Shown here one piece after another: positions 1 to 64,000 of a stretch of DNA of 64,000 nt (the stretch's first letter is position 1; every line of letters starts with the position of its first letter). A program made the translations under genes and the position numbers. The notes below the pieces were generated by a model. It worked only from the letters and a program-made list of their open reading frames with translations. It made no database searches and was not told where the DNA came from. Source of the stretch: Brevibacterium sp. RIT 803 (GTDB taxonomy: Bacteria; Actinomycetota; Actinomycetes; Actinomycetales; Brevibacteriaceae). Location of the stretch: assembly GCF_016892625.1 (NCBI RefSeq), contig NZ_JAFEMW010000004.1:434001-498000 (forward strand), written 5' to 3'.

Positions 1-244
1 TTTCGCAGCCCAGGCGCTGGCCTGCACCCGCGAGTGGAAGCTGAGTGAGTCCGACTTCGCTGAACGCCTCAACGTCAACGGCTCCGGAATCTCACTGGGA
101 CACCCGGTCGGCGCAACCGGCGGTCGGATTCTGGCCACCATGCTCCACGAGCTGAAGCGCCGCGATTCGCACTATGGCATCGAGACCATGTGCATCGGCG
201 GCGGCCAGGGCATGGCAGCAGTCTTCGAGAACCTCGCACGCTGA
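1..244 (+). CDS. thiolase (acetyl-CoA acyltransferase), C-terminal end
   Basis: This is the last 80 codons of a thiolase that begins outside the window; the reading frame starts at base 2. The C-terminal catalytic signatures are visible: NVNGSGISLGHPVGATG, which holds the His of the GHP motif, and CIGGGQG, which holds the second active-site Cys. Thiolases cleave or condense acyl-CoA esters in beta-oxidation or ketoacid metabolism. The N-terminal half with the nucleophilic Cys is not in view, so the substrate class cannot be judged. It is convergent with the proline-racemase-like gene, with only 23 bases between the two stop codons. Confidence 0.95.
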   Translation, partial: FAAQALACTREWKLSESDFAERLNVNGSGISLGHPVGATGGRILATMLHELKRRDSHYGIETMCIGGGQGMAAVFENLAR

Positions 245-267
245 GAGCCTGTCGGCGCGGGGACGCC

Positions 268-1212
268 TCAGATCGTGAAGCCGGCGGGGAACGGGTCGGT
301 GGGATCGAGCGTGTACTGCGCTGTGCCGGTCAGCCAGGAGCGACCCGTGATGGTGGGGACCACGCCCGAGTGTTCGCCCACGCCCGTCTCCTCGACGAGG
401 CGGCCGGTGAACGAGGTGCCGATGAAGGAATCGTTGACGAATTCCTCATTCAGCCCCAACTCACCGCGGGCATGATGGACGGCCATGAGTGCGCTCGTCC
501 CGGTTCCGCCGGGCGAGCGATCCACCCAGCCTGGATGATTGATGAGGATGTGGCGGGTGTGCGCGGCGGTCGACCCTGGGGCCAGGAATACAACGTGCTC
601 GCAGCCGCGGAACCCTGAGACCGGGTGGATAGGTTCGATCTGTTCGTTGACCGCGGCCATGATCGCTCGGCCGGCTCCGGTGAATTCCTCGGCGCGGGTG
701 CGTTCGAAGGGGATGCCGATCTCCTCGGCCTCTACGAACGCATAGTAGTTCCCACCAAAAGCGATGTCGCAGCCTACTGAGCCGTATCCGGGGACATCGA
801 CGCTCTGGTCCAACGCATGGGCGTAGGAGGGAACGTTGACGATGGTCACCGATTCAGCTCGACCATCACGGACGGCCGCCTCGGCGATGATGAGCCCGAT
901 GGGCGTGTCCAAACGGATGCGCGTCACCGGTTCCTCCACGATCACCATTCCGGTCTCCACGAGGACGGTGGCCACGGCGATGGTGCCGGCACCGCACATC
1001 GGGAGCACACCGGTGACCTCGATGAACAGCACGCCCCAATCGGCATCGGACCGTGTCGGAGGCTGCAGGATCGCCCCGGAGAGCCAGCCGTTGCCGCGGG
1101 GTTCGCACATGAGGAAGGTACGCAGGTCATCGGAATGGGCGATGAACCAGCCCCGGCGCTCGGCCATCGTGGCGCCGGGTAAGGCCCCGACTCCCCCGGT
1201 GACGACCCGCAC
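268..1212 (-). CDS. proline racemase family protein (hydroxyproline epimerase/dehydratase-like), N-terminus unclear
   Basis: The protein belongs to the proline racemase/hydroxyproline epimerase/trans-3-hydroxyproline dehydratase superfamily, which acts on the alpha carbon of proline derivatives. The first motif (MCGAGT, Cys73 from the GTG used here) is present. In the second motif (DRSPGGTGTSA, near residue 231) the usual catalytic Cys is Gly235; known variants carry Cys or Thr there. The start is a problem. Family-like sequence (RTIHTNRLIQTVEAHTEG) continues upstream in frame to base 1272, right up to the TGA of the decarboxylase gene, but contains no ATG, GTG or TTG. GTG at 1212 is the first usable start. 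It has GAGGGA six bases upstream but costs about 20 conserved residues. The gene may be coupled to the decarboxylase, use a rare start, or be decaying. Confidence 0.75.
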   Translation of the reverse strand: MRVVTGGVGALPGATMAERRGWFIAHSDDLRTFLMCEPRGNGWLSGAILQPPTRSDADWGVLFIEVTGVLPMCGAGTIAVATVLVETGMVIVEEPVTRIRLDTPIGLIIAEAAVRDGRAESVTIVNVPSYAHALDQSVDVPGYGSVGCDIAFGGNYYAFVEAEEIGIPFERTRAEEFTGAGRAIMAAVNEQIEPIHPVSGFRGCEHVVFLAPGSTAAHTRHILINHPGWVDRSPGGTGTSALMAVHHARGELGLNEEFVNDSFIGTSFTGRLVEETGVGEHSGVVPTITGRSWLTGTAQYTLDPTDPFPAGFTI

Positions 1213-1272
1213 CGGCAGTCCCTCGGTGTGAGCCTCAACGGTCTGGATGAGCCGATTCGTGTGGATCGTTCT

Positions 1273-4161
1273 TCAGCCCTTCGAGCTCTGTGACTGCTTG
1301 GCCTCGAGCGCATCCTTCGGCAGGATGACACGGTAGCCCAGACGGGCGTCGTAGCCGTGGATCTCCCTGGTGTCGAGAGCGGACATGAAGTCGAGCACCT
1401 CGGCGGTGATGATCTGACCGGGCACGAGCACCGGGAATCCCGGCGGGTAGGGTGTGACGAACCCGGCAGAGACCGGCTGATCTCCTGACTCGATCCTACG
1501 GCTCAACTCCTCCGGGAGGACGTGTTCGATGTTCCACCGGCGCAGCCCGGCGTAGTAAGCGGTGCGCAGGTCACCATCGGGCAGCTGCTTCGACGAATCC
1601 TCAGCCGGTACCTCGGCGGCGTATTCCGGGGCGAAGGCGCTGAAGTCCGGCAGCGGCGGCATGATCTCAGCCGGCTCCTCGAAGGAGTATTCGGCCTGGA
1701 GTTCGTGCGGGTCGTTGAACTTCTCGGCCATCTTGACGAGGACCTCGATGAGGTAGGCCACGGCCGACCGAGACGTGCCGATGTTCGTCATAAACAGCAC
1801 CGTGTTGCGGCTCGTCTTGTTGACCTGGATGCCGTAGCGGTCCATGAGGAAGTCGTGTTTGAAGGTGTCCCCGTCGACTCCGGTGCCGCTGATCTCGATG
1901 GTGATACGGCTGGGATCGACGACGAACTCGTCGGTCGACCACGCATGCCAGAACGTCGCCAGACCATCGCGCAGAGGCATCGTGCGTTCGGTCTGCCGGT
2001 ACTCCTCGGGGATGAGGTCGGCCGCGGTGAGCACGCGGAAGGTCTTCTTCAGCAGAGGATGACGTGAGACGGCAGAGGCCAAGCTCATCGCCAGATCCAG
2101 CTGCTTCTGCACCAGGGCGAAGCCCTCCATCTCTACCTGCCGGCGCCCCAAGTCCAAGGACGCGAGGATCTGGTAGTTCGGCGAGGTCGAGGTGTGCGTC
2201 ATGTACGCCTCGTGGAACGAGTCCTCCGCTCCGTGGGAGAACTCCTGGTCGTAGACGTGGATCATCGAACCCTGCCGCAGCGAGGTCAGCGTCTTGTGCG
2301 TCGACTGGGTCGCATACACGCGCAGAACCGCGTCCGGGGGCGGCAGCAGCGACTCGTTCAGCCACACCTCGTCGGGTGCGGGCGCACCGGTCTCTGCATC
2401 GAAGAGACGCTCACGCTGCTCGCGATACGCCCTGGCATGGGAGTCGGTGTCGAGGATCGCTTCGAGCCGCTCGGCTGCGACCATGGCGGTGCGCTTGCGG
2501 GTGACCGGGTGGAACCGGGCGAAGGCGAACCACGCCTCGTCCCAGAGGAAGACGAGGTCGGGCTTGATCGCCAGGCATTCGGCCATGACCTTCTCCGGGT
2601 CGTAGACGATCCCGTCGAAGGTGCAGTTGGTCAGGGTGATCATCCGGACCTCGTCGAGGCGGCCGGCGGCCCGGTAGTCGAGCAGGAGCTGCTTGATCCG
2701 ATTCAGCGGCACCGCGCCGTAGAAGGCGACGTCGTTGAGCGGGTACGCCTCGAGGTAGGCGGTCCTCGCACCCGTGAGCATGAGCGCATGGTGGTGCGAC
2801 TTGTGGCAGTTGCGGTCGACCATGACGACCTCGTCGGGTGAGACGACGGCCTGGTGGACGATCTTGTTCGCCGTCGAGGTCCCGTTCGTCACGAAGTAGG
2901 TCCGCTTCGCACCGAAGGCCCTGGCCGCCAGGGACTGCGCCTTCTTGATCGTGCCGACCGGCGCCAGCAGGGAGTCCAGCTCACCCGAGGTGGCACTGGT
3001 CTCTGCCAGCAGCAGGTTGAGGCCGTAGAAGTCGACGAAGTCACTGATCCACTTCGATCCCACGACCGAGCCGCCACGGGAGACGGGCAGGGCGTGGAAG
3101 ACACCGGCCGGGCGGCGCGCGTGCTCACGGATCGCGGTGAAGAACGGAGTGTCATAGAGGTGCTGGACACGGCGCAGCAGAGACAGGTGGAGCTCGAACT
3201 GGTCCTCACGGCGGAAGACACGACGGAACCGATGGGTCAGGGCACCCGCCAGGCTCTCGATGTGGGCACCGGCCATGAGATAGAGGTCGAGCTCCGGGCG
3301 CAGACCGGCCAGCGTGTCTGCCAGACGCAGCACTCGACGGACCGAATTGAGCGGACTCATCGGCATCGTCGGCGAGTCGGTTGTTCCCTGGTGGGCCAGC
3401 TCTACGGCGCTGCGCAGATCCCGGCTGAGCACCTGCCGAGTCCGGTCGGTGAAGCCGGGGCGGATGACGCAGGCGAGCAGGTTCGGGTTCGTCAGCGCCG
3501 CCGCGACCGCATCGTCTGCGGTGGGGACGATGACGTAGTCGTAGATGAACTGGTCTGAGGCGTGGCGCAACTTGAGCAGGTCGGTATGCAGCTCATCGCG
3601 GCCACCCTCTGTGGTCTCATCGACGATGAGGACCTCGAAACGGGGGCGCGAATCCTGACGGTCCTTGTGCTCGGCACGCTCGTCCTCGGTGAGGTCATCC
3701 TCGGCGATATCGGGGACCGTGGTTCCGCGCAGGCGGTTGACGGCACGCGTGATCATGTCGTGGGCCTTGTCGAACTCACCGTTGGAGAGCAGCTCGGCGA
3801 TGTCCTCGACGTAGCGCTGCCCGAAGCCGCCCCAGTACAGTTCGATCGTCTTCAGCGACCGCAGCGAACGCCAGACCTCACCGTCGGCGGCGATCATCGA
3901 GAAGTCCCCACCGCTGATGGCCAGACGTTTGATCGCGAACTTCAGGTACTCCCAGGCATCCGAGCGCAGACGCCAGGTGCTCGCAGGCATTCCCGGATCG
4001 CGTTCGAGCTGCGACTTCTTCGGCCGAGACCGGAATCCCGTCTCTGTGGATCCCCCAGACGAGTCAGAGTCCAGCCGTTTCCGGGGCGTCCCTCCGGCCG
4101 CTGCCGGTCCAGGCATGAATGCTGCCTGTCCCGAATGTTCGTCGGAGTCGATGCCGGTCAT
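1273..4161 (-). CDS. Orn/Lys/Arg decarboxylase class-I family protein
   Basis: This 962-residue PLP enzyme belongs to the fold-type-I basic amino-acid decarboxylases, which turn ornithine, lysine or arginine into polyamine precursors plus CO2. A polar low-complexity N-terminus (about residues 1-60) precedes a wing-like domain (to about 250). The PLP domain contains NGTSTANK (about 426), DEAW (about 541, the Asp that contacts the PLP nitrogen) and ATQSTHKTL with the Schiff-base Lys near 623. The protein is longer than the 700-750 residues typical of E. coli family members. ATG at 4161 is chosen because AGGAGG lies seven bases upstream; an in-frame extension to 4245 lacks a ribosome binding site. 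The gene is divergent from the ThDP enzyme gene. Its TGA directly abuts the proline-racemase-like reading frame, in the same frame. The exact substrate is not deducible. Confidence 0.9.
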   Translation of the reverse strand: MTGIDSDEHSGQAAFMPGPAAAGGTPRKRLDSDSSGGSTETGFRSRPKKSQLERDPGMPASTWRLRSDAWEYLKFAIKRLAISGGDFSMIAADGEVWRSLRSLKTIELYWGGFGQRYVEDIAELLSNGEFDKAHDMITRAVNRLRGTTVPDIAEDDLTEDERAEHKDRQDSRPRFEVLIVDETTEGGRDELHTDLLKLRHASDQFIYDYVIVPTADDAVAAALTNPNLLACVIRPGFTDRTRQVLSRDLRSAVELAHQGTTDSPTMPMSPLNSVRRVLRLADTLAGLRPELDLYLMAGAHIESLAGALTHRFRRVFRREDQFELHLSLLRRVQHLYDTPFFTAIREHARRPAGVFHALPVSRGGSVVGSKWISDFVDFYGLNLLLAETSATSGELDSLLAPVGTIKKAQSLAARAFGAKRTYFVTNGTSTANKIVHQAVVSPDEVVMVDRNCHKSHHHALMLTGARTAYLEAYPLNDVAFYGAVPLNRIKQLLLDYRAAGRLDEVRMITLTNCTFDGIVYDPEKVMAECLAIKPDLVFLWDEAWFAFARFHPVTRKRTAMVAAERLEAILDTDSHARAYREQRERLFDAETGAPAPDEVWLNESLLPPPDAVLRVYATQSTHKTLTSLRQGSMIHVYDQEFSHGAEDSFHEAYMTHTSTSPNYQILASLDLGRRQVEMEGFALVQKQLDLAMSLASAVSRHPLLKKTFRVLTAADLIPEEYRQTERTMPLRDGLATFWHAWSTDEFVVDPSRITIEISGTGVDGDTFKHDFLMDRYGIQVNKTSRNTVLFMTNIGTSRSAVAYLIEVLVKMAEKFNDPHELQAEYSFEEPAEIMPPLPDFSAFAPEYAAEVPAEDSSKQLPDGDLRTAYYAGLRRWNIEHVLPEELSRRIESGDQPVSAGFVTPYPPGFPVLVPGQIITAEVLDFMSALDTREIHGYDARLGYRVILPKDALEAKQSQSSKG

Positions 4162-4301
4162 ACTTGAGCCTCCTGGCGATGAAGTATCTCGATGTCGAGC
4201 GATCCCCTGCGGAATCCGTTGTGCCAAGATCATACGGCGTTGCATGACCGAATGTTCAACAGCCCACCCACATGAGACAAAAGAATGATAAGCATGAAGT
4301 C

Positions 4302-6029
4302 ATGGACAACTCCGCGCCCCTTTCCGCCGGCCATCTCCTCGTCAAGGAGCTCGAAGCCCACGGCGTCCAGCGTGCCTACCTGGTCCCCGGCGAGTCCTAT
4401 CTCGACGTGCTCGACGGCCTCCACGACTCGACCATCGCCCCCATCGTCTGCCGCCAAGAGGGCGGGGCCGGCTACATGGCAGTGGCCGAGGGACGCATGA
4501 CCGGCATCCCCGGAATCGCCATGGTCACCCGCGGTCCCGGTGCCTCGAACGTCATGGTCTCCGTGCACACCGCCTACCAGGACGCGACACCGCTCGTCGT
4601 GTTCGTCGGCCTCATCCCCACCGCCCAGCGAGGTCGCGAGTCCTTCCAGGAATTCGATCTGGGCGGTTGGTTCTCGACGACGACCAAGAAGGTCCTGACC
4701 CTCGATGACCCGGATCAGGCCGCCGAGGTGGTCGCCGATGCCATGCACACCGCCGTGACCGGCAGGCCGGGTCCCGTCGTCGTCGGTCTGCCCGAGGAGG
4801 TGCTCGTCCAGACCAGCGGCGGTCAAGTTCTGGCCCCGCGCACACACGGTTCCGCCGCACCGTATGCCGGCGATGTCACCGAGCTGCGGGCCCGCATCCT
4901 GCAGGCCGATTCTCCTGTGCTCATCATCGGCGGCGAGGACTGGTCCCCGGCCACCTCCCGCAGGATCGCCCAATGGTCGCGCGATCGCGGCCTCGGCGTG
5001 ATCGGCACCTTCCGTGCCTATGACGGTATCGACCACGACAGCCCCAACTTCCTCGGCATGCTCGGCTTCGGCGCTTCCGCGGTGGCCAAGAGAACCTTCG
5101 CTTCCGCGGACCTGCATATCTTCCTCGGCTGTGTCCGCACCGATGTGGCCACCGATTCGTTCACGATCGGCACCGAGGCCAAAACTGTCGTCATCGGCCC
5201 CGACCCGGACGCCCATGGACACTTCGGCAGCCTCGACCAGCACATCGTCACCTCGGTCAATCGCTTCGCCCAGGCCCTGTTCACCGAGGACGGTGCCCGC
5301 GCCTATTCGGTCTCCTCGGACGGGTCCATCGATGAACCCGCCGTCGGCGATGAGCACCTGAGTGGCAACGATGAGCCCGTGCCGCTGCCGGACTGGATCC
5401 GCGATGCCCGCGCAGAACTCGAGGAATGGAGGGTGCCGGTCACCACCTCGGCGAGTTCTGGCTCTGATGATGCCGGTGACGGCTTCGTCGACATGGATGA
5501 GGCATTCGTCCATGTCAGGGAGCTGCTGCCGGACAACGCGATCATCACCTACGGGGCCGGGAATTTCTCGGGCTGGGCCACCAGGTTCCTGCCCACGCAT
5601 GGGTTCCCCTCGGCGCTGGGGCCGCGCAACGGCTCGATGGGCTTCGGCCTCCCGGCCGCCGTTGCCGCCGGTCTCGTCCATCCCGAGCGGCCCGTGTTCT
5701 GCATCGCCGGAGACGGGGACTTCCTCATGAACGGCCAGGAGCTCGCCACCGCCGCACAGTACGGGGTGAACCTCACCGTCGTCGTCAACGACAACTCGGT
5801 CTACGGCACGATCCGCGGGCACCAGGACCGCGAGTATCCGGGCCGCGCAACGGGAACTGCCCTGTCTAGTCCCGACTTCGCGGCCCTAGCCACCGCCTTC
5901 GGCGGTATGGGGCTGACGGTCGAACGCACCGCGGACTTCCGGGACGCCTTCGAGAAGGCCCTGGCTCATGAGGGCCCGGCTCTCGTCCGCTGTCTCACGG
6001 ATCCCGCGATCCGCGGTGCACGGGTGTGA
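4302..6029 (+). CDS. thiamine diphosphate-dependent enzyme, acetolactate synthase-like
   Basis: A complete three-domain ThDP enzyme of about 575 residues. The N-terminal Pyr domain has the catalytic glutamate at about residue 53 (CRQEGGAGYMAVAEG). A central domain follows, then a PP domain with the cofactor motif GDGDFLMNG...VNDN at about 470-500. The family decarboxylates 2-oxo acids or condenses them (acetolactate synthase, benzoylformate decarboxylase, oxalyl-CoA decarboxylase types). No regulatory subunit lies next to it, so a catabolic lyase/decarboxylase is more likely than branched-chain synthesis. Two in-frame ATGs (4272 and 4302) are possible. Neither has a strong ribosome binding site, and homology begins just after the second. 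It is divergent from the decarboxylase gene. Confidence 0.88.
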   Translation: MDNSAPLSAGHLLVKELEAHGVQRAYLVPGESYLDVLDGLHDSTIAPIVCRQEGGAGYMAVAEGRMTGIPGIAMVTRGPGASNVMVSVHTAYQDATPLVVFVGLIPTAQRGRESFQEFDLGGWFSTTTKKVLTLDDPDQAAEVVADAMHTAVTGRPGPVVVGLPEEVLVQTSGGQVLAPRTHGSAAPYAGDVTELRARILQADSPVLIIGGEDWSPATSRRIAQWSRDRGLGVIGTFRAYDGIDHDSPNFLGMLGFGASAVAKRTFASADLHIFLGCVRTDVATDSFTIGTEAKTVVIGPDPDAHGHFGSLDQHIVTSVNRFAQALFTEDGARAYSVSSDGSIDEPAVGDEHLSGNDEPVPLPDWIRDARAELEEWRVPVTTSASSGSDDAGDGFVDMDEAFVHVRELLPDNAIITYGAGNFSGWATRFLPTHGFPSALGPRNGSMGFGLPAAVAAGLVHPERPVFCIAGDGDFLMNGQELATAAQYGVNLTVVVNDNSVYGTIRGHQDREYPGRATGTALSSPDFAALATAFGGMGLTVERTADFRDAFEKALAHEGPALVRCLTDPAIRGARV

Positions 6030-6071
6030 TTGGGCCGATGCGCTCCATCCCGCCGGCTGCACAGCCACGGA

Positions 6072-6137
6072 CCCAACGGTTGGTGACTTCTCGTCGACAA
6101 TTCGCTTCGGATCGACCAGAAGTGACCAACTGTTGGG
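6072..6137. promoter_or_regulatory. long inverted repeat containing two CCAAC-N-GTTGG sites
   Basis: In the 232-base gap before the amidohydrolase, arms 6072-6091 and 6118-6137 are complementary at 18 of 20 positions, and a further GTCGA/TCGAC pair extends the stem inward. Each arm also contains its own small palindrome: CCAACGGTTGG at 6073-6083 and CCAACTGTTGG at 6126-6136. Their centres are 53 bp apart, about five helical turns. The structure could be an RNA hairpin (terminator or leader) or a pair of operators for a dimeric regulator. Sequence alone does not decide, and no T-run follows the stem. Confidence 0.6.
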
Positions 6138-6196
6138 CGCTCGGACCGCGTTCCGAGATCTCCGACACCGCGGCGGCCTCGGTCTCCGCGAAATCA

Positions 6197-6250
6197 CACG
6201 CTCTCTCGCTGTAGCCGATTCCCACGCTCCAACTGATTCTCACGCTGCAA
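6197..6250. repeat. three direct repeats around CACGCT upstream of the amidohydrolase
   Basis: CACGCT occurs at 6197, 6223 and 6241. The last two copies share the longer block GATTCYCACGCTSCAA, with spacing of 18 bp; the first copy is looser (AAATCACACGCTCT). The array ends 12 bases before the ATG at 6262, so it would lie in the promoter or leader. A binding-site array is one reading. A short local duplication is another. Confidence 0.4.
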
Positions 6251-6261
6251 AGGTGACTGAC

Positions 6262-7893
6262 ATGAACATCGACGCGATCTTCACCGATCTTGATGCCCAC
6301 ACACTCGACCCGGCACGTCCACGGGCGAAGAAGATCGGCGTCTTCGCTGGCCGCATCATCGGCTTCGACGAGGAACTCGACGGCGTCACCGCAGATCGGG
6401 TCGAATCGCTGGGCGGGGCCACCGTGCTTCCTGGCTTCAACGACGTCCACTGCCACACCGCATGGTTCGGACTCACCCTGGCATCCATCGACGTCACAGC
6501 ACTGCCCGGCGGTCTGCCCGATGTCTACGCTGCGCTCGAGAAAGCGGCAGCGACGACACCGGCCGGCGAGTGGATCAACGCCACCGGCTACGCCCACCGC
6601 GACTACGACGGACAGTACCCGGACCTCTCCCGCCTCGACGAGATCACCGGCGACCGGCCCCTGTTCATGCGGCAGACCTCCGGACATGCCGCGATCGTCA
6701 ACACCGAGGCGATGAAGCGAGCGGGGATCCTCGACCCCGGCTTCAGCGATCCCGTCGGCGGCAAGGTCGTCACCGATGCGGCGGGCCACCCCACAGGTCT
6801 GGTCGAAGAGACCGCGCAGGGCCTCGTCCAGGACCTCATCCGCCCCTATTCACTTGACACGATCGTCGAGGCCATCGACCTTGCGACTGCCTACTACGCA
6901 AAGGAGGGCATCACATCCTTCGGTGACTGCGGCGTCGCCTACGGGTGGATCGGACACTCCCCCATCGAAGTCAGCGCCTACCTGCGTGCTCGCGAAGAGG
7001 GCAAGCTGCGTGCCCGCGCCCAGCTCCTGCCGCAGGCAGATGGTCTCCACGAGATCGCAGCGAACTCCGCCGACGGCTTCGGCATCGGACTCGATGCGGG
7101 AGTGCGCACCGGTCTCGGCGATGACCTCGTCTCGCTGGGACCCGTCAAGTTCTTCATGGACGGGGCGCTGAGCGGGGAGACCGCTGCTCTCCGGGAGAAC
7201 TACGAGGGCAAGGACCATCCCGGCTATCTGCAGGATGACGCCGAGGTGCTGCGCAAGCAGATCCTGGACACCTACGCCTCCGGGTGGTCCGTCGCGGTCC
7301 ATGCGATCGGCGATGAGGCCGTGGATGCTGCGGTGGCCAACATCGTCGACGCCCAGGCTGAGTATGGTCGCCGAGCCGTTCCCAACCGGATCGAGCACGC
7401 TGCCCTCGTCCATGATGAGCACCTGTCCACCTTGGCCGACAACGGCATCGTCGTGACCCCGCAGTCAGCGTTCGCCGAAGGGATCGGCGACGGAATGAAC
7501 GCCTCACTGGGACCTGCACGCCGCCCACTGATCTACCGCGCGAAGTCCTTTCTCAACGCCGGTGTGCTCCTGGCCGGCAGCTCGGATCGGCCCTGCGCCG
7601 ACGGCAATGCACTGCGCGGCATCGAAGCCTTTGTGACCAGGAGGACCCGCGACGGCGACATCATGGGCTCGGCCGAGGAATGTCTGAGCGCCGATGAGGC
7701 GATCGCCGCCTACACCTCGGTCGCGGCCGAGGCCTCCGGACATGGGGCAGACAAGGGAACCCTCTCACGCGGGAAGCTCGCGGACTTCGTGGCCCTCGAT
7801 GCCCACCCCGCCGAGGTCGAACCCGAGCAGATCTCACAGATCACGGTCCGCGCCACCGTCCTCGGCGGAGATTTCACCCACGACGCCCGCTAA
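6262..7893 (+). CDS. amidohydrolase family protein (YtcJ-like, amidohydrolase_3)
   Basis: This 543-residue metal-dependent hydrolase has an amidohydrolase TIM-barrel fold. The metal-binding HxH motif of strand 1 is seen at residues 63-65 (NDVHCHTAW), a His-containing strand at AVHAIGDEA, and LLAGSSDRP near 436 carries the late Asp. YtcJ-type enzymes are intracellular hydrolases of uncertain substrates (amides, formamides, carbamates). ATG 6262 is chosen because AAAGG lies upstream and the protein begins at the conserved FTD...A block; the frame is open upstream to 5968 but that part overlaps the ThDP gene and is not protein-like. The stop TAA lies inside the 72-bp palindromic repeat. A second YtcJ-like gene is at 47208. 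Confidence 0.9.
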   Translation: MNIDAIFTDLDAHTLDPARPRAKKIGVFAGRIIGFDEELDGVTADRVESLGGATVLPGFNDVHCHTAWFGLTLASIDVTALPGGLPDVYAALEKAAATTPAGEWINATGYAHRDYDGQYPDLSRLDEITGDRPLFMRQTSGHAAIVNTEAMKRAGILDPGFSDPVGGKVVTDAAGHPTGLVEETAQGLVQDLIRPYSLDTIVEAIDLATAYYAKEGITSFGDCGVAYGWIGHSPIEVSAYLRAREEGKLRARAQLLPQADGLHEIAANSADGFGIGLDAGVRTGLGDDLVSLGPVKFFMDGALSGETAALRENYEGKDHPGYLQDDAEVLRKQILDTYASGWSVAVHAIGDEAVDAAVANIVDAQAEYGRRAVPNRIEHAALVHDEHLSTLADNGIVVTPQSAFAEGIGDGMNASLGPARRPLIYRAKSFLNAGVLLAGSSDRPCADGNALRGIEAFVTRRTRDGDIMGSAEECLSADEAIAAYTSVAAEASGHGADKGTLSRGKLADFVALDAHPAEVEPEQISQITVRATVLGGDFTHDAR

Positions 7894-7959
7894 CCCTCCC
7901 CGACGTCACTAATAGCGCCCGGCGCCGGGGGTGTTTAGTGACGTCGGGGAGGGTTAGCG
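7888..7959. repeat. 72-bp palindromic element, copy 1 (bidirectional terminator-like)
   Basis: The two arms, about 25 bp each (7888-7912 and 7935-7959), are perfectly complementary. They begin CGCTAACCCTCCCCGACGTC and enclose a GC-rich loop. The element lies between two convergent genes, and both stop codons (TAA at 7891-7893 on + and at 7954-7956 on -) are part of its arms. A second copy of identical length is at 37060-37131, with conserved arms, a more variable loop, and one C-G to A-T pair change made on both arms. A bidirectional terminator or a dispersed REP-like palindrome is inferred. Confidence 0.85.
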
Positions 7960-9315
7960 GGAGAAGTCGAGGTCGGTGAGGACCTTCTCGAAGACGCCCA
8001 GGCCGGTCTCGAGGTCCTCTTCGCTGATGTTGATCGGCGGGACGACGTGAAGACGGTGGTAGTTGTTGAAGGGGACGACGCCGTGTTCCTTGAGTGCAGC
8101 AACCACCGAGGCGACTTCGGGCGAGCCTCCACCGTAGGGCGCCAGCGGTTCGCGGGACTCCTTGTCCCAGACCAGTTCGATCGCCCAGAAGGCGCCGACT
8201 CCGCGGACCTCGCCAACGTGCTTCGAGTTCTCCGCTATCTGGCGCAGCCGTGGCCCGATGATCTCCTCGCCGATGCGTGCGGCGTGTTCCATCATGCCTT
8301 CTTCGTCCATGGCCTTCATCGTGGCCACCGCTGCTGCGCAGGCCAGAGGGTGGCCGGAGTAGGTGAGCCCGCCGGGGTAGGCCCTGCGCGCGAACGAGCT
8401 GTAGATCGCATCGTCCATGATCACACCGCCCAAGGGCACGTAGCCGGAGTTCACGCCCTTGGCGAAGGTGATGATGTCGGGCACCACGTCGAAGTGCTCG
8501 AAGGCGAACCATCTGCCGGTGCGGCCGAACCCGGCCATCACCTCGTCGGCGATGTAGATGATGTCGTGCTTGTCGCACAGCGCACGGACGCCGCGCATGT
8601 AGTCGCTGCCCGGGAGCATGATGCCTGCTGTGCCCGGAATGGTCTCGAGGATGATTGCGGCGATCGTCGACGGCCCCTCGAGTTCGATGGTGCGCTCGAG
8701 GTGCCGCAGGGCCCGCTCGGTCTCCTCCGCCTCTGTGGCGGCAGAGAACTCCGACCGGTAGAGGAAAGGCCCGAAGAAGTGGACGACACCTGAGTCGCCG
8801 CGATCGTTCGACCAGCGACGCGGGTCGCCGGTGACGTTGACGGCGGTCTCGGTGCCGCCGTGATACGAGCGATAGCGGGAGAGGATCTTATGCTTGCCCG
8901 TGTGCAGCCGGGCCATGCGGATCGCGTGCTCGTTCGCGTCGGCTCCGCCGTTGGTGAAGAACACATGGTCGAGCCCGGCCGGGGTGCGATCGGTGATGAG
9001 GCGGGCGGCCTCCGAACGAGCGGCGTTGACGTGAGCGGGACTGATCGTGCACAGCAGGTCCGCCTGATCCTTGATGGCCTGGACGACCTTCGGATGCTGG
9101 TGCCCGATGTTGGTGTTGACAAGCTGAGAGGAGAAGTCGAGGAATGACTGCCCCTGGCCGTCGATGATGGTCGATCCCTGCGCACGGGAGACGGTCATCG
9201 GCTCAAGCAGCTCCTGCGCCGACCAGGAGTGGAAGACGTGCGCCCGATCGAGTTCGTAGGCCCTGGCGGATTCGTCCTTGATCGCTGAGATGTCTGCCTC
9301 GCTGAGCTGCTGCAC
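7954..9315 (-). CDS. class III (omega) aminotransferase
   Basis: This 453-residue PLP enzyme of the ornithine/omega-amino-acid aminotransferase class moves amino groups from omega-amino acids or amines to pyruvate or 2-oxoglutarate. Recognisable parts are FFTNGGADANEHAIRMAR (cofactor phosphate region), SRYRSYHGGT (the aromatic/His pair that stacks on PLP), IADEVMAGFGRTG (the Asp contacting the pyridine nitrogen) and FAKGVNSGY with the Schiff-base lysine at 286. The start is GTG at 9315, preceded by AAAGGGTGAT. It is convergent with the YtcJ-like gene and divergent from yigZ. TTTCACC and GGTGAAA (9328-9334 and 9373-9379) flank the shared upstream region. Beta-alanine, gamma-aminobutyrate or taurine-type substrates are possible; none is proved. 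Confidence 0.92.
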   Translation of the reverse strand: MQQLSEADISAIKDESARAYELDRAHVFHSWSAQELLEPMTVSRAQGSTIIDGQGQSFLDFSSQLVNTNIGHQHPKVVQAIKDQADLLCTISPAHVNAARSEAARLITDRTPAGLDHVFFTNGGADANEHAIRMARLHTGKHKILSRYRSYHGGTETAVNVTGDPRRWSNDRGDSGVVHFFGPFLYRSEFSAATEAEETERALRHLERTIELEGPSTIAAIILETIPGTAGIMLPGSDYMRGVRALCDKHDIIYIADEVMAGFGRTGRWFAFEHFDVVPDIITFAKGVNSGYVPLGGVIMDDAIYSSFARRAYPGGLTYSGHPLACAAAVATMKAMDEEGMMEHAARIGEEIIGPRLRQIAENSKHVGEVRGVGAFWAIELVWDKESREPLAPYGGGSPEVASVVAALKEHGVVPFNNYHRLHVVPPINISEEDLETGLGVFEKVLTDLDFSR

Positions 9316-9415
9316 AACGCATCACCCTTTCACCATTGTTCAGGTTCGTCCGATCATCGTAGATCAGATTCCGGTGAAACGGTCCGCGTCCGTGGTTTTC
9401 GGTAGAGTGACCGGC

Positions 9416-10027
9416 ATGCCTTACCGCACGCTCGCCGCCGTGTCCGAAGCCGAGATCGAGATCAAGAAGTCACGCTTCATCGGATTCCTCGCACCGGTCG
9501 CCGATGAGGCAGAGGCCAGGGAGGTCATCGCCGAGCGCCGCAGCGCCCATCCGAAGGCGCGCCATCACTGCACCGCGTTCGTCCTCGATCCGGATTCGCG
9601 CACGCAGCGCTTCAGCGATGACGGCGAACCGGCAGGAACGGCAGGGGCACCGATCCTCGATGTCGTCTCCGGTCACCAGCTGACGTTCGTCGTTGCGGTC
9701 GTGACCAGGTACTTCGGGGGAACTCTGCTGGGTGCGGGAGGACTCGTACGCGCCTACGGCCAGGCCATCTCGGCGGCATTGGAGACGGCACGCGTGGTGA
9801 CGAAGCATGAGCTGGTACCTGTGCGCGCCGAGGTCGACTATGCCCAGGCCAACGCCCTGGATCGGGCGGCCGGGAACAGAGGATGGGCGACGCGGTCGCG
9901 CTACGGTGCCGCCGTGGACATCGACATGATGGTCCCCGTCGCCGAGGTGGACGCGGCCCTGGCAATGTACGCAGACCTCACCGCAGGGCAGGCAGAGCCC
10001 GCCGTCGGTGACGTCGAATGGGCGTGA
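9416..10027 (+). CDS. yigZ: IMPACT/YigZ family protein
   Basis: This 203-residue member of the UPF0029/IMPACT family is close to the family's usual 200-210. The N-terminal IMPACT domain shows KKSRFIGFLAPV, RHHCTAFVL, the strongly conserved FSDDGEPAGTAGAPIL, and VTRYFGGTLLGAGGLVRAY. A short ferredoxin-fold C-terminal domain follows. Eukaryotic IMPACT influences translational control, but the bacterial role is not settled. ATG 9416 is chosen because the conserved YRTL start follows it; frame upstream of it is not family-like. Its TGA stop is part of a tandem repeat that runs into the convergent ybaK gene. Confidence 0.93.
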   Translation: MPYRTLAAVSEAEIEIKKSRFIGFLAPVADEAEAREVIAERRSAHPKARHHCTAFVLDPDSRTQRFSDDGEPAGTAGAPILDVVSGHQLTFVVAVVTRYFGGTLLGAGGLVRAYGQAISAALETARVVTKHELVPVRAEVDYAQANALDRAAGNRGWATRSRYGAAVDIDMMVPVAEVDAALAMYADLTAGQAEPAVGDVEWA

Positions 10028-10066
10028 TCAGTGCTGGACTGATCAGTGCTGGACTGATCAGTCCAG
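10026..10066. repeat. 15-bp tandem repeat ending in an 18-bp perfect palindrome
   Basis: GATCAGTGCTGGACT is repeated at 10026-10040 and 10041-10055, followed by a partial third copy. The last stretch forms the perfect palindrome CTGGACTGATCAGTCCAG (10049-10066). The yigZ stop (TGA 10025-10027) overlaps its left edge and the ybaK stop (minus-strand TGA, 10058-10060) lies within the palindrome. The whole intergenic space of these convergent genes is therefore repeat. It may act as a short bidirectional terminator. Confidence 0.8.
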
Positions 10067-10558
10067 GGCTGCGATCTTTCCGACCTGTGCATTGGTCAGC
10101 ATGACGAGGTCCTCGGGACGGATCTCTATCTCGAGACCGCGACGACCTGCGGAGACGAAGACCGAGGAGTGCTCGAGTGCGGTGCGGTCGATGACGACCG
10201 GCACAGCATGGCGCTGCCCGAACGGGGAGACCCCGCCGACCGGGTAGCCGGTGCGACGTTCAGTCTCGGCCACGCCTGCCAGCTGAGCTTTCTTCGCTCC
10301 GCGTGCGGAGGCGAGGCCCTTGAGGTCGAGCTGCCCGGAGACGGGAACCAGGGCGGTGACGGGTTCGCCGTCGACCTGGATCATGAGGGTCTTGAATACC
10401 TGGTCGGAGCCCACGCCGAGCTTGTCGGCTGCTTCGGTTCCGTAACGGCGTGTGCTCGGATCGTGATCAAAACTGTGCAGGGTGTAATCGATGCCTGCCA
10501 GGTTGAGCACACGGACGGCCGGGGTAGCCGCGCTTGTCGGTTTGGATGCCACTGTCAT
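10058..10558 (-). CDS. ybaK: Cys-tRNA(Pro)/aminoacyl-tRNA deacylase YbaK
   Basis: This 166-residue YbaK/EbsC-type trans-editing protein removes Cys (or other small amino acids) wrongly loaded on tRNA(Pro). Family hallmarks are HSFDHDPS...YGTEAADKLG, VFKTLMIQVDG with the catalytic Lys, LDLKGLASARGAKKA, and TGYPVGGVSPFG in the substrate-binding loop. ATG 10558 is chosen: AGGAGG lies about 13 bases upstream, and residues before it are not family-like. It is convergent with yigZ, the stops being separated only by tandem repeat. No proS is nearby. Confidence 0.93.
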   Translation of the reverse strand: MTVASKPTSAATPAVRVLNLAGIDYTLHSFDHDPSTRRYGTEAADKLGVGSDQVFKTLMIQVDGEPVTALVPVSGQLDLKGLASARGAKKAQLAGVAETERRTGYPVGGVSPFGQRHAVPVVIDRTALEHSSVFVSAGRRGLEIEIRPEDLVMLTNAQVGKIAALD

Positions 10559-10803
10559 AAAGGGGTCGTGCCTCCTGCCCGTAAATCTGCGAGGACACGC
10601 GGAGCAATTCTGCCCAGGGCATTCGCCCCTGTGTTCCCGCGTCGATACGGACGGAATGTTGTATCGAATGCTGATGGGTACCCGCCCACAATAAGCGAAG
10701 TCCCGGCTCAAGCGCCAATCAATGACGGTTGATGAAGTGTCAGATACCACCAACGACCTGGGGTGACGCCGGTGTTGGCGGTCGACTGCGGAGGTTGTAG
10801 AGC

Positions 10804-11151
10804 TCAGCCCCAGCCGATCTCGTGGAGCCGATCGTCATCTATTCCGTAGAAGTGTGCGATCTCGTGGACGATGGTGATGACGATCTCGCTCCGCAGGTGG
10901 TCTCGGTCCTCGGCAAAGGCGATGAGGTTGTCGCGGTAGAGGAAGATATTGTCCGGCAGTTCGAGTCCGGAGATGCCGCGCTCCCCCACCGGCGTTCCGT
11001 CGTAGAGCCCCAGCAGATGCGTATTGCCATCCTCAGGCCGGTCCTCGACGAAGAGAGCGACATTGTCGAGTTCGTCCGTCACGCCAGCGGGAAGCTGGTC
11101 GAGCGCCTCGCCAAGGATCGATTCGAACTCTTCTTCACTGAGGTCTTCCAT
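10804..11151 (-). CDS. metallopeptidase family protein (zincin-like, PF06262 type)
   Basis: This small 115-residue protein carries the zinc-binding HEIAHFYGIDD motif (HExxHxxxxxD) near residue 98, with an acidic N-terminal helix (MEDLSEEEFESIL) and the strand/loop NIFLYRDNL. It matches the minimal zincins common in actinobacteria, which consist of little more than the catalytic core. Their substrates are unknown. GTG at 11157 is an alternative start two codons upstream of the ATG chosen. The tRNA genes begin about 170 bases beyond its start, on the other strand. Confidence 0.87.
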   Translation of the reverse strand: MEDLSEEEFESILGEALDQLPAGVTDELDNVALFVEDRPEDGNTHLLGLYDGTPVGERGISGLELPDNIFLYRDNLIAFAEDRDHLRSEIVITIVHEIAHFYGIDDDRLHEIGWG

Positions 11152-11324
11152 GCCCACCAGCCTAACGGGACGACCTCCGGAGGGACTGTGGACCGCCCTG
11201 CCGATCGCCCTCTCGCGGAGCCCTGAAGCAGTGTGACCGAGGACACGGGTTGCCGGTTTGCACTCTGCGAAATGGTTGGGATAAGCTTAACGTCGTTGCC
11301 CCGGGGAATCCGAGGTCAACCTGG

Positions 11325-11397
<73 letters not shown>

Positions 11398-11445
11398 CGG
11401 TGTAGGATTGTAAAGTCCGACATCGGATCAGATGCAACATAGTAA

Positions 11446-11519
11446 GGCCCTGTAGCGCAGTTGGTTAGCGCGCCGCCCTGTCACGGCGGAGGTCGCCGGT
11501 TCGAGTCCGGTCAGGGTCG
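11446..11519 (+). tRNA. tRNA-Asp (GUC)
   Basis: This 74-nt cloverleaf has acceptor GGCCCTG/CAGGGTC with discriminator G, anticodon arm CCGCC-CTGTCAC-GGCGG (anticodon GTC), and T-arm GCCGG-TTCGAGT-CCGGT. CCA is not encoded. Two hairpins lie between its 3' end and tRNA-Phe. Confidence 0.98.
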
Positions 11520-11525
11520 CGGAGC

Positions 11526-11554
11526 ACAAGGCTCTTCTTCGGAAGGGCCTTTGT
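11526..11554 (+). terminator. hairpin with T-rich tail after tRNA-Asp
   Basis: ACAAGGC-TCTTC-TTCG-GAAGG-GCCTTTGT folds into a stem with a TTCG loop and one bulged T. It is followed by TTTCTCT. It lies seven bases after tRNA-Asp and suggests at least partial termination before tRNA-Phe. Confidence 0.7.
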
Positions 11555-11561
11555 TTCTCTC

Positions 11562-11579
11562 AACATACTTCGGTATGTT
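11562..11579. other. short perfect hairpin with TTCG loop before tRNA-Phe
   Basis: AACATAC-TTCG-GTATGTT is a 7-bp perfect stem closed by a C(UUCG)G tetraloop, ending eight bases before tRNA-Phe. It may be a processing signal or a second terminator element. At the DNA level it may be part of the tRNA-Phe promoter. Confidence 0.55.
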
Positions 11580-11587
11580 TGCGGCCT

Positions 11588-11663
11588 GGCTCTGTAGCTC
11601 AGTTGGTAGAGCGTTCGACTGAAAATCGAAAGGTCACCGGATCGACGCCGGTCGGAGCCACCA
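11588..11663 (+). tRNA. tRNA-Phe (GAA) with encoded CCA
   Basis: Acceptor GGCTCTG/CGGAGCC has discriminator A and genome-encoded CCA (11661-11663). The anticodon arm is TTCGA-CTGAAAA-TCGAA (anticodon GAA). The T-loop reads ATCGACG, so the normally invariant T54 is A; the stem is intact. Its neighbours in the cluster have normal TTCGA T-loops and no encoded CCA. A strong terminator follows after four bases. Confidence 0.97.
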
Positions 11664-11667
11664 CACA

Positions 11668-11707
11668 AGAGAACCCCCGGATTTCCTCAGAAATCCGGGG
11701 GTTCTCT
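11668..11707. terminator. strong bidirectional terminator hairpin
   Basis: Perfect 18-bp arms (AGAGAACCCCCGGATTTC and its complement) enclose a CTCA loop, directly after tRNA-Phe and 12 bases before the stop of the convergent CAAX protease gene. The stem is symmetrical and can serve both directions. Confidence 0.9.
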
Positions 11708-11719
11708 GTTATTCCGGAC

Positions 11720-12562
11720 TCAGCCTTCTGCGAGCACCGGCCGGGAGGCCCCGGGCAGCTGCTGCCGATGGCGCGGAGGAAGTATTCTGCGGCGACGATG
11801 AGCCGTGACGATGAAGATGGCACCCGCAAGCGTACAGAGGGCAATGGAGAACACGCTGCCTTCGGGACCGAAGTCTCCCCCGGTGATCAGCACCGGTCCA
11901 GACATCGTTGCATCCAACAGTCCCTGCGGCGTGTTGGCTCCGGATACCTCAGTGCTGAAGATTCCACCGGCAGCCATGTTCCACCCGAAATGCAGACCGA
12001 TAGGCACCCACAGTCGTCTCGTCGCCATGTATGCGGCAGTGAGCATGAAGCCGGCCTCGACTGCGATGGCGATCGCACCGAAGAAGGAGGCGTTGGGGTT
12101 GAGCAGGTGCATGAGGCCGAACACCAGACCGGTGACCGCCATGGCGATCCATGAGCCTGTCCGCTCTTCGATGACCCGGAACAGGACGCCTCGAAAGATC
12201 ACTTCCTCAGTGACCGCGACTGCTGCCATGAACCCGAGCATTCCCAGCAGTGCCCCCGGGGATCCGAGGCCGTCAACGGTGTATCCGCCGAGGAGCGCAA
12301 TGATCACGATGACGAGAGAGAACAGGCCGATGCCGATGAGCGCTCCGAGGCCGAGCGACCGGGCTGCGCCTGCGTGGGACACCTCGGTGACAGTGCGATT
12401 CTCCGTGCGCGAAACGACTGCGCGATAGACAACGAGCGTCAGGGTCGCAGTGATGAGCCCGGCCACCAGGGCCAGCACCCCATTCCCTCCGACGAAATCT
12501 GTGGCGACGCTTCCGAGGACGGTGACTGCCACGACGGCGATGAGCTGTTTGATGAGACGCAC
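11720..12562 (-). CDS. CPBP family intramembrane glutamic endopeptidase (CAAX protease/bacteriocin-processing type)
   Basis: This roughly 280-residue polytopic membrane protein has hydrophobic segments from near the N-terminus to about residue 255. It has the three CPBP/Abi motifs: TEEVIFRGVLFRVI (Glu pair 119-120), FGLMHLLNPN (about 150) and GLHFGWNMAAG (about 195). The family includes Rce1-like CAAX proteases and bacteriocin immunity/processing proteins; the bacterial substrate is unknown. GTG 12562 is chosen, with GGAG eight bases upstream. Frame further upstream overlaps the divergent SDR and is not membrane-like. The tail is basic and Pro-rich. Confidence 0.85.
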   Translation of the reverse strand: MRLIKQLIAVVAVTVLGSVATDFVGGNGVLALVAGLITATLTLVVYRAVVSRTENRTVTEVSHAGAARSLGLGALIGIGLFSLVIVIIALLGGYTVDGLGSPGALLGMLGFMAAVAVTEEVIFRGVLFRVIEERTGSWIAMAVTGLVFGLMHLLNPNASFFGAIAIAVEAGFMLTAAYMATRRLWVPIGLHFGWNMAAGGIFSTEVSGANTPQGLLDATMSGPVLITGGDFGPEGSVFSIALCTLAGAIFIVTAHRRRRILPPRHRQQLPGASRPVLAEG

Positions 12563-12678
12563 GATTCTGACTCCATTCGCAGGATGACCGGAAGCGTCTG
12601 CCTCGGCCATCCACGACGGTAGAGGGTACCTGTCCGGGCCGACATCACTCCTGCGAGTGAAAACGGATGCGACCAACT

Positions 12679-12696
12679 GGTTACGTATCGGTAACC
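12679..12696. promoter_or_regulatory. inverted repeat GGTTAC-N6-GTAACC
   Basis: A perfect 6-bp dyad lies in the region between the divergent CAAX protease and SDR genes, 80 bases before the SDR ATG. Its size and position suit an operator. No regulator gene is adjacent, so the protein is unknown. Confidence 0.45.
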
Positions 12697-12775
12697 ATGG
12701 CATGTAATGTGATGTCTGCAACTGGGTTCCCAATCGAACCATGCGCTCAGACTCACGATGCAAAGGAGCAGACAT

Positions 12776-13660
12776 ATGACCCGCGGTACCCAAATCAGAG
12801 GTGCACGAGTACTGATCACCGGTGCAGGCAGCGGCATCGGACGCCTGATGGCTCTGGACGCTGCGGCACGTGGAGCCGCAGAGATTCTCATCTGGGACCT
12901 CTCTGCCGAGACCGGTCAGGCCGTTCGCGATGAACTCGTGGCAACCGGAGCGAAAGCCCGCTCGTTTGCAGTCAATGTGGGCGACTCCAGCCAGGTCACA
13001 GCGGCCGCAGAGGAAACCGGACCGATCGACGTCCTCATCAACTGCGCGGGAATCGTCACCGGCAAGAAGCTGCTGGAAGCCGATGAGGACGCAGTTCGAC
13101 GCGTCTACGACGTCAATGTCTTCGCCCTGTATTGGACGACACGTGCCTTCCTGCCTGGAATGATCGAACGGAACCGCGGCAGCGTGGTCACCATCGCCAG
13201 CGCCGCTGGCCTCACCGGTGTGGCCAAGCAGACCGACTACTCGGCCAGCAAGTTCGCAGCTCTGGGCTTCACCGAGTCCCTGCGCAACGAACTGCGCACC
13301 GACGGCAGCAACGTCGGAACTCTCGTCGTGTGTCCCTTCTACATCAACACAGGCATGTTCGAGGGTGTCACGACGAAGTTCCCCCGCCTCCTGCCCATCC
13401 TCGAGGAGAACTACGTCGCCACCAAGGTCATCGACTCCATCGAAGCCGGACGTGAGCAGCTGATTATGCCCGCACTGGTCCGTCTGCTGCCAAGTCTGCG
13501 TTTGCTGCCGACACGGGCCTTCGACCGAACCTTGGACTTCCTCGGCGTCAACAAGACCATGGAGCACTTCACCGGCCGTCGTCCCGTGGCCGCGGAACCC
13601 AACACTGCCTCGCCGGCTGCGGAGCTCAATTCTGCCGACCCCGCCGCTGCCAGGGGCTGA
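12776..13660 (+). CDS. SDR family NAD(P)-dependent oxidoreductase (RDH10/17-beta-HSD-11-like)
   Basis: This 294-residue classical short-chain dehydrogenase has the nucleotide-binding TGAGSGIG at about 15-22, INCAG (NNAG equivalent) near 90, catalytic Ser in IASAAG and YSASK with Tyr/Lys near 158. The C-terminal part (REQLIMPALVRLLPSLRLLP and after) is hydrophobic and basic, as in the retinol/hydroxysteroid-like subfamily that associates with membranes. ATG 12776 is chosen because AAGGAG lies eight bases upstream. The last 25 residues are Ala/Pro-rich. It oxidises or reduces an alcohol/carbonyl of unknown identity. Confidence 0.88.
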   Translation: MTRGTQIRGARVLITGAGSGIGRLMALDAAARGAAEILIWDLSAETGQAVRDELVATGAKARSFAVNVGDSSQVTAAAEETGPIDVLINCAGIVTGKKLLEADEDAVRRVYDVNVFALYWTTRAFLPGMIERNRGSVVTIASAAGLTGVAKQTDYSASKFAALGFTESLRNELRTDGSNVGTLVVCPFYINTGMFEGVTTKFPRLLPILEENYVATKVIDSIEAGREQLIMPALVRLLPSLRLLPTRAFDRTLDFLGVNKTMEHFTGRRPVAAEPNTASPAAELNSADPAAARG

Positions 13661-13774
13661 CGAGGGACACGAGCTCCTCCTTTCCTTGTCCGCACCCAGC
13701 CTGGGTGACAATGAGAGGAGGAACATCGACTCGGAGTTCACAGGCGCACTGAGGCCGCTGAGAAGGAGGACGCT

Positions 13775-14758
13775 ATGCCCCTCACCGATCTGGTCCTCGA
13801 AGGCGGAGGAGCAAAACTTCCCGGGCTCGTCGGCGCTGTCAATGCGCTGACCTCGGCCGACTACTCCATCCACCGCATCGCGGGAACCTCAGCCGGCGCG
13901 ATCGTGGGCGCGTTGGCCACCGCGGGCATTCCACCTGAGCGCCTCACCGAGACGATCCTCGGCAAAGACTTCACCGACTTCGAGGACCTCAGCCCCGCCT
14001 TCCGATTCACACCATGGCTCGGAAAGGTCCAGGGGCTGCTGTTCCACAAGGGAATGCACCTCGGCACTGCCCTCCACGACTTCCTCGACGACATCCTCAC
14101 CGCACAGGGCATCCGCACATGGGCAGACCTCCGCCTGCATGACCCGGAAAGTGCCTTGCCTCCCGAACGGCAGTACCGCCTGGTCGTCATCGTCTCCGAT
14201 GTCTCCCGTGGTCGAATGCTGCGTCTGCCCTGGGACTACCGCCCGGCGCTCGGCGTCGACCCGGACTCGCAGTCCGTCGCGGACGCTGTCTGCGCCTCAG
14301 CGGCGATGCCGTTCTACTTCCGACCCAGATCACTGCCGGCCGATCGCCGCATCGCCGGCGGCTCATCGGTGCTCGGCTCGGACGGGGGCCTGCTGTCGAA
14401 CTTCCCCGTCGACCTCTTCGACCGAAAGGATCAGCGACCAGCGCGCTGGCCGACTCTGGGAGTGATGCTGTCAGCCAGGACGACGGCAGGCGCACAATGG
14501 CGACCGAATGCGAACACCTACCAATACGCCGTTTCTCTCCTGTCGACCATGATCAATGCCCACGACCGACGCCACATCGACGAACCTTCGACCACCGAGC
14601 GGACGATCTTCGTCGACACCGACCGCCACAGCAGCACCGATTTCGCCCTGTCACGGGGGGACAAACTCGACCTCATCGACTCGGGGGCGAACGCGGCTCG
14701 AACATTCCTCAAACGCTGGGACTGGCTTGAATGGAAAGAGCACCACGGGCGCCGATGA
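13775..14758 (+). CDS. patatin-like phospholipase
   Basis: This 327-residue patatin-family acyl hydrolase uses a Ser-Asp dyad. LVLEGGGAKLPGLVG at residues 6-20 is the oxyanion-hole glycine loop, GTSAGA with the nucleophilic serine at 39 is the elbow, and SDGGLLSNFPVDLF near 206 carries the catalytic Asp. Family members release fatty acids from phospholipids or other esters. No signal peptide is visible, so it is cytoplasmic or membrane-associated. A strong AAGGAGG lies just upstream of the ATG. A GC-rich hairpin starts at its stop codon. Confidence 0.92.
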   Translation: MPLTDLVLEGGGAKLPGLVGAVNALTSADYSIHRIAGTSAGAIVGALATAGIPPERLTETILGKDFTDFEDLSPAFRFTPWLGKVQGLLFHKGMHLGTALHDFLDDILTAQGIRTWADLRLHDPESALPPERQYRLVVIVSDVSRGRMLRLPWDYRPALGVDPDSQSVADAVCASAAMPFYFRPRSLPADRRIAGGSSVLGSDGGLLSNFPVDLFDRKDQRPARWPTLGVMLSARTTAGAQWRPNANTYQYAVSLLSTMINAHDRRHIDEPSTTERTIFVDTDRHSSTDFALSRGDKLDLIDSGANAARTFLKRWDWLEWKEHHGRR

Positions 14759-14782
14759 GCGGCGGGGCCTTTGAGCCGCCGC
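14759..14782 (+). terminator. GC-rich hairpin after patatin gene
   Basis: GCGGCGG (14759-14765) pairs with CCGCCGC (14776-14782) around a loop containing CCTTTGAG, starting directly after the patatin stop. There is no T-run, as is common for actinobacterial terminators. Confidence 0.6.
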
Positions 14783-14880
14783 ACCACAGGTATCGCCATG
14801 GACCCTCTCGGCAAGGCCGAGCTCGCGTGCAACAATGTCCGTGAGAGTTATACCGATCGACCACACGCGAAGGAGAGATC

Positions 14881-15321
14881 ATGAGCGACAATCCCAACGA
14901 ACCGACGCAGTGGCAGGACCAGCTGGAGGTCGAGGACCCGACGCTCGACGAGCCCACCGCTGATGACTTGGACGACCCAGAGCTCAACGCGGCTGAGGCC
15001 GACGCCCTCGACGTCGACAGTGATCTCGACGCTTCGTCCGCTCCCCCTGTCGAACCCGGCGCCGAAGGTCCGGAGGGAACCGGCATCGAAGGCGCCGATA
15101 ACGAGCTGTTGGATGCCAAAGACATGGAATCGGGAAATGCAGCGCCCGACATACCGGACGAATTCTCCACCGATTCCTCACCTGCGGCCGAACAGGGGAA
15201 CCGGCGCAGCGATCACATGGTCTCCGAGGACCACGACGATGCAGAGGTAGCCGAACTTTCCGGTGATGACCTCGATGTCGACGCACTCGCCGACGATGGG
15301 ATCGAGCAACGGGGTCTATGA
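14881..15321 (+). CDS. small highly acidic low-complexity protein of unknown function
   Basis: This 146-residue protein is dominated by Asp, Glu, Ala and Ser (for example DLDDPELNAAEADALDVDSDL and GDDLDVDALADDG). It has almost no hydrophobic core, no signal peptide and no transmembrane segment, so it is probably disordered. It is preceded by GAAGGAGAG eight bases before the ATG, which supports real translation. Similar acidic proteins are common beside actinobacterial housekeeping genes, but I recognise no named family. Its stop codon overlaps the end of the convergent PEP-mutase-family gene by six bases. Confidence 0.75.
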   Translation: MSDNPNEPTQWQDQLEVEDPTLDEPTADDLDDPELNAAEADALDVDSDLDASSAPPVEPGAEGPEGTGIEGADNELLDAKDMESGNAAPDIPDEFSTDSSPAAEQGNRRSDHMVSEDHDDAEVAELSGDDLDVDALADDGIEQRGL

Positions 15322-16164
15322 GTCCACGTCCGAGACCGCGAAATATGACAGGACGTTCGCGGTCTGTGCCGGGCGGCCAGAAGCCAGGCCTTGCAAGGAC
15401 TGCAGAGCCATAGACACCGCAGTGCGATAGAGCAGTGACCCCGTGCTGATCCTCGCTACGCCCACGTCGGCCAACTGCTCAAGTGAGAAGCGAGGACTGG
15501 CGAGGACGTTGACCGGCAGCGGGCAGGCATCGACGATGCCGGCGATGACGTTCAGTTCGAGATCGCCGGGAACGAAGATCCCATCGGCTCCGGAATCAAC
15601 GTAGCGCCGCATCCGTTCAAGGGTATCGCCGAGGTTGTCGAGCCCTGTCCAATAGGTGTCGATCCGAGCATTGACGAACAGATCCGGAAATTCGTCCTTG
15701 ATCGCGTTCACCTTGCCAGCGAGCGCCATCGCGGGGAGGAGTCGACCCCGAGCGGAATCCTCGATGTTGATGCCGTCGACGGTGAGGGCACCCTCAGGTG
15801 AGGCGCGATGTCCACCCGGTGCAACCGCCGGGGCAGGCAGACTCGGGAACCTCCTTCGCAGAATATCGACGACGCCCTTCGGATCGTCGCTGTATCCATC
15901 TTCGAAGTCGCAGGTGAGCAGGCCCTCTGGCAGTGCTCGCCGCATGTTCGCGATGAGAGCGGCCATCGCAGTCAGAGTCTCGCGGTCCTCATCGGCGGCA
16001 CCGATGCCGGCCGCCACACCGAGACTGGTCGTGCCGACGGCAGGGTGACCAGCCTCGGCGAACAAGCGGGCACTCGCCACGTCCCAAGCGCAGGGCAGAA
16101 TGAACGGCTCCCCCGGGCGGTGCAGACGGTGGAAGGTAGGGATCGGTGCGGACGCTGTGCTCAT
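15316..16164 (-). CDS. isocitrate lyase/PEP mutase family protein
   Basis: This 282-residue alpha/beta-barrel protein of the ICL/PEP-mutase superfamily cleaves or forms C-C or C-P bonds of 2-oxo acids with Mg2+. Key stretches are FILPCAWDVASARLF, GTTSLGVAAGIGAADED, CDFEDGYSDDP (acidic Mg2+-binding region, about residue 92) and VDGINIEDS. The isocitrate-lyase KKCGH motif is absent, so it is the short oxaloacetase/phosphonomutase-like type of unknown substrate. Its ATG overlaps the TGA of the upstream ArsR-like gene (ATGA), so the pair is translationally coupled and the regulator probably controls it. Confidence 0.87.
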   Translation of the reverse strand: MSTASAPIPTFHRLHRPGEPFILPCAWDVASARLFAEAGHPAVGTTSLGVAAGIGAADEDRETLTAMAALIANMRRALPEGLLTCDFEDGYSDDPKGVVDILRRRFPSLPAPAVAPGGHRASPEGALTVDGINIEDSARGRLLPAMALAGKVNAIKDEFPDLFVNARIDTYWTGLDNLGDTLERMRRYVDSGADGIFVPGDLELNVIAGIVDACPLPVNVLASPRFSLEQLADVGVARISTGSLLYRTAVSMALQSLQGLASGRPAQTANVLSYFAVSDVDS

Positions 16165-16871
16165 AGCTGTGTCACCTCTGCGATCAGGATCCAGTCGAGA
16201 CTCTCCCGGCCGGCCGGTGTGAGTTTGAGAGCTCGACTGCTCGGTCGGCGCGTGATCCACGTGCGGTCGAGAAATTCTCGGCACAGTTCGTCTCCGAGCC
16301 ACCCGCCGAGGTGGGTCCGCCGTTCCGTCCAATCGAGGCAGCGGCGTGTGACCGGACGGGCAGATGTCGCTGTGGTCGGCACGTCGATGCCCCACGCCTC
16401 CGCGATTGCCTCCCGACCGGAATCGGTCACGGTCACCGCTTCGTCGATCCACCCGTATGCGCTCAGGGCTGCGAACAATCGGACGCCGAGCTTTCCTGCG
16501 ATGTGCCGGTAACAGGTCCTCGCCTCGAGGAGGTGACGGTCACGAGTCTTCGCAACCAGAGTCGAGGCCGATTCCACCCGCTGGCCTGCCAGGGCTCCGG
16601 TGTGCTCGAGCCAATCGGCGATATCTGCCGAGGCGAGCTGGACATAGCGGTGCCGACCCTGACGGCGCTCCGCCAGGACTCCGCGGTCGATGAGGATGCT
16701 GACATGTTCCGAGGTCGACGACATCGGCAGCCCGAGTGCACGGGACAACTCGGTCAGCGTCCAGGCTCTGCCGTCGAGGACGCAGGTGCAGATCATCACT
16801 CGTGTGGGCTCGGCGATGGCCGATGCGAGTGCGGCGATGTCCGGCGCCGCTTCCTGGTGTGCCCTGCTCAT
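16161..16871 (-). CDS. ArsR-family transcriptional regulator with C-terminal winged-helix-like extension
   Basis: This 236-residue regulator is much longer than the usual 100-120 of ArsR proteins. The N-terminal winged helix (about residues 8-85) has ASAIAEPTRVMICTCVLDGRAWTLTELSRALGLPMSSTSEHVSILIDRGVL. The C-terminal half (LTPAGRESLDWIL near the end, TVTDSGREAIAEAWG before it) looks like a degenerate second winged-helix/effector domain. No paired-Cys metal site is evident; the lone Cys residues are scattered. It is first in a two-gene operon with the PEP-mutase-family enzyme. Auto-regulation in response to a substrate of that enzyme is inferred. Confidence 0.85.
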   Translation of the reverse strand: MSRAHQEAAPDIAALASAIAEPTRVMICTCVLDGRAWTLTELSRALGLPMSSTSEHVSILIDRGVLAERRQGRHRYVQLASADIADWLEHTGALAGQRVESASTLVAKTRDRHLLEARTCYRHIAGKLGVRLFAALSAYGWIDEAVTVTDSGREAIAEAWGIDVPTTATSARPVTRRCLDWTERRTHLGGWLGDELCREFLDRTWITRRPSSRALKLTPAGRESLDWILIAEVTQL

Positions 16872-16976
16872 GCCTCCATGCTAGGACTCCAACGGTTCGG
16901 GCAGTGCCGAAGTGACCTCGCGCTGTGGCATATGGTGGACAACGACGACAGAGACAGCGGATGTGAGGGGGCAGTC

Positions 16977-18344
16977 ATGACAGACATGACGGTGGACGAC
17001 TCGGCGGCAGACCGCCTGGAATCCGCACTGTCGGGACGAATCGACCGGTCGGCCATGGACACCGTCGCAAATCTCGCACACCAGGTCTCCCTCCCTGAGC
17101 TCACCCGGCTCGTCCACACGACGACCCCGCTGCAGTCGGCGGTCCTGTTCCGAGTACTGGACAAGGACGGGGCCCTCGCGGTGTTCGAGAATCTGACGCC
17201 GAGCTATCAGGCGGACCTGATCCAGAACCTCCGCGAACCCGAGATCGCCGATATCGTCGAGGGCCTGGACCCCGACGACCGTGCCGAACTCTTCGGTGAG
17301 CTTCCGGCCAATGTCACCCGACGGCTCATGAGCGGACTCGACGCCGAGGAACGGGAGATGACGACGGCCGTTCTCGGGTATCCGAAGTCGGCGATCGGCC
17401 GCTACATGTCCCCTGAGGTGCTCAGCCTCCACGAGGATTGGACGGCCGCCGAGGCGATGGAGGTCGTTCACTCCCGCATCGACGGACCCGAAACCGTCTA
17501 CCTGCTGCCGGTCGTCGGACCTGGCCGTGTGCTCCTCGGTGTCGTGTCGCTGCGCAATCTCATCGCCGCCGACGAGTCGACGGTCATCGGTGAAATCGTC
17601 CGCGATTCCATCAGCACCCATGCGCTCACCGACCGTGAGGAGGCATCCCGCCAGTTCCTCTCGCACCGGCTCATCGCGATGCCGGTTGTCGACGAGGAGG
17701 AACGGCTCGTGGGCATCTTGACGATGGACGATGTCCTCGACATCGTCGACGAGGAGGACGCGGAGGACATCGCTCGGTCCAGCGGTTCCGAACCCCTCGA
17801 CCGTTCTTACCTGTCGAGCACCATCGTGCGCCTGGTCAGGAGCCGCATCGTCTGGCTGCTCGTCCTCGCAGTCTCCGCGATCCTCACCGTCCAGGTCCTC
17901 GAAGTGTATGAGGACCGGCTCGATCAGGTCGTCATCCTGGCCCTGTTCATCCCCCTGCTGACCGGCACGGGCGGTAACACCGGCAACCAGGCCGCGACGA
18001 CAGTGACCCGGGCGCTGGCCGTCGGCGAGGTGAGGGTCCGCGACCTCGGCCGGGTCATCTGGAGGGAGCTGCGGGTCGGTGCACTGCTGGGAGCCGTGCT
18101 CGGCCTGTTGGGCTTCCTCGTCGCCGGCCTCGTCTACGGGTGGGCGATCGGCCTGGTCATCGGGCTCACCCTGCTGTCCGTGTGCATCATGGCGGCCACC
18201 GTGGGCGGACTGATGCCGATCATCGCGAAGAAGGTGGGCGCGGACCCTGCGGTGTTCTCCAACCCCTTCATCTCCACGTTCTGCGATGCCACTGGCCTCA
18301 TCCTCTACTTCTCGATCGCGACGGCGGTGCTGGGTCTGAGCTGA
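16977..18344 (+). CDS. mgtE: magnesium transporter MgtE
   Basis: This 455-residue Mg2+ channel/transporter has the full MgtE architecture: an N domain of helical repeats (about 10-130), tandem CBS domains (about 135-255, with FLSHRLIAMPVVDEEERLVGILTMDDVLDIV), and five membrane segments from about 290. The conserved pore region LTGTGGNTGNQAATTVTRALA and NPFISTFCDATGLILYF are present. The CBS domains sense Mg2+ and close the pore. ATG 16977 follows GAGGGG. Frame upstream is the complement of the ArsR gene. No Mg2+ riboswitch is apparent in the 105-base upstream gap. Confidence 0.95.
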   Translation: MTDMTVDDSAADRLESALSGRIDRSAMDTVANLAHQVSLPELTRLVHTTTPLQSAVLFRVLDKDGALAVFENLTPSYQADLIQNLREPEIADIVEGLDPDDRAELFGELPANVTRRLMSGLDAEEREMTTAVLGYPKSAIGRYMSPEVLSLHEDWTAAEAMEVVHSRIDGPETVYLLPVVGPGRVLLGVVSLRNLIAADESTVIGEIVRDSISTHALTDREEASRQFLSHRLIAMPVVDEEERLVGILTMDDVLDIVDEEDAEDIARSSGSEPLDRSYLSSTIVRLVRSRIVWLLVLAVSAILTVQVLEVYEDRLDQVVILALFIPLLTGTGGNTGNQAATTVTRALAVGEVRVRDLGRVIWRELRVGALLGAVLGLLGFLVAGLVYGWAIGLVIGLTLLSVCIMAATVGGLMPIIAKKVGADPAVFSNPFISTFCDATGLILYFSIATAVLGLS

Positions 18345-18372
18345 CTCGCAATCCTCGCTGGCGCCCGAGAGC

Positions 18373-20184
18373 TCAGGCCGACCACGCCTCCCACAGCCGG
18401 GCGTAGCGACCGCCCTGGGCGACGAGTTCCTCGTGTGGGCCCTCTTCGACGATCCGTCCGTGCTCCATGACGAGCACGCGATCAGCGGTCTCGGCCTGGC
18501 TGAGGCGGTGAGCGACGACGAGGGCTCCACGCCCGGCGAGTGCGGCCCTGGCCGATTGCTCGAGAGTGTGCGCTCCGGCAGATCCCGCCTCGGCGGTGGC
18601 CTCGTCGAGGATCGCGAAGTCCGGATTCGCCAGCACCAGACGTGCGAGGGCGATCGTCTGCTCCTGCACCGCGCTCAGACGGGTTCCGCCGTCACCGACC
18701 TCGGTGTCGGAACCGTGTGCCAGCTCGCTCACCCAATCGGCTCCCACCATGTCCAAGGCCGCAGCGACCTGTTCGTCCGATGCGTCAGGGACGGGCAGGG
18801 CGACGTTGTCGCGCAGGGTGCCGTTGAAGGTATGGACCTCCTGGGCGACCATCGAGATGTGAGAGCGCAGCACGAATTCGGGCAGCGCGGTCAAAGCCGC
18901 CGACTGTTCATCTTCGGTGTGCTCTTTCGCCGAGGTGACAGTGCCGGATTCGAGTCGCGCCGATCCGTGCGTGGGTGCTGAGAGTCCGGCCGCGATCCGT
19001 GCCAGCGTGGACTTCCCGGCCCCGGTGGTGCCGACGACGGCGACGACTTCGCCCGGCTCCAGTCGCAGATTCACGCCCTTGAGGACGTGGTTGCTCGATT
19101 CCGGATCCTCGTCGTAGGTGAACCACAGGTCCTCGAGCACGAGCGCCGGAGAATCCATGATGACGTCGCTCGTCCGCCTCGGCGAACCGGCCGCCTCATC
19201 GATGACGCCGACCATGCGCGTGAGCGAAGCTCCGGCGGATTGGATCTGGTCGAAGAGCCCGACCAGCGCCCCGATGGGGTTGAACAAGCGGTGGAAGACC
19301 AAGGCAGCGGTCGTGACTGCCCCGGCCGTGGTCTCACCGGTCAAGACCAGAGCGAATCCCGCGACGAGGAGCAGGGAGAGCACAACGGCCTCGGCACGGT
19401 TGTTACGTCCGAAGGCGCGGGTCAGGAAGCGGAAGACATTGATCGACAGATCGCGGGCCTCGCCGGAGGCTAAGTCGATGCGGGTCAGCTCGCCGTCCTC
19501 GGCGCGGTAGGCACGGAGGGTCTGTGCTCCGGTGAGCCCGCCCAGCAGCCGACCTGCGCGCCTGCCGAACGCCGCCCGCTCCTCCTTGTAGATCGGTTCA
19601 GAGCGGGGCAGATACCAGCGCAGGGTGAGCCAGTACATCGGCAGTGCGACCAGGCCCACGAGGCCCAGTCGCCAGTCGATCGCGCCCAGGCCCGCGGCGG
19701 AGACGATGACGATGAGCAGCGATTCGACGACGAGAGGCAGCACCTGGGCGGCGGCCTCGCTGATCTTGCGGGAGTCGTCGGCGACGCGGGAGACCAGGTC
19801 GCCCGTGCCAGTCCTCTCGATGCGCTGGGAATCCAGTCTGAGTGCGGACTCGACGACCTGAGTGCGCAGCTCGGCGACGACGGGCATGGCGATATGGGCC
19901 AGTGACCAAGCGCTGACCCACGTGCTTAGTGCCATGACGATGCCGGCGGCCGCAACAGCGATCGCGCAGGTCCATACGAGGTCCGAGCCGGCGCCGGTGG
20001 GCAGTTCGTCGACGAGGCGGCCGATCGCCCAGGGCCCGACGAGCCCGGCACCGGCGTTGGCCAGCCCCGAGACGGCGAGTAGAACCAGCCATCCGGTTCG
20101 CGCCCGCAGCAGCGGTGCCAGGTGGGAGAAGGAGCGTCGCCTCGAGGCGATCGACAGAGTAGCGGGCGCGGAGGATGCGGTCAT
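18373..20184 (-). CDS. ABC transporter, fused permease/ATPase; catalytic half of a heterodimeric exporter
   Basis: This 603-residue type-IV ABC half-transporter has an N-terminal membrane domain (about 30-310) and an ATPase domain. The ATPase has a canonical Walker A (VVGTTGAGKST), Walker B with catalytic Glu (FAILDEATA) and a switch His (VVAHRLS). Its signature motif is degenerate (RLSAVQEQ instead of LSGGQ). It overlaps the upstream partner by four bases (ATGA). With that partner's intact LSGGQ it would form the single competent ATP site, as in asymmetric heterodimeric exporters. An acidic insertion (TSAKEHTEDEQSAALTALPE) follows the Walker A region. The substrate is unknown; multidrug or lipid export is typical. 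Confidence 0.92.
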   Translation of the reverse strand: MTASSAPATLSIASRRRSFSHLAPLLRARTGWLVLLAVSGLANAGAGLVGPWAIGRLVDELPTGAGSDLVWTCAIAVAAAGIVMALSTWVSAWSLAHIAMPVVAELRTQVVESALRLDSQRIERTGTGDLVSRVADDSRKISEAAAQVLPLVVESLLIVIVSAAGLGAIDWRLGLVGLVALPMYWLTLRWYLPRSEPIYKEERAAFGRRAGRLLGGLTGAQTLRAYRAEDGELTRIDLASGEARDLSINVFRFLTRAFGRNNRAEAVVLSLLLVAGFALVLTGETTAGAVTTAALVFHRLFNPIGALVGLFDQIQSAGASLTRMVGVIDEAAGSPRRTSDVIMDSPALVLEDLWFTYDEDPESSNHVLKGVNLRLEPGEVVAVVGTTGAGKSTLARIAAGLSAPTHGSARLESGTVTSAKEHTEDEQSAALTALPEFVLRSHISMVAQEVHTFNGTLRDNVALPVPDASDEQVAAALDMVGADWVSELAHGSDTEVGDGGTRLSAVQEQTIALARLVLANPDFAILDEATAEAGSAGAHTLEQSARAALAGRGALVVAHRLSQAETADRVLVMEHGRIVEEGPHEELVAQGGRYARLWEAWSA

Positions 20185-21923
20185 CGGGTCACCGCCTGAC
20201 GGTAGGATTCTGCGGCCGCGGACTCCCCGGCGAGGAGTTCAGTGTGGCCGCCGATGAGAACCTGTCCGTTCACAGGGACGAAGACAACCGTGTCAGCGGC
20301 TGCCAGGAATGCCGGAGAGGTGGTGACGATGACGGTGGCAGCCGATCGGCTTGCTCGACGCAGATCGCTGACTCCGCCCGAGATGCGTGCCTCGGTGACG
20401 GCATCGACGGCCGTGGTGGGTTCGTGGAGGACGAGGATGCTCGGATCGGCGTTCAGCGCTCGGGCCAGGGCCACGCGCTGCCGTTGGCCGCCCGAGAGGT
20501 TGCCGCCGAGTTCCTGGATTCGGTGCTCGAGTCCCCCGTCGACGAGTCCGAGGAGTTCGTCGACCCCCGATGCGAGGAGCACCTCGGCGGGGACGGGGTG
20601 GTCGGTCGTGCCGACGACCATGGTGATGTTGGAGCGGATCGTGCCTTCGTAGAGGTCGACAGCGTGAGGCGAGACGATCATCTGGTCGGGACTCGTTCCG
20701 CGGGCATGGGATGCCAACGCCGCGAGGAGTGCCGTCGTCGGCTCGGCGCTCTCGGTGACGATGCACGTCAGTGAGCCGAACTCGGTTGTGAAGTCGACGC
20801 TGCGGTCCTCACCGACTGCCCAATCGCGGACGTCGACCGCGGTGTCGCCGATGTGGATCCTGATCGGCCTCCCGCCTCGGCGAGGGGCGCTGTTGTCGGA
20901 TTCTGTCTCAGTGTCTGCGTCGGTCGATGCGAGTGCCGCGGCCGGGGGAACAGTCTCGGCGGAGTCGATGTCGGTCAGGAGCCTGGCGATCCTGCCTGCC
21001 GCGCCGTGCGATTGGGCGAAGAGGCCGACGATGTCGGCGAGCGCGCGCATCGGTTCGGTGAGGAACGCGGTCATACCGAGGATGCCGATGAGTGCGCCGA
21101 CGCTCATCTGCCCTTCGACGAGCCGCAGGCTTGCAACGACGAGGACGATCGCGAGCACCATCGACATCACGAGAGCACCCAGGCCTGCGAGTCGGCCTGT
21201 TCTCTCACCGGTGGCGATGCCGGCTGTCGCGGCCTCGTCGGAGGTCTTCTCGTAGCGGCGGACGGCCCAGGGCTCACCGCCCATGGCCTTGATCACGCGC
21301 AGTCCGTGCATGAGGTCGGATGCGGAACGACCGGCTCCGGCGACTGCTTCGAGCTGGGTTGCGGCCTTCGCGGACACGGAGCGGCTGGGAAGGGCGACGA
21401 TGAGCAGCCCGACGGGTACGGCAATGAGGACGACGAGCCCGGTCACTGGGTCAGCGATGAGGAGGAAGACGGCGGCGGTGACCATGCCCAGCACCGAGGC
21501 GATGCCGCGCCCGGCCTGGGCGAACGACTGCGCTGCGGTGTCGGCGTCTGCCGAAGCGATCGAGAGGACCTCACCGGAGGCGCGATCGGGCGGCAGGTTC
21601 GCCGAGGTGAGCGCAGCGTGGGTGATCTCGACGCGAAGGGCATGGGCTTCGTGTTCACGGGCGGAGTTGCAGAAGCGGGAGCCGAAACGATACCCGAGGC
21701 TGAGCACCGTGAACAGCAGTCCGATGCCGATGATCGAGACCGCGAGCGTCGGCAGGGACAGCGGAATGATCGCGCGGTCGACGACGATTCCGATGGCGAC
21801 GGGCACGAGCGCCTCACAGACCTGCCACAACGACAGGGTGATGGCTCCGGGCACGAGCAGCGCGAGTCGACGCCGGGCGGCCCTGCGCAGCAGCATCGAA
21901 CCTGATGAGGGAGTCTTCGGCAC
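20181..21923 (-). CDS. ABC transporter, fused permease/ATPase with degenerate Walker A; regulatory half
   Basis: This 580-residue half-transporter has a membrane domain (about 20-310), a linker with an Asp/Glu/Ser stretch, and an ATPase-like domain. The Walker A position reads TCIVTESAEPTTALLAA, with no GxxGxGK[ST]; Walker B reads ILVLHEPTTAVDA, with His where Asp is usual. The signature LSGGQRQRVALARAL is perfect. Loss of its own nucleotide-binding Lys combined with an intact signature fits the non-catalytic half of a heterodimer. It is first in a two-gene operon and is divergent from an SDR gene. Confidence 0.9.
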   Translation of the reverse strand: MPKTPSSGSMLLRRAARRRLALLVPGAITLSLWQVCEALVPVAIGIVVDRAIIPLSLPTLAVSIIGIGLLFTVLSLGYRFGSRFCNSAREHEAHALRVEITHAALTSANLPPDRASGEVLSIASADADTAAQSFAQAGRGIASVLGMVTAAVFLLIADPVTGLVVLIAVPVGLLIVALPSRSVSAKAATQLEAVAGAGRSASDLMHGLRVIKAMGGEPWAVRRYEKTSDEAATAGIATGERTGRLAGLGALVMSMVLAIVLVVASLRLVEGQMSVGALIGILGMTAFLTEPMRALADIVGLFAQSHGAAGRIARLLTDIDSAETVPPAAALASTDADTETESDNSAPRRGGRPIRIHIGDTAVDVRDWAVGEDRSVDFTTEFGSLTCIVTESAEPTTALLAALASHARGTSPDQMIVSPHAVDLYEGTIRSNITMVVGTTDHPVPAEVLLASGVDELLGLVDGGLEHRIQELGGNLSGGQRQRVALARALNADPSILVLHEPTTAVDAVTEARISGGVSDLRRASRSAATVIVTTSPAFLAAADTVVFVPVNGQVLIGGHTELLAGESAAAESYRQAVTR

Positions 21924-21985
21924 GAAGGCTACCCTAACATTTTGCGAGGAGCCATGAACGGCTTGCTTGGGCTTACGATGGCCTT

Positions 21986-22867
21986 ATGGGCAATAGGCTC
22001 GATGACAACATCTCCTCAGCGGCGAACCGCACCATCGTCGTCACCGGTGGCAACAGCGGAATCGGTCGGGCAACAGCCTCCATGCTTGCGGGCATGGATG
22101 CTCAAGTGGTGCTTGCCGTTCGCGATCCGGCCAAGGGACGAGCCGCAGCTGACGCGATGCGTGGGACCGTCGACGTACGACATCTCGACCTCGCCGATCT
22201 CGCCTCGGTGCGCGCCTTCGCTGAGGAATTCACCGAGCCCATAGACATCCTCATCAACAATGCGGGGATCATGGCCCCGCCCTTGGGTCACACCGCCGAC
22301 GGGTTCGAATCCCAGTTCGGCACGAACCACCTCGGCCATTTCGCCCTGACCAACCTGCTGCTTCCCCAGATCCGAGATCGGGTAGTCACCATCTCTTCGA
22401 TCGGGCATCGGATGGGGACCATCAACTTCGATGACCTCAATTGGGAACGCAGACCGTATAAGCCGATGGCGGCCTACGGGCAGTCGAAGCTCGCCAACCT
22501 TCTCTTCACCTCCGAACTCCAGCGACGGCTCACTGAGGTGAACGCCGGCGTCATTGCGACCGCAGCCCATCCGGGTCTGGCGGCAACGAACCTCTACCGA
22601 CTGCAAGGGAACCGACTGCTCGCGTCAGTCACCGAGGCCGCGATCGGTCTGATCTCACAGGACGAGCATCAGGGCGCCGTGCCGACCCTGTGCGCAGCCA
22701 CAGCTGATATCCCGGGCAACAGCTATGTCGGCCCACGCCGTTTCAAGGAGACTTTCGGACAGCCGAAGCTCGTCGGCCGCTCAGCTGCAGCCAAGGACGC
22801 CCAGGTTGCCCGACGTCTGTGGACGGTGTCGGAAGAACTGACTGGGGTTGGGTTCCCGGAGCTCTAG
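21986..22867 (+). CDS. SDR family oxidoreductase (retinol dehydrogenase/protochlorophyllide reductase-like)
   Basis: This 293-residue short-chain dehydrogenase has VVTGGNSGIGRATA near residue 20, INNAGIMAPP near 90, TNHLGHFALTNLLLP and YGQSKLAN with catalytic Tyr/Lys near 165. The FGTNHLGHF...SKLANLLF pattern is typical of the RDH11-14/WWOX-like branch, reducing aldehydes or ketones with NADPH. No clear ribosome binding site precedes the ATG, and the upstream gap to the divergent ABC operon is only 62 bases, so the transcript may be leaderless or nearly so. It is convergent with the end of the ring-cleavage operon. Confidence 0.88.
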   Translation: MGNRLDDNISSAANRTIVVTGGNSGIGRATASMLAGMDAQVVLAVRDPAKGRAAADAMRGTVDVRHLDLADLASVRAFAEEFTEPIDILINNAGIMAPPLGHTADGFESQFGTNHLGHFALTNLLLPQIRDRVVTISSIGHRMGTINFDDLNWERRPYKPMAAYGQSKLANLLFTSELQRRLTEVNAGVIATAAHPGLAATNLYRLQGNRLLASVTEAAIGLISQDEHQGAVPTLCAATADIPGNSYVGPRRFKETFGQPKLVGRSAAAKDAQVARRLWTVSEELTGVGFPEL

Positions 22868-22905
22868 AAAGATACGCCCTCTGCCGTGACGGCGATGAAG
22901 GTTGG

Positions 22906-23880
22906 TCACCTGCTCCTTCGCCGGGCACGTGAACGCACGCGCGCCCGAGGGATCTCCGGAGCGGCAACTCGCTTGCCCACGGTGTTGGTGATCTCGCCGA
23001 TTCCTTCGAAGCTGATGACAACCACGTCACCGGGCTCCAATGCGGCCCGGGTCCTGCCGATGCCCCACAGCTCACCCAAGCAGCCGCCGTTGCCGAGCGT
23101 TCCGGAGCCGAGCACATCACCAGGCACGACGCGGGAGTTCCGGGAGGCATAGGCGACGAGTTCGGCAAAGGGCCATCCCATGTTCGACACAAGGTCTTCA
23201 CCGACGAGTTCGCCGTTGATGTGGACCTCGCCGCGCAGCTCGAGGAATCCATCCTCGTCTGCGAACTCCTCGAGTTCGTCGGCAGTGACGATCCATGGGC
23301 CCAGCGTCATACCGAAGTCTTTGCCCTTGCAGGGTCCCAGACGCACCTTCATCTCCCGTGACTGCAGGTCGCGCGCGGACCAGTCATTCATGACCGTGTA
23401 TCCGAAGATGTGTGCCCCCGCCTGGCCGACGGTGAGGTTCTCTCCCGAGGACCCTGCCACTCCCCCGATGATGGCTGCGAGTTCGGCCTCGAAGTCCATG
23501 GCCTGGGTCTGGGGAATCGGCACAGTCGCTGCCGTGGGTGAGACTGTGTGCGGATTCGTGAAGTAGAAGGTGGGAGCCTCGTACCACTCGGGCACGACTT
23601 CGCTCTTTCCATCGACTGATCCGCTGATGCCCTCCACGTGCTCTTCGAAGGCGACGAAATCCCGGATGCTCGCCGGTGTCAATGGCACCTGCAGGACTAC
23701 CTCGGCGAGAGGAACTCCCACCGAGGTTGCCGACTGGGCCAGCAGTCCACGGGCGTAATCGAGCCCGCCGGCCATCACCTCGGCGACGGTGTTTCCCTGT
23801 GGGAACGGCACCACCCGATCATCGACGACGAAGCCTTCGCCGATCTGCCCGACCGACGTTTCCCAGCGTGCAATCCTCAT
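22906..23880 (-). CDS. fumarylacetoacetate hydrolase family protein (FAAH-2)
   Basis: This 324-residue FAA-hydrolase-fold enzyme is the last gene of the six-gene operon. It shows VAFEEHVEG, the acidic metal-site stretch AMDFEAELAAIIG, GYTVMNDWSARDLQ, GKDFGMTLGPW and DVLGSGTLGNGGCLGELWG. This branch hydrolyses C-C bonds of fumarylpyruvate/acylpyruvates or decarboxylates/hydrates meta-cleavage products using Mg2+. Its ATG overlaps the stop of the amidohydrolase gene by four bases. The last ten residues are Arg-rich (RARVRSRARRRSR). The two FAAH genes differ clearly in sequence and probably catalyse successive steps. Confidence 0.9.
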   Translation of the reverse strand: MRIARWETSVGQIGEGFVVDDRVVPFPQGNTVAEVMAGGLDYARGLLAQSATSVGVPLAEVVLQVPLTPASIRDFVAFEEHVEGISGSVDGKSEVVPEWYEAPTFYFTNPHTVSPTAATVPIPQTQAMDFEAELAAIIGGVAGSSGENLTVGQAGAHIFGYTVMNDWSARDLQSREMKVRLGPCKGKDFGMTLGPWIVTADELEEFADEDGFLELRGEVHINGELVGEDLVSNMGWPFAELVAYASRNSRVVPGDVLGSGTLGNGGCLGELWGIGRTRAALEPGDVVVISFEGIGEITNTVGKRVAAPEIPRARVRSRARRRSR

Positions 23881-24959
23881 TGTCTCGCCCTCTCCTGTGC
23901 GGAAACGGTTGTCGGCCTCATCATCGCTGCGGCGTTGCTGCGCAGCAGTGCATCTGAGACCTCGGTGTCGAAGCCCTCGGTGCTCAGCAATCCCTCCACT
24001 TCACGCGCGGGATCGTCCAGACCCATATCGAAGGGGTAGTCGCTGCCGAGAACCACACGGTCGGCTCCGACGACTTCGATGAGATGGCGCAGCTGTCTGG
24101 CATCGTGGACGACGGTGTCGTACCAGATTCTGCGCAGATAGGACGAGGGCGCTTCGGCACAGCCCTGCGCATCCTCTCTGACGTTCCACGAGTGGTCGGA
24201 GCGCCCGATGGTCGTCGGCAGGTAACCGCCACCGTGGGCGGCGACGACTTTCAGCTTCGGGTGTCTGTCGAGGACGCCGGCGAAGATGAGGTGCGACAGA
24301 GCTGTGGCGGTTTCCACCGGCTGCCCCACGGTGTTGCTGAGGTAGAACCGGTCGAGACGTTCGTCGAGGCTGCAGCCGAAGGGGTGGAGGAAGACGATGG
24401 CGCCCAGTTCCTCCATCCTCGTCCAGAACGGTTCGAGTCTCTCGTCGGAGAGTTCGACCTCTCCGGCAAATGAGGGGATCTCGATGCCGATGAGACCGCG
24501 TCCCAGCACCGCGTCGTCGACGCACTCGACGATGCGCTCCGGGTGCTGCATCGGCACCAGCCCCAGACCGAGCAGGCGCTCGGGTGCCTGTGCGACGATC
24601 TCGGAGATCCTCAGATTCGCCTCTCTGGCGATCCAGGTCGCCAGGTCCTCGTCCGCCCAGGGATAGTAGTGGTTGGGTGAGGGGCTCACCCACTGCACGT
24701 CGACTCCCTGCGCGTCCATGTCGGCGATGCGTGTGTCGAGGCGGGTCAGCTTCGGTATCCGAGAACCGACCATCGGACCGGAGACTGCCGCCGATGCAGC
24801 ACCGTTGCGTCTGTGGTCCAGTTCCGCGGCGAGCGCGAACTGCTCTGGTGCCCGCTGTCGCACGAACTCCTCGAGCCCGGCGATGATCGCGTGCGCATGG
24901 ACATCAGTGACGGGGGCGAGGGCTGTGCTGGCGTCATTCGCCTCGGCGCCGGCGCTCAT
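23877..24959 (-). CDS. amidohydrolase family protein, ACMSD/resorcylate-decarboxylase-like (amidohydrolase_2)
   Basis: This 360-residue TIM-barrel protein of the amidohydrolase_2 group, which includes 2-amino-3-carboxymuconate-semialdehyde decarboxylase and gamma-resorcylate decarboxylase, has DVHAHA (metal HxH) near 18, VSPSPNHYYPWADED, FLHPFGCS, VVAAHGGGYLP and VLGSDYPFDMG (late Asp). Metal-dependent decarboxylation of an aromatic acid or ring-cleavage product is the likely reaction. It sits between the FAD hydroxylase and FAAH-2 genes with 4-base overlaps on both sides, so synthesis is tightly coupled. ATG 24959 is chosen; frame upstream belongs to the hydroxylase gene region. Confidence 0.88.
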   Translation of the reverse strand: MSAGAEANDASTALAPVTDVHAHAIIAGLEEFVRQRAPEQFALAAELDHRRNGAASAAVSGPMVGSRIPKLTRLDTRIADMDAQGVDVQWVSPSPNHYYPWADEDLATWIAREANLRISEIVAQAPERLLGLGLVPMQHPERIVECVDDAVLGRGLIGIEIPSFAGEVELSDERLEPFWTRMEELGAIVFLHPFGCSLDERLDRFYLSNTVGQPVETATALSHLIFAGVLDRHPKLKVVAAHGGGYLPTTIGRSDHSWNVREDAQGCAEAPSSYLRRIWYDTVVHDARQLRHLIEVVGADRVVLGSDYPFDMGLDDPAREVEGLLSTEGFDTEVSDALLRSNAAAMMRPTTVSAQERARQ

Positions 24960-26095
24960 GCGGGTTCTGCCATCGTCTGTGCCACTCCCATGATGAGTAC
25001 TCCAGGGTCCGCGTCCCGGTTCCCGTCCAGCTGCCACTGCGCCAGTTGACGTGATGCGTCGACGACTGCTGACGCTCGCGGAACTCGGCGAGCGTGGAAT
25101 TCGTCCCAGAGGGAAGAGTCGAGGCTGTCGTGTTCGAGGAGCAGTTCGGTGAGGACCAATGCGTCTTCGAGCGATTGTGCTGCGCCCTGCGCGATGGTCG
25201 GCGGGCAGGAATGGGCCGCATCGCCGATGATGACCACGCGACCGCGGTTCCACGCGCCCTCGACGAGGTGAGAGGTGAATTGCGTGTAGTTCACATGAGC
25301 GTTCCCCGCAGCCAAGGATTCCCGGATGTCATTCCAGGGTCCCTGGTAGGCGGCGGACTCTTCGATCATGATGGCCCTCCCCTGTTCACTCGTGACTCCG
25401 GTGCGGTCCTGGGCTCGTTCGACGAGGATGGCGTAGAGCGAATCCTGACTCGTCGGGGTGTAGCCGGCGATGAACACGGGCCCGCCGTAGTAGAGCTCGG
25501 TGCGCATCACCTCGGTGGGGCGCGGGACGAAAGCACGCCAGATCCCCATGCCATTGGGTACCGGTGCGGTCTCGATTCCCAGCAGCGATCGCACCGAAGA
25601 GTTGAGACCATCGGCACCGATGACCACGTCGTAGCGGCCTGCCTGCTCACCGTTCGTTCCAAGGTCGACGCCGCGCTCGTCCTGGGTCAGTCCTGTCACC
25701 GTCTTGCCGAAGTGGATTCTGGCCCCGGCCTCGACGGCGGCATCGACCATGATCGACGCCAGATCCGGTCGGTGCATTCCGATCCCTGCGGGGTAATGCG
25801 GCCCTCCGGTCTTGACCTCCGGCAGTTCGGCGATGACGGGTGCTCCTGGGCCGGGTGCGCGCAGAGTCAGTCCGTCGAAGGGGAAGCCCTTGGCTCTGAT
25901 GCTCTCCCAGATTCCCAGATCGTCGAAGACGCGGAGGGCGTTGCCCTGCAGGGTGATGCCGGAGCCCGCGGCAGCGAGTTCCGCCTTGTCTTCGTACAGG
26001 TCGACCTGCACGCCTGTGCGTGCGAGTCGGATCGCTGCGGCCAGACCGGCCGCACCCGCACCGACGATGGCTGCGGTATTTACTGCTCGGGTCAT
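24956..26095 (-). CDS. FAD-dependent aromatic monooxygenase (salicylate hydroxylase-like)
   Basis: This 379-residue group A flavoprotein hydroxylase has GAGAAGLAAAIRLA (FAD-ADP binding) at about 12, VIGADGLNSSVR (DG motif) near 158, and GDAAHSCPPTIAQGAAQSLEDA (FAD ribityl binding) near 288. Such enzymes use NAD(P)H and O2 to hydroxylate a phenolic ring, often with decarboxylation. It would prepare the diol for the extradiol dioxygenase encoded first in the same operon. It overlaps the amidohydrolase gene by four bases and lies 34 bases after the cyclase gene. Confidence 0.9.
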   Translation of the reverse strand: MTRAVNTAAIVGAGAAGLAAAIRLARTGVQVDLYEDKAELAAAGSGITLQGNALRVFDDLGIWESIRAKGFPFDGLTLRAPGPGAPVIAELPEVKTGGPHYPAGIGMHRPDLASIMVDAAVEAGARIHFGKTVTGLTQDERGVDLGTNGEQAGRYDVVIGADGLNSSVRSLLGIETAPVPNGMGIWRAFVPRPTEVMRTELYYGGPVFIAGYTPTSQDSLYAILVERAQDRTGVTSEQGRAIMIEESAAYQGPWNDIRESLAAGNAHVNYTQFTSHLVEGAWNRGRVVIIGDAAHSCPPTIAQGAAQSLEDALVLTELLLEHDSLDSSLWDEFHARRVPRASAVVDASRQLAQWQLDGNRDADPGVLIMGVAQTMAEPA

Positions 26096-26129
26096 GATCG
26101 GACCTCCTCGGTTGCGTATTGCTCAGGCA

Positions 26130-27152
26130 TCAGAACACAGCGATCGGGTTGACCGGTGTGCCCACGGCACCGGTGATGGGCAGAGACGGTGCGGTCAGCA
26201 GGAATTCCCAGCGGCCCTCGCCGAGGCAGGTCTGAGCCAGTTCGTCGAGTTTCCACATCTCCCCGATCATCAGACCCATGTTGGGAATGGCTACCTGATG
26301 CAGCGGCTGGAACGCCTCCACGTCGAATTCGTTGGGGCGGACTTCGAAGCCCCAGGTGTCTGTGGCGATGGCAGCGATCTCCGAGTCGTGGATCCATCCC
26401 GCGCTCGTCAAGGACAGCCCCGGTGCTGGGCCGCCCGCGTATTCGCCCCATCCCTCGCACAATGCTCGGGTCAGCTGACCGGTGCGCACGAGGACGATAT
26501 CGCCCCGGCGAACCTCCACGCCCTGGCTGGCAGCCGTGGCCGCGAGGTGATCGCCCGTGATGGCGAATGAGTCAGGCAGCTCTCCGCTCTCTGGCTCGAG
26601 GTACCTGCCTACGTCGAGCAGGATTCCGCGGGTGACGAGGACGTCGGCGGTGTGCTCGATGCCCGTGACCAGGTCACCGTCGCTGGTGACGACACTTCCG
26701 GATCGGCGACCGTTCCAAGCCTGTCCGTGATCGAAGATGTGCCCCAACCCATCCCACTGGGTCGAGCACTGCAGCGGCATCGCGATGACATCGTCTGCTC
26801 CACCTATTCCGTGGGGGAACCCCTGGTTGCCCGCTTCGGCATCAGTGCCGGTGTCGAGCATCGTGTGCACGGGGTTCGTGCGGCGCCTCCATCCTTTCTG
26901 TGGGCCGTCCATATCGAAGGGAAGCGACAGCGACACGGTCTGACCGGTGCGGACGAGAGCCGCGGCTTCGATGCGCTTTGCCTCATCGATGAAGTTGAGT
27001 GTTCCTAGGACGTCATCGTCGCCCCAACGGCCCCAATTGCGGTAGGCCTTGGCCCGTCTGCCGACCTCAGCTTCCGGGTCGTTTCGGTCGATCGAAGCGG
27101 GATCGTCAAGGGTGCCTTGATTTCCCGCCGCCGAGGTGGTCGTGTCGTTCAT
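26130..27152 (-). CDS. cyclase family protein (PF04199, kynurenine-formamidase-like fold)
   Basis: This 340-residue protein shows the cyclase-family hallmarks YRNWGRWGDDDVLGTLNFID, MPLQCSTQWDGLGHIFDHG (variant of the HxGTHxD metal motif), RGDIVLVRTGQ and VRPNEFDVEAFQPLHQVAIPNMGLMIGEMW. This long subgroup is common in aromatic degradation clusters and is thought to hydrolyse amides or lactones with metal. Its start overlaps the stop of the upstream FAAH-1 gene by four bases. Within the pathway it may open a lactone formed after ring cleavage; this is inference from context. Confidence 0.85.
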   Translation of the reverse strand: MNDTTTSAAGNQGTLDDPASIDRNDPEAEVGRRAKAYRNWGRWGDDDVLGTLNFIDEAKRIEAAALVRTGQTVSLSLPFDMDGPQKGWRRRTNPVHTMLDTGTDAEAGNQGFPHGIGGADDVIAMPLQCSTQWDGLGHIFDHGQAWNGRRSGSVVTSDGDLVTGIEHTADVLVTRGILLDVGRYLEPESGELPDSFAITGDHLAATAASQGVEVRRGDIVLVRTGQLTRALCEGWGEYAGGPAPGLSLTSAGWIHDSEIAAIATDTWGFEVRPNEFDVEAFQPLHQVAIPNMGLMIGEMWKLDELAQTCLGEGRWEFLLTAPSLPITGAVGTPVNPIAVF

Positions 27153-28195
27153 GATCGGACTCCGTCCCGTGCGCCATCGGCGGTGCTGGGTTCTTCGACG
27201 CAGCGGATGGTCTGTGTGCCCAGTCCTGAGATGTGACCAGTCAGCACATCACCGTCATGCAGGAACCGCTTCCAGTGTTGGCCGTTGCCGGCCGGACTGC
27301 CGGTGAGCAGCAGGTCGCCAGGCAGCAGCCGTGCGGTCTGGCTGGCCGTCGACAGCAGCGCGGCGAGGTCGAACATGAGACCTGAGGTGTTCGCGTCCTG
27401 TTTGACCTCGCCGTTGAGTTCGAGCCTCACATCCATGTCTGCCGGATCGACGAATCGGTCCGGGACCAGGAATGGGCCCGTGGGCAGGAATCCCGGTGAG
27501 TTCTTCGACTTCAGCCAGTCCGATCCGATCTCCTTCATGTCCTTCCTGAAGGTGAATTCTCGGGTGGAGATGTCATTGCAGATCGTAAAGCCGGCCACAT
27601 GCTCGAGCGCTTCCTCGCGGCTGACCTGGAAAGCCGGTTTGCCGATCACGGCCGCCAGCTCCAGCTCCCAGTCGTGAGTGTCACTCGACGAGGGAAGTTG
27701 CAGTGCTTCGTCGTCTCCGACGACGCAGGAAGGCAGTCCGATGAAGATGTAGGGCTCACCGTTGGCAGCGCGAGCATCCATCATCGTCGCTGCCTGATCT
27801 CTGGCAGCTTCGAGTGAGAGCTCGGTGTTGGTCGACAGTCCCGAGGCAACGAGCTCGATGACATGATCGCGATAGTTGGCGCCGGCCTGGAGCACCTGGC
27901 GTGGTTCGACCGGCGCGGTGAGAGTCACGGAGTCCAGAGGACGCCAGAGCTGACCTCCATCAGCAGAATCCTCCGCCGCCAAGGCCGCCAGCCGGTCCCA
28001 GTCCGGGTCTGCGAGGAACTCATTGAGGTTCGCAGCTCCCAGATCGGATGTGCTCAGTGCTCGGATGAGACCGCCGGCGACGAGTCCGAGGGCGGCCGGC
28101 TCCTGTCCTGCGACTGAGCCGACGACGGTGGTTGCGGTGGCGCTGGGGCCGGTGTCGCGAAAACGTGCGAGGGCGAATGGTGAGTCAAGTGTCAT
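27149..28195 (-). CDS. fumarylacetoacetate hydrolase family protein (FAAH-1)
   Basis: This 348-residue FAAH-fold hydrolase is the second gene of the operon. Features are VLQAGANYRDHVIE, HDWELELAAVIGKPAFQV (acidic metal-binding Glu residues), GFTICNDISTREFTFRKD, SKNSPGFLPTGPF and LLPGDLLLTGSPAGNG. It matches the ureidoglycolate lyase/2-hydroxyhepta-2,4-diene-1,7-dioate isomerase-like group that processes meta-cleavage products. ATG 28195 is chosen with GAGAGG upstream; an in-frame extension to 28243 is not conserved-looking. It lies 68 bases after the extradiol dioxygenase gene. Confidence 0.9.
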   Translation of the reverse strand: MTLDSPFALARFRDTGPSATATTVVGSVAGQEPAALGLVAGGLIRALSTSDLGAANLNEFLADPDWDRLAALAAEDSADGGQLWRPLDSVTLTAPVEPRQVLQAGANYRDHVIELVASGLSTNTELSLEAARDQAATMMDARAANGEPYIFIGLPSCVVGDDEALQLPSSSDTHDWELELAAVIGKPAFQVSREEALEHVAGFTICNDISTREFTFRKDMKEIGSDWLKSKNSPGFLPTGPFLVPDRFVDPADMDVRLELNGEVKQDANTSGLMFDLAALLSTASQTARLLPGDLLLTGSPAGNGQHWKRFLHDGDVLTGHISGLGTQTIRCVEEPSTADGARDGVRS

Positions 28196-28263
28196 GGTGT
28201 TGCCTCTCCTCTGCGTGGGGATTTCGTTGCGTGTGGATTCCATGTTCTGTTCTGCGAAATCCT

Positions 28264-29283
28264 TCAGCCGCGACCCTGCTTCGCGTAGGGATTGAGCAGC
28301 GCCGACTTGATCTCATCTGGGACACCTTCCTCAGTCGCCGACGGGCCGTCGGCCGGCGGGAAGGACTCGGTCATCGACATCGGCATCTGAGAGTTCTTGT
28401 AGAAGTTGTTCGACCCCTGCGAAGGGTGCCAGGTCTGCGCTTCCCAATCCGGGACATAGTTGCGGTACCCACCTGTGTTGAGCTCGATGCGCATTGTGGA
28501 CGGATCCCGATAGTAGAGGAAGTTCTGCTCGCCGATGCCGTGGATGGATGGTCCGTACTCGATTCCGACGCCGTTCTCGATGAGAGTATCGGCGGCGATG
28601 AGCAGTTCCTCACGCGTATCGACCCAGAAGGCGAAGTGGTTGACGCGACCGGGGCGGGACGATCCGTCCATGACGACGCCCAGGTCGTGGGACTTCTCGT
28701 TCGTCGTGAGCACCGAGAACACGGACACCGGGGCTTCGTCGAGCTCGGTGCGCGCCATGATCCGAAAGCCCAGGACGTCGCTGTACCACTTGGCGAACGC
28801 GTCGACCTCGGGAGTTGCGACTGTGACGTGGTCGAGCTGGCGCGGCGCGCCCGCGAAGCGGCTGCGGCGTGTGGGCCGGTCTGGGTAGACGGAGGCCTCG
28901 TCCCCGGTCGCCTCTCGGTAGTGTTCGACGTCCCAGTGGAGGGTCATCGTGTGGCCCCACGGCCCCGTGAAACGCAGGGAGCGACCGGTCGTGTGGCCAT
29001 CGAACCATTCGGCGTGGACTCCGGCAGCGGCGATGCGGTCGGCGGCCTCACGCAGAGCTTCGGGCGAGGAGGTGCGCCAGGTCATCGACTCCAATGCGGG
29101 TTCGGCGCCGGGCACGATCACCAAGCTGTAGCGGTAGTAGTCGCCCCAGCAGCGCAGATACACACGATCGTCGATCCGATCGACGACAGTCATACCGACC
29201 TGTGTTTCGTAGAACGTGACCGAGGCCTCGACATCGGGGGCGGCGATGGAGACGGAGGACAGGTGGGAAAGAAGTTTGATCAT
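28264..29283 (-). CDS. VOC-family extradiol ring-cleavage dioxygenase (catechol 2,3-dioxygenase-like)
   Basis: This 339-residue type I extradiol dioxygenase has two vicinal-oxygen-chelate domains. The iron ligands of the 2-His-1-carboxylate triad are visible in the C-terminal domain: His152 (QLDHVTVATP), His216 (RVNHFAFW) and Glu267 (MRIELNTGGY). It cleaves a catechol next to the hydroxyls with O2 and is the first gene of the operon, so it defines it as a meta-cleavage pathway. ATG 29283 is chosen (GAAGGAATCCACC upstream); a second ATG at 29298 is possible. The tail is rich in Pro, Glu and Met and lies outside the core fold. Confidence 0.92.
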   Translation of the reverse strand: MIKLLSHLSSVSIAAPDVEASVTFYETQVGMTVVDRIDDRVYLRCWGDYYRYSLVIVPGAEPALESMTWRTSSPEALREAADRIAAAGVHAEWFDGHTTGRSLRFTGPWGHTMTLHWDVEHYREATGDEASVYPDRPTRRSRFAGAPRQLDHVTVATPEVDAFAKWYSDVLGFRIMARTELDEAPVSVFSVLTTNEKSHDLGVVMDGSSRPGRVNHFAFWVDTREELLIAADTLIENGVGIEYGPSIHGIGEQNFLYYRDPSTMRIELNTGGYRNYVPDWEAQTWHPSQGSNNFYKNSQMPMSMTESFPPADGPSATEEGVPDEIKSALLNPYAKQGRG

Positions 29284-29354
29284 GGTGGATTCCTTCATCG
29301 TTGAGTTGATCTGCACTTCACGCTAGTGACTCCCATCGCATAAATCTAACGGAT

Positions 29355-29385
29355 ATCACTGATGCCCCACATAAACGGCAGTGAT
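29355..29385. promoter_or_regulatory. LysR-type operator candidate ATCACTG-N17-CAGTGAT
   Basis: A perfect 7-bp inverted repeat (29355-29361 and 29379-29385) sits between the divergent ring-cleavage operon (start 29283) and the LysR gene (start 29402). The T-N(n)-A dyad architecture and position fit autoregulation plus operon activation by the adjacent LysR protein. Confidence 0.6.
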
Positions 29386-29401
29386 GTGATTGACTGCCCT
29401 C

Positions 29402-30346
29402 ATGACCACATCTCCGCTGATGTCGCGGCTTGATCTCAACCTGCTCGTGGCCCTTGACGCACTGCTCACAGAACGCAACGTCACCCGTGCGGCGGACAGC
29501 CTGGGCCTCAGCCAGCCTGCGCTGAGTGCTTCGCTGGCTCGCCTGCGCAGACACTTCGGCGATCCGCTGCTGGTTCGGCGCGGCAATGCAAGCGAGCTGA
29601 CCCCGATGGCGGTGCGGCTGGCTGCACAGGTGCCCTCTGCCATCGATGCGGTCCGCCGAGTGTTTGAGAGCCAAGCCGAGTGGTCACCGGAGACGTCGAC
29701 CCGACAGTTCCGGATCTTCGGATCGGACTACGGATTCGCCACGATCGGGCAGTCCGTATCGCGGCTGGCGAAGGAGACCGCACCCGGAGTGAAGTTCCGA
29801 TTCGAACTGCACACCCCAGGGATCGTCGAGGACCCCAATCGCCTGCGGGCCTCTGACGGGATCATGATCCCTCACGGGCACCTCGAGGAACTCAACCACC
29901 TCGATCTGTGGACCGATCATTGGGTGGTCCTCGTCAGCGAGGACCACCCGAGCATCGGCGATGAGCTGACTCTTGCCGACCTGCAGGACAATCCCTGGGT
30001 CTTCACATACCAGTCGCGCACGGCTTTCACCTCGGTGAACAAACAGCTCTCAGGGATGGGGATCGAACCGGTCGTCGACTCTGTCGTCGAGAGCTTCCTG
30101 GCTCTGCCCTACTTCATCCGCGGCACCGATCGGCTTGGGATCGTCCAGGCCGGGCTGGCCAGCGATTCCCGCTGCTTCGAGGGATTGCGAGCCCTCCGCC
30201 CGCCCTTCGAGGCCGTGCCCGTGGTCAATGCGCTCTGGTGGCATCCCGCGCACAAGAACGATCCGGAGCATCAGTGGATGCGTTCGCTCTTCCGGCATGC
30301 GGGAAAACAGATGAAACAGTTGGTGGATAGCTCAGCAGAAGTCTGA
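29402..30346 (+). CDS. LysR family transcriptional regulator (NodD/NahR-like)
   Basis: This 314-residue LysR protein has the N-terminal winged HTH (LDLNLLVALDALLTERNVTRAADSLGLSQPALSASLARLRRHFGDPLLVRRG, about residues 8-60) of the NodD/NahR/LinR branch, followed by a two-lobed effector domain. That branch often senses aromatic compounds. It is divergent from the ring-cleavage operon, with a clean dyad between them, and convergent with gcdH on the other side. Control of the ring-cleavage operon is more likely, but GcdR-type LysR proteins sit beside gcdH elsewhere. ATG 29402 is chosen; TTG 29390 and ATG 29420 are alternatives without better ribosome binding sites. Confidence 0.92.
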   Translation: MTTSPLMSRLDLNLLVALDALLTERNVTRAADSLGLSQPALSASLARLRRHFGDPLLVRRGNASELTPMAVRLAAQVPSAIDAVRRVFESQAEWSPETSTRQFRIFGSDYGFATIGQSVSRLAKETAPGVKFRFELHTPGIVEDPNRLRASDGIMIPHGHLEELNHLDLWTDHWVVLVSEDHPSIGDELTLADLQDNPWVFTYQSRTAFTSVNKQLSGMGIEPVVDSVVESFLALPYFIRGTDRLGIVQAGLASDSRCFEGLRALRPPFEAVPVVNALWWHPAHKNDPEHQWMRSLFRHAGKQMKQLVDSSAEV

Positions 30347-30362
30347 GCAGGTCGAGTCGCTG

Positions 30363-31559
30363 TCACCGAAACGCCTGCTCCCCTGTGATGTGACGGCCCA
30401 GAATCAGAGTGTGCACCTCATCGGTGCCTTCGTAGGTGCGCACCGACTCGAGGTTGTTGGCGTGACGCAGCGGTGAGTATTCGAGCGTGATGCCGTTGCC
30501 GCCGAGCATGGACCTGGCCTCCCGGCAGATGGCGATCGCCTCACGGCAGTTGTTGAGCTTGCCGACCGAAATCTGGACCGGGTCGAGCGTGCCCGCGTCT
30601 TTGAGTCGCCCTGTCTGCACGGCCACGAGGATGCCCTTCTGAATCTCAAGGACCATATTCACCAGCTTCTGCTGCGTGATCTGATAGCCGGAGAGAGGTT
30701 TGTCGAACTGCATCCTCTCCTGCGCATACTTCAGAGCCACCTCATAGGAGTCACGGGCCGCACCCATCACACCCCACATGATCCCGTAGCGGGCTTCGTT
30801 GAGGCAGGAGAAGGGCCCCGTGAGTCCGCGTGCATCGGGCAGGACCGCCTCGGCGGGAAGGCAGACATCATTCAGGTCGATGTCGCATTGGATGGAGGCT
30901 CGCATCGACAGCTTCGCCTCGATCGGGGTGGCGGCGAAGCCTGCGGTGTCTGTCGGAACGAGGAACCCGCGGATGCCCTCGTCCGTCGCGGCCCAGATGA
31001 CCGCGACGTCGGCGATAGATGCCAGGCCGATCCAGCGTTTGGCTCCGTTGAGGGTCCACGAGCCGTCATCATTGCGTGCTGCTGTGGTGGCCATCGATCC
31101 TGGGTCGGACCCGGCAGTGGGCTCAGTCAGGCCGAAGCAGCCGATGATCTCACCCTTGGCCATGCCCGGCAGGTAACGATTCTTCTGCTCTTCGGAGCCG
31201 AATTTGTGGATCGCGGACATGGCCAGGGATCCCTGCACGGACACGAAGGTCCGCAGTCCCGAGTCACCGGCTTCGAGCTCCATAGCCGCGAGACCGTATT
31301 CGACGGCGGATCGCCCCGGGCAGCCGTAGCCGTGCAGGTGCATGCCCAGCAGCCCGAGGTCGCCCATCTCGGCCACGATCTCTCGGGGGAAGACGGCGTT
31401 CTCATACCAGTCGGCGATGTTCGGACGGAAACGCTCATCGACGAAGGCCCGCACCATGTCGCGGAGTTCGATCTCGGACTTGCTGAGGAGTCCTTCGAGG
31501 TCGAGGAGGTCGGACTTGTCGATGTCGGCGGCATCCTGCGCGGTGGCGGTCGTCGTCAT
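30363..31559 (-). CDS. gcdH: glutaryl-CoA dehydrogenase
   Basis: This 398-residue flavoprotein acyl-CoA dehydrogenase oxidises and decarboxylates glutaryl-CoA to crotonyl-CoA. GcdH-specific stretches are SGLRTFVSVQGSLAM (carrying the Arg that binds the distal carboxylate), LTEPTAGSDPGSMATTA, and the C-terminal TYEGTDEVHTLILGRHITGEQAF with the catalytic Glu at 377. It is last in the operon MHS transporter, acyl-CoA dehydrogenase, CaiB transferase, gcdH. The single-base gap to the CaiB gene implies coupling. ATG 31559 is chosen; frame upstream overlaps that gene. Confidence 0.88.
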   Translation of the reverse strand: MTTTATAQDAADIDKSDLLDLEGLLSKSEIELRDMVRAFVDERFRPNIADWYENAVFPREIVAEMGDLGLLGMHLHGYGCPGRSAVEYGLAAMELEAGDSGLRTFVSVQGSLAMSAIHKFGSEEQKNRYLPGMAKGEIIGCFGLTEPTAGSDPGSMATTAARNDDGSWTLNGAKRWIGLASIADVAVIWAATDEGIRGFLVPTDTAGFAATPIEAKLSMRASIQCDIDLNDVCLPAEAVLPDARGLTGPFSCLNEARYGIMWGVMGAARDSYEVALKYAQERMQFDKPLSGYQITQQKLVNMVLEIQKGILVAVQTGRLKDAGTLDPVQISVGKLNNCREAIAICREARSMLGGNGITLEYSPLRHANNLESVRTYEGTDEVHTLILGRHITGEQAFR

Positions 31560-31560
31560 T

Positions 31561-32787
31561 TCAGGCTCCTGTGGTGGCTGGGTGTGGGTGGGCTGTGGCA
31601 CCGAGGATCTCGTGAGTATCTGCGCCGAGCTCCGGTGGCGCGGAACGCACGGGTGGCCGGACTCCGTTGAAGTTGACGGGGAAAGCCACCTGTCGCATCG
31701 GTCCGGCGGTGGGGTGCTCGACGGTCTGGACCATGCCCAGGGCCTCGGTCTGCGGATCAGCATAGACCTCGTCGAGGTGTTTGATCGGTGCAGCAGGAAT
31801 TCCGGAGGTCGAGAACAGTGCACACCAGTGGTCGACGGTATTCGTGCGCAGAGTGCGGGAGAGCTCCTCGTTGAGGTAGTCGCGGTTCACGACTCGACCG
31901 CGGTTGGCTGACAAGCGTTCGTCACCGCCGAGATCCGGCCGGTCGATGGCGGTGCAGAGGCTTCGCCACAGGGAATCGTTGCCGATTGCGATGACGAAGT
32001 AGTCATCGGCGGCAGGATAAGCCTGGTATGGCACGAGGTTGGGATGACCAGAGCCAAGAGCGTGCGGGCGTCTGCCGTCGGCGAAGTAGTTCGTCGCCCA
32101 ATTCACGTGCAGCGCCAGCTGTCCCTCATAGAGGGAGGTCGTCAGGTACTGGCCCTTGCCGGTCCGACTGCGTTCGAAGAGCGCGGAGACGATGCCGATG
32201 ATTCCGAACAGTCCCGCACCCAGGTCGCCCATGGCGAAGCCTGACTTCATCGGCGGGCCGCCTGCTTCTCCGGTCAGGGACATGAGCCCGCCGCGGGCCT
32301 GGGCGACCATGTCGTAGCCGGGTTCATCGCGCATCGGTCCGTGATCTCCGTAGGCGGAGATGTGGAGGATGACGAGGTGCGGGAACGTCGCCGAGAGCTC
32401 CTTGTAGTCGAAGATCGTCTGCAGGGAGCTGCCGGGCCTGAAATTCTCGACGAGGACATCGGCCTCGGCTAGCAGGTCGTGGACCTGTGTCTGTCCACGA
32501 TCGGATTTGAGGTCGATCGTCACGGACTTCTTGCTGTGGTTGGCGGCGTGGAAGTAGGTGGCATCGGCGCCGACCGTCGGCGGACCCCAGGCTCGGGTCG
32601 GGTCTCCACCGTCCGGGTGCTCGACCTTGATCACTTCGGCACCGAGGTCGGCCAGTGACATCGTGGCATAGGGTCCGGCGAGGATCTTCGAGAGGTCGAT
32701 GACGCGCACACCGGCGAGTGGTCCTTCGAAATTCCCGCCTGCCGCAGTGCTCGCATCGAGGGTGGATTCTGTCTCTGTGTTTCTCAT
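31561..32787 (-). CDS. CaiB/BaiF (family III) CoA-transferase
   Basis: This 408-residue family III CoA-transferase moves CoA between acids through an aspartyl anhydride. The conserved parts are LAGVRVIDLSKILAGPYATMSLADLGAEVIKVEHPDGGDPTR, GYDMVAQARGG with catalytic Asp159, and GKGQYLTTSLYEGQLAL. Next to gcdH, the likely role is activating glutarate (or a related dicarboxylate) with succinyl-CoA, like SUGCT in mammals and the GcdG-type partner of bacterial GcdH. GGAG lies upstream of the ATG. Confidence 0.9.
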   Translation of the reverse strand: MRNTETESTLDASTAAGGNFEGPLAGVRVIDLSKILAGPYATMSLADLGAEVIKVEHPDGGDPTRAWGPPTVGADATYFHAANHSKKSVTIDLKSDRGQTQVHDLLAEADVLVENFRPGSSLQTIFDYKELSATFPHLVILHISAYGDHGPMRDEPGYDMVAQARGGLMSLTGEAGGPPMKSGFAMGDLGAGLFGIIGIVSALFERSRTGKGQYLTTSLYEGQLALHVNWATNYFADGRRPHALGSGHPNLVPYQAYPAADDYFVIAIGNDSLWRSLCTAIDRPDLGGDERLSANRGRVVNRDYLNEELSRTLRTNTVDHWCALFSTSGIPAAPIKHLDEVYADPQTEALGMVQTVEHPTAGPMRQVAFPVNFNGVRPPVRSAPPELGADTHEILGATAHPHPATTGA

Positions 32788-32813
32788 GACTTGCTCCGGT
32801 GTTGTCTGTGGTT

Positions 32814-34526
32814 TCAGGCCACGGGTGCGGATGTTGGGACGACGTCGGCTGGCACAGCGTCGCGGGGCACGGTCGTGCCATCGACGATGTCATCGAAGTG
32901 GGACAGGGTGTCGACCACGGTGTGCTCGTCGCCTGTGATGGTGGTGCCGATGAAGGTCCTGGCGACGAGCAGCTTGCGGAAGTTGGCAGCGCGGGTGACT
33001 TCGACATCGGCCTGTTCGAGCACCAGGGTCGCCATGATCAGCTGCGCCAGATCGTCGGCATAGCCGCCGATGAGAGCCTCAGCGGCATCGGCCTCGGCAT
33101 TGAGAATCGCGTCACCGCGATCGACGATCGCGTTCCATCTGGTCAGAAGCTCACGGATCTCAGGGCCCGCCTCGGCGAGGGCGATGGTGCTCAGCTTCTG
33201 CGTCATCGTCTCGGCCAGGAGCCTGTGGGCGCCCTGTTTGCGCATGCACCGCAGGACGTCGAGGGCGATGACGTTGCTCGAGCCCTCCCAGATCGAACCC
33301 AGGTGTGAGTCGCGGACGAGGCGGGCATCGGGGAATTCCTCGATGTAGCCGCGACCTCCGCGGACCTCCATCGCCTCACCGGTGACGAAGCGGGCGCGTT
33401 TGCAGATGTAATGCTTGGCCAGCGGGGTGAGGACGCGGATCTGCGCGGTCGCATCCGCATCGCCGGCGTCGGCTCGTTGGAGGATGTCGCCGGCGTAGAA
33501 GACGAGCCCCAGAGCGGCCTCGGCTTCGGCCTGCAGCGGCAGCAGGGTCATGCGCATCAGTGGTGCTTCGCTGAGGGTCTTGCCGAAGACTACGCGTTGG
33601 CGGGCGTGGGCGAGCGCTTCGTTGATCGACCTGCGCATGAGGGCGGTGGCGCGCATCGCGTTGGACAGTCGGGAGGTGTTGACCATCTCCGCCATCTGTC
33701 GAAATCCGCGTTCAAGTTCGCCGACCTGAATAGCATAGGCACCGTTGAGGGTGACCTCGCCGCTGGGCATCGACCTGGTGCCGAGCTTGTCCTTGAGCCT
33801 GTCGATGACATAGGAGTTCTTCGTCCCGTCCGGACGGTGCTTGGGCAGCATGAACAGTCCGACTCCACGTGTGGTGTCATCGCCGCCGGGGAATCTGGCG
33901 AGGGTGAGGATGATGTCGGCGTCCGGGTTCGAGGCGAACCACTTGCGGCCGAACAGGGCCCAATTCTCGCCCTCGCGTTCGGCCACGGTCGACGTCTGAG
34001 CGATGTCGGTGCCGGCATGGATCTCGGTCATGAACATCGCACCGGTGAACCGACGCTCGGGATCGGTCGAGATGAGACGATCAATCGCCTCGGCGATCTG
34101 CTCGCCTTCACCGAACTTCCGCAGGGTCCGCGCCGCGGCATCCGTCATCGACACCGGGCAGGCAAGGCCGAACTCGGCCTGGACGAAGACGTAGGAGAGG
34201 ATGTATTTGACCAGGTGGGGTGGCACGTCTTCCCAGCCGTGGAGGCCTCGGTGTGAGAGCGCGGAAAGTCCGTACTCTTCGTAGGCGGCTTTCTGCAGCT
34301 CCTGATAGCTGTGGTGGTAGTCGATCGTGTCGACGCGATCGCCCTCGCGGTTGAACTGCGCCAGCATCGGCGGGTTCTTGTCTGCGACATCGGCCAGTGG
34401 GGCGAGGCGCTGTGCGGCGTCGGCGCCGAGTGCAGTGAGTACCGGGGCCAGCAGCTCCTGATCGCTCGTGTCGAGGTAGGACTCGATGAGGGGCTGCAGA
34501 GCGGGATCGAGGTCGATGTAGTTCAT
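32814..34526 (-). CDS. acyl-CoA dehydrogenase family protein, AidB-like long form
   Basis: This 570-residue protein is longer than the usual 380-400. Acyl-CoA-dehydrogenase signatures are MFMTEIHAGTDIAQT (flavin contact), LGTRSMPSGEVTLNGAYAIQVGE, and GGRGYIEEFPDARLVRDSHLGSIWEGSSNVIALDVLR in the C-terminal domain. The catalytic-base region resembles isovaleryl-CoA-dehydrogenase/AidB forms. N-terminal (about 1-120) and C-terminal (about 450-570) helical extensions account for the extra length. AidB proteins act in alkylation stress, but here the gene lies in a CoA-acid operon, so a catabolic oxidation is more likely. GAAGGAA lies upstream of the ATG. Confidence 0.87.
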   Translation of the reverse strand: MNYIDLDPALQPLIESYLDTSDQELLAPVLTALGADAAQRLAPLADVADKNPPMLAQFNREGDRVDTIDYHHSYQELQKAAYEEYGLSALSHRGLHGWEDVPPHLVKYILSYVFVQAEFGLACPVSMTDAAARTLRKFGEGEQIAEAIDRLISTDPERRFTGAMFMTEIHAGTDIAQTSTVAEREGENWALFGRKWFASNPDADIILTLARFPGGDDTTRGVGLFMLPKHRPDGTKNSYVIDRLKDKLGTRSMPSGEVTLNGAYAIQVGELERGFRQMAEMVNTSRLSNAMRATALMRRSINEALAHARQRVVFGKTLSEAPLMRMTLLPLQAEAEAALGLVFYAGDILQRADAGDADATAQIRVLTPLAKHYICKRARFVTGEAMEVRGGRGYIEEFPDARLVRDSHLGSIWEGSSNVIALDVLRCMRKQGAHRLLAETMTQKLSTIALAEAGPEIRELLTRWNAIVDRGDAILNAEADAAEALIGGYADDLAQLIMATLVLEQADVEVTRAANFRKLLVARTFIGTTITGDEHTVVDTLSHFDDIVDGTTVPRDAVPADVVPTSAPVA

Positions 34527-34581
34527 GGTTCCTTCTCTGGTCATACGTGGTTGCTGCGCCGAGCGGTCGAATCGGTGGCGA

Positions 34582-35994
34582 TCAGCGGCTCGTTGTGGGT
34601 GCCGATTCCTCGGCTTCGCTCACGCTCGCCGAGGTGGTGCTCGCCTCGGCGACGTGCCCGGCTTCTCCTTCGCGATTGATCCAGGACTTTCCGCGCAGCA
34701 GGAGAGACATACACACAACGGAGATGAGGACGTAGCCCAGGCCGAGGCAGACGACGACCCAGATCGATCCGGTGGCGCTGAGAAGAGCCTGGCTGAGGAA
34801 GGGCGCGGTACCGGCGAACAGAGCCGTCGAAACCTGGTAGGCCACGGAGATCCCGGTGTAGCGGATGGTGGTGGGAAACAGCTGAGCAAGGACGCCTGCC
34901 AGTGCTGCGTAGTACATCGCGTGCGGTGCAGTGGCCAGCACCATGCCGAACATCGCCAACCAGAAATTTCCGGTCTGGATGAGGAGGAACATCGCCGGCA
35001 GCAGCACCAGCTCAGGCAGAAGCATCATGAGGATCGCCTTCTTCGCGTCGACTTTCGACGCGAGGATAGCTCCGAAGGGCTGGATGATCACCTGAGCGAT
35101 CAGAGCTGCGGTGATGACTTGGAGGAACTGCGTGCGGCCGAATTCCAATTCGGTCGTCGCCCAGGACAGGGCGAACGTCGTCTTGACGTAGGTGATGGCC
35201 ACGCCTGCAACGACTGCGCCGATCGCCAAGGAGACCACCTTCCAGTGGTTATGCAGCAGTTCGACGATCGGGGTGCGCTTCTGCGGTGCCTTCTCCGTGG
35301 CTGCGATCATCTCGGGAGATTCGGTGATCTTGAGCCGAATGTAGAGACCAACGAGAATGAGGACCGAAGAGGCGAGGAAGGGAATTCTCCACCCCCAGGC
35401 ACCGAAGTTCTCGGCGCTCATATAGGTCAGGCCAAGGAAGGAGACGGTCGCCAACAAGTTGCCGACCGGTGACCCCTGCTGTGCGAAGGCACCGTAGAGG
35501 ATCTTCTTGCCCGGGGGCGCGAACTCGGTCGCGATGAGGACCGCGCCGCCCCATTCGCCTCCCATGGCGACTCCCTGGATGACGCGGAGGAGGACAAGCA
35601 GGATCGGAGCCATGAACCCGATCTGTTCGTAGGTGGGCAGGAGGCCGACACCGACCGTGGCCGCTCCCATGAGCAGGAGTGTCGTGATGACGGTGTTCTT
35701 CCGACCGAATTTGTCGCCGAAGTGACCGAAGACGATACCGCCGAGCGGCCGGGCGATGAAGCCGACGGCGAAGGTGGCGAAGGCAGCGAGTGTGCCCATC
35801 GCCGGGCTGACTTCCGGGAAGAAGAGCTTGCCCAGCACCAGCGCCGAGGCGGTGCCGTAGATGTAGAAGTCGAACCATTCGATGGTGGTACCGATGAAGG
35901 CAGCGGTGCCGGCTCGGCGCCCCTGCTTGGGATCGACCTTCGGTGCGGGTGTCGCGTCAGAGTCGGGGATCGACGCTGATCCAAGGTTGCTCAT
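34582..35994 (-). CDS. MFS transporter, metabolite:H+ symporter (MHS) family
   Basis: This 470-residue carrier has 12 predicted membrane segments. MHS hallmarks are TIEWFDFYIYGTASAL in helix 1, GFIARPLGGIVFGHFGDKFGRKN (the loop 2-3 signature), RVIQGVAMGGEWGGA, and a helix 7-8 region with YVKTTFALSW. The family brings organic acids (citrate, ketoglutarate, shikimate, aromatic acids) into the cell with protons. It is first in the operon with the CoA-transferase and dehydrogenases, so its substrate is probably their acid. ATG 35994 is chosen. The upstream gap with two dyads is shared with a divergent LysR gene. Confidence 0.9.
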   Translation of the reverse strand: MSNLGSASIPDSDATPAPKVDPKQGRRAGTAAFIGTTIEWFDFYIYGTASALVLGKLFFPEVSPAMGTLAAFATFAVGFIARPLGGIVFGHFGDKFGRKNTVITTLLLMGAATVGVGLLPTYEQIGFMAPILLVLLRVIQGVAMGGEWGGAVLIATEFAPPGKKILYGAFAQQGSPVGNLLATVSFLGLTYMSAENFGAWGWRIPFLASSVLILVGLYIRLKITESPEMIAATEKAPQKRTPIVELLHNHWKVVSLAIGAVVAGVAITYVKTTFALSWATTELEFGRTQFLQVITAALIAQVIIQPFGAILASKVDAKKAILMMLLPELVLLPAMFLLIQTGNFWLAMFGMVLATAPHAMYYAALAGVLAQLFPTTIRYTGISVAYQVSTALFAGTAPFLSQALLSATGSIWVVVCLGLGYVLISVVCMSLLLRGKSWINREGEAGHVAEASTTSASVSEAEESAPTTSR

Positions 35995-36051
35995 GTCTGC
36001 TCTCTCGTTGCTGGATGACTCAATCTGTGCTGTCATCACTGTTCCACTTGT

Positions 36052-36107
36052 ATTACGCAGAGTCCAAGACGTAATCTCTACGCTATTAATTGACAATTCT
36101 TATTAAT
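36052..36107. promoter_or_regulatory. two dyads in the MHS operon/LysR divergent promoter
   Basis: ATTACG-N12-CGTAAT (36052-36075) and ATTAAT-N11-ATTAAT (36085-36107) lie in the only AT-rich stretch of the 171-base gap. TTGACA (36090-36095), a perfect -35 hexamer on the + strand, lies between the ATTAAT elements, though no good -10 follows at 17 bp. This is likely LysR binding and divergent promoter DNA. Confidence 0.5.
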
Positions 36108-36165
36108 GTGCTTTTGTTGGTCGGCGGTGGAGGCCTCACTGGCCTTTGAGAGGAAGGGTGATGGG

Positions 36166-37065
36166 ATGGAGTTACGATACTTCGCGGCGTTCACTGCGGT
36201 GGCGCAGGAGCTGCATTTCGGTCGGGCTGCCGAAACACTGCACATCGCTCAACCAGCGCTGAGCCAGATGATCCGCTCGCTGGAGAAGGACATGGGGGTG
36301 CAGCTGTTCGAACGGACAACGCGCCGGGTGCGACTGACTTCGTCAGGTGAGGCGCTGCTCGAGCCCGCGCAGGCCATCCAAGCACAGGTCGACGGGGCCC
36401 GTCGTATCGCCCGGGCCGCGCAGGAAGGTGCGGTGGGTCGGGTGAAGATCGGCTTCGGCGGCACCAGCGGCTATTCGATCCTGTCACGGCTGTCGAGGGA
36501 AGTGGCCCGCCGACAGCCGGGGATCAACCTCGACCTGCACCCGCAGACGTATTCCGGAGAGGCCGCGCTGGCGGCCCGTGACGGGACGATGGATCTGGCT
36601 GTGATCAGCCCACCCTCGCCTGCCGGGGTCGATGTCCACATCATCCGGCAGGAGCGGGTGATGGTTGCCGTTCCCACTGGTCATGCTCTTGCCAATCGCG
36701 ACTTGGTCTCGATGAGCGATCTGGCTGACCAGCCGTTCATCTCCTATGCGCCTTCACACGGCTCCCAGGTTCGTGAGGTGATGATGCGACTGGCTGATGA
36801 GGCCGGGTTCCTCCCCCACATCACTCAGGAGGCCCCCGATCCCTACAGCCTGCTCGCACTCGTCGGTGCGCAGGTCGGAATCGCGGTTGTCGTCGAATCC
36901 TCAGATCACATCCGCATCGACGGCGTCACCTATGTTCGCCTCGCCGAAGGTGGGGATGCGTTCACCCTCGCGCTGGGCTGGAGGCGCAATAACCCCTCGG
37001 AGGCCCTGGCAAGGGTGGTCGAGATCGTGCAGGAGATCCTGCCGGAGGAGCGCACCTCCCGCTAA
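36166..37065 (+). CDS. LysR family transcriptional regulator
   Basis: This 299-residue LysR regulator has HTH residues 1-60 (MELRYFAAFTAVAQELHFGRAAETLHIAQPALSQMIRSLEKDMGVQLFERTTRRVRLT) of the CbnR/BenM-like branch and a full effector domain (VKIGFGGTSGYSILSRL onward). It is divergent from the MHS/CoA operon and is its probable regulator. ATG 36166 is chosen as the conserved start, with AGGAAGG upstream; frame extends to 36106 without support. The stop TAA is embedded in the second copy of the 72-bp palindrome. Confidence 0.92.
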   Translation: MELRYFAAFTAVAQELHFGRAAETLHIAQPALSQMIRSLEKDMGVQLFERTTRRVRLTSSGEALLEPAQAIQAQVDGARRIARAAQEGAVGRVKIGFGGTSGYSILSRLSREVARRQPGINLDLHPQTYSGEAALAARDGTMDLAVISPPSPAGVDVHIIRQERVMVAVPTGHALANRDLVSMSDLADQPFISYAPSHGSQVREVMMRLADEAGFLPHITQEAPDPYSLLALVGAQVGIAVVVESSDHIRIDGVTYVRLAEGGDAFTLALGWRRNNPSEALARVVEIVQEILPEERTSR

Positions 37066-37131
37066 ACCTCCCCGACGTCACTAAACCTCCCCGGCGCCAC
37101 GCGTGTTTAGTGACGTCAGGGAGGTTTAGCG
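37060..37131. repeat. 72-bp palindromic element, copy 2 (bidirectional terminator-like)
   Basis: It has the same length and layout as 7888-7959. The arms CGCTAAACCTCCCCGACGTC.. pair over 25 of 26 bases. Relative to copy 1, position 7 is A instead of C and the opposite arm is T instead of G, so base pairing is kept. The LysR stop TAA (37063-37065) is inside the left arm, and the convergent aldehyde dehydrogenase gene stops 10 bases beyond the right arm. The loop differs more than the arms. Confidence 0.85.
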
Positions 37132-37140
37132 GGGCGGGAG

Positions 37141-38556
37141 TTACCAGCTGATCACGTGGGGAACGCTGACGTGCTTGAGGCCCTCGAGACCGAATTCGAG
37201 CCCGAAGCCGGATTTCTTCACACCGCCGAAGGGAATCCGCGGGTCCACGGCACCGTGCTTGTTGATCCACGTCGATCCTGCTTCCAGGCGGGCTGCGACC
37301 TTCTTGCATTCCTCGAGGTCACTGCCCCAGACCGAGGAGCCGAGACCGACCTCGAGCTCGTTGGCCCACCCGATGGCCTGTTCCAGGTCTGTGTACCTGA
37401 TGATCGGCAGAACTGGTCCGAACTGTTCTTCGGCGACCAAGGGGTTGTTGTTGTCGATATCTGCCACGAGCGTGGTCGGATAGAAGTAACCGGGCTGATC
37501 GGCAGCGGGGTCACCTCCTGTGAGGACTCGAGCTCCACCGTCCTTCGCCGCCTGGACGAGCTTGGCGACGATATCGTACTGCTGCTTGTTCTGCAGCGGC
37601 CCGAGCACGTTCTCCTCTTTCAGGCCCACTCCCATCGGTGACTGCTTGGCCACCTCGACGAGGGCATCGCAGACCTGGTCGTAGAGGGATTCGGGCACGT
37701 AGAGGCGCTTCATCGCTGCACAGGTCTGACCGGTGTTGATGAATGCACCCCAGAACAGGTCGCCGGCGATGGCCGCAGGATCGGCGTTCTCGAGCACGAT
37801 TCCCGCGTCGTTGCCGCCCAGCTCCAAGGTCAGACGGGCCAGAGTATCGGCCGCCGAGGCCATGATCGCCTGGCCCGTCTTGGTCGAACCGGTGAACATG
37901 ATCTTGTCGACATCGGCGTGGGAGGTCAATGCTGCACCGACCTCGCCACCGCCGGGAACCACGGTCAGCACATCGGCGGGCAGGACCTGATTGACCACCG
38001 CGACCAGCGCCTGCACGGACAGCGGCGTGTATTCGGAGGGCTTGAGCACTACGGTGTTGCCCATCTTCAGCGAGGGCGCGAACTGCCAGACCGAGATCAT
38101 CATGGGCCAGTTCCACGGCCCCACAGCGCCGATGACACCCACCGGCGCGTAGTGAAGTTCGGCGTGGGTCTCCTCATCGTCGACGAGAGTTTCGGCGTCG
38201 AGCTCGAAGGCAGCATTCGCCCGCAGCCACGCAGCGCAGGCACCTACTTCGAAACGGGCATTGGGTCCGTTGAGCGGCTTGCCCTGCTCACGGGAGAGCA
38301 GTTCCGCCAGGGCCTCGGCGGATGCCTCGATCGCGTCGGCGGCCTGATTCAACAGTCCGCTGCGCTCCTGCGAGCTCCGCGCCGCCCAATCGGGCTGGAC
38401 CTTGCGGGCGGCAGCCACAGCGGTGTCGATGTCGGCGGGGCTGCCCTCACGGGTGCGGCCGACAACCTCGCCTGTGGCGGGGTCGAGCAGCTTGCGACCG
38501 TTCGGGTCCTCGATGGACGACAGCAGTCCTGCGTAAGTGGTGACGTCGGTGCTCAT
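37141..38556 (-). CDS. aldehyde dehydrogenase family protein
   Basis: This 471-residue NAD(P)-dependent aldehyde dehydrogenase has VGPWNWPMMISVWQFAPSLKMGNTVVLKPSEYTP (cofactor binding), FTGSTKTGQAI, LELGGNDAGIV (general-base Glu near 245) and FINTGQTCAAMKRLYV (catalytic Cys near 280). It oxidises an aldehyde to the acid. It is downstream of an APC permease and an AraC regulator on the same strand, next to a copper amine oxidase, so the aldehyde released from an amine is the expected substrate. AAGGGAG precedes the ATG. Confidence 0.9.
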   Translation of the reverse strand: MSTDVTTYAGLLSSIEDPNGRKLLDPATGEVVGRTREGSPADIDTAVAAARKVQPDWAARSSQERSGLLNQAADAIEASAEALAELLSREQGKPLNGPNARFEVGACAAWLRANAAFELDAETLVDDEETHAELHYAPVGVIGAVGPWNWPMMISVWQFAPSLKMGNTVVLKPSEYTPLSVQALVAVVNQVLPADVLTVVPGGGEVGAALTSHADVDKIMFTGSTKTGQAIMASAADTLARLTLELGGNDAGIVLENADPAAIAGDLFWGAFINTGQTCAAMKRLYVPESLYDQVCDALVEVAKQSPMGVGLKEENVLGPLQNKQQYDIVAKLVQAAKDGGARVLTGGDPAADQPGYFYPTTLVADIDNNNPLVAEEQFGPVLPIIRYTDLEQAIGWANELEVGLGSSVWGSDLEECKKVAARLEAGSTWINKHGAVDPRIPFGGVKKSGFGLEFGLEGLKHVSVPHVISW

Positions 38557-38632
38557 GATTCTCCCTTTCTGGAGGTTGACTTGGCTGATCTCGGTGGTTG
38601 TCGATGGTTCATGGGGCGGATCGGCAGGGTCA

Positions 38633-40129
38633 TCATCCCAGGCTTCCACCGGTGCCGATGCCTGCATAGAGCTGCGGGCGACTCGACCTCAAGACGAGGG
38701 CCCAGATAGTGCCGAAGATCCCGGGAACGAGCACGATGGCCGGCAGCAGCCAGGAGAGCACCGAGGCGCCCTCGAGACCGATGAGGACGTTGAAGTTGAT
38801 GACGATGGCTACGAAGAGAACGATCAGTCCGATGGCGGAGAGCCCAGGTGCGATCACGCGCGTCCACAGTGAGTAGTCGCTCGAATGCGACCGAAGGAAT
38901 CCGACGACGGCCAACGCCGTGAACGCCATGAGGAGGACGAGGCCGAAGGCGCCCATATTCGTCAGCCAGGTGAAGAGGGTGACGACGGGAAAGAGCGGGT
39001 CGTCACTGCCGGAGCCGACGATGGCGAAGATGATGATGACGATGAGTGCGAGTCCCGACTGGGCCAGGGAGCCGGCGACTGGAGCACCGGTACGCCGCGA
39101 CGTCGTGGCCAGGATCGTCGGCAGCACCCGATCGCGGCCCAGGGCGAAGAAGTAGCGGGAGACGATGTTGTGGAAGGCCACGAGCGCGGCCAGCAGCGAG
39201 GTGAGGAAGAGCAGGTTCGACAGGTCGACGAACCAGACCGGTGTATGTTCGCCGAGGAAGACGAACATCAGGTCGGGACCGAACTCCTGGGAGCGTCCGA
39301 CGACGTTCGAGGCGCCTTCGCCCACGGTCATCGCCCAGGCTGAGAGGGCGTAGAAGACGGCGATGATGCTCACTGCGATGATCGTCGCTCGGCCGGCTGT
39401 GCGCTGAGGGTCCTTGACCTCTTCGTTGTAGATCGCGCCCGACTCGAAGCCCATGAACGCCGCGATCGAGAACGCCAGCGCGGCCCCGACTCCGGGGGCG
39501 AAGAGCTGGTCGGGCAGCAGCCCGTCGGCAGTGATGCCTTCGGGGCTGTGGGCGAATCCGACGACGTCGAAGACGATGACGATGAGGAATTCGGTGCCGA
39601 CGATGATGCCGAGGACCTTCGCGGAGAAGTCGACGCGGCTGATGCCCATGAGACCGACGATCACCCAGGCGATGAGCGCGCAGATCCACCAGGCCGCCTG
39701 CAGACCGAACAGCGAATCGAGGAAGGAGGAGAAGACGAAGCCGAACATTCCGGCGATGCCGATCTGCATCGAGTTGTACGCGACGAGCGCGGTGATGGCC
39801 GCGCCCATCCCGACGGGCTTGCCCAGACCTTTGGCGATGTAGGCGAAGAAGGCACCGGCGTTGTGCACGTGCCGGCTCATCGCTGCGTAGCCGATGGCGA
39901 AGAGAATGAGAATGACGCCGAGGACGATGAAGGACAGTGGGATGCCGAGCAGTTCGGTGACCGCGAAGTTGCTGGGGACGCCGCCGGCAACCACGGTCAG
40001 TGGCGCCGAGGCGGCGATGATCATGAAGACGAGAGCGAGAGTGCCGATGCGGCGGGAGTCGAGTCCCGAACTGATCGGTTGATGGGATGCGCTGTCAGGT
40101 TCGCTACCAGTGCCGAGATTCACGCCCAT
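38633..40129 (-). CDS. APC family amino acid/amine permease
   Basis: This 498-residue polytopic carrier of the APC superfamily has about 12-14 hydrophobic segments. Characteristic pieces are LALVFMIIAASAPLTVVAGGVPSNFAV in helix 1, HVHNAGAFFAYIAKGLGKPVGMGAA, and AFMGFESGAIYNEEVKDPQRTAGRATI (helix 6 region). It would import an amine or amino acid. An AAGGGGG ribosome binding site lies upstream of the ATG. It precedes the aldehyde dehydrogenase gene by 76 bases and follows the AraC gene by 124; the three form one probable operon. Confidence 0.9.
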   Translation of the reverse strand: MGVNLGTGSEPDSASHQPISSGLDSRRIGTLALVFMIIAASAPLTVVAGGVPSNFAVTELLGIPLSFIVLGVILILFAIGYAAMSRHVHNAGAFFAYIAKGLGKPVGMGAAITALVAYNSMQIGIAGMFGFVFSSFLDSLFGLQAAWWICALIAWVIVGLMGISRVDFSAKVLGIIVGTEFLIVIVFDVVGFAHSPEGITADGLLPDQLFAPGVGAALAFSIAAFMGFESGAIYNEEVKDPQRTAGRATIIAVSIIAVFYALSAWAMTVGEGASNVVGRSQEFGPDLMFVFLGEHTPVWFVDLSNLLFLTSLLAALVAFHNIVSRYFFALGRDRVLPTILATTSRRTGAPVAGSLAQSGLALIVIIIFAIVGSGSDDPLFPVVTLFTWLTNMGAFGLVLLMAFTALAVVGFLRSHSSDYSLWTRVIAPGLSAIGLIVLFVAIVINFNVLIGLEGASVLSWLLPAIVLVPGIFGTIWALVLRSSRPQLYAGIGTGGSLG

Positions 40130-40253
40130 GTGATCCCCCTTGCGATAGTGGCTGTATCGTCAGGTTCTCTCATCAGCCTTGCCGGTGTCTTGGCTCTGGA
40201 AGCAGGACTCTTGACTTTCGGCGCAGAGAAAGCCGCGTCGTGGATTGCTCGAG

Positions 40254-41240
40254 TCAGCGCAATGCGCTGCGGCGGAACTGCGCCGGAGGCGATCCCACCA
40301 GGCTGCGGAAGAGTCGGGAGAAATGGGCCGGGTCGCTCAGGCCCCACCGAGCTCCGATCGCCGCAACGGGAACCTGCGACTTCTGCGGATCGGCGAGGTC
40401 GTGTCGGCAGGCCGCGATTCGGCGACGACGGATTTCCCCGGACACCGTCTCCCCGCTGCCCTCGAATACCTGATGCAGCGTGCGTACCGACATGAAATGA
40501 GCGGCGGCGATCGTTGAGGGTGTCAGCTGCGGGTCGGCGAGATTGGCGTCGATGTAGGCGGTGACCTCCGTCCAGAGTCGCTGCCTCTCCCCCGGCGCAT
40601 CGTCTGACTCTGCGAGCTCATCGGCCATGACGGTGGTGAGCAGGTCGACGACGTTTCCGGCCAACCTGATTCCGACGGACCGGTTGAGCGTGGGCAGCAT
40701 GGCTCCCGCTTGCGTGATGATCTGCGTGGCAACGGCGCCGAGCTGATGATCGGCGCCGATCGAGGTGGCCGTGAGCCGACCGACGGTGTCGGTGGGCAGG
40801 TTCACCCGCGATTGCGGGAACATCATCACGTAGGACGAGAAGTCACAGTCGAAGCTCAGAGTATAGGGACGCGAGGTGTCGTAGATCGCCAAGGAACCGG
40901 GCGCCAGAGACACTTCTCGACCATCTTGGATGAGGAGTCCATGCCCGTTGAGCTGGAGTGAGACCTTGTAATAGTTCGTCGACGAGCCCACCTTGAGCCC
41001 ATCCGCGTCGCCGGACCCGGTTGCGTTGCCGGGTGAATCCGCCCCGATGAGATCCGGGGTTCGCAGCACAGCATGAGGGTTGGCGCTGATGTGGGACATG
41101 ACGACGGAGTCATAGTCGCGGGCGCTGATCGCTCCTCTGAATCCGCCGCGGCGGGCAGGCTCGGTGTCCAGCGGCACGAACGAGTCCGAGACGAGGGCTT
41201 GCCACCCGTCGAAATCAGAGGCTGTGCTCTCAAGTAACAT
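40254..41240 (-). CDS. AraC family transcriptional regulator (FeaR-like)
   Basis: This 328-residue protein has an N-terminal AraC_binding_2-type sensor domain (about 10-190, with YYKVSLQLNGHGLLIQDGREVSLAPGSLAIYDTSRPYTL) and a C-terminal double HTH (about 225-325; LTPSTIAAAHFMSVRTLHQVFEG...GLSDPAHFSRLFRSLVGSPPAQFR). FeaR, the E. coli activator of tynA and feaB, has this layout. The gene neighbours here (aldehyde dehydrogenase, permease, copper amine oxidase) match that set, so amine-dependent activation is inferred. ATG 41240 is preferred (GAGAAGGA upstream); ATG 41261 is possible. Confidence 0.88.
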   Translation of the reverse strand: MLLESTASDFDGWQALVSDSFVPLDTEPARRGGFRGAISARDYDSVVMSHISANPHAVLRTPDLIGADSPGNATGSGDADGLKVGSSTNYYKVSLQLNGHGLLIQDGREVSLAPGSLAIYDTSRPYTLSFDCDFSSYVMMFPQSRVNLPTDTVGRLTATSIGADHQLGAVATQIITQAGAMLPTLNRSVGIRLAGNVVDLLTTVMADELAESDDAPGERQRLWTEVTAYIDANLADPQLTPSTIAAAHFMSVRTLHQVFEGSGETVSGEIRRRRIAACRHDLADPQKSQVPVAAIGARWGLSDPAHFSRLFRSLVGSPPAQFRRSALR

Positions 41241-41347
41241 CTTCGTCCTTCTCAGAAACATCCGACGACCGACTGCTGTGTCGACGATCACTTGGCGCCA
41301 CTCTATCCCCAACCACGCGGGGAGTCACGGCTTCTCAGGCATTTACC

Positions 41348-41359
41348 GACCATATGGTC
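41348..41359. promoter_or_regulatory. 12-bp perfect palindrome GACCATATGGTC
   Basis: It lies four bases past the TetR stop and 108 bases upstream of the AraC start (both genes on the minus strand). Its symmetry and location suit a TetR- or AraC-linked operator for the amine uptake operon. Confidence 0.4.
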
Positions 41360-41363
41360 ATGA

Positions 41364-41954
41364 TTACCTGGAAAGTCGCGCAATCACATGGTCGAACTGC
41401 CTGCGAAAACCTGCGAAGTCGAACGATTCACCTCCGATGATGGCTGCGGTCTGGGCACCGAGCAGATATGTGAGGAGAACATCGGCTGCAGACTCAAGCT
41501 CGATCTCGGCGGCCAATTCTTCATCGTCGTCGGCCTGGCGAAGCCAGCCTCGGATCCAAGTCCGCCACTGAGCCATGGTCTCGCGGGTGGTCCGGGCATG
41601 ATCGGGGCTCTGGGCCACCTCGGCGAGAAATGAGAGAACGACGCGGGCCTCATCGTGAAGCTCGGGCGTGACCGGGAGGACCTCGTTCGCGAAGGCCCGC
41701 AGGGCAGCAAGGCCGCGCAGGTGCGCCGTGGAGAGCTCGACGCGGCGGTTCGTGGCTTCGTAGACGAAGAGGTAGGTGGCGGCCAGCAGGTCCGACTTGG
41801 AGGCGAAATAGGACTTGATCACCCCATTGGCGAATCCGGACTCTGCGGCGATGTCACGCATCGTCGCCCCGGCCAGCCCCTGGTCGACGATGATGCGCAG
41901 GGTCGCTTCGACGAGCTCGCGCCGACGCTGATCGTGATCGACGATCTTAGGCAT
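41364..41954 (-). CDS. TetR family transcriptional regulator (BetI-like)
   Basis: This 196-residue TetR repressor has an N-terminal HTH (about 8-55: RRRELVEATLRIIVDQGLAGATMRDIAAESGFANGVIKSYFASKSDLL) and a ligand-binding helical domain resembling BetI C-terminal type (LRGLAALRAFANEVLPVTPE). It is divergent from the copper amine oxidase gene with 92 bases between, so it is likely to repress that gene and itself. A loose dyad CTAC-AAGC-GTAG (41987-41998) is in the shared promoter. Confidence 0.9.
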   Translation of the reverse strand: MPKIVDHDQRRRELVEATLRIIVDQGLAGATMRDIAAESGFANGVIKSYFASKSDLLAATYLFVYEATNRRVELSTAHLRGLAALRAFANEVLPVTPELHDEARVVLSFLAEVAQSPDHARTTRETMAQWRTWIRGWLRQADDDEELAAEIELESAADVLLTYLLGAQTAAIIGGESFDFAGFRRQFDHVIARLSR

Positions 41955-42046
41955 TCTTCCTCCGGTCCCGGCCTTGACTTTATTTTCTACAAGCGTAGGT
42001 TATTAAGTGAATCAGCACACATCAATGACGTTGCGAAGGTGCACAT

Positions 42047-44008
42047 ATGTCTTGCCATTCCACTCCCGCCGATCCTTCCACACCGACCGCACTCACACCG
42101 TTTTCGCTCCCGACCGAGGCAGAGATCGCAACCGTGACCTCGGCGCTGCGCGAGGCCGGGCACTTCCCCACCGAGGCGCGCTTGTCCTACGTCGGACTGC
42201 TCGATCCTGTGCGCGGTCATACGCGCACCGCAGCGGAGGCGAACCGGCGCTTCCGTGCTCTCGTCATCGACAAGTCCGCTGGCACATCCCGCGACATCAT
42301 CGTGTCCGCAACTCATGCCCGAATCGATTCCGTCGCCGAGGTGGATTCGAGGGCCGAAGGTGAGTTCCCGGTCATGGAAGAGGAGTTCGAGATCGTCGAG
42401 AACGTCCTCGCAGCGGATCCGAAGTGGCAGCAGATCCTCGCCCGTCGTGGCCTGCCGATCGAACAGGTTCGGGTCGCACCGCTATCGGCCGGTGTCTTCG
42501 AATACCCCGAGGAATCGGGGCGGAGGATCCTGCGTGGCCTCGCTTTCCTCCAACCGCACGCGAGCGATTCGGCCTGGGCGCATCCGATCGACGGCCTCGT
42601 CGCCTATGTCGATGTGACCAACCGGACCGTCGATCAGATCCTCGATCTCGAGGATGTTCCGGTGCCTGCCGAGCACGGAAACTACACGGATCCGAAGCTC
42701 ACCGGCCCGGTGCGCACCACCCAGAAGCCGATCGAGATCACGCAGCCGGAGGGGCCCAGCTTCACCCTGTCCGAGGGCAATCACATCGAATGGGAGAAAT
42801 GGTCATTCGACGTCGGCTTCGACATGCGCGAAGGCCTCATCCTGCACAACATCGCCTTCACCGACAGCGAGGTCACCCGCACGATCCTCGACCGGGCCGC
42901 GATTGCAGAGATGGTCGTGCCCTATGGCGACCCGTCTCCGGTGCGGTCCTGGCAGAACTACTTCGACACGGGTGAATACCTCGTCGGGCAGTGGGCGAAC
43001 TCGCTCGAGCTGGGCTGCGACTGCCTCGGCGACATCACGTACCTGTCCCCGTGGGTGGCGAACAACCTCGGCGAACCCAGGCAGATCAAGAACGGCATCT
43101 GCATGCACGAGGAGGACGCCTCGATCCTGGCCAAACATTCGGATCTGTGGTCGGGAGTGGACTACACCAGACGCAACCGGAGGTTCGTCGTCTCCTTCTT
43201 CACCACTGTCGGCAACTACGACTACGGCTTCTACTGGTACCTCTACCTCGACGGCACGATCGAGTTCGAGGCCAAGGCCACCGGGGTGGTCTTCACCTCG
43301 GCGCTGCCGAACGGATCAAGTGACTTCGCCTCGGAGATCGCCCCCGGCCTGGGTGCACCGTTCCATCAGCATCTATTCGGGGCGCGTCTCGACTTCGCCC
43401 TCGACGGCGGCAGATGCCGGGTCGAGGAGGAGGACGTCGTGCGCTTGCCGGTCTCGGAGTCCAATCCGCGCGGCAATGCCTTCAGCCGCAAACGCACCGT
43501 ACTGGGTACGGAACTGGCCGCTCAGCGCGACGCAGATCAGTCGAAGGCTCGGACCTGGGTGGTGACGAACCCGGACTCGGCCAACCGCCTCGGCGAACCC
43601 GTGGGTTACAAGCTCCACCCCACGGGGCTGCCGACCTTACTTGCAGCCGAGGACTCATCGATCCACAAGCGGGCGACGTTCGCATCAAAGGCACTATGGG
43701 TCTCGCAGTATCACGAGGACGAGCGCTATCCGACCGGCGACTTCCCTAACCAGCATCCCGGTCACGCAGGTCTGCCCGCATGGACTGCCGCCGATCGCAG
43801 CGTCGACGGTGAGGACATCGTGGTGTGGCACAGCTTCGGCCTCACGCACTTCCCCCGGGTCGAGGACTGGCCGATCATGCCCGTGGACACCGTCGGGTTC
43901 AAACTGCGCCCTGAGGGATTCTTCGACCGCTCCCCCGTCCTCGACGTCCCCGCTCCGGAGTCCGGTCGACACTGCGGGGGATCCGACGGAGGATGCTGCG
44001 AGAGCTGA
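42047..44008 (+). CDS. copper-containing primary amine oxidase
   Basis: This 653-residue topaquinone copper amine oxidase turns primary amines into aldehydes with release of NH3 and H2O2. The precursor of topaquinone is Tyr391 in [10 protein letters not shown]. Copper ligands are His440 and His442 (FHQHLFGAR) and His601 (LTHFPRVED). The catalytic-base Asp307 lies in [11 protein letters not shown]. No signal peptide is present, so it is cytoplasmic, as in Arthrobacter enzymes. GAAGGTG precedes the ATG. Neighbours (permease, aldehyde dehydrogenase, FeaR-like AraC, TetR) make an amine utilisation module. The C-terminus is Cys-rich ([13 protein letters not shown]). Confidence 0.95.
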
Positions 44009-44031
44009 GGCTCTCACCCAGGACTCCGGCT

Positions 44032-44436
44032 TCAGAGGTGCGCAGCGCGCAGAGAGCGCAAACGGTCGTCAAGGCTGCCGGAGCCTTCGGCGGCGAATGC
44101 AGGAGCATTCCCGGCGGTGCTCGGGTCGATGGCTGCACCGAGACGGCCGAGCTCGACGAGGAGTGGAATGACCTCGAGTCCGCGCTCGGTCAGCGAGTAC
44201 CGACCCTGCTTGCCGCGACCGACTGCCGACTTGCGGAGGAATCCGGCCGCAGTCAGGTCGGCCAGCCGGCGAGACAGCACCGGCGCACTGATCCCCTCAT
44301 CGCTGCCTGCGACCAGCTCCCGAAACGAACGACGATCGTGCATCGCGATATCGCGCAGAATCAACAGACTCCACTGGTCGCCGAGCATCTCCAGAGCGCG
44401 GTTGATCGGACAATTCGATCGTGGAGTGGTGATCAT
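44032..44436 (-). CDS. HxlR family transcriptional regulator
   Basis: This 134-residue winged-helix regulator has the HxlR signature CPINRALEMLGDQWSLLILRDIAMHDRRSFRELVAGSDEGISAPVLSRRLADLTAAGFLRKS (residues about 9-70) with the conserved N-terminal Cys that in relatives senses redox or electrophiles. It is divergent from an NADPH:quinone-reductase-like gene with a dyad between them, the usual arrangement for HxlR/QorR-type control. Confidence 0.92.
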   Translation of the reverse strand: MITTPRSNCPINRALEMLGDQWSLLILRDIAMHDRRSFRELVAGSDEGISAPVLSRRLADLTAAGFLRKSAVGRGKQGRYSLTERGLEVIPLLVELGRLGAAIDPSTAGNAPAFAAEGSGSLDDRLRSLRAAHL

Positions 44437-44460
44437 GGGAACTCCGAAGTGATTGCAAAG

Positions 44461-44495
44461 TGTTACTGGATAGCTCTAGAGTACTACTGGTAACA
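44461..44495. promoter_or_regulatory. HxlR operator candidate TGTTAC-N23-GTAACA
   Basis: A perfect 6-bp dyad lies between divergent hxlR and oxidoreductase genes. Smaller palindromes CTCTAGAG and AGTACT lie inside it. GTNAC-type half-sites in wide dyads resemble known HxlR/QorR boxes. Confidence 0.55.
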
Positions 44496-44528
44496 GAATG
44501 TAATCACCTATGCTGCCAGGAGCTCACT

Positions 44529-45554
44529 ATGAAAGCCTTCGTCCTCGAAAAGTACGGCTCCGCACTTCGGCAGACCGAGATGCCCGTTCCGATCCCCGCA
44601 CCCCATGAAGTACTGGTGCGTATGGTCGCCGCAGGCCTCAACCATGCCGATGAGAGGCTCCGGGCGGGCGAGTTCAAACTCCTCTTCCCCATCGACCTTC
44701 CGAAGGTCATGGGCGGTGAGTTCGCAGGGATCGTCGTCGAGACCGGTTCCGCTGTCACCGATATCACCGTGGGCGAGAAGGTGTATGGATATGTCGGTCT
44801 CTTCGCCGCAGGGACTCTTTCGGAGTTCGTCTCCGTCGATGCTCGCGATGTGGCGCGCGCGCCTCAATCGCTGAGTCTGTCGGAGGCTGCCGGCCTCCCT
44901 GTCGCGGCACTCACCGCATGGCAGGCCCTGGTGGACATGGGGCACACGGCGCAGGGCGATACGGTTCTCGTGCACGGCGGCACCGGAGGTGTCGGCTCTG
45001 TTGCGATCCAGCTCGCCAAGCATCTGGGGGCCACCGTCGCCACCACTGTCTCGACGAAGAACATCGATGCCGCTCGAGAACTCGGCGCAGACATCGTCAT
45101 CGACTACACGCGCGACGACCTTGCCCAGCGACTCGGCGGCACGTCACTCGACCTCGTCCTCGAAACTCAGGGTGGGACCACACTCCTGAATTCGCTTGAG
45201 GTGCTGCGACCCGGCGGCACAGCCATCGGAATCACGGGACCACCCGAGCCGGTGTTCGCGCGCCGCATCGGCGTCAACCGGGTAGTTCGGTTGGCCATCA
45301 GGGCCATGAGTGCACGTGTGCGCCGCAGAGCGCGCCGCCTCGGAGTCACATACAGGTTTCTGTTCATCACTCCCGACGGAGCCGCCCTGCAGGAAGTGGC
45401 GAAACTCGCCGACGATGGGGTCCTGCGCCCGATCATCGATCATGTACGCGCCTTCGACCAGGCTCAGACGGCACTCGACGATGTCCTCGCCGGTGGAACA
45501 CGCGGCAAGGTCCTCGTCACCACCGACCCGAACTCGGTGACCACTCATGGATGA
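44529..45554 (+). CDS. zinc-independent MDR family NADP-dependent oxidoreductase (quinone oxidoreductase-like)
   Basis: This 341-residue medium-chain dehydrogenase/reductase has a GroES-like N-domain (MKAFVLEKYG...AGLNHADERLRAGE), GEFAGIVVETGSAV without the zinc-binding Cys cluster, and a Rossmann domain with VLVHGGTGGVGSVAIQLAKHLGA near 150. It reduces quinones, enones or aldehydes with NADPH. ATG 44529 is chosen with GGAG upstream. The divergent HxlR gene and the dyad suggest induction by an electrophile. The alpha/beta-hydrolase remnant starts within its last eight bases. Confidence 0.9.
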   Translation: MKAFVLEKYGSALRQTEMPVPIPAPHEVLVRMVAAGLNHADERLRAGEFKLLFPIDLPKVMGGEFAGIVVETGSAVTDITVGEKVYGYVGLFAAGTLSEFVSVDARDVARAPQSLSLSEAAGLPVAALTAWQALVDMGHTAQGDTVLVHGGTGGVGSVAIQLAKHLGATVATTVSTKNIDAARELGADIVIDYTRDDLAQRLGGTSLDLVLETQGGTTLLNSLEVLRPGGTAIGITGPPEPVFARRIGVNRVVRLAIRAMSARVRRRARRLGVTYRFLFITPDGAALQEVAKLADDGVLRPIIDHVRAFDQAQTALDDVLAGGTRGKVLVTTDPNSVTTHG

Positions 45555-45882
45555 GAAGTCCGCTCAGCAGAGTCCGACCGTTTGGACCTCGACACCAACT
45601 CGCCGCATCGTCCTGGCCGGCACCGGCCCTTCCGGCGGTGCCGGAATCGACCACCCGGCAGGTGGGACCTACATCTATTGGGATATGCTGCGATCCCTTC
45701 TGGCCCGGCTGCGCGAGAGGATCATGAACCGCGATGGCCCCATCGCTGTGTCGCGCGATCTGCATGCTCGCATCCCCGGCAGCACGCTCATCATCTACCC
45801 CGGATCCGGGCACGGCGGCGTGTTCCAGCACGTTGACGATTTCGCCGTGGCGGTTCGCTCCCACCTCGACGCCGACGACTGA
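45547..45882 (+). pseudogene. remnant of an alpha/beta hydrolase with large deletions
   Basis: The 111-residue frame contains two recognisable pieces of an alpha/beta hydrolase: RRIVLAGTGPSGGAGID...YWDMLRSLL (region after the nucleophile elbow) and SRDLHARIPGSTLIIYPGSGHGGVFQH (the C-terminal catalytic-His strand). The nucleophile GxSxG half is missing, and the middle of the lid and core between LLA and RLRERIMNRD is lost, with no catalytic Asp region. The frame stays open, so a short protein could be made, but it cannot fold as a hydrolase. It lies between the oxidoreductase and MFS genes, touching both. Confidence 0.7.
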
Positions 45883-47081
45883 TGCCGGCAGCGAGCAGGC
45901 TAGGCAGGGCGGGAGCCTTCTGGACCTCGGCGTCGGTGCTCGCTCTGGTGCTGTGGTCGAGCGGAGCTCCGAGCGTTCTCTACCCGTTGTACGCCCAGAA
46001 GTGGGAATTGAGCCTAGCCCTGATCACAATGGTGTTCGCCACCTATCAGCTGGCACTCATCGTCACCCTCCCTCTCTTCGGCAATCTGTCGGATCAGTTC
46101 GGGCGACGGCTGGTGATGGTGTGGGGCGTGGCCATGATCGCGGCGTCGGCCGTCGCCTTCGCCATCGCCCCGAACGTCGCGTTCCTGTTTGTCGGACGCG
46201 TGCTCCAGGGCGCAGGTTCCGGACTGGCGATGGGGGCCGCGACGGCGTCCCTAGTAGAGAACAACACGACCGGCAACGCCCGATTCGCCAGCTCTCTGGC
46301 AACCGTGTCGACCGCAGCCGGACTCACCCTGGCGCTTGTGCTCAGCGGCGTCTTCGCTCGGTACTTCCCCATGCCCCTGTTCTGGAGCTACATCCTCCTG
46401 ATGGGCCTGGCCGTGACCGCTGTCGTCGCGCTGATTCTGACCCCGGACGACCGCCCCTCGGAATCACGCCGGTGGCGGCCCCAGACCCTGCGTCTCGCCC
46501 CCGGACAGCGCGGCAGCTTCTCGATCGCAGCACTGTCGGTCTCTCTCGCCTATTGCGTGGGAGCGATCTTCCTCTCACTCGGCTCGCACATGATCGGCCA
46601 ATTCACCCACACCACCAATGCGGCAACGGTGGGAGCCCTGCTCGGATGTTCCTCGGCAGCCATCGGCGTCACCGGTCTCCTGCTCGCACGTGTCCGACCA
46701 GGTACCTCGGTACTGATGGGTGCACTGCTGACGCTCGTCAGCCTGAGCCTCATGGCCGCGGCGGCGGGATTCGGTTCAATCGAACTGTTCCTGGCCTGGT
46801 GCTTCGTCGGCGGAGTCGCCTACGCCTTTGCGTTCACCGGCGGGCTCGGGGTGATCAACCAAGCAGTTCCTGCCCACCACCGCGGCGGGACTCTGTCTCT
46901 GCTCTACTTGGCAGCCTATGTACTCCAAGCTGCGACGGCCATCGGCATGGGCGCCCTTGCCACCGCCGGCACATTGGGTTCAGCAGTCAGCGTCGCCAGT
47001 GCGATGATCGCCGGCCTGTGCCTCGTCCTGTTGGTGCTGCTCGTCGTCAATGCACGGACGCGACCCTCCGGACCACGCTGA
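45882..47081 (+). CDS. MFS transporter (drug efflux-like)
   Basis: This 399-residue carrier has 12 hydrophobic segments. The loop 2-3 signature is GNLSDQFGRRLVMVWG and helix 4 has FLFVGRVLQGAGSGLAMGAATASLVE. It resembles the Bcr/CmlA- or AraJ-like exporters of unknown substrate. Its ATG shares one base with the stop of the hydrolase remnant (TGATG), which keeps it translationally linked to the HxlR-controlled transcript. Export of a toxic electrophile together with the quinone reductase is a reasonable guess. Confidence 0.88.
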   Translation: MPAASRLGRAGAFWTSASVLALVLWSSGAPSVLYPLYAQKWELSLALITMVFATYQLALIVTLPLFGNLSDQFGRRLVMVWGVAMIAASAVAFAIAPNVAFLFVGRVLQGAGSGLAMGAATASLVENNTTGNARFASSLATVSTAAGLTLALVLSGVFARYFPMPLFWSYILLMGLAVTAVVALILTPDDRPSESRRWRPQTLRLAPGQRGSFSIAALSVSLAYCVGAIFLSLGSHMIGQFTHTTNAATVGALLGCSSAAIGVTGLLLARVRPGTSVLMGALLTLVSLSLMAAAAGFGSIELFLAWCFVGGVAYAFAFTGGLGVINQAVPAHHRGGTLSLLYLAAYVLQAATAIGMGALATAGTLGSAVSVASAMIAGLCLVLLVLLVVNARTRPSGPR

Positions 47082-47207
47082 TCGAATGTTTCGCCGAGGT
47101 GGGGTGAACTTGATTTTCCACGCAGGTCGGCCCCCTCGGCTTGCCAGTTCGCGCACAGTTGCGCCCAGGGTGTGTCGCGACCCGAGCCGTGTCATTAGCC
47201 TGTCGGC

Positions 47208-48848
47208 ATGACCACACTCATCGTCACCAACGGCCCCATCTACACCAGCGACCCCGAACGCCCATGGGCCGAGGCCTTCTCTGTCGAAGACGGCAGGATC
47301 GGCACGGTCGGAACCCTCGACGAGGTTCGTTCATCGGTGACCGCCGACGCCGGGGTGGTTGATCTCGATGGTCAGTTCGCGATGCCCGGTCTGGTCGACG
47401 TGCACGCTCACCTCGGCCTCGGCGGGCGCCAGCTCGCATTCGAACTCCAGGTGCTGCCCAGCGACGATGTCGCCGCGATTGCGGCAAAGGTCAGACAGTG
47501 GCGAGCGGAGCTCGAGCCCGGCCAATGGGTGGTCGGCGGTATCGTCGGCTCAACCGTCATGGACGATCTCACCCACCAGGACCTGCTGACCCTCGATGAT
47601 GCAGCAGAAGGGCATCCCGTGCTGCTGCGCGATGACACGATGCACAACCGATGGGTGAACTCTGCCGCGTTCGAGATCCTCGGCATCACCGAGGGATCAC
47701 CGAATCCAGAGGGCGGAACGTATGTCCGAGACAGGGCCGGTCTGCACAATGGCGTCCTGACCGAGCTGGCCTGCAGCGCAGCCGAGGCAGCAGTGCTGGA
47801 GTCGATCAGCGACGTCGCGAACTTCCATGCACGGGCTATCGGCACCGCAGTACAGACTCTCAATTCGTTCGGAGTCACCGCTGTACAGGAATCTGCAACG
47901 ATGGACTACGCGCTGACCACGTTGCGCGTCCTCGACGAAGCCGGAATACTGACCGCCCACGTGGTGGCCTCGATGCCTGCACAGCCTTTTCTGGAAGAGG
48001 GCATCACCGGCGAAGAGCTCTATCGGGTCGGAGACGCGAACCACACGGCTCATCTGCATCCGACCTTCGCCAAATACGTGCTCGACGGCGTCCCGATGAC
48101 TCGCACCGCGGCACTGCTCACTCCGTACCAGTGCCACCACCCCGGGGATGATCCGACCTTCACCGGCGAACCGCTCTGGGGCCGCGAAGAGCTCGTCGCT
48201 TCGCTGCTCTCCCTGGCCGACCGTGGCCTCAGCGCGAAGCTGCATGCCACCGGCGACGGTGCTGTCCGGATGATCCTCGACGCCGTGGAGACGGTGAGAC
48301 GTGAACGTGGCTGGGAGACGAAGTTCCACATTGCGCACGTGGAGTATGTCCACGACGATGATCTGGCTCGTTTTGCCGAGCTGCAAGTAGTCCCCGACGC
48401 GTCTCCGTACCTGTGGTTCCCCTCGGTGATGCAAGAATCGATGGCCAAGCAGGTGTCAGCCGAGACCTTCGAACGTTCTTGGCCGCTGCGTCGGCTCATC
48501 GACTCCGGCGCACAGGTCTCCTGTGGTTCCGACTGGCCCTGCGCTGCTCCGACTCCGGATCCGTGGACCGGGCTGGCAACCCTGATCACCCGAGCCAACC
48601 CGGACCCTGCGGTGGCAGGAGAACTCAACCCCGGCGAGGCGCTCTGCGTCGAACAGGCAATCTCAGCATTCACCCGCAACCCAGCTCACGCAATGGGCTT
48701 GGGTGAGGTCACCGGAATGCTGCGCCCCGGAATGTCCGCCGACTTCATCGTCCTGGACCGGAACCTGTTCACCGCTGATCCCGCCCATCTGCATGAGACC
48801 ACGGTCCTCACAACCTATTTCGAAGGTCGCCTGGTTCACGGAACGTGA
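47208..48848 (+). CDS. amidohydrolase family protein (YtcJ-like, amidohydrolase_3)
   Basis: This 546-residue enzyme is the second YtcJ-type protein of the window. Metal-site parts are LVDVHAHLGLGG (HxH near 65), KLHATGDGAVRMIL and HIAHVEYVHDDDL (strand His residues), and VSCGSDWPCAAPTPDPW (late Asp). It has an N-terminal beta-sandwich start (LIVTNGPIYTSDPERPWAEAFSVEDGRI). The start has no strong ribosome binding site. Its substrate is unknown. It is convergent with a muconolactone-isomerase-like gene, with three bases between the stops. Confidence 0.9.
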   Translation: MTTLIVTNGPIYTSDPERPWAEAFSVEDGRIGTVGTLDEVRSSVTADAGVVDLDGQFAMPGLVDVHAHLGLGGRQLAFELQVLPSDDVAAIAAKVRQWRAELEPGQWVVGGIVGSTVMDDLTHQDLLTLDDAAEGHPVLLRDDTMHNRWVNSAAFEILGITEGSPNPEGGTYVRDRAGLHNGVLTELACSAAEAAVLESISDVANFHARAIGTAVQTLNSFGVTAVQESATMDYALTTLRVLDEAGILTAHVVASMPAQPFLEEGITGEELYRVGDANHTAHLHPTFAKYVLDGVPMTRTAALLTPYQCHHPGDDPTFTGEPLWGREELVASLLSLADRGLSAKLHATGDGAVRMILDAVETVRRERGWETKFHIAHVEYVHDDDLARFAELQVVPDASPYLWFPSVMQESMAKQVSAETFERSWPLRRLIDSGAQVSCGSDWPCAAPTPDPWTGLATLITRANPDPAVAGELNPGEALCVEQAISAFTRNPAHAMGLGEVTGMLRPGMSADFIVLDRNLFTADPAHLHETTVLTTYFEGRLVHGT

Positions 48849-48851
48849 GCC

Positions 48852-49151
48852 TCAGAGTTCGCCGAAGAAATCATCCGTGGTTGCGTTGGGGTGCTTCGCC
48901 AAGGGCGTGACCTTGACGTTCATATAGGCGAACATCGGGAAGCCTTGGAAGGTCGCGTGCAGGAAGTCGAGGTCATCGACCTCGTACATCGAGTAGTTCG
49001 AGTATTCCCCAACCACTCGCCAGATGCCCTTCATGATTCCGCGTTCCTGAAGATCGGCAGAATAGGCCTTCTCCCTGACCTGGAAATCGGCTTTGGTCTC
49101 GTCGGTCATCGATTCGGGGAATACGACGTCCATGCGTGCCAAGAAAAGCAT
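48852..49151 (-). CDS. muconolactone Delta-isomerase family protein
   Basis: This 99-residue dimeric ferredoxin-like protein of the muconolactone isomerase family has MLFLARMDVVFPESM at the start, KAYSADLQERGIMKGIWRVVGEYSNYSMYEVDDLDFLHATFQGFPMF and a final YMNVKVTPLAKHPN. CatC moves the double bond of muconolactone in the ortho-cleavage beta-ketoadipate route. No catA or catB is nearby, so it may be a stand-alone relative that isomerises another lactone. AGGAGG lies upstream of the ATG. Confidence 0.88.
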   Translation of the reverse strand: MLFLARMDVVFPESMTDETKADFQVREKAYSADLQERGIMKGIWRVVGEYSNYSMYEVDDLDFLHATFQGFPMFAYMNVKVTPLAKHPNATTDDFFGEL

Positions 49152-49363
49152 GTGTTCCTCCTGCCCTGCGTGTCAGAGCTGCGCTGAGTGAGTGGATGTT
49201 CCGAACGCCACTATAGGTGCTCACAGCAGAAGGCGGTGTGGGCGTCCGCGCTTCGCGTACCGAATTGACCCTCCGCGCACACGCAGTGTCCCTGCTTGCC
49301 TGTGCGTGCAGAGTTCCGCTCCGCCCCCTGTTGCAGCGTGAGACAGGTCTCTATTCTGACGTC

Positions 49364-51001
49364 ATGAATACCACCGCAGCAGACAACGCAGTCAGCCCAA
49401 CAGGTTCGATCACCGAGCACAGCGAGACCTTCCCGACCGACCTGCCCGACGAACGCTTCGACTATGTCGTCGTCGGCGCCGGATCTGCCGGGTGCGTGAT
49501 CACCCGCAGACTCATCGATGCAGGCAAGAAGGTCTGCCTCATCGAGGCCGGCGGAGATGAGACGAACCCGAACATCGATCACCTCAACACCCTCGGCCTG
49601 ATCTGGCATTCGAAACAGGACTGGGACTACTACACGACCCCACAGCCGGCGGCCATGAATCGCAAGATCCACCTGCCCCGCGGAAAGGTCCTCGGCGGAT
49701 CGAACGCGCTCAATGCTGTGATCTGGGTTCGCGGCGATGCCTGGGACTACGAGCAGTGGGTGGAATCGGGCTGCCCTGGCTGGTCCTGGGACGAAGTCCT
49801 GCCCGTGTTCAAGGCCATCGAGAACTATGACGGCGAACTCACGGACAATCGGGGCACGGACGGGCCCATGGACGTGCGCATCGGCTACGAGCGCAATCCC
49901 ATCCAGGAGGACATGGTCACCGCCGGTGAGCAGATCGGTCTGAGCTACAACCCGGACTACAACTCCGGCAGCGTCGAGGGCATCTCCCGGATCCAACTCA
50001 ACGTCCGCGACGGCAAGCGATTGAACACCTGGCGCGCCTACCTCAAGCCCCGCCTCGGCGATGGGAATCTCACGATCCTGACGTCGACGCACGCACGCCG
50101 GCTCATCGCCGACGACAAGCAGATCACCGGGGTCGAGGTGGACTTCCGCGGACGGGTGGGCACGATCACCGCCGAGGAGGTCATCCTCACGTCCGGTGCG
50201 CTGGCCTCACCCGAGCTGCTCCTGCGCAGCGGCATCGGCCCTACCGAAGAGCTGCGCGAGGTCGAAGTCGATCCCATCCACGACCTGCCAGGGGTGGGCA
50301 AGAACCTCCAGGATCATTGGCTCTCCCCGGTCATCTTCACCACCGGCTCCGAGCCCGTGCCGATGGGTGAGATCGCCCCCGCCGAGGTGCATCTGTTCTG
50401 GAAATCGAAGCCTGACCTTCCGGTGCCCGACACCCAACCACTGTTCTTCTCAGTACCGATGTATGCCCAGGATTCCGCGCCGAATGTGCAGTCGGGCCCG
50501 GACAACGCGTTCACCCTCCAAGGTGGGATCGTTCGTCCCGAGTCCCGTGGCGAGGTCACTCTCAGCGGACCGAACCCGCAGGACCCGACGCTGGTCAACC
50601 CGAATGTGCTGACTGAGCAGGCCGATGTCGACGCCCTCGTAGCCTCGGTGAAGCAGTGCCGGGAGATCGGACGCGCCGAGGCGCTGTCAGCGTGGAAGCC
50701 GACCGAGATCTTCCCCGGCCCCGAGGTCGCCGATGAGGATCTCGAAGACTATGTCCGAGGATCTGTGGTCACCTACCACCACCAGGTCGGCACCTGCCGA
50801 ATGGGTCAGGATGATGCTGCCGTCGTCGATCCGCAGTCGTTCAAGGTCCACGGACTGGCTGGCCTGCGGATCGCCGATGCTTCGATCATGCCGCAGGTGC
50901 CCACCGGCAACACGAATGCGCCCACGATCATGATCGCCGAGCGTGCAGCCGCCGCCCTGATCGGCTCCACGGTCGAGGGCATCACTGCGCCGGGACAGTA
51001 G
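49364..51001 (+). CDS. GMC family oxidoreductase (choline/alcohol dehydrogenase-like)
   Basis: This 545-residue FAD enzyme of the glucose-methanol-choline family has VVVGAGSAGCVITRRL (FAD binding) near 35, the GMC signature HLPRGKVLGGSNALNAVIWVRGD near 105, LTSGALASPELLLRSGIGP (signature 2), and YHHQVGTCRMG with the catalytic His near 468. It oxidises an alcohol to an aldehyde. ATG 49364 is chosen; a GAGAC-AG-GTCTC dyad (49340-49351) lies just before it. It is followed by an IclR gene after 77 bases, probably its regulator. Confidence 0.9.
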   Translation: MNTTAADNAVSPTGSITEHSETFPTDLPDERFDYVVVGAGSAGCVITRRLIDAGKKVCLIEAGGDETNPNIDHLNTLGLIWHSKQDWDYYTTPQPAAMNRKIHLPRGKVLGGSNALNAVIWVRGDAWDYEQWVESGCPGWSWDEVLPVFKAIENYDGELTDNRGTDGPMDVRIGYERNPIQEDMVTAGEQIGLSYNPDYNSGSVEGISRIQLNVRDGKRLNTWRAYLKPRLGDGNLTILTSTHARRLIADDKQITGVEVDFRGRVGTITAEEVILTSGALASPELLLRSGIGPTEELREVEVDPIHDLPGVGKNLQDHWLSPVIFTTGSEPVPMGEIAPAEVHLFWKSKPDLPVPDTQPLFFSVPMYAQDSAPNVQSGPDNAFTLQGGIVRPESRGEVTLSGPNPQDPTLVNPNVLTEQADVDALVASVKQCREIGRAEALSAWKPTEIFPGPEVADEDLEDYVRGSVVTYHHQVGTCRMGQDDAAVVDPQSFKVHGLAGLRIADASIMPQVPTGNTNAPTIMIAERAAAALIGSTVEGITAPGQ

Positions 51002-51016
51002 CAGATCGGCACGTAC

Positions 51017-51072
51017 GCCCTCCTCGCGATTCCGTTCGGATAGGATGAACATCCGAGGCCGTAGAGGAGGGC
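51017..51072 (+). promoter_or_regulatory. inverted repeat pairing with the IclR ribosome binding site
   Basis: GCCCTCCTC (51017-51025) is the exact complement of GAGGAGGGC (51064-51072), which contains the Shine-Dalgarno sequence of the IclR gene (GTG 51079). An inner hairpin CGGAT/ATCCG nests between them. If the leader is transcribed, the structure would hide the ribosome binding site. If the promoter is internal (TAGGAT at 51041), it would not. Confidence 0.45.
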
Positions 51073-51078
51073 AGACGC

Positions 51079-51795
51079 GTGAGCAGCAACGAAACCGATC
51101 CCGCGCCCAAGCCCGGCCGCGGAGTTCGATCCCAGACGCTGGAGCGGGCCCTCGACGCGCTTCAGCTCCTTGCCGATGGACGACAGCGCACCAGCAGGGA
51201 ACTCGCCGCGGAGCTCGACCTGCACAGGTCCATCGTCTATCGAATTCTTCGTACCCTGGAGGACTATTCTCTCGTCACGCGCAATGAAGACGGACGGTTC
51301 CGGGTCGGATTGGGCATGACTGCCCTGGCAAAATCTGGAATCGGCGACGTCGAAATCGAAATCACGACGGTCCTGCAGGAACTGTCGAATGTCACCTCGG
51401 CGACGGCGATCTTCTGCGCGCGACAGCGCAACGATGCCGTCGTCCTGTCATCGACCCGACCGGGGCAGAGCCCTGCCTCTGTCGCTGTGCGAACGGGCAG
51501 TCGCTTCCCAGTGGACAACAGCGCGCCCGGCCTGGCGATCCTGTCCCTGCAGGAGCACAGTGAGCACGATGCCGACGAGGTGGCACTGGCCAGGCAGACG
51601 GGCTACGTTCACACCAAGGGGAGACCGTTCGTCGGACTCGAAGCCCTCGCCGCTCCCGTGAGAATGCCCGACGGACAGGAAGCCAGTCTTTCCCTCCTGT
51701 TCCCTGTGGGCGACAAAGACGTGCAGCTCATGGTCAACGAACTGCGGATATACAGCGAACGCCTGACGTCTCCCGCGAACGATTGGCAGCTCTGA
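51079..51795 (+). CDS. IclR family transcriptional regulator
   Basis: This 238-residue IclR protein has an N-terminal winged helix (about 15-75: SQTLERALDALQLLADGRQRTSRELAAELDLHRSIVYRILRTLEDYSLVTR) and a shortened effector domain with FPVDNSAPGLAILS. Typical family length is 250-260. The start is GTG with GAGGAGGG eight bases upstream. It follows a GMC oxidoreductase gene and precedes the StyA operon, so it could control either; adjacency on the same strand favours the former. Confidence 0.9.
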   Translation: MSSNETDPAPKPGRGVRSQTLERALDALQLLADGRQRTSRELAAELDLHRSIVYRILRTLEDYSLVTRNEDGRFRVGLGMTALAKSGIGDVEIEITTVLQELSNVTSATAIFCARQRNDAVVLSSTRPGQSPASVAVRTGSRFPVDNSAPGLAILSLQEHSEHDADEVALARQTGYVHTKGRPFVGLEALAAPVRMPDGQEASLSLLFPVGDKDVQLMVNELRIYSERLTSPANDWQL

Positions 51796-51917
51796 CTGCT
51801 CGCGTCCTTGGCCGATGACCGCGTCGATGGCCTGAACCTCCACTATCCGTTTTGCGAAAGATGCCAGCTTTATCCCTGGCACCATTGTGTGCGGTACGCC
51901 ACTTTCGGTAGATTCAT

Positions 51918-51934
51918 TGCTCACATAGAGAGCA
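51918..51934. promoter_or_regulatory. dyad TGCTC-N7-GAGCA upstream of the StyA operon
   Basis: A perfect 5-bp inverted repeat lies about 80 bases before the StyA start, in an AT-richer 215-base gap. It is a candidate operator for IclR or the operon's AraC protein. I see nothing else in the gap. Confidence 0.35.
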
Positions 51935-52010
51935 GAAACTTTCAATGTGCTCGATATGCGAACACGCACGAATCTACTGTCGGACATCGACGTCCATCCG
52001 AGAGGAATGA

Positions 52011-53243
52011 ATGATGAAGAGCATCGGGATCATCGGCGCAGGAGTTGCCGGACTCCACCTGGGTCTGCAGCTGCGGCAGCATGGAATCGCCACGACCATC
52101 TACACCAACCGCACAGCCGAAGAGGTGGCCGATGGCAAGGTGATGAACAGTGTCGCCCATATGCACGTGACTCTCGAGCTGGAAGAGGACCTCGGGATCA
52201 ACCACTGGACCGAGGACCAGTACTACTACACCCACCACTACCACTACAACGGCTGGGGCGAGGAACGGACCTTCCAGGGTCAGTTCGCGTCACCCTCACG
52301 GACGCTGGACTATCGAATCTATCTGCCCCGGCTGATGAAGGATTTCACCGACCGCGGCGGCGTCATCGAATATCGTGATCTTGCAGTCCCCGACATCCAG
52401 GACCTCAGCGAAGTCCACGATCTGGTCGTGGTCTCGACCGGCAAAGGCGAAATCGGCGCAATGTTCCCCAAACGCGCAGACAGGTCACCTTACGATCGCC
52501 CTCAGCGCAAACTTGCGGTGGGGTTCTGGAAGGGCGTCGAACGCTGCGATCCGAACGGGGTCGGGGTCAGCGTGGTTCCCGGCGTCGGAGAGCTCCTTGC
52601 CATTCCGATGTGGTCGTTCTCCGGCGATGTCATGGCCCTCTTGTTCGAAAGCGTGCCCGGCGGCGCACAGGAACCGCTCACCGATCAGCGCTATGCGGAT
52701 GATCCTGAGGCCTACCGCCAGCTCACGCTCGACATGCTCAAGGAGCATCACCCCACCGTCTACGACCGAGTCGACCACGACGAATTCCGCCTCCAGTCCG
52801 ACTCAGACAAAGACATCCTCCAGGGTGCATTCACTCCGGTGATGCGCGAAGACTACGCTCGCCTCCCCAACGGCAAGTTCCTTCTGGCATTGGGCGACGT
52901 GCACCTGACCATGGACCCTGTACAAGCACAGGGCGCGAACTCAACCGCCTATTCAGCTCGAGTCGTCGGCGATGCGATCATCGAAGACGATGTCTTCGAC
53001 GAACGTTTCATGAAGAAGGTGGCAGCCCGTCGCAATGAACGCCTCGAGGCCGCCAACGACTGGCTCAATACAATCATCCACACGCCCACCCTTCCGCAGA
53101 TCCCGAAGCTCTTCAGCGCCATGGTCAACAACCAGGAGCTGACAGATGAGTTCACCGAGAACTTCAACCACCCGATCCGTCAGATTGATCTGCTGGCCAG
53201 TGAAGAGCGTGTGGACGCGGCCATTGAGCGCACTTCTGCCTGA
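52011..53243 (+). CDS. styrene/indole monooxygenase-type FAD oxygenase (StyA family)
   Basis: This 410-residue single-component-like flavoprotein of group E uses reduced FAD from a reductase to epoxidise styrene- or indole-type alkenes. The N-terminal IGIIGAGVAGLHLGLQLRQHG binds FAD. StyA-specific pieces are MNSVAHMHVTLELEEDLGINHW, SRTLDYRIYLPRLM, FPKRADRSPYDRPQRKLAVGFWKG, and GDVHLTMDPVQAQGANSTAYSARVVGDAI. ATG 52011 and 52014 are both possible; AGAGG lies five or eight bases upstream. It is first in a four-gene operon with EthD, flavin reductase and AraC genes. Indole is a likely substrate, by analogy with iif/ind clusters. Confidence 0.9.
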   Translation: MMKSIGIIGAGVAGLHLGLQLRQHGIATTIYTNRTAEEVADGKVMNSVAHMHVTLELEEDLGINHWTEDQYYYTHHYHYNGWGEERTFQGQFASPSRTLDYRIYLPRLMKDFTDRGGVIEYRDLAVPDIQDLSEVHDLVVVSTGKGEIGAMFPKRADRSPYDRPQRKLAVGFWKGVERCDPNGVGVSVVPGVGELLAIPMWSFSGDVMALLFESVPGGAQEPLTDQRYADDPEAYRQLTLDMLKEHHPTVYDRVDHDEFRLQSDSDKDILQGAFTPVMREDYARLPNGKFLLALGDVHLTMDPVQAQGANSTAYSARVVGDAIIEDDVFDERFMKKVAARRNERLEAANDWLNTIIHTPTLPQIPKLFSAMVNNQELTDEFTENFNHPIRQIDLLASEERVDAAIERTSA

Positions 53244-53284
53244 TTCCCGCACTCACCGAATCGATCCCAAGACTGGAGCCGACC

Positions 53285-53602
53285 ATGCACAAACTTCTCG
53301 TCCTCTACCCCGAGCCCACCGACCGGGCCGCGTTCATCGACTACTACACCACGACCCATCTGCCGCTCGCCAAGCAGCTGCCCGGAATGCTGAGCTGGTC
53401 GTACTCAGTCGACATCACCGCGGATGAAGACGGCAATTCACCCTATTTCGCGATCTTCGAAGCAGAATTCCCCGACAAGGGCACCTTCGCAAGCGCAATG
53501 GCCTCACCGGTAGGACAGGATGTCGCCGCAGATGTGGGCAACTATGCCACGGGCGGGGCCACCATCGTCGATTTCGCACTATCAGGAGGAGAAGAGTCAT
53601 GA
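53285..53602 (+). CDS. EthD family protein
   Basis: This 105-residue dimeric alpha/beta-barrel-like protein of the EthD family has MHKLLVLYPEPTDRAAFIDYYTTTHLPLAKQLPGMLSWSYSVDI with the conserved Tyr-Tyr-xxx-His-xPL segment. EthD proteins accompany oxygenases in degradation clusters; some relatives are lyases/isomerases that use the conserved His. GGAG precedes the ATG, and its stop overlaps the flavin reductase start by four bases. Here it lies between the oxygenase and reductase genes. Confidence 0.88.
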   Translation: MHKLLVLYPEPTDRAAFIDYYTTTHLPLAKQLPGMLSWSYSVDITADEDGNSPYFAIFEAEFPDKGTFASAMASPVGQDVAADVGNYATGGATIVDFALSGGEES

Positions 53603-54105
53603 ACGACCTCAACGACGTCCAGCAGCAGTTCCGTCAGGCGATGGCGCACCTGGCCGCGGCCGTGAATATCGTGACCACCGAAGGAGACCACGGAAAACTC
53701 GGCATCACGGTCAGCGCGGTCTGCTCGGTCACGGACTCTCCGCCCACAGTGCTCGTGTGTGTCAACCAGCGCAGTGCTGCCCATGACGTCTTCACGAGCA
53801 ACGGAGTGGTGGCGATCAACGTCCTGGCCGCCGAGCAGTGCGAACTGGCTCGTCACTTCTCCGGGGCGACCAAGGTTCCGATGGAGGACCGGTTCGCGTG
53901 GGACATCTGGGATGACGACACCACCGCACCGACCCTCAAAGACGCTCGGGTCGCCCTCGTCGGCCACATCCAAAGCACAATGACACAGGGCACCCACTCC
54001 GTGCTCTTCGTCGAAATCGACTCGATCCGAGTCAGGGATGACGCAGAGGGGCTGGTCTACTACGGTCGCGGCTTCCACCGGGTCAGCGAGCTGACAGCGA
54101 TCTGA
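53599..54105 (+). CDS. flavin reductase family protein (StyB/HpaC-like)
   Basis: This 168-residue flavin reductase has FRQAMAHLAAAVNIVTTEGDHGKLGITVSAVCSVTDSPPTVLVCVNQRSAAHDVF, the standard split-barrel FMN/FAD-binding pattern of HpaC, and a final YYGRGFHRVSEL. It supplies reduced flavin from NAD(P)H to the StyA-type oxygenase encoded two genes upstream. It is coupled to the EthD gene by an ATGA overlap, and one base separates it from the AraC gene start. Confidence 0.92.
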   Translation: MNDLNDVQQQFRQAMAHLAAAVNIVTTEGDHGKLGITVSAVCSVTDSPPTVLVCVNQRSAAHDVFTSNGVVAINVLAAEQCELARHFSGATKVPMEDRFAWDIWDDDTTAPTLKDARVALVGHIQSTMTQGTHSVLFVEIDSIRVRDDAEGLVYYGRGFHRVSELTAI

Positions 54106-54106
54106 G

Positions 54107-55099
54107 ATGAACGACAGCTCAGCCGACCGCAGCCCGGACCTCGATCTGTCGCCGAGGCGGCTGCGCGGGCAATCGCCTGAAGAGGCACGGGAAGTCGGCA
54201 CCGAGCTCTACTACCCGCACCAGCTGCGCATTCGGGGAATCGGCTCTCGATTCGAGATGCGGGCAACGGCGACCAAGGTGGGCCCTTTGTCGATCGGGAC
54301 GCTGAAGTATACAGCTCCAGTCACAGTCGAGACCGGCCCTTACGAAGACGCCTACCAGGTGAATATCGCGTTGAACGGTTCGTTCCGGACGTCGGCAGGT
54401 TCAAACGCCATCGTGGCAAACCGATCACGGTGCGCCGTCTACAGGCCCGATGTCGATACGGCATTCAGCGGCTGGGACTCTCCCTGCACAATGTTCACCG
54501 TCAAGATCGAACGATCCGCATTCGAGCGCATCACTGCGCAATACCTCGGCACCCAGGTGTGCTCACCGATCGACTTCGAACTGCCGATGACGATCGATAG
54601 GGGTGATGGAGCCGCGTGGATGCAAGCGGTGCGCCTCCTATTGACTCTGCCCCAAAGAGAAGACACCGGTCCTCTGCTCATCGATCACCTCGTCGAAGAG
54701 ACCGTCGTCGGCCTGCTGTGGACCGGCGAACATTCACTGCGTCCGCAGCTGCACGGGACGTCGCCGGCATCCGTTTCGGCCTTTCGCCGGGGCGTCGATC
54801 TCATTCATGCGATTCCGGAGGAGGCGCTGACACTTGAATCCCTCGCCCGATATGCAGGCGTCAGCGGGCGGTCGTTGCAATTGTCGTTTCGACGAGAGCT
54901 GGATCTCTCACCGATGAAGTACCTCAAGACTGTCCGCCTGGACCGAGTGGCCGAAGCACTTCGAGAGTCGAGCCCCTGCGACTCTTCCGTCTCCGAGGTG
55001 GCTCGACGATTCGGGTTCACCCACCTGGGCCGTTTCGCCGCGGACTACGCCCAGCGACATCGAGAGAAGCCGTCTGAGACGCGCAGACGTCACTCATAG
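54107..55099 (+). CDS. AraC family transcriptional regulator
   Basis: This 330-residue protein has an AraC_binding_2 sensor domain (about 30-200: YEDAYQVNIALNGSFRTSAGSNAIVANRSRCAVYRPDV) and a C-terminal double HTH (about 230-325: LTLESLARYAGVSGRSLQLSFRRELDLSPMKYLKTVRLDRVAEALRESSP...FGFTHLGRFAADYAQRHREKPSETRRR). It is the last gene of the StyA operon. AraC regulators such as IifR accompany StyA-like indole oxygenases elsewhere, which supports autoregulated, substrate-induced control. The next 123 bases to the convergent SDR contain no recognisable feature. Confidence 0.9.
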   Translation: MNDSSADRSPDLDLSPRRLRGQSPEEAREVGTELYYPHQLRIRGIGSRFEMRATATKVGPLSIGTLKYTAPVTVETGPYEDAYQVNIALNGSFRTSAGSNAIVANRSRCAVYRPDVDTAFSGWDSPCTMFTVKIERSAFERITAQYLGTQVCSPIDFELPMTIDRGDGAAWMQAVRLLLTLPQREDTGPLLIDHLVEETVVGLLWTGEHSLRPQLHGTSPASVSAFRRGVDLIHAIPEEALTLESLARYAGVSGRSLQLSFRRELDLSPMKYLKTVRLDRVAEALRESSPCDSSVSEVARRFGFTHLGRFAADYAQRHREKPSETRRRHS

Positions 55100-55222
55100 C
55101 CCTCTTCAGGCGGCCGGGCACTGCTCGTCGTCGACTCCACCAGCTGGCGATGTTCATCGCCGCGATAGTCGTCTGAAGGACCGCGGCCTTGAACTCACAG
55201 GTCCGCTCATCGGCTGAAGAGA

Positions 55223-56047
55223 TCACCGCTGCGAGCCAGTGAATCCCGCTTCGTAGTCCCGACGCTGATCCTTGCGCGCCTGGAGCTGGTTGGGCACAAG
55301 GGCGGCGCAGATCCGGTCGTGGATCGGTCTCGGCAGGAGATTCACGACTCGCACTGCTGGGCCGATGAAAGCCGGAACGGTCACCTCGAAGCGGGGCCGG
55401 GCGGCGGCTCTCACAACGGCCCGGGCCACCTCGGTGGGAGTGAGCAGTTTGGCTGCCCCGCTCGAAGTACCTGCGGCAAGAGCTGTGTCGACGACGCCGG
55501 GCATGATCGATGTGACGTGGACACCCGTTCCGCGCATCTCCGCGCGCACCGCTTTGAGGTAACCGAGGACACCGTGCTTCGTCGCAGCATAACTGGCCTC
55601 ACCAGGGGTGGGGAGGATGGAGCCTGCTGAGGCCACGGTGATGAGGTGACCCCGCCCCCGGGCCAGCATGCCTGGAGCCACGGCCTTGATGCCGTTGATG
55701 ACTCCGAGCAGGTTGACCTCGATCTGCGCCCGCGTCGCGGTGGCGGGCTCATCTGTGAAGGACCCGACCCACATCAGCCCCGCGTTGGCGACGTAGATGT
55801 CAATGGGGCCGAGCTCCCTTGTCACCTCGGCCAGGAACGCGTTCTGGCAATCCGGGTCCGTGACGTCGAGTCTGCTGGCGTGGACTCCCAGCTCCGCAGC
55901 GGCCTCCCGGGCGGCGTCGAGGTCGATATCACCGATGGCCACTCGTGCCCCGGCAGCTGTGAACGTCGCTGCGATCTCTCGGCCGATGCCGTGGGCCCCA
56001 CCGGTGATCGCCACGACTCGGCCTGTCAATGTCCGTGTTCGGCTCAC
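55223..56047 (-). CDS. SDR family oxidoreductase
   Basis: This 274-residue classical SDR has VVAITGGAHGIGREIA near 10, LDVTD, VANAG (NNAG equivalent) near 87, TVASAGSI with the catalytic Ser, and YAATKHGVLGYLKAVRAEM with Tyr/Lys near 155. SDRs paired with flavin monooxygenases typically oxidise the alcohol that the monooxygenase then attacks, or reduce its product. The start is GTG, overlapping the FMO stop by four bases, with GGAAAGGTGG upstream. Confidence 0.9.
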   Translation of the reverse strand: MSRTRTLTGRVVAITGGAHGIGREIAATFTAAGARVAIGDIDLDAAREAAAELGVHASRLDVTDPDCQNAFLAEVTRELGPIDIYVANAGLMWVGSFTDEPATATRAQIEVNLLGVINGIKAVAPGMLARGRGHLITVASAGSILPTPGEASYAATKHGVLGYLKAVRAEMRGTGVHVTSIMPGVVDTALAAGTSSGAAKLLTPTEVARAVVRAAARPRFEVTVPAFIGPAVRVVNLLPRPIHDRICAALVPNQLQARKDQRRDYEAGFTGSQR

Positions 56048-57456
56048 GCCGCCACCTTTCCTCTGCGCATTTCGCGCTCCAGTTCCAACAGATAGTGATC
56101 GAAGTCGACCTGCATCGTGTGCCGGGGCGAATCGTAGAACGCTCGTTTGTTCCTCCGATCGTCCTCGTGCATTCGGCGGGTCACGTCCTGCCGGCTCGGC
56201 AGTTCGTACTCGCCTGTGAGCGCTTTGACGACCAGTCTGCTCTGTGCTTCGGCCAGCGGCATGACGGCACCGATCGGCTGGAGGAGACCGATGAAGAACA
56301 GGCCGGGTCGATCGGGGTGGATCATGCGCTTGAACAGCGGCAGGTCATTGCCCTCGGCAGAGATGAGTTCCGGATCGAAGAAGGGAAAGTTCACCCGATA
56401 TCCTGTCGCCCACACGATGAGATCGGCCGGTGCCTCACTTCCATCGGTGAACACCACCCGATCACTCTCGAGTCGTTCGATGCTCGGTTTCACTGTGATC
56501 GCACCGGCACCGAGGCGGTCCCTGATGGCGTCCGACTGCACCGGATGCGATTGGCCCGGTGCATGGGGCGGAGTGGGCAGACCGTATTTTCGCAGTCCCC
56601 CGGAGAGCATCGCGGCGATGCGCAGGCGAGCGCTCGTGGCCCACCAGGGCGCCCAGCTGGGCAGGGCGATCTGATCGGCGGCCATTCCGAAGAGAGTCTT
56701 CTTCAGCACCCATTGGCCGCGGCGGATCGAGAGGTTGACGCTGCGCGCCCGGTGAGATCCCTCGACGGCGATGTCCAGCGCGGAGTTGCCTGCACCGACG
56801 ACCACAACATCGCGACCCTCGAGCTGGTCTCCGCTGCGGTAGTCGTGGGCGTGGATCTGCTCGCCGTCGAAGCGACCCGGGTACTCGGGCTCGGGCCAAC
56901 GCGCATCCCAGTGATGGCCGTTGGCGACCATCACGGCGCCATAATGGCGGGTCTGGGTCGACGCAGTCTCGTCAGGTTCGGCGGCGATGCCGGCATCAGC
57001 GGAAGAGGCGTTGGTGGAACAGATGTCGACATCCCAACCACCGTGTTCACCTCGTCGAACATGGGTCACCTCGGTGGTGAAGGTGATCGTGTGGCCGAAG
57101 CCGAAGTGGGCGACGTAGTCGCGGAAGTAGGCATGGACCTGGTCGTGACTGGCGTAATCGGGGTAGTCGGCTGGCATCGGGAAATCGGAGAAGGCCATGC
57201 GGGGGCACGAGGTGTTGATCTGCAGGGTCTCGTAGCAGGCGCTGACACCGTTGGGGTTGTCGTAGAGCCAGTTGCCACCGAATTCAGTGCCCTTCTCGAA
57301 GCAGTCGAAGGGAACTCCAGCTGTGTAGAGGGCCTTGGCCGCGGCGAGGCCCGAGGCTCCGGCGCCGATGATGCACACCCGCGGCAGTGCAGGGTTCGGT
57401 GCGATCTCCTCGGTGACCGCCGGGGCTCGATGTTTCTGTCTGACACTGTAAGGCAT
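56044..57456 (-). CDS. flavin-containing monooxygenase (FMO/Baeyer-Villiger-like)
   Basis: This 470-residue class B flavoprotein monooxygenase has VCIIGAGASGLAAAKAL (FAD) near 28, the FMO fingerprint FDGEQIHAHDYR near 210, and DVVVVGAGNSALDIAVEGSHRA (NADPH) near 228, with VWATGYRVNFPFF near 355. It oxygenates a ketone, N or S atom with NADPH and O2. It forms an operon with the SDR gene and is divergent from a TetR gene with a perfect dyad between. Its ribosome binding site is weak. Confidence 0.92.
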   Translation of the reverse strand: MPYSVRQKHRAPAVTEEIAPNPALPRVCIIGAGASGLAAAKALYTAGVPFDCFEKGTEFGGNWLYDNPNGVSACYETLQINTSCPRMAFSDFPMPADYPDYASHDQVHAYFRDYVAHFGFGHTITFTTEVTHVRRGEHGGWDVDICSTNASSADAGIAAEPDETASTQTRHYGAVMVANGHHWDARWPEPEYPGRFDGEQIHAHDYRSGDQLEGRDVVVVGAGNSALDIAVEGSHRARSVNLSIRRGQWVLKKTLFGMAADQIALPSWAPWWATSARLRIAAMLSGGLRKYGLPTPPHAPGQSHPVQSDAIRDRLGAGAITVKPSIERLESDRVVFTDGSEAPADLIVWATGYRVNFPFFDPELISAEGNDLPLFKRMIHPDRPGLFFIGLLQPIGAVMPLAEAQSRLVVKALTGEYELPSRQDVTRRMHEDDRRNKRAFYDSPRHTMQVDFDHYLLELEREMRRGKVAA

Positions 57457-57472
57457 GTCACAATACTGCCAT

Positions 57473-57490
57473 TGAAAATCAATATTTTCA
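57473..57490. promoter_or_regulatory. TetR operator candidate TGAAAAT-CAAT-ATTTTCA
   Basis: A perfect 7-bp inverted repeat lies in the 47-base AT-rich gap between the divergent FMO and TetR genes. It is the only such dyad there and would overlap both promoters. Confidence 0.65.
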
Positions 57491-57503
57491 CTACACTGGA
57501 GTC

Positions 57504-58253
57504 ATGAACTTTCGAGATTCTGCACGGCCCGCCGAAATCTCCGGCACGTCCGCCACGGGACTGTGGCGTGGGACTTCACGAACCGACCGTGATGGGGCCC
57601 GCCGGGAAAGGCTTCTTGAGGCCGCCCTCAAACTGTACGGAACGCTGGGCTTTCGCGGAACGTCGATCCAGGCACTGTGTCACGAGTCCGGGGTCTCGAG
57701 TCGGTCCTTCTACGAACTCTTCCCTGCCCGCAGATCGGATGCGCAGCAGGAGTCGCTGTCGGCGCAGGAGTCGCTGCTCGAACAGCTCTACATCGTCCTC
57801 AACGAGGAGATCGGCGAGGCAATGACGTCATTGACGATCCCGGCCGAATCAGACCTCCTCGACACGACCGTGCGCATCGTCTCCGCCGCGCTCATGCCGA
57901 TGCTCGCCGATGAGCGCAAGGCTCGCGTCCTCGAAATTGAGGCCGTCGGTGTCAACGAGTCACTCGAGGCGAGGCGGCGTGAAACGATGCGCATGCTTGC
58001 AGCCGCGGTCGATGTCGCGTTCACACGCGTGGCCTCGACGTTCGATCTGTCGCTGCCTGGAGCGTCGCCGCGCTGCGACGACGGCGGCCTCACTAGCCTC
58101 ATCATCGTCGGCGGAATCACCGAAGCCCTGGTTCAGCGTGTGCACACCCCCGTGCCGGAGCGGATGCCCACGGCTGACTTCCTCATGCACGTCTCCAAGG
58201 TTGCCCTGCGCGCCTATGGCGCGGGACCGGATATGGTCGCCGGGTCAGCATAG
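57504..58253 (+). CDS. TetR family transcriptional regulator
   Basis: This 249-residue TetR protein has its HTH at about residues 32-80 (ARRERLLEAALKLYGTLGFRGTSIQALCHESGVSSRSFYELFPARRS). The N-terminal 30 residues are an extra extension. It is long for the family (usual about 200) and is divergent from the FMO-SDR operon, with a perfect dyad between. It probably represses that operon and itself, with release by the FMO substrate. It is convergent with an aldo/keto reductase gene. Confidence 0.9.
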   Translation: MNFRDSARPAEISGTSATGLWRGTSRTDRDGARRERLLEAALKLYGTLGFRGTSIQALCHESGVSSRSFYELFPARRSDAQQESLSAQESLLEQLYIVLNEEIGEAMTSLTIPAESDLLDTTVRIVSAALMPMLADERKARVLEIEAVGVNESLEARRRETMRMLAAAVDVAFTRVASTFDLSLPGASPRCDDGGLTSLIIVGGITEALVQRVHTPVPERMPTADFLMHVSKVALRAYGAGPDMVAGSA

Positions 58254-58304
58254 ACGTTTCCGCGGAGGTGCGAAGGCGGGCCACCAGTGCGGATGGTGTC
58301 ACAT

Positions 58305-59255
58305 TCAGGCGAAGGGAGACGAAGCCCGATCGAGGCGCGAGAGCTCCACGGGACTGAGATCAAGGTCCGGGGCCGCCATCAGGGCATCGAGCTGTTCGGG
58401 TGTGCGCGCCGAGACGATCGGGGCGGTGACTCCCTTGGCCAGCAGCCAGGCGAGCGCAACGGTTGCCGGTGCCGCGTCATGGACTTCAGACACGGCAACC
58501 AGCTCATCGACGACGGTGAGGCCATCGGCGTTGAAGTATCCCTGCACCAGACCGCCCCGGCTGGCTCCCTCGAGATCGTCCTCCGTACGGTATTTTCCGG
58601 TGAGGAATCCTGCGGCAAGGCTGAAGTAGGTGAAGACGCCGAGGTTGTGCTCATCGGCCAGCGGCTGCAGCTCGGCCTCGTAGTCGCGGCGGAACACGAG
58701 GCTGTACTGAGGTTGGATCGCCACGGGTGTGGCCAGGTTCTCCTGCTCTGCCACGGCCAGCCATTGGGCCAGACGGTCCTTCGAATAGTTGGAGACGGCG
58801 ACATGCTTGGCCTGACCGGCACACACGATCTCATCGAAGACTCGGGCCACCTCGGCGATGGGGGTCACCTCATCATCGCGGTGGGCGTAGTAGAGGTCGA
58901 CGTAGTCTGTCTGGAGTCGTTCGAGGGAGGCATCGATGGCGGTGCGGATGTACTCAGGATCCTGTGTCCTGTGATCCGGATGGTCACCGACCTTCGTCGC
59001 GATGACGACCTTGTCCCGGTTCCCGCGGGCGGCGAGCCAGGTGCCGATGATGGTCTCGGACTCTCGCCCGGTGTTCCCGGGCACCCATGCCGGGTAGGAC
59101 TCGGCCGTGTCGAGGAAGTTGCCGCCGGCGGCGACGAACGCGTCGAGCACGGCGTGTGATCCGACTTCGTCAGCGGTCCACCCGAAGGTGTTCGTCCCCA
59201 GATTGATGGGGAAGATGGTGAGGTCGGTGCCGGGGATCTGCAGCTGCTGCGTCAT
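58305..59255 (-). CDS. aldo/keto reductase
   Basis: This 316-residue TIM-barrel NADPH reductase has the catalytic tetrad visible: Asp and Tyr in FLDTAESYPAW, Lys in VVIATKVGDHP and His in YYAHRDDEVTP. It reduces aldehydes or ketones; the AKR11/12 (YajO/YccK-like) group fits best. GAGG lies just upstream of the ATG. It follows the E1 component gene on the same strand, but a terminator hairpin lies between, so transcription is probably independent. Confidence 0.92.
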   Translation of the reverse strand: MTQQLQIPGTDLTIFPINLGTNTFGWTADEVGSHAVLDAFVAAGGNFLDTAESYPAWVPGNTGRESETIIGTWLAARGNRDKVVIATKVGDHPDHRTQDPEYIRTAIDASLERLQTDYVDLYYAHRDDEVTPIAEVARVFDEIVCAGQAKHVAVSNYSKDRLAQWLAVAEQENLATPVAIQPQYSLVFRRDYEAELQPLADEHNLGVFTYFSLAAGFLTGKYRTEDDLEGASRGGLVQGYFNADGLTVVDELVAVSEVHDAAPATVALAWLLAKGVTAPIVSARTPEQLDALMAAPDLDLSPVELSRLDRASSPFA

Positions 59256-59303
59256 GATGGTCCTCTATCGGCTCAGGGTCGGGTTGCCTGCTTCCTGCAA
59301 CGA

Positions 59304-59333
59304 TGACCGCGGGAGGATTATTTCCCGCGGTCA
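59304..59333 (-). terminator. terminator hairpin after the E1 gene
   Basis: TGACCGCGGGA (59304-59314) pairs perfectly with TCCCGCGGTCA (59323-59333), starting 26 bases past the stop of the AceE-like gene and about 48 bases upstream of the aldo/keto reductase start. Confidence 0.75.
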
Positions 59334-59359
59334 GGCCACCACACCTGCTGAGGTGCCGC

Positions 59360-61714
59360 TCAGCTGCGGACTGCATCGAGCGCCGCGAAGACGATCGATT
59401 CGGTGTCGATGCCGTGATAGCGGTAGACATCGTCAATGTCGCCCGACTGCCCGAAGGTGCTCACGCCCAGCGCCACATGTTCGACCTGATTGACCGTCGC
59501 GAGGAATGACAGCGTGTGCGGGTGGCCGTCGAGGACCGTGACCATGGGCACCGCGTTCGAGGCAGGGAACACCTGATCAAGAACCCAACCATTCCCACCA
59601 GCGGCAGACCCTCCAGCGGACTCCATGGCTGGAGAACGGCGCTGCCCAGATCTCAGCGCACGATAGAGCAGACCGGGGCTCGTCACGCACACGACCTCGG
59701 CCTCGATTCCCATCTCGGCGAGTCGATCGGCCGCCGCGAGCACCTCGGTCATGAGAGCGCCCATTCCGACGAGCTGCACGACCGGTCGGGTCGAGGACCT
59801 GAGCCGGTAGGCCCCGGCGATGACCTGCTGCCGGCGACGCTCCCGAGCGGCAGGATCCGTGGGAACGCGGGCCAAACTCTGGTCGACGGCGCGAGTGGAC
59901 AGGCGCAGGTAGGCCGATTCGCCGCCGGGCCTTCCCATGAGCGACATCGCGTGCAGCAGCGACCATTCGACGTCCTGCGCGAAGGCCGGTTCATACGTGA
60001 CCAGCCCCGGCACCTCGATGCCCGTCGACGGAGTGGTGATCGACTGGTGCGCCCCGCCTTCCGGAGCCAGCGTCACTCCGGATGGAGTGCCGACGAGAAT
60101 CGACTGGCCACCGGCATAGATGCCGAACGTCCACGGCTCAAGCGCCCGATTGACGAACGGGTCGTACATCACCCCGATCGGGAACAGCGGCTCGCCCCAG
60201 CGGCTCCACGTCGCACCCAATTCGCCGAGAAGTCCGACGAGGTTGGTCTCGGCGATGCCGAGCTCCATGTGCTGGCCGTGTGCCGATTCGTTCCACTGCA
60301 GGATCGTCTCCGCATCGTCGGCGAACCAGTTCTGTGCCGCGTCCGCGCTCCACACACCGACCTTGTTGACCCATCCGCCGAGGTTGGTCGTCGATGACAC
60401 ATCGGGACTGACGGTCACGACCCTGCGTGCTGTCTCCGGCGATTGCCGACTGAGGTCCATGAGGACCCGACCGAGCGCCGACTGCGAGGACGAGGTCCCT
60501 TTGTGCCTCCGTTCCAGATCGCGGGGAAGCTCGACCGGTGCGGCCGGCGCGAATTCAGGCCGGGCCAGTCGCTGTGCGGCTTCGGCCACGACTTGACCGG
60601 CGGGGGTGTCGGAGTCGAACCGCGACCACGGCGACTGCGGATCCTGGCCGCTGAGTTCGGCCAATGCCGAATACTCGGCCTCGTCGATGAGCGCCGAGTG
60701 ATTCTGCGGATGGCCGGAGCTCGGCAGCCCGAATCCCTTGATCGTGTAGGCGATGACCGCGGTAGGACGAGAGTCGTCGATCTGCGCGAAGGCCTCGAGC
60801 AGGGTCGGAATGTCATGACCACCCAGGTTCCTGATCGCGGCCAAGAGCGTGGCATCGTCGAGGTCGGAGATGAGGGCCCTCAGCGCTTGACCGCTCTCGC
60901 TGTCATCGTCACTTCCTGCTTCTCCGGGCAGCCGAGTGCGCAGTTCATCGGCGCTGCAGCGCAGGATCCGCTGATACTCGGGATTGGACATCGTGAGGAT
61001 GCGCCGGCGCAGCGCGTCCCCGCCCTCACGTGCGAAGAGATCTTCGAGCAGACGCCCGAACTTCACCGTGATGACCTGCCACCCGGCGGCCTCGAACGTC
61101 GCCTCGATCCGTCCGGCGGCGATGTCTGGGACGACGCGGTCAAGCGACTGCCGGTTGAGGTCGATGATCCACACGATCTCGCCGAGATGCTTGACTCCGG
61201 GATCGTTGACGGCTTCCCAGACGGCTCCTTCGTCGAGTTCGGCATCGCCGACGAGTGAGTACTGCCGTCCGGTGCCGATGTCGCGCAGGCTGGAGTCGAC
61301 GTAGCGGCGGGCAACGGCTCCCCAGATCGGGGCAGTGGCACCGATGCCCACTGATCCCGTCGAATAGTCGGCCGGGACCGGGTCCTTTGTGCGACTCGGG
61401 TAACTCTGGAGGCCGCCGAACTCCCGCAGCGTGGTCATCTGCTCTTCATCGAGTTCGCCGAAGAGATAGTTGATGGCATGCCACACGGGACCGGCATGTG
61501 GTTTGATGCTCACGCGGTCCTCGGGCTGAAGTTCGTGGAACCACAGCGCGGTCATGATCGAGGTGATCGATGCGCATGAGGCCTGATGGCCGCCCACTTT
61601 GAGGCCGCTCCGGTTGGGCCGGACTCGGTTGGCGTGGTGGATGATCGAGGTCGATAGCCACAGGATGCGGTCATGGATCTCGTCGAGGGCGTCGAGAGCA
61701 GAGCGGTCGGACAC
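59360..61714 (-). CDS. AceE-like homodimeric 2-oxo acid dehydrogenase E1/transketolase-like protein
   Basis: This 784-residue ThDP protein resembles homodimeric pyruvate dehydrogenase E1 (AceE; 880-920 residues) but is shorter. It has GLKVGGHQASCASITSIMTALWFHEL and VSIKPHAGPVWHAINYLFG at the N-terminus, the ThDP motif GDAELDEGAVWEAVND...NRQSLD near 155, and the middle domain HGQHMELGIAETNLVGLLGELGATW. No E2 or lipoyl gene is near. A divergent Lrp gene suggests control by an amino acid; MdeB-type 2-oxobutyrate E1 proteins linked to Lrp regulators are a parallel. The start is GTG with AAGGAGG five bases upstream. Confidence 0.88.
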   Translation of the reverse strand: MSDRSALDALDEIHDRILWLSTSIIHHANRVRPNRSGLKVGGHQASCASITSIMTALWFHELQPEDRVSIKPHAGPVWHAINYLFGELDEEQMTTLREFGGLQSYPSRTKDPVPADYSTGSVGIGATAPIWGAVARRYVDSSLRDIGTGRQYSLVGDAELDEGAVWEAVNDPGVKHLGEIVWIIDLNRQSLDRVVPDIAAGRIEATFEAAGWQVITVKFGRLLEDLFAREGGDALRRRILTMSNPEYQRILRCSADELRTRLPGEAGSDDDSESGQALRALISDLDDATLLAAIRNLGGHDIPTLLEAFAQIDDSRPTAVIAYTIKGFGLPSSGHPQNHSALIDEAEYSALAELSGQDPQSPWSRFDSDTPAGQVVAEAAQRLARPEFAPAAPVELPRDLERRHKGTSSSQSALGRVLMDLSRQSPETARRVVTVSPDVSSTTNLGGWVNKVGVWSADAAQNWFADDAETILQWNESAHGQHMELGIAETNLVGLLGELGATWSRWGEPLFPIGVMYDPFVNRALEPWTFGIYAGGQSILVGTPSGVTLAPEGGAHQSITTPSTGIEVPGLVTYEPAFAQDVEWSLLHAMSLMGRPGGESAYLRLSTRAVDQSLARVPTDPAARERRRQQVIAGAYRLRSSTRPVVQLVGMGALMTEVLAAADRLAEMGIEAEVVCVTSPGLLYRALRSGQRRSPAMESAGGSAAGGNGWVLDQVFPASNAVPMVTVLDGHPHTLSFLATVNQVEHVALGVSTFGQSGDIDDVYRYHGIDTESIVFAALDAVRS

Positions 61715-61747
61715 GTATTCCTCCTTGAATGAACTGTCTGGCGCGTA

Positions 61748-61784
61748 CGCCGGTCCATGTGGCCGTTGGGCACATGGACCGGCG
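61748..61784 (-). promoter_or_regulatory. 14-bp perfect hairpin upstream of the E1 gene
   Basis: CGCCGGTCCATGTG (61748-61761) pairs with CACATGGACCGGCG (61771-61784) around a nine-base loop, ending 34 bases before the E1 GTG. It is in the probable leader, so it may act as an attenuator or RNA-stabilising stem, or as an operator dyad. There is no T-run on the minus strand right after it. Confidence 0.6.
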
Positions 61785-61888
61785 CACGCAGGGCAGCTGC
61801 GCCCGAGGGGTGCCGACGGTGTATGTCGAACCGCAGGTCGGTCCAGGTCCGGTCCGACTCACAACGATCCAAACAGGTCTGATCGGAG

Positions 61889-61960
61889 TGCTCAATATGT
61901 CGATTCGAAATTGAGCAGAATGCTCAGTATAGAGTTGTACGATTGAGCAGCTGGTGAGCA
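61889..61960. promoter_or_regulatory. cluster of TGCTCA/TGAGCA half-sites, Lrp operator candidate
   Basis: TGCTCAAT-N13-ATTGAGCA (61889-61917) is a perfect 8-bp dyad. It is followed at once by TGCTCA (61921) and TGAGCA (61944), and another TGAGCA (61955). Five half-sites lie in 72 bp of the AT-rich promoter between the Lrp and E1 genes. Multiple phased sites are typical of Lrp/AsnC octamers. Confidence 0.7.
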
Positions 61961-61986
61961 TTTCGCTGAGGAAAGATGGTGGTGTC

Positions 61987-62475
61987 ATGACCGAGGGGCG
62001 ACGGCGACGAATCGCAGATGTGCTGGATGCGAGGATCCTCCTCGAACTCATCCGCGAGCCGCGAGCGACGATCGCGGGACTGGCCCATCGTCTGCAGGTG
62101 GCCAGGAACACCGCTCAGGCACGGTTGGGCAGGCTTGAGTCCGAGGGGCTTCACCCGTTCGGACATCGTGTCGACACGTCTGGGCTCGGCTATCCGATCC
62201 GGGCGCACGTGCTGGCCAACCTCAAACAGTCACGACTCGACGAGGTCGGTGCGGCGCTGAGTCGGATCCCCGAAGTTCTCGAGGTCATCGGCGTCAGCGG
62301 AACAGCCGATACCCTCATCCAGATCGTCGCCCGAGACACCGATGACCTCTATCGGGTCGCCGGGCAGATCCTCGGAACTCCCGGCGTCAAACGCACACGC
62401 ACCCTCGTGTCGATGAAGCAGATGGTCGAATACCGCGTCACTCCCCTGCTGCAGAGGACAGTCGAGAACGGCTGA
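61987..62475 (+). CDS. Lrp/AsnC family transcriptional regulator
   Basis: This 162-residue feast/famine regulator has its HTH at about residues 12-60 (LDARILLELIREPRATIAGLAHRLQVARNTAQARLGRLESEGL) and a RAM ligand domain with VLANLKQSRLDEVGAALSRIPEVLEVIGVSGTADTLIQIVARDTDDLYRVAGQIL. It is divergent from the AceE-like gene and is its likely regulator. ATG 61987 is chosen; GTG 61954 would add 11 non-conserved residues and would overlap the last TGAGCA site. Confidence 0.9.
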   Translation: MTEGRRRRIADVLDARILLELIREPRATIAGLAHRLQVARNTAQARLGRLESEGLHPFGHRVDTSGLGYPIRAHVLANLKQSRLDEVGAALSRIPEVLEVIGVSGTADTLIQIVARDTDDLYRVAGQILGTPGVKRTRTLVSMKQMVEYRVTPLLQRTVENG

Positions 62476-62498
62476 GCCAACGATTCAGGAGTCCGGGG

Positions 62499-63344
62499 CT
62501 ATTTGAGCAGCCGGTCCATCCGGCGATCACTGAGCTTCTTCCCGCCGGTCTGACAACCGGGGCAGTACTGCAGTGACTTGTCGGCATAGGAGACCTCGGC
62601 GATGGTCGAACCGCACACCGGGCAGGTCTGACCGGTTCGGCCGTGGACCCGAAGCCCGCGCTTCTTCACTGTCTTGACCTTCGCCGGCGGCAGATCGTTC
62701 AGCGCCTCGCGGGCAGCGCCGAGAACCCCACGGATCACCTCGAGCAGCGCCTCCGCATCGACACGGTTGGCCGGGGTGAAGGGAGAGAGCTTGGCCGTGT
62801 GGAGGATCTCGTCGGAGTAGGCGTTGCCGATGCCGGCGATGAGCTGCTGTTCCTCGAGCACGGTCTTGATCCGTGAGCTCGAGTCCGCGAGCAGCGCGGC
62901 GAACTGGTCGTCATCGATGGACAGGGCATCGGGACCGGCATTCGCGATGGCTGGAACCTCGGTGCGGTCATCGACGAGAGACACCGAGGCGTTCTTCTTC
63001 GTTCCCGCTTCGCTGATGTCGAAGCCGGCGCCGGAAGCCAAGTGGATGCGCAGGCCCAGCGGCCCCTTGCCCATCCTCACCGGCCCGGTGGGCACCTGTT
63101 CGTGCCAGATCAACCAGCCTGCGCGGGCGAAACGGCACACCAGGTCGAGTCCGTCGAACTCGATGAGGAGGGCCTTGCCCACCCGGGAGACCCCGCTGAT
63201 CTCAAGCCCGCTGATCGCTTCCAAGGGCGGATCGGCCGTCTTGAGGATGCTCAGTTCACCGATATCGGTTCGGGTGATGAAGTCCCCGACGATACGGGGG
63301 CCCATGAAGTGGACGAGAGCGTCGACCTCGGGCAATTCCGGCAT
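62499..63344 (-). CDS. Fpg/Nei family DNA glycosylase
   Basis: This 281-residue bifunctional glycosylase/AP-lyase removes oxidised bases. The N-terminus MPELPEVDAL supplies the catalytic Pro2 and Glu3. Lys57 (VGKALLIEF) is the beta-hairpin lysine. The helix-two-turn-helix has LEEQQLIAGIGNAYSDEILHTAKLSP, and the C-terminal zinc finger CPVCGSTIAEV...LQYCPGCQTGGK has four Cys. Methionine must be cleaved to expose Pro2, which fixes the start at ATG 63344. It is divergent from the aconitase gene and convergent with the Lrp gene. Confidence 0.94.
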   Translation of the reverse strand: MPELPEVDALVHFMGPRIVGDFITRTDIGELSILKTADPPLEAISGLEISGVSRVGKALLIEFDGLDLVCRFARAGWLIWHEQVPTGPVRMGKGPLGLRIHLASGAGFDISEAGTKKNASVSLVDDRTEVPAIANAGPDALSIDDDQFAALLADSSSRIKTVLEEQQLIAGIGNAYSDEILHTAKLSPFTPANRVDAEALLEVIRGVLGAAREALNDLPPAKVKTVKKRGLRVHGRTGQTCPVCGSTIAEVSYADKSLQYCPGCQTGGKKLSDRRMDRLLK

Positions 63345-63489
63345 GGGTCCAGTATGCGCCCTCGCGCGCGGAGGCGCACTGCTCCCGGGAAAACCGCCCT
63401 TGTGAGTTCCCTGAACGAGGACTACCGTGGATTGACCACGTGAGAGCGTGCAGCACCAGCAGTTCGACCACTTCATGAGGAGGGTGACG

Positions 63490-64000
63490 ATGGCTGAGAA
63501 TGTCGCTCAGAAGCTCATCGGCTCACATCTGGAATCCGGCACGTTTGAACCCGGACACGAGATCGGAGTCCGCATCGATCAGACGCTGACTCAGGACGCG
63601 ACGGGTACGCTGGTGATGCTCGAGCTCGAAGCACTGGGCATCGACCGGATCCGCACGGACACCTCTGTCCAATACGTCGACCACAACCTTCTGCAGACCG
63701 ATGAGAAGAACCCCGAGGACCACATGTTCCTGCGCTCTGCCGCGCAGCGCTTCGGTCTGTGGTTCTCCCCCGCCGGCAACGGCGTGTCCCACCCGGTACA
63801 CCAGTCGCGGTTCGGCAAACCCGGAGTCACGCTCATCGGCTCCGACTCCCACACCTGCGCGGCCGGGGCCTTGGGAATGCTGGCCATCGGCGTCGGCGGT
63901 CTCGAGATCGCGATGTCCATGGTCGGCGAACCGCTCTACATCAGTGCACCCCAGATCATGGGAGTCGAACTCACCGGCACGCTGCCGCCGTGGGTGTCGG
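63490..64000 (+). CDS. aconitate hydratase family protein, N-terminal part
   Basis: The first 170 codons of an aconitase run off the window end. AENVAQKLIGSHLESGTFEPGHEIGVRIDQTLTQDATGTLVMLELEALG starts the protein; SVQYVDHNLLQTDEKNPEDHMFLRSAAQRFGLWFSPAGNGVSHPVHQSRFGKPG is characteristic of the mitochondrial-type aconitases; GSDSHTCAAGALGMLAIGVGG contains the first [4Fe-4S] Cys. It interconverts citrate and isocitrate (or acts as a 2-methylcitrate relative). GGAGG lies about eight bases before the ATG. The upstream 145 bases separate it from the divergent glycosylase gene. Confidence 0.93.
   Translation, partial: MAENVAQKLIGSHLESGTFEPGHEIGVRIDQTLTQDATGTLVMLELEALGIDRIRTDTSVQYVDHNLLQTDEKNPEDHMFLRSAAQRFGLWFSPAGNGVSHPVHQSRFGKPGVTLIGSDSHTCAAGALGMLAIGVGGLEIAMSMVGEPLYISAPQIMGVELTGTLPPWVS

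Follow-up and report, generated by a model that had tools for sequence, protein, structure and literature searches.

What compound is degraded by the six-gene operon on the minus strand at positions 22906-29283 of the window? The window is the 64,000-nucleotide stretch of Brevibacterium sp. RIT 803 DNA analysed here, in which the first-pass annotation had described six tightly coupled genes for an extradiol dioxygenase (EDO), an FAA-family hydrolase (FAA1), a long cyclase-fold protein (CYC), an FAD hydroxylase (FAD), an amidohydrolase (AMH) and a second FAA-family hydrolase (FAA2). All six open reading frames were found at the coordinates given with each gene below, and Pfam supported the family of every one (PF00903, PF01557 for both FAA proteins, PF04199, PF01494 and PF04909). 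The three ATGA overlaps reported earlier were located at FAA1/CYC, FAD/AMH and AMH/FAA2, and a 34-bp gap separates CYC from FAD. The order EDO-FAA1-CYC-FAD-AMH-FAA2 was identical in 36 of 78 loci (76 relatives from a genome scan and two plasmid loci), and nine more loci kept the last five genes in order with EDO divergent. Because of this conservation, the gene order is far beyond chance, and the six-gene operon is real.

The neighbours of the operon were then compared among these loci. Relatives of C-glycoside 3-oxidase were present near EDO in 30 of the 78 loci, together with CGDB (PF19906) and TIM-barrel deglycosidase subunits, and C-glycoside 3-oxidase genes lay no more than 30 kb from EDO in 12 of the 19 relatives' genomes checked (23 of 24 copies). 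In Deinococcus aetherius, deglycosidase alpha, deglycosidase beta, the oxidase and EDO are consecutive, and in Microbacterium trichothecenolyticum DSM 8608 two oxidase genes flank the operon. The substrates of characterised enzymes from these oxidase and deglycosidase families are C-glycosyl flavones, isoflavones, xanthones and carminic acid (PMC8563793, PMC10646112, PMC12724307). Homologues of CarABC, PurABC and PsG3Ox (PMC8563793, PMC12724307, PMC10646112) flank the operon in many Micrococcales; those systems, however, stop at the free aglycone, and the operon would act afterwards. They were not found in the window's genome, where a search yielded neither a match to deglycosidase alpha nor a close oxidase, so the flavone link in this strain is made by its relatives only. 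One candidate deglycosidase subunit (L010:7458-8504) was rejected, being related instead to 2-hydroxy-3-keto-glucal hydratase and 2zds.

Genes for aromatic acid and acetoacetate use also recurred beside the operon. We found pobA/pcaHG in three loci (L010, L056 and L058), pcaIJF with pcaR in three others (L036, L039 and L044) and pcaIJ in L024; an acetoacetate-type CoA-transferase adjoins FAA2 in L083 and lies near the operon in L020, L042, L044, L051 and L053, with the reservation that TIGR02428/02429 cannot tell PcaIJ from SCOT. In the window's own genome, pobA and pcaHG are about 41 kb away. The earlier view of the locus as a coupled meta-cleavage operon outside the standard catechol, homoprotocatechuate and gentisate routes held, but its proposed substrate, a substituted aromatic acid or N-heterocycle, was not supported: among relatives, the operon goes with C-glycoside deglycosylation and with the use of 4-hydroxybenzoate, protocatechuate and acetoacetate. 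This linkage points to a flavonoid-type 5,7-dihydroxychromone; a simple aromatic acid is improbable as the substrate.

We therefore favour, with somewhat better than even confidence, a role of the operon in the aerobic degradation of 5,7-dihydroxyflavones of the apigenin or luteolin type. Gene content, gene order, families, neighbours and replacement pattern were observed directly, and beyond these we infer the substrate, every catalytic step and the order of the steps. FAD would hydroxylate C8 of the 5,7-dihydroxyflavone, and EDO would cut the C8-C8a bond; since the ring oxygen sits on C8a, the expected product is a 4-hydroxy-6-aryl-2-pyrone with an acylpyruvate arm. FAA1 would hydrolyse this arm to give pyruvate and the pyrone-3-carboxylate, from which AMH would remove CO2. 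CYC would then open the pyrone lactone to an aroylacetoacetate, which like fumarylacetoacetate is a 3,5-dioxo acid, and FAA2 would cleave this to acetoacetate and either 4-hydroxybenzoate or protocatechuate, for a carbon balance of 15 = 7+4+3+1. The pobA/pca and CoA-transferase neighbours match these predicted products, which counts for the flavone reading. The annotation's set of reactions (hydroxylation, decarboxylation, ring cleavage, lactone opening and two C-C hydrolyses) is plausible for the operon; decarboxylation is kept here but placed on the pyrone after ring cleavage, not first on an aromatic acid.

FAD (24956..26095, minus strand, PF01494) is a group A flavin monooxygenase that exceeds the cut-off of NCBIfam NF005313, an unnamed subfamily, and is a candidate flavone 8-hydroxylase; its relatives in the PDB are 6-hydroxynicotinate 3-monooxygenase and salicylate hydroxylases. 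EDO (28264..29283, minus strand, PF00903) is a two-domain VOC-type extradiol dioxygenase whose PDB relatives are C23O/HPCD, and its 240 bits against the C23O equivalog TIGR03211 fall under the cut-off of 320.2. The start at 29283 (MIKLLSHLS) is the beginning of the conserved part. Counted from the ATG at 29298, His157, His221 and Glu272 are invariant in 77 sequences and, by motif position, are the candidate iron ligands of the Fe(II) 2-His-1-carboxylate triad of VOC-type extradiol dioxygenases; His204 and Tyr262 are likewise invariant. The putative substrate bond of EDO is C8-C8a of an 8-hydroxyflavone. An FAD hydroxylase and a VOC-type dioxygenase are encoded together in the operon, as in fde/ifc-type clusters.

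As annotated earlier, the two FAA hydrolases are distinct, with 27% identity and different nearest solved relatives. FAA1 (27149..28195, minus strand, PF01557), of the 2,4-dioxo-acid (acylpyruvate) type, scored under the cut-off of its nearest NCBIfam model, 2,4-didehydro-3-deoxy-L-rhamnonate hydrolase, and has HpcE, L-2,4-diketo-3-deoxyrhamnonate hydrolase and FAHD1 as PDB relatives. A FAHD1-like His111 was present in every alignment row with letters there, with E/D at 114 in most, and FAA1 is predicted to release pyruvate. FAA2 (22906..23880, minus strand, PF01557) is of the fumarylacetoacetase type, with FAH as its best PDB match, yet its best NCBIfam match, TIGR01266, reached only 79.5 bits, far under the equivalog cut-off of 375.3. 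Asp74...His81 and Glu270 were invariant in 63 sequences, and E131 and E133 are also invariant, so that the metal-binding acids and the His/Glu pair of fumarylacetoacetase fold and chemistry are all present (D74, E131, E133, H81 and E270). We take Asp74, His81 and Glu270 to correspond to FAH D126/H133/E364. FAA2 may split aroylacetoacetate into an arylcarboxylate and acetoacetate. The resemblance of FAA1 to pyruvate-forming and of FAA2 to acetoacetate-forming hydrolases was counted for the flavone reading.

CYC (26130..27152, minus strand, PF04199) showed the isatin hydrolase/KynB fold. Foldseek matched its structure model (mean pLDDT 76) to isatin hydrolase and kynurenine formamidase folds, with an E value of 1.3e-7 to isatin hydrolase A. 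The PF04199 metal motif HxxxHxD...H was not found in CYC, whose pattern of Q128, Q132, D134 and H138 was shared by 63 of 63 relatives, Gln128 and Gln132 standing at positions of His in the classical motif. The nearest solved chain, 5ibz, carries the same Q pattern. CYC is proposed as the lactonase of the 4-hydroxy-6-aryl-2-pyrone, an activity that is not assured because Gln replaces the classical metal-binding His.

AMH (23877..24959, minus strand, PF04909) is an ACMSD-like amidohydrolase whose best PDB relatives are ACMSD, followed by 5-carboxyvanillate and gamma-resorcylate decarboxylases. The metal ligands of decarboxylating Amidohydro_2 enzymes (HxH, two further His and an Asp) are kept: HxH, His192, His242 and Asp307 were present in every alignment row with letters there. 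Unlike ACMSD, AMH stands in an operon with no visible kynurenine-pathway context; it may serve as the decarboxylase of 4-hydroxy-6-aryl-2-pyrone-3-carboxylate. FAA1 and AMH together were mutually exclusive with an alpha/beta hydrolase (58 vs 16 loci, zero overlap), with at least six independent swaps. The best PDB match of this hydrolase, which is present in Demequina and Deinococcus loci among others, is 2,6-dihydroxypseudooxynicotine hydrolase, and CYC and FAA2 were retained in most loci that have it. One alpha/beta C-C hydrolase could stand in for both FAA1 and AMH: a cut where the arm joins the pyrone would release oxaloacetate (15 = 7+4+4). This exclusion is the strongest internal support for the flavone reading.

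Known pathways were compared by description. The Variovorax ifc isoflavone cluster, in which C8 hydroxylation and A-ring cleavage lead to accumulation of a hydroxy-aryl-pyranone (PMC11069340), was counted as a precedent; it shares FAD 8-hydroxylation, a glyoxalase-type A-ring dioxygenase and the pyranone intermediate, and holds a 2,6-dihydroxypseudooxynicotine-hydrolase-like alpha/beta hydrolase, as do some of the relatives' loci. It differs in being isoflavone specific and from Pseudomonadota, with cupins (IfcD) processing the pyranone, and the text of that paper has no mention of an FAA hydrolase, cyclase or amidohydrolase (PMC11069340). In the Herbaspirillum seropedicae fde naringenin operon, as far as it is outlined in PMC11303751 and PMC8552027, FdeE likewise hydroxylates C8 before A-ring meta-cleavage by FdeC, but FdeE partners the Rieske protein FdeD and the substrate is a flavanone. 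Among the papers searched, none described a characterised cluster that combines all six families. The 4-hydroxypyridine kpi cluster has different families (an alpha/beta hydrolase, an amidohydrolase acting as dioxygenase and one FAA; PMC7356986), the riboflavin/lumichrome lum cluster has P450, xanthine oxidase and Rieske enzymes and did not match (PMC12746152), and the benzoxazinoid bxd cluster includes a VOC protein, but the six-family set was not matched in the paper's text (PMC11297187).

The same chemistry might instead serve a different aglycone of C-glycosides that has a ring of the phloroglucinol type, such as a xanthone (norathyriol), isoflavone (genistein), flavonol, flavanone or dihydrochalcone. 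The deglycosylation linkage is silent on the aglycone; deglycosylation enzymes also take xanthone and anthraquinone glycosides, and the C-glycoside oxidases and deglycosidases work on mangiferin, puerarin and carminic acid (PMC10646112, PMC12724307, PMC8563793). We nevertheless consider this unlikely: from a xanthone, 4-hydroxycoumarin and later a 3-oxo acid would arise, and FAA2 would lack the 3,5-dioxo substrate usual for it; daidzein has no 5-OH, which the acylpyruvate arm requires; a flavanone should yield a cinnamate; and the pobA/pca neighbours fit a B-ring freed as a benzoate.

Within the flavone pathway, AMH rather than CYC might open the pyrone, with CYC acting elsewhere. LigI and LigY are also Amidohydro_2 enzymes, LigY (a meta-cleavage compound hydrolase) is among the weaker PDB relatives of AMH, and CYC lacks the two classical His. 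This assignment appears improbable, as ACMSD leads the relatives of AMH by a wide margin, and AMH and FAA1 are jointly missing from loci that have the C-C hydrolase, most of which retain CYC and FAA2, a pattern that fits AMH in the arm-removal branch. The original reading, in which AMH or FAD decarboxylates a substituted aromatic acid or N-heterocycle first, draws on the 6-hydroxynicotinate and salicylate hydroxylases closest to FAD and on the likeness of AMH to ACMSD and benzoate-type decarboxylases; it is very improbable, since it accounts neither for the repeated association with C-deglycosylation and acetoacetate/pca genes nor for the loss of AMH and FAA1 as a pair. A kynurenine/3-hydroxyanthranilate route, hinted at by the ACMSD-like and KynB-like families, was rejected: neither kynureninase nor 3-hydroxyanthranilate dioxygenase is encoded in the operon, EDO is related to C23O, and CYC is without the classical metal motif.

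Flavone C-glycosides are common in plants and resistant to ordinary glycosidases. The enzymes with which soil actinobacteria remove the sugar were characterised recently, and the literature found ends at the free aglycone; a 2025 study of puerarin presents its Paenarthrobacter strain as the first known case of a soil bacterium catabolising a C-glycosylated flavonoid (PMC12724307). We give about an even chance that the operon is the second half, hitherto undescribed, of the aerobic route by which soil actinobacteria use C-glycosylflavones. Its six enzymes would then convert flavone completely to acetoacetate, pyruvate, CO2 and a benzoate-type acid; the acylpyruvate arm would be removed in either of two interchangeable ways, by FAA1 with the decarboxylase or by a single C-C hydrolase, and the double-Gln proteins would make up a new class of PF04199 lactonases. 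If true, the operon would name every enzyme of the stage after aglycone release, turn 'VOC/cyclase/FAA/amidohydrolase' annotations into testable activities, provide genes that mark flavonoid turnover in microbiomes associated with plants, and exemplify recurrent exchange between two chemically equivalent enzyme solutions.

A divergent LysR-type regulator (29390..30346, plus strand, PF00126 and PF03466) lies beside EDO and adjoins the operon in several relatives; the LysR-EDO intergenic region aligned only loosely among relatives. The gene is listed with a TTG start at 29390, and an ATG at 29402 is the likelier start.

ORF calling and Pfam searches confirmed the six-gene operon of the first-pass annotation, including its coordinates (22906-29283, minus strand, running from 29283 to 22906), its three 4-bp ATGA overlaps, and its gene families: a VOC extradiol dioxygenase (EDO), two FAA hydrolases (FAA1 and FAA2), a PF04199 cyclase (CYC), an FAD hydroxylase (FAD), and an ACMSD-like amidohydrolase (AMH). 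A LysR gene (29390-30346) is divergent from it. The nearest named locus was that of Brevibacterium sp. UCMA 11754 (EDO 96% identical), and since the EDO was detected in just 5 of 57 Brevibacterium genomes, the operon is accessory. A scan of 84,980 species genomes yielded 76 loci, mainly from soil and plant actinobacteria (Microbacterium, Agromyces, Demequina, Arthrobacter, Herbiconiux, and similar genera), and two plasmid loci were added to these. The exact order EDO-FAA1-CYC-FAD-AMH-FAA2 was present in 36 of the 78, and nine further loci carried the last five genes in order with a divergent EDO. As related loci are not independent, locus counts make separate events look more numerous than they are. 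In alignments, the candidate catalytic residues of EDO, FAA1, FAA2, and AMH are essentially invariant among relatives. Gln128 and Gln132 of CYC (26130-27152, minus strand) occupied the places of the textbook PF04199 metal-motif histidines in 63/63 relatives and likewise in the uncharacterised structure 5ibz, marking a PF04199 subgroup with the motif LQxSTQWDGLGH.

The operon most likely serves meta-cleavage of the flavone A-ring, its substrate being argued from neighbours and chemistry. The interpretation of the first-pass annotation is partly right: its meta-cleavage stands, but a flavone is a likelier substrate than the substituted aromatic acid suggested there. Conserved neighbours in relatives included GMC oxidases with best PDB matches to 7dve and 7qf8, which we take to be the structures of CarA and PsG3Ox, together with C-glycoside deglycosidase subunits (Pfam CGDB, PF19906) and a 2-hydroxy-3-keto-glucal hydratase relative. 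Strong oxidase copies were found in 12 of 19 genomes searched, and the remaining seven had no copy or one weak copy. Within 30 kb of the EDO lay 23 of the 24 strong copies, which speaks for linkage of the copies and not for its frequency, as the 12 genomes had been chosen for an oxidase already visible at their loci. A Deinococcus aetherius plasmid carries genes for deglycosidase alpha and beta, the oxidase, and EDO one after another. According to the title of reference 27 in PMC11673046, a D. aerius cluster deglycosylates C-glucosyl flavonoids and xanthonoids. The substrate of the operon may instead be a xanthone, isoflavone, or flavonol. A search of the genome of the window's strain found no C-deglycosylation genes; this strain may use free aglycones or O-glycosides.

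In the proposed route, a 5,7-dihydroxyflavone would be 8-hydroxylated by FAD and cut by EDO between C8 and C8a, leaving C8a as a 2-pyrone carbonyl and C5-C8 as an R-CO-CH2-CO-COOH arm. This acylpyruvate arm would be hydrolysed by FAA1, the relatives of which include a 2,4-diketo-acid hydrolase, and the resulting 4-hydroxypyrone-3-carboxylate, a vinylogous salicylate and hence fitting for an ACMSD/resorcylate-type decarboxylase, would be decarboxylated by AMH. CYC, a putative lactonase with an isatin-hydrolase fold, would open the lactone to an aroylacetoacetate for the FAH-like FAA2, its 3,5-dioxo acid pattern being that of fumarylacetoacetate. The scheme uses each enzyme once and accounts for all the carbon. 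Experiments on isoflavone degradation in Variovorax set a precedent for the 8-hydroxylation, the cleavage of the A-ring, and the hydroxy-aryl-pyranone (PMC11069340). No characterised counterpart of the operon was found in the papers searched, and it is most likely a new actinobacterial variant of the known flavonoid meta-cleavage strategy.

An enzyme swap gives the strongest grounds for assigning the steps as above. When presence was scored about 10 kb either side ("absent" meaning absent nearby), AMH occurred in 58 loci, an alpha/beta hydrolase in 16, and both together in none; FAA1 accompanied AMH in 55/58. The FAD tree placed at least six changes between AMH and hydrolase on well-supported branches, and one enzyme replaced the other in 6/6 independent pairs (sign test, p 0.03). 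The best solved relative of the hydrolase was 2,6-dihydroxypseudooxynicotine hydrolase, which cuts the acyl arm off an electron-rich dihydroxy heteroaromatic ring. Such a single arm-cutting reaction would replace acylpyruvate hydrolysis and the subsequent decarboxylation. Most hydrolase loci still carry CYC and FAA2, and the FAA of Deinococcus was of the FAA2 type (41% versus 30% identity). Because the swap was noticed before the pathway was drawn up, the pathway accounts for it after the fact and does not predict it independently. A remote version from Pseudomonadota, L084 on plasmid pAtK84c of Rhizobium rhizogenes K84 (3739-17269), has an EDO 46% identical to the window's, an FAD monooxygenase and alpha/beta hydrolase 53% and 55% identical to the Deinococcus proteins, and several SDR genes.

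The pathway would end in a benzoate-type acid and acetoacetate, and pca and CoA-transferase neighbours, searched for only once it had been written, match these predicted products. Around the operon, pcaIJF with pcaR was found in loci L036, L039, and L044, pcaIJ in L024, and pobA with pcaHG in L010, L056, and L058. A second type of 3-oxoacid CoA-transferase was present in L020, L042, L044, L051, L053, L056, L058, and L062; its subunit B was 65-80% identical to the one following FAA2 in L083 and about 50% to the pcaJ type. From its likeness to ScoAB we assume it to be an acetoacetate CoA-transferase, a type that NCBIfam does not separate from pcaIJ. In the window's genome, pobA (contig C8, 413928-415091; 405 of 538.7 bits, under the model cut-off) and pcaHG (C8, 415276-416485; pcaH above cut-off) lie about 41 kb from the operon. 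In L056 and L058, pobA, pcaHG, CoA-transferase, and thiolase genes all lie no more than 10 kb from EDO; with the other five operon genes present as well, L056 has nearly the entire proposed route in one stretch.

Locus L041, from a record titled Planococcus sp. APC 4015, has a Bacillota label yet a typical Microbacterium-like operon and C-glycoside genes; the assembly is probably mislabelled or contaminated. Adjoining the window's operon (30363-36096, minus strand) are a glutaryl-CoA-dehydrogenase-like gene, a CaiB-type CoA-transferase, a second acyl-CoA dehydrogenase, and an MFS symporter, an arrangement that, of all the loci, the nearest Brevibacterium locus (L008) alone retains. At 37141-44008 are an aldehyde dehydrogenase, an amino-acid-permease-like gene, AraC and TetR regulators, and an apparent copper amine oxidase; by eye, the aldehyde dehydrogenase excepted, this looks like an aromatic-amine catabolic cluster.
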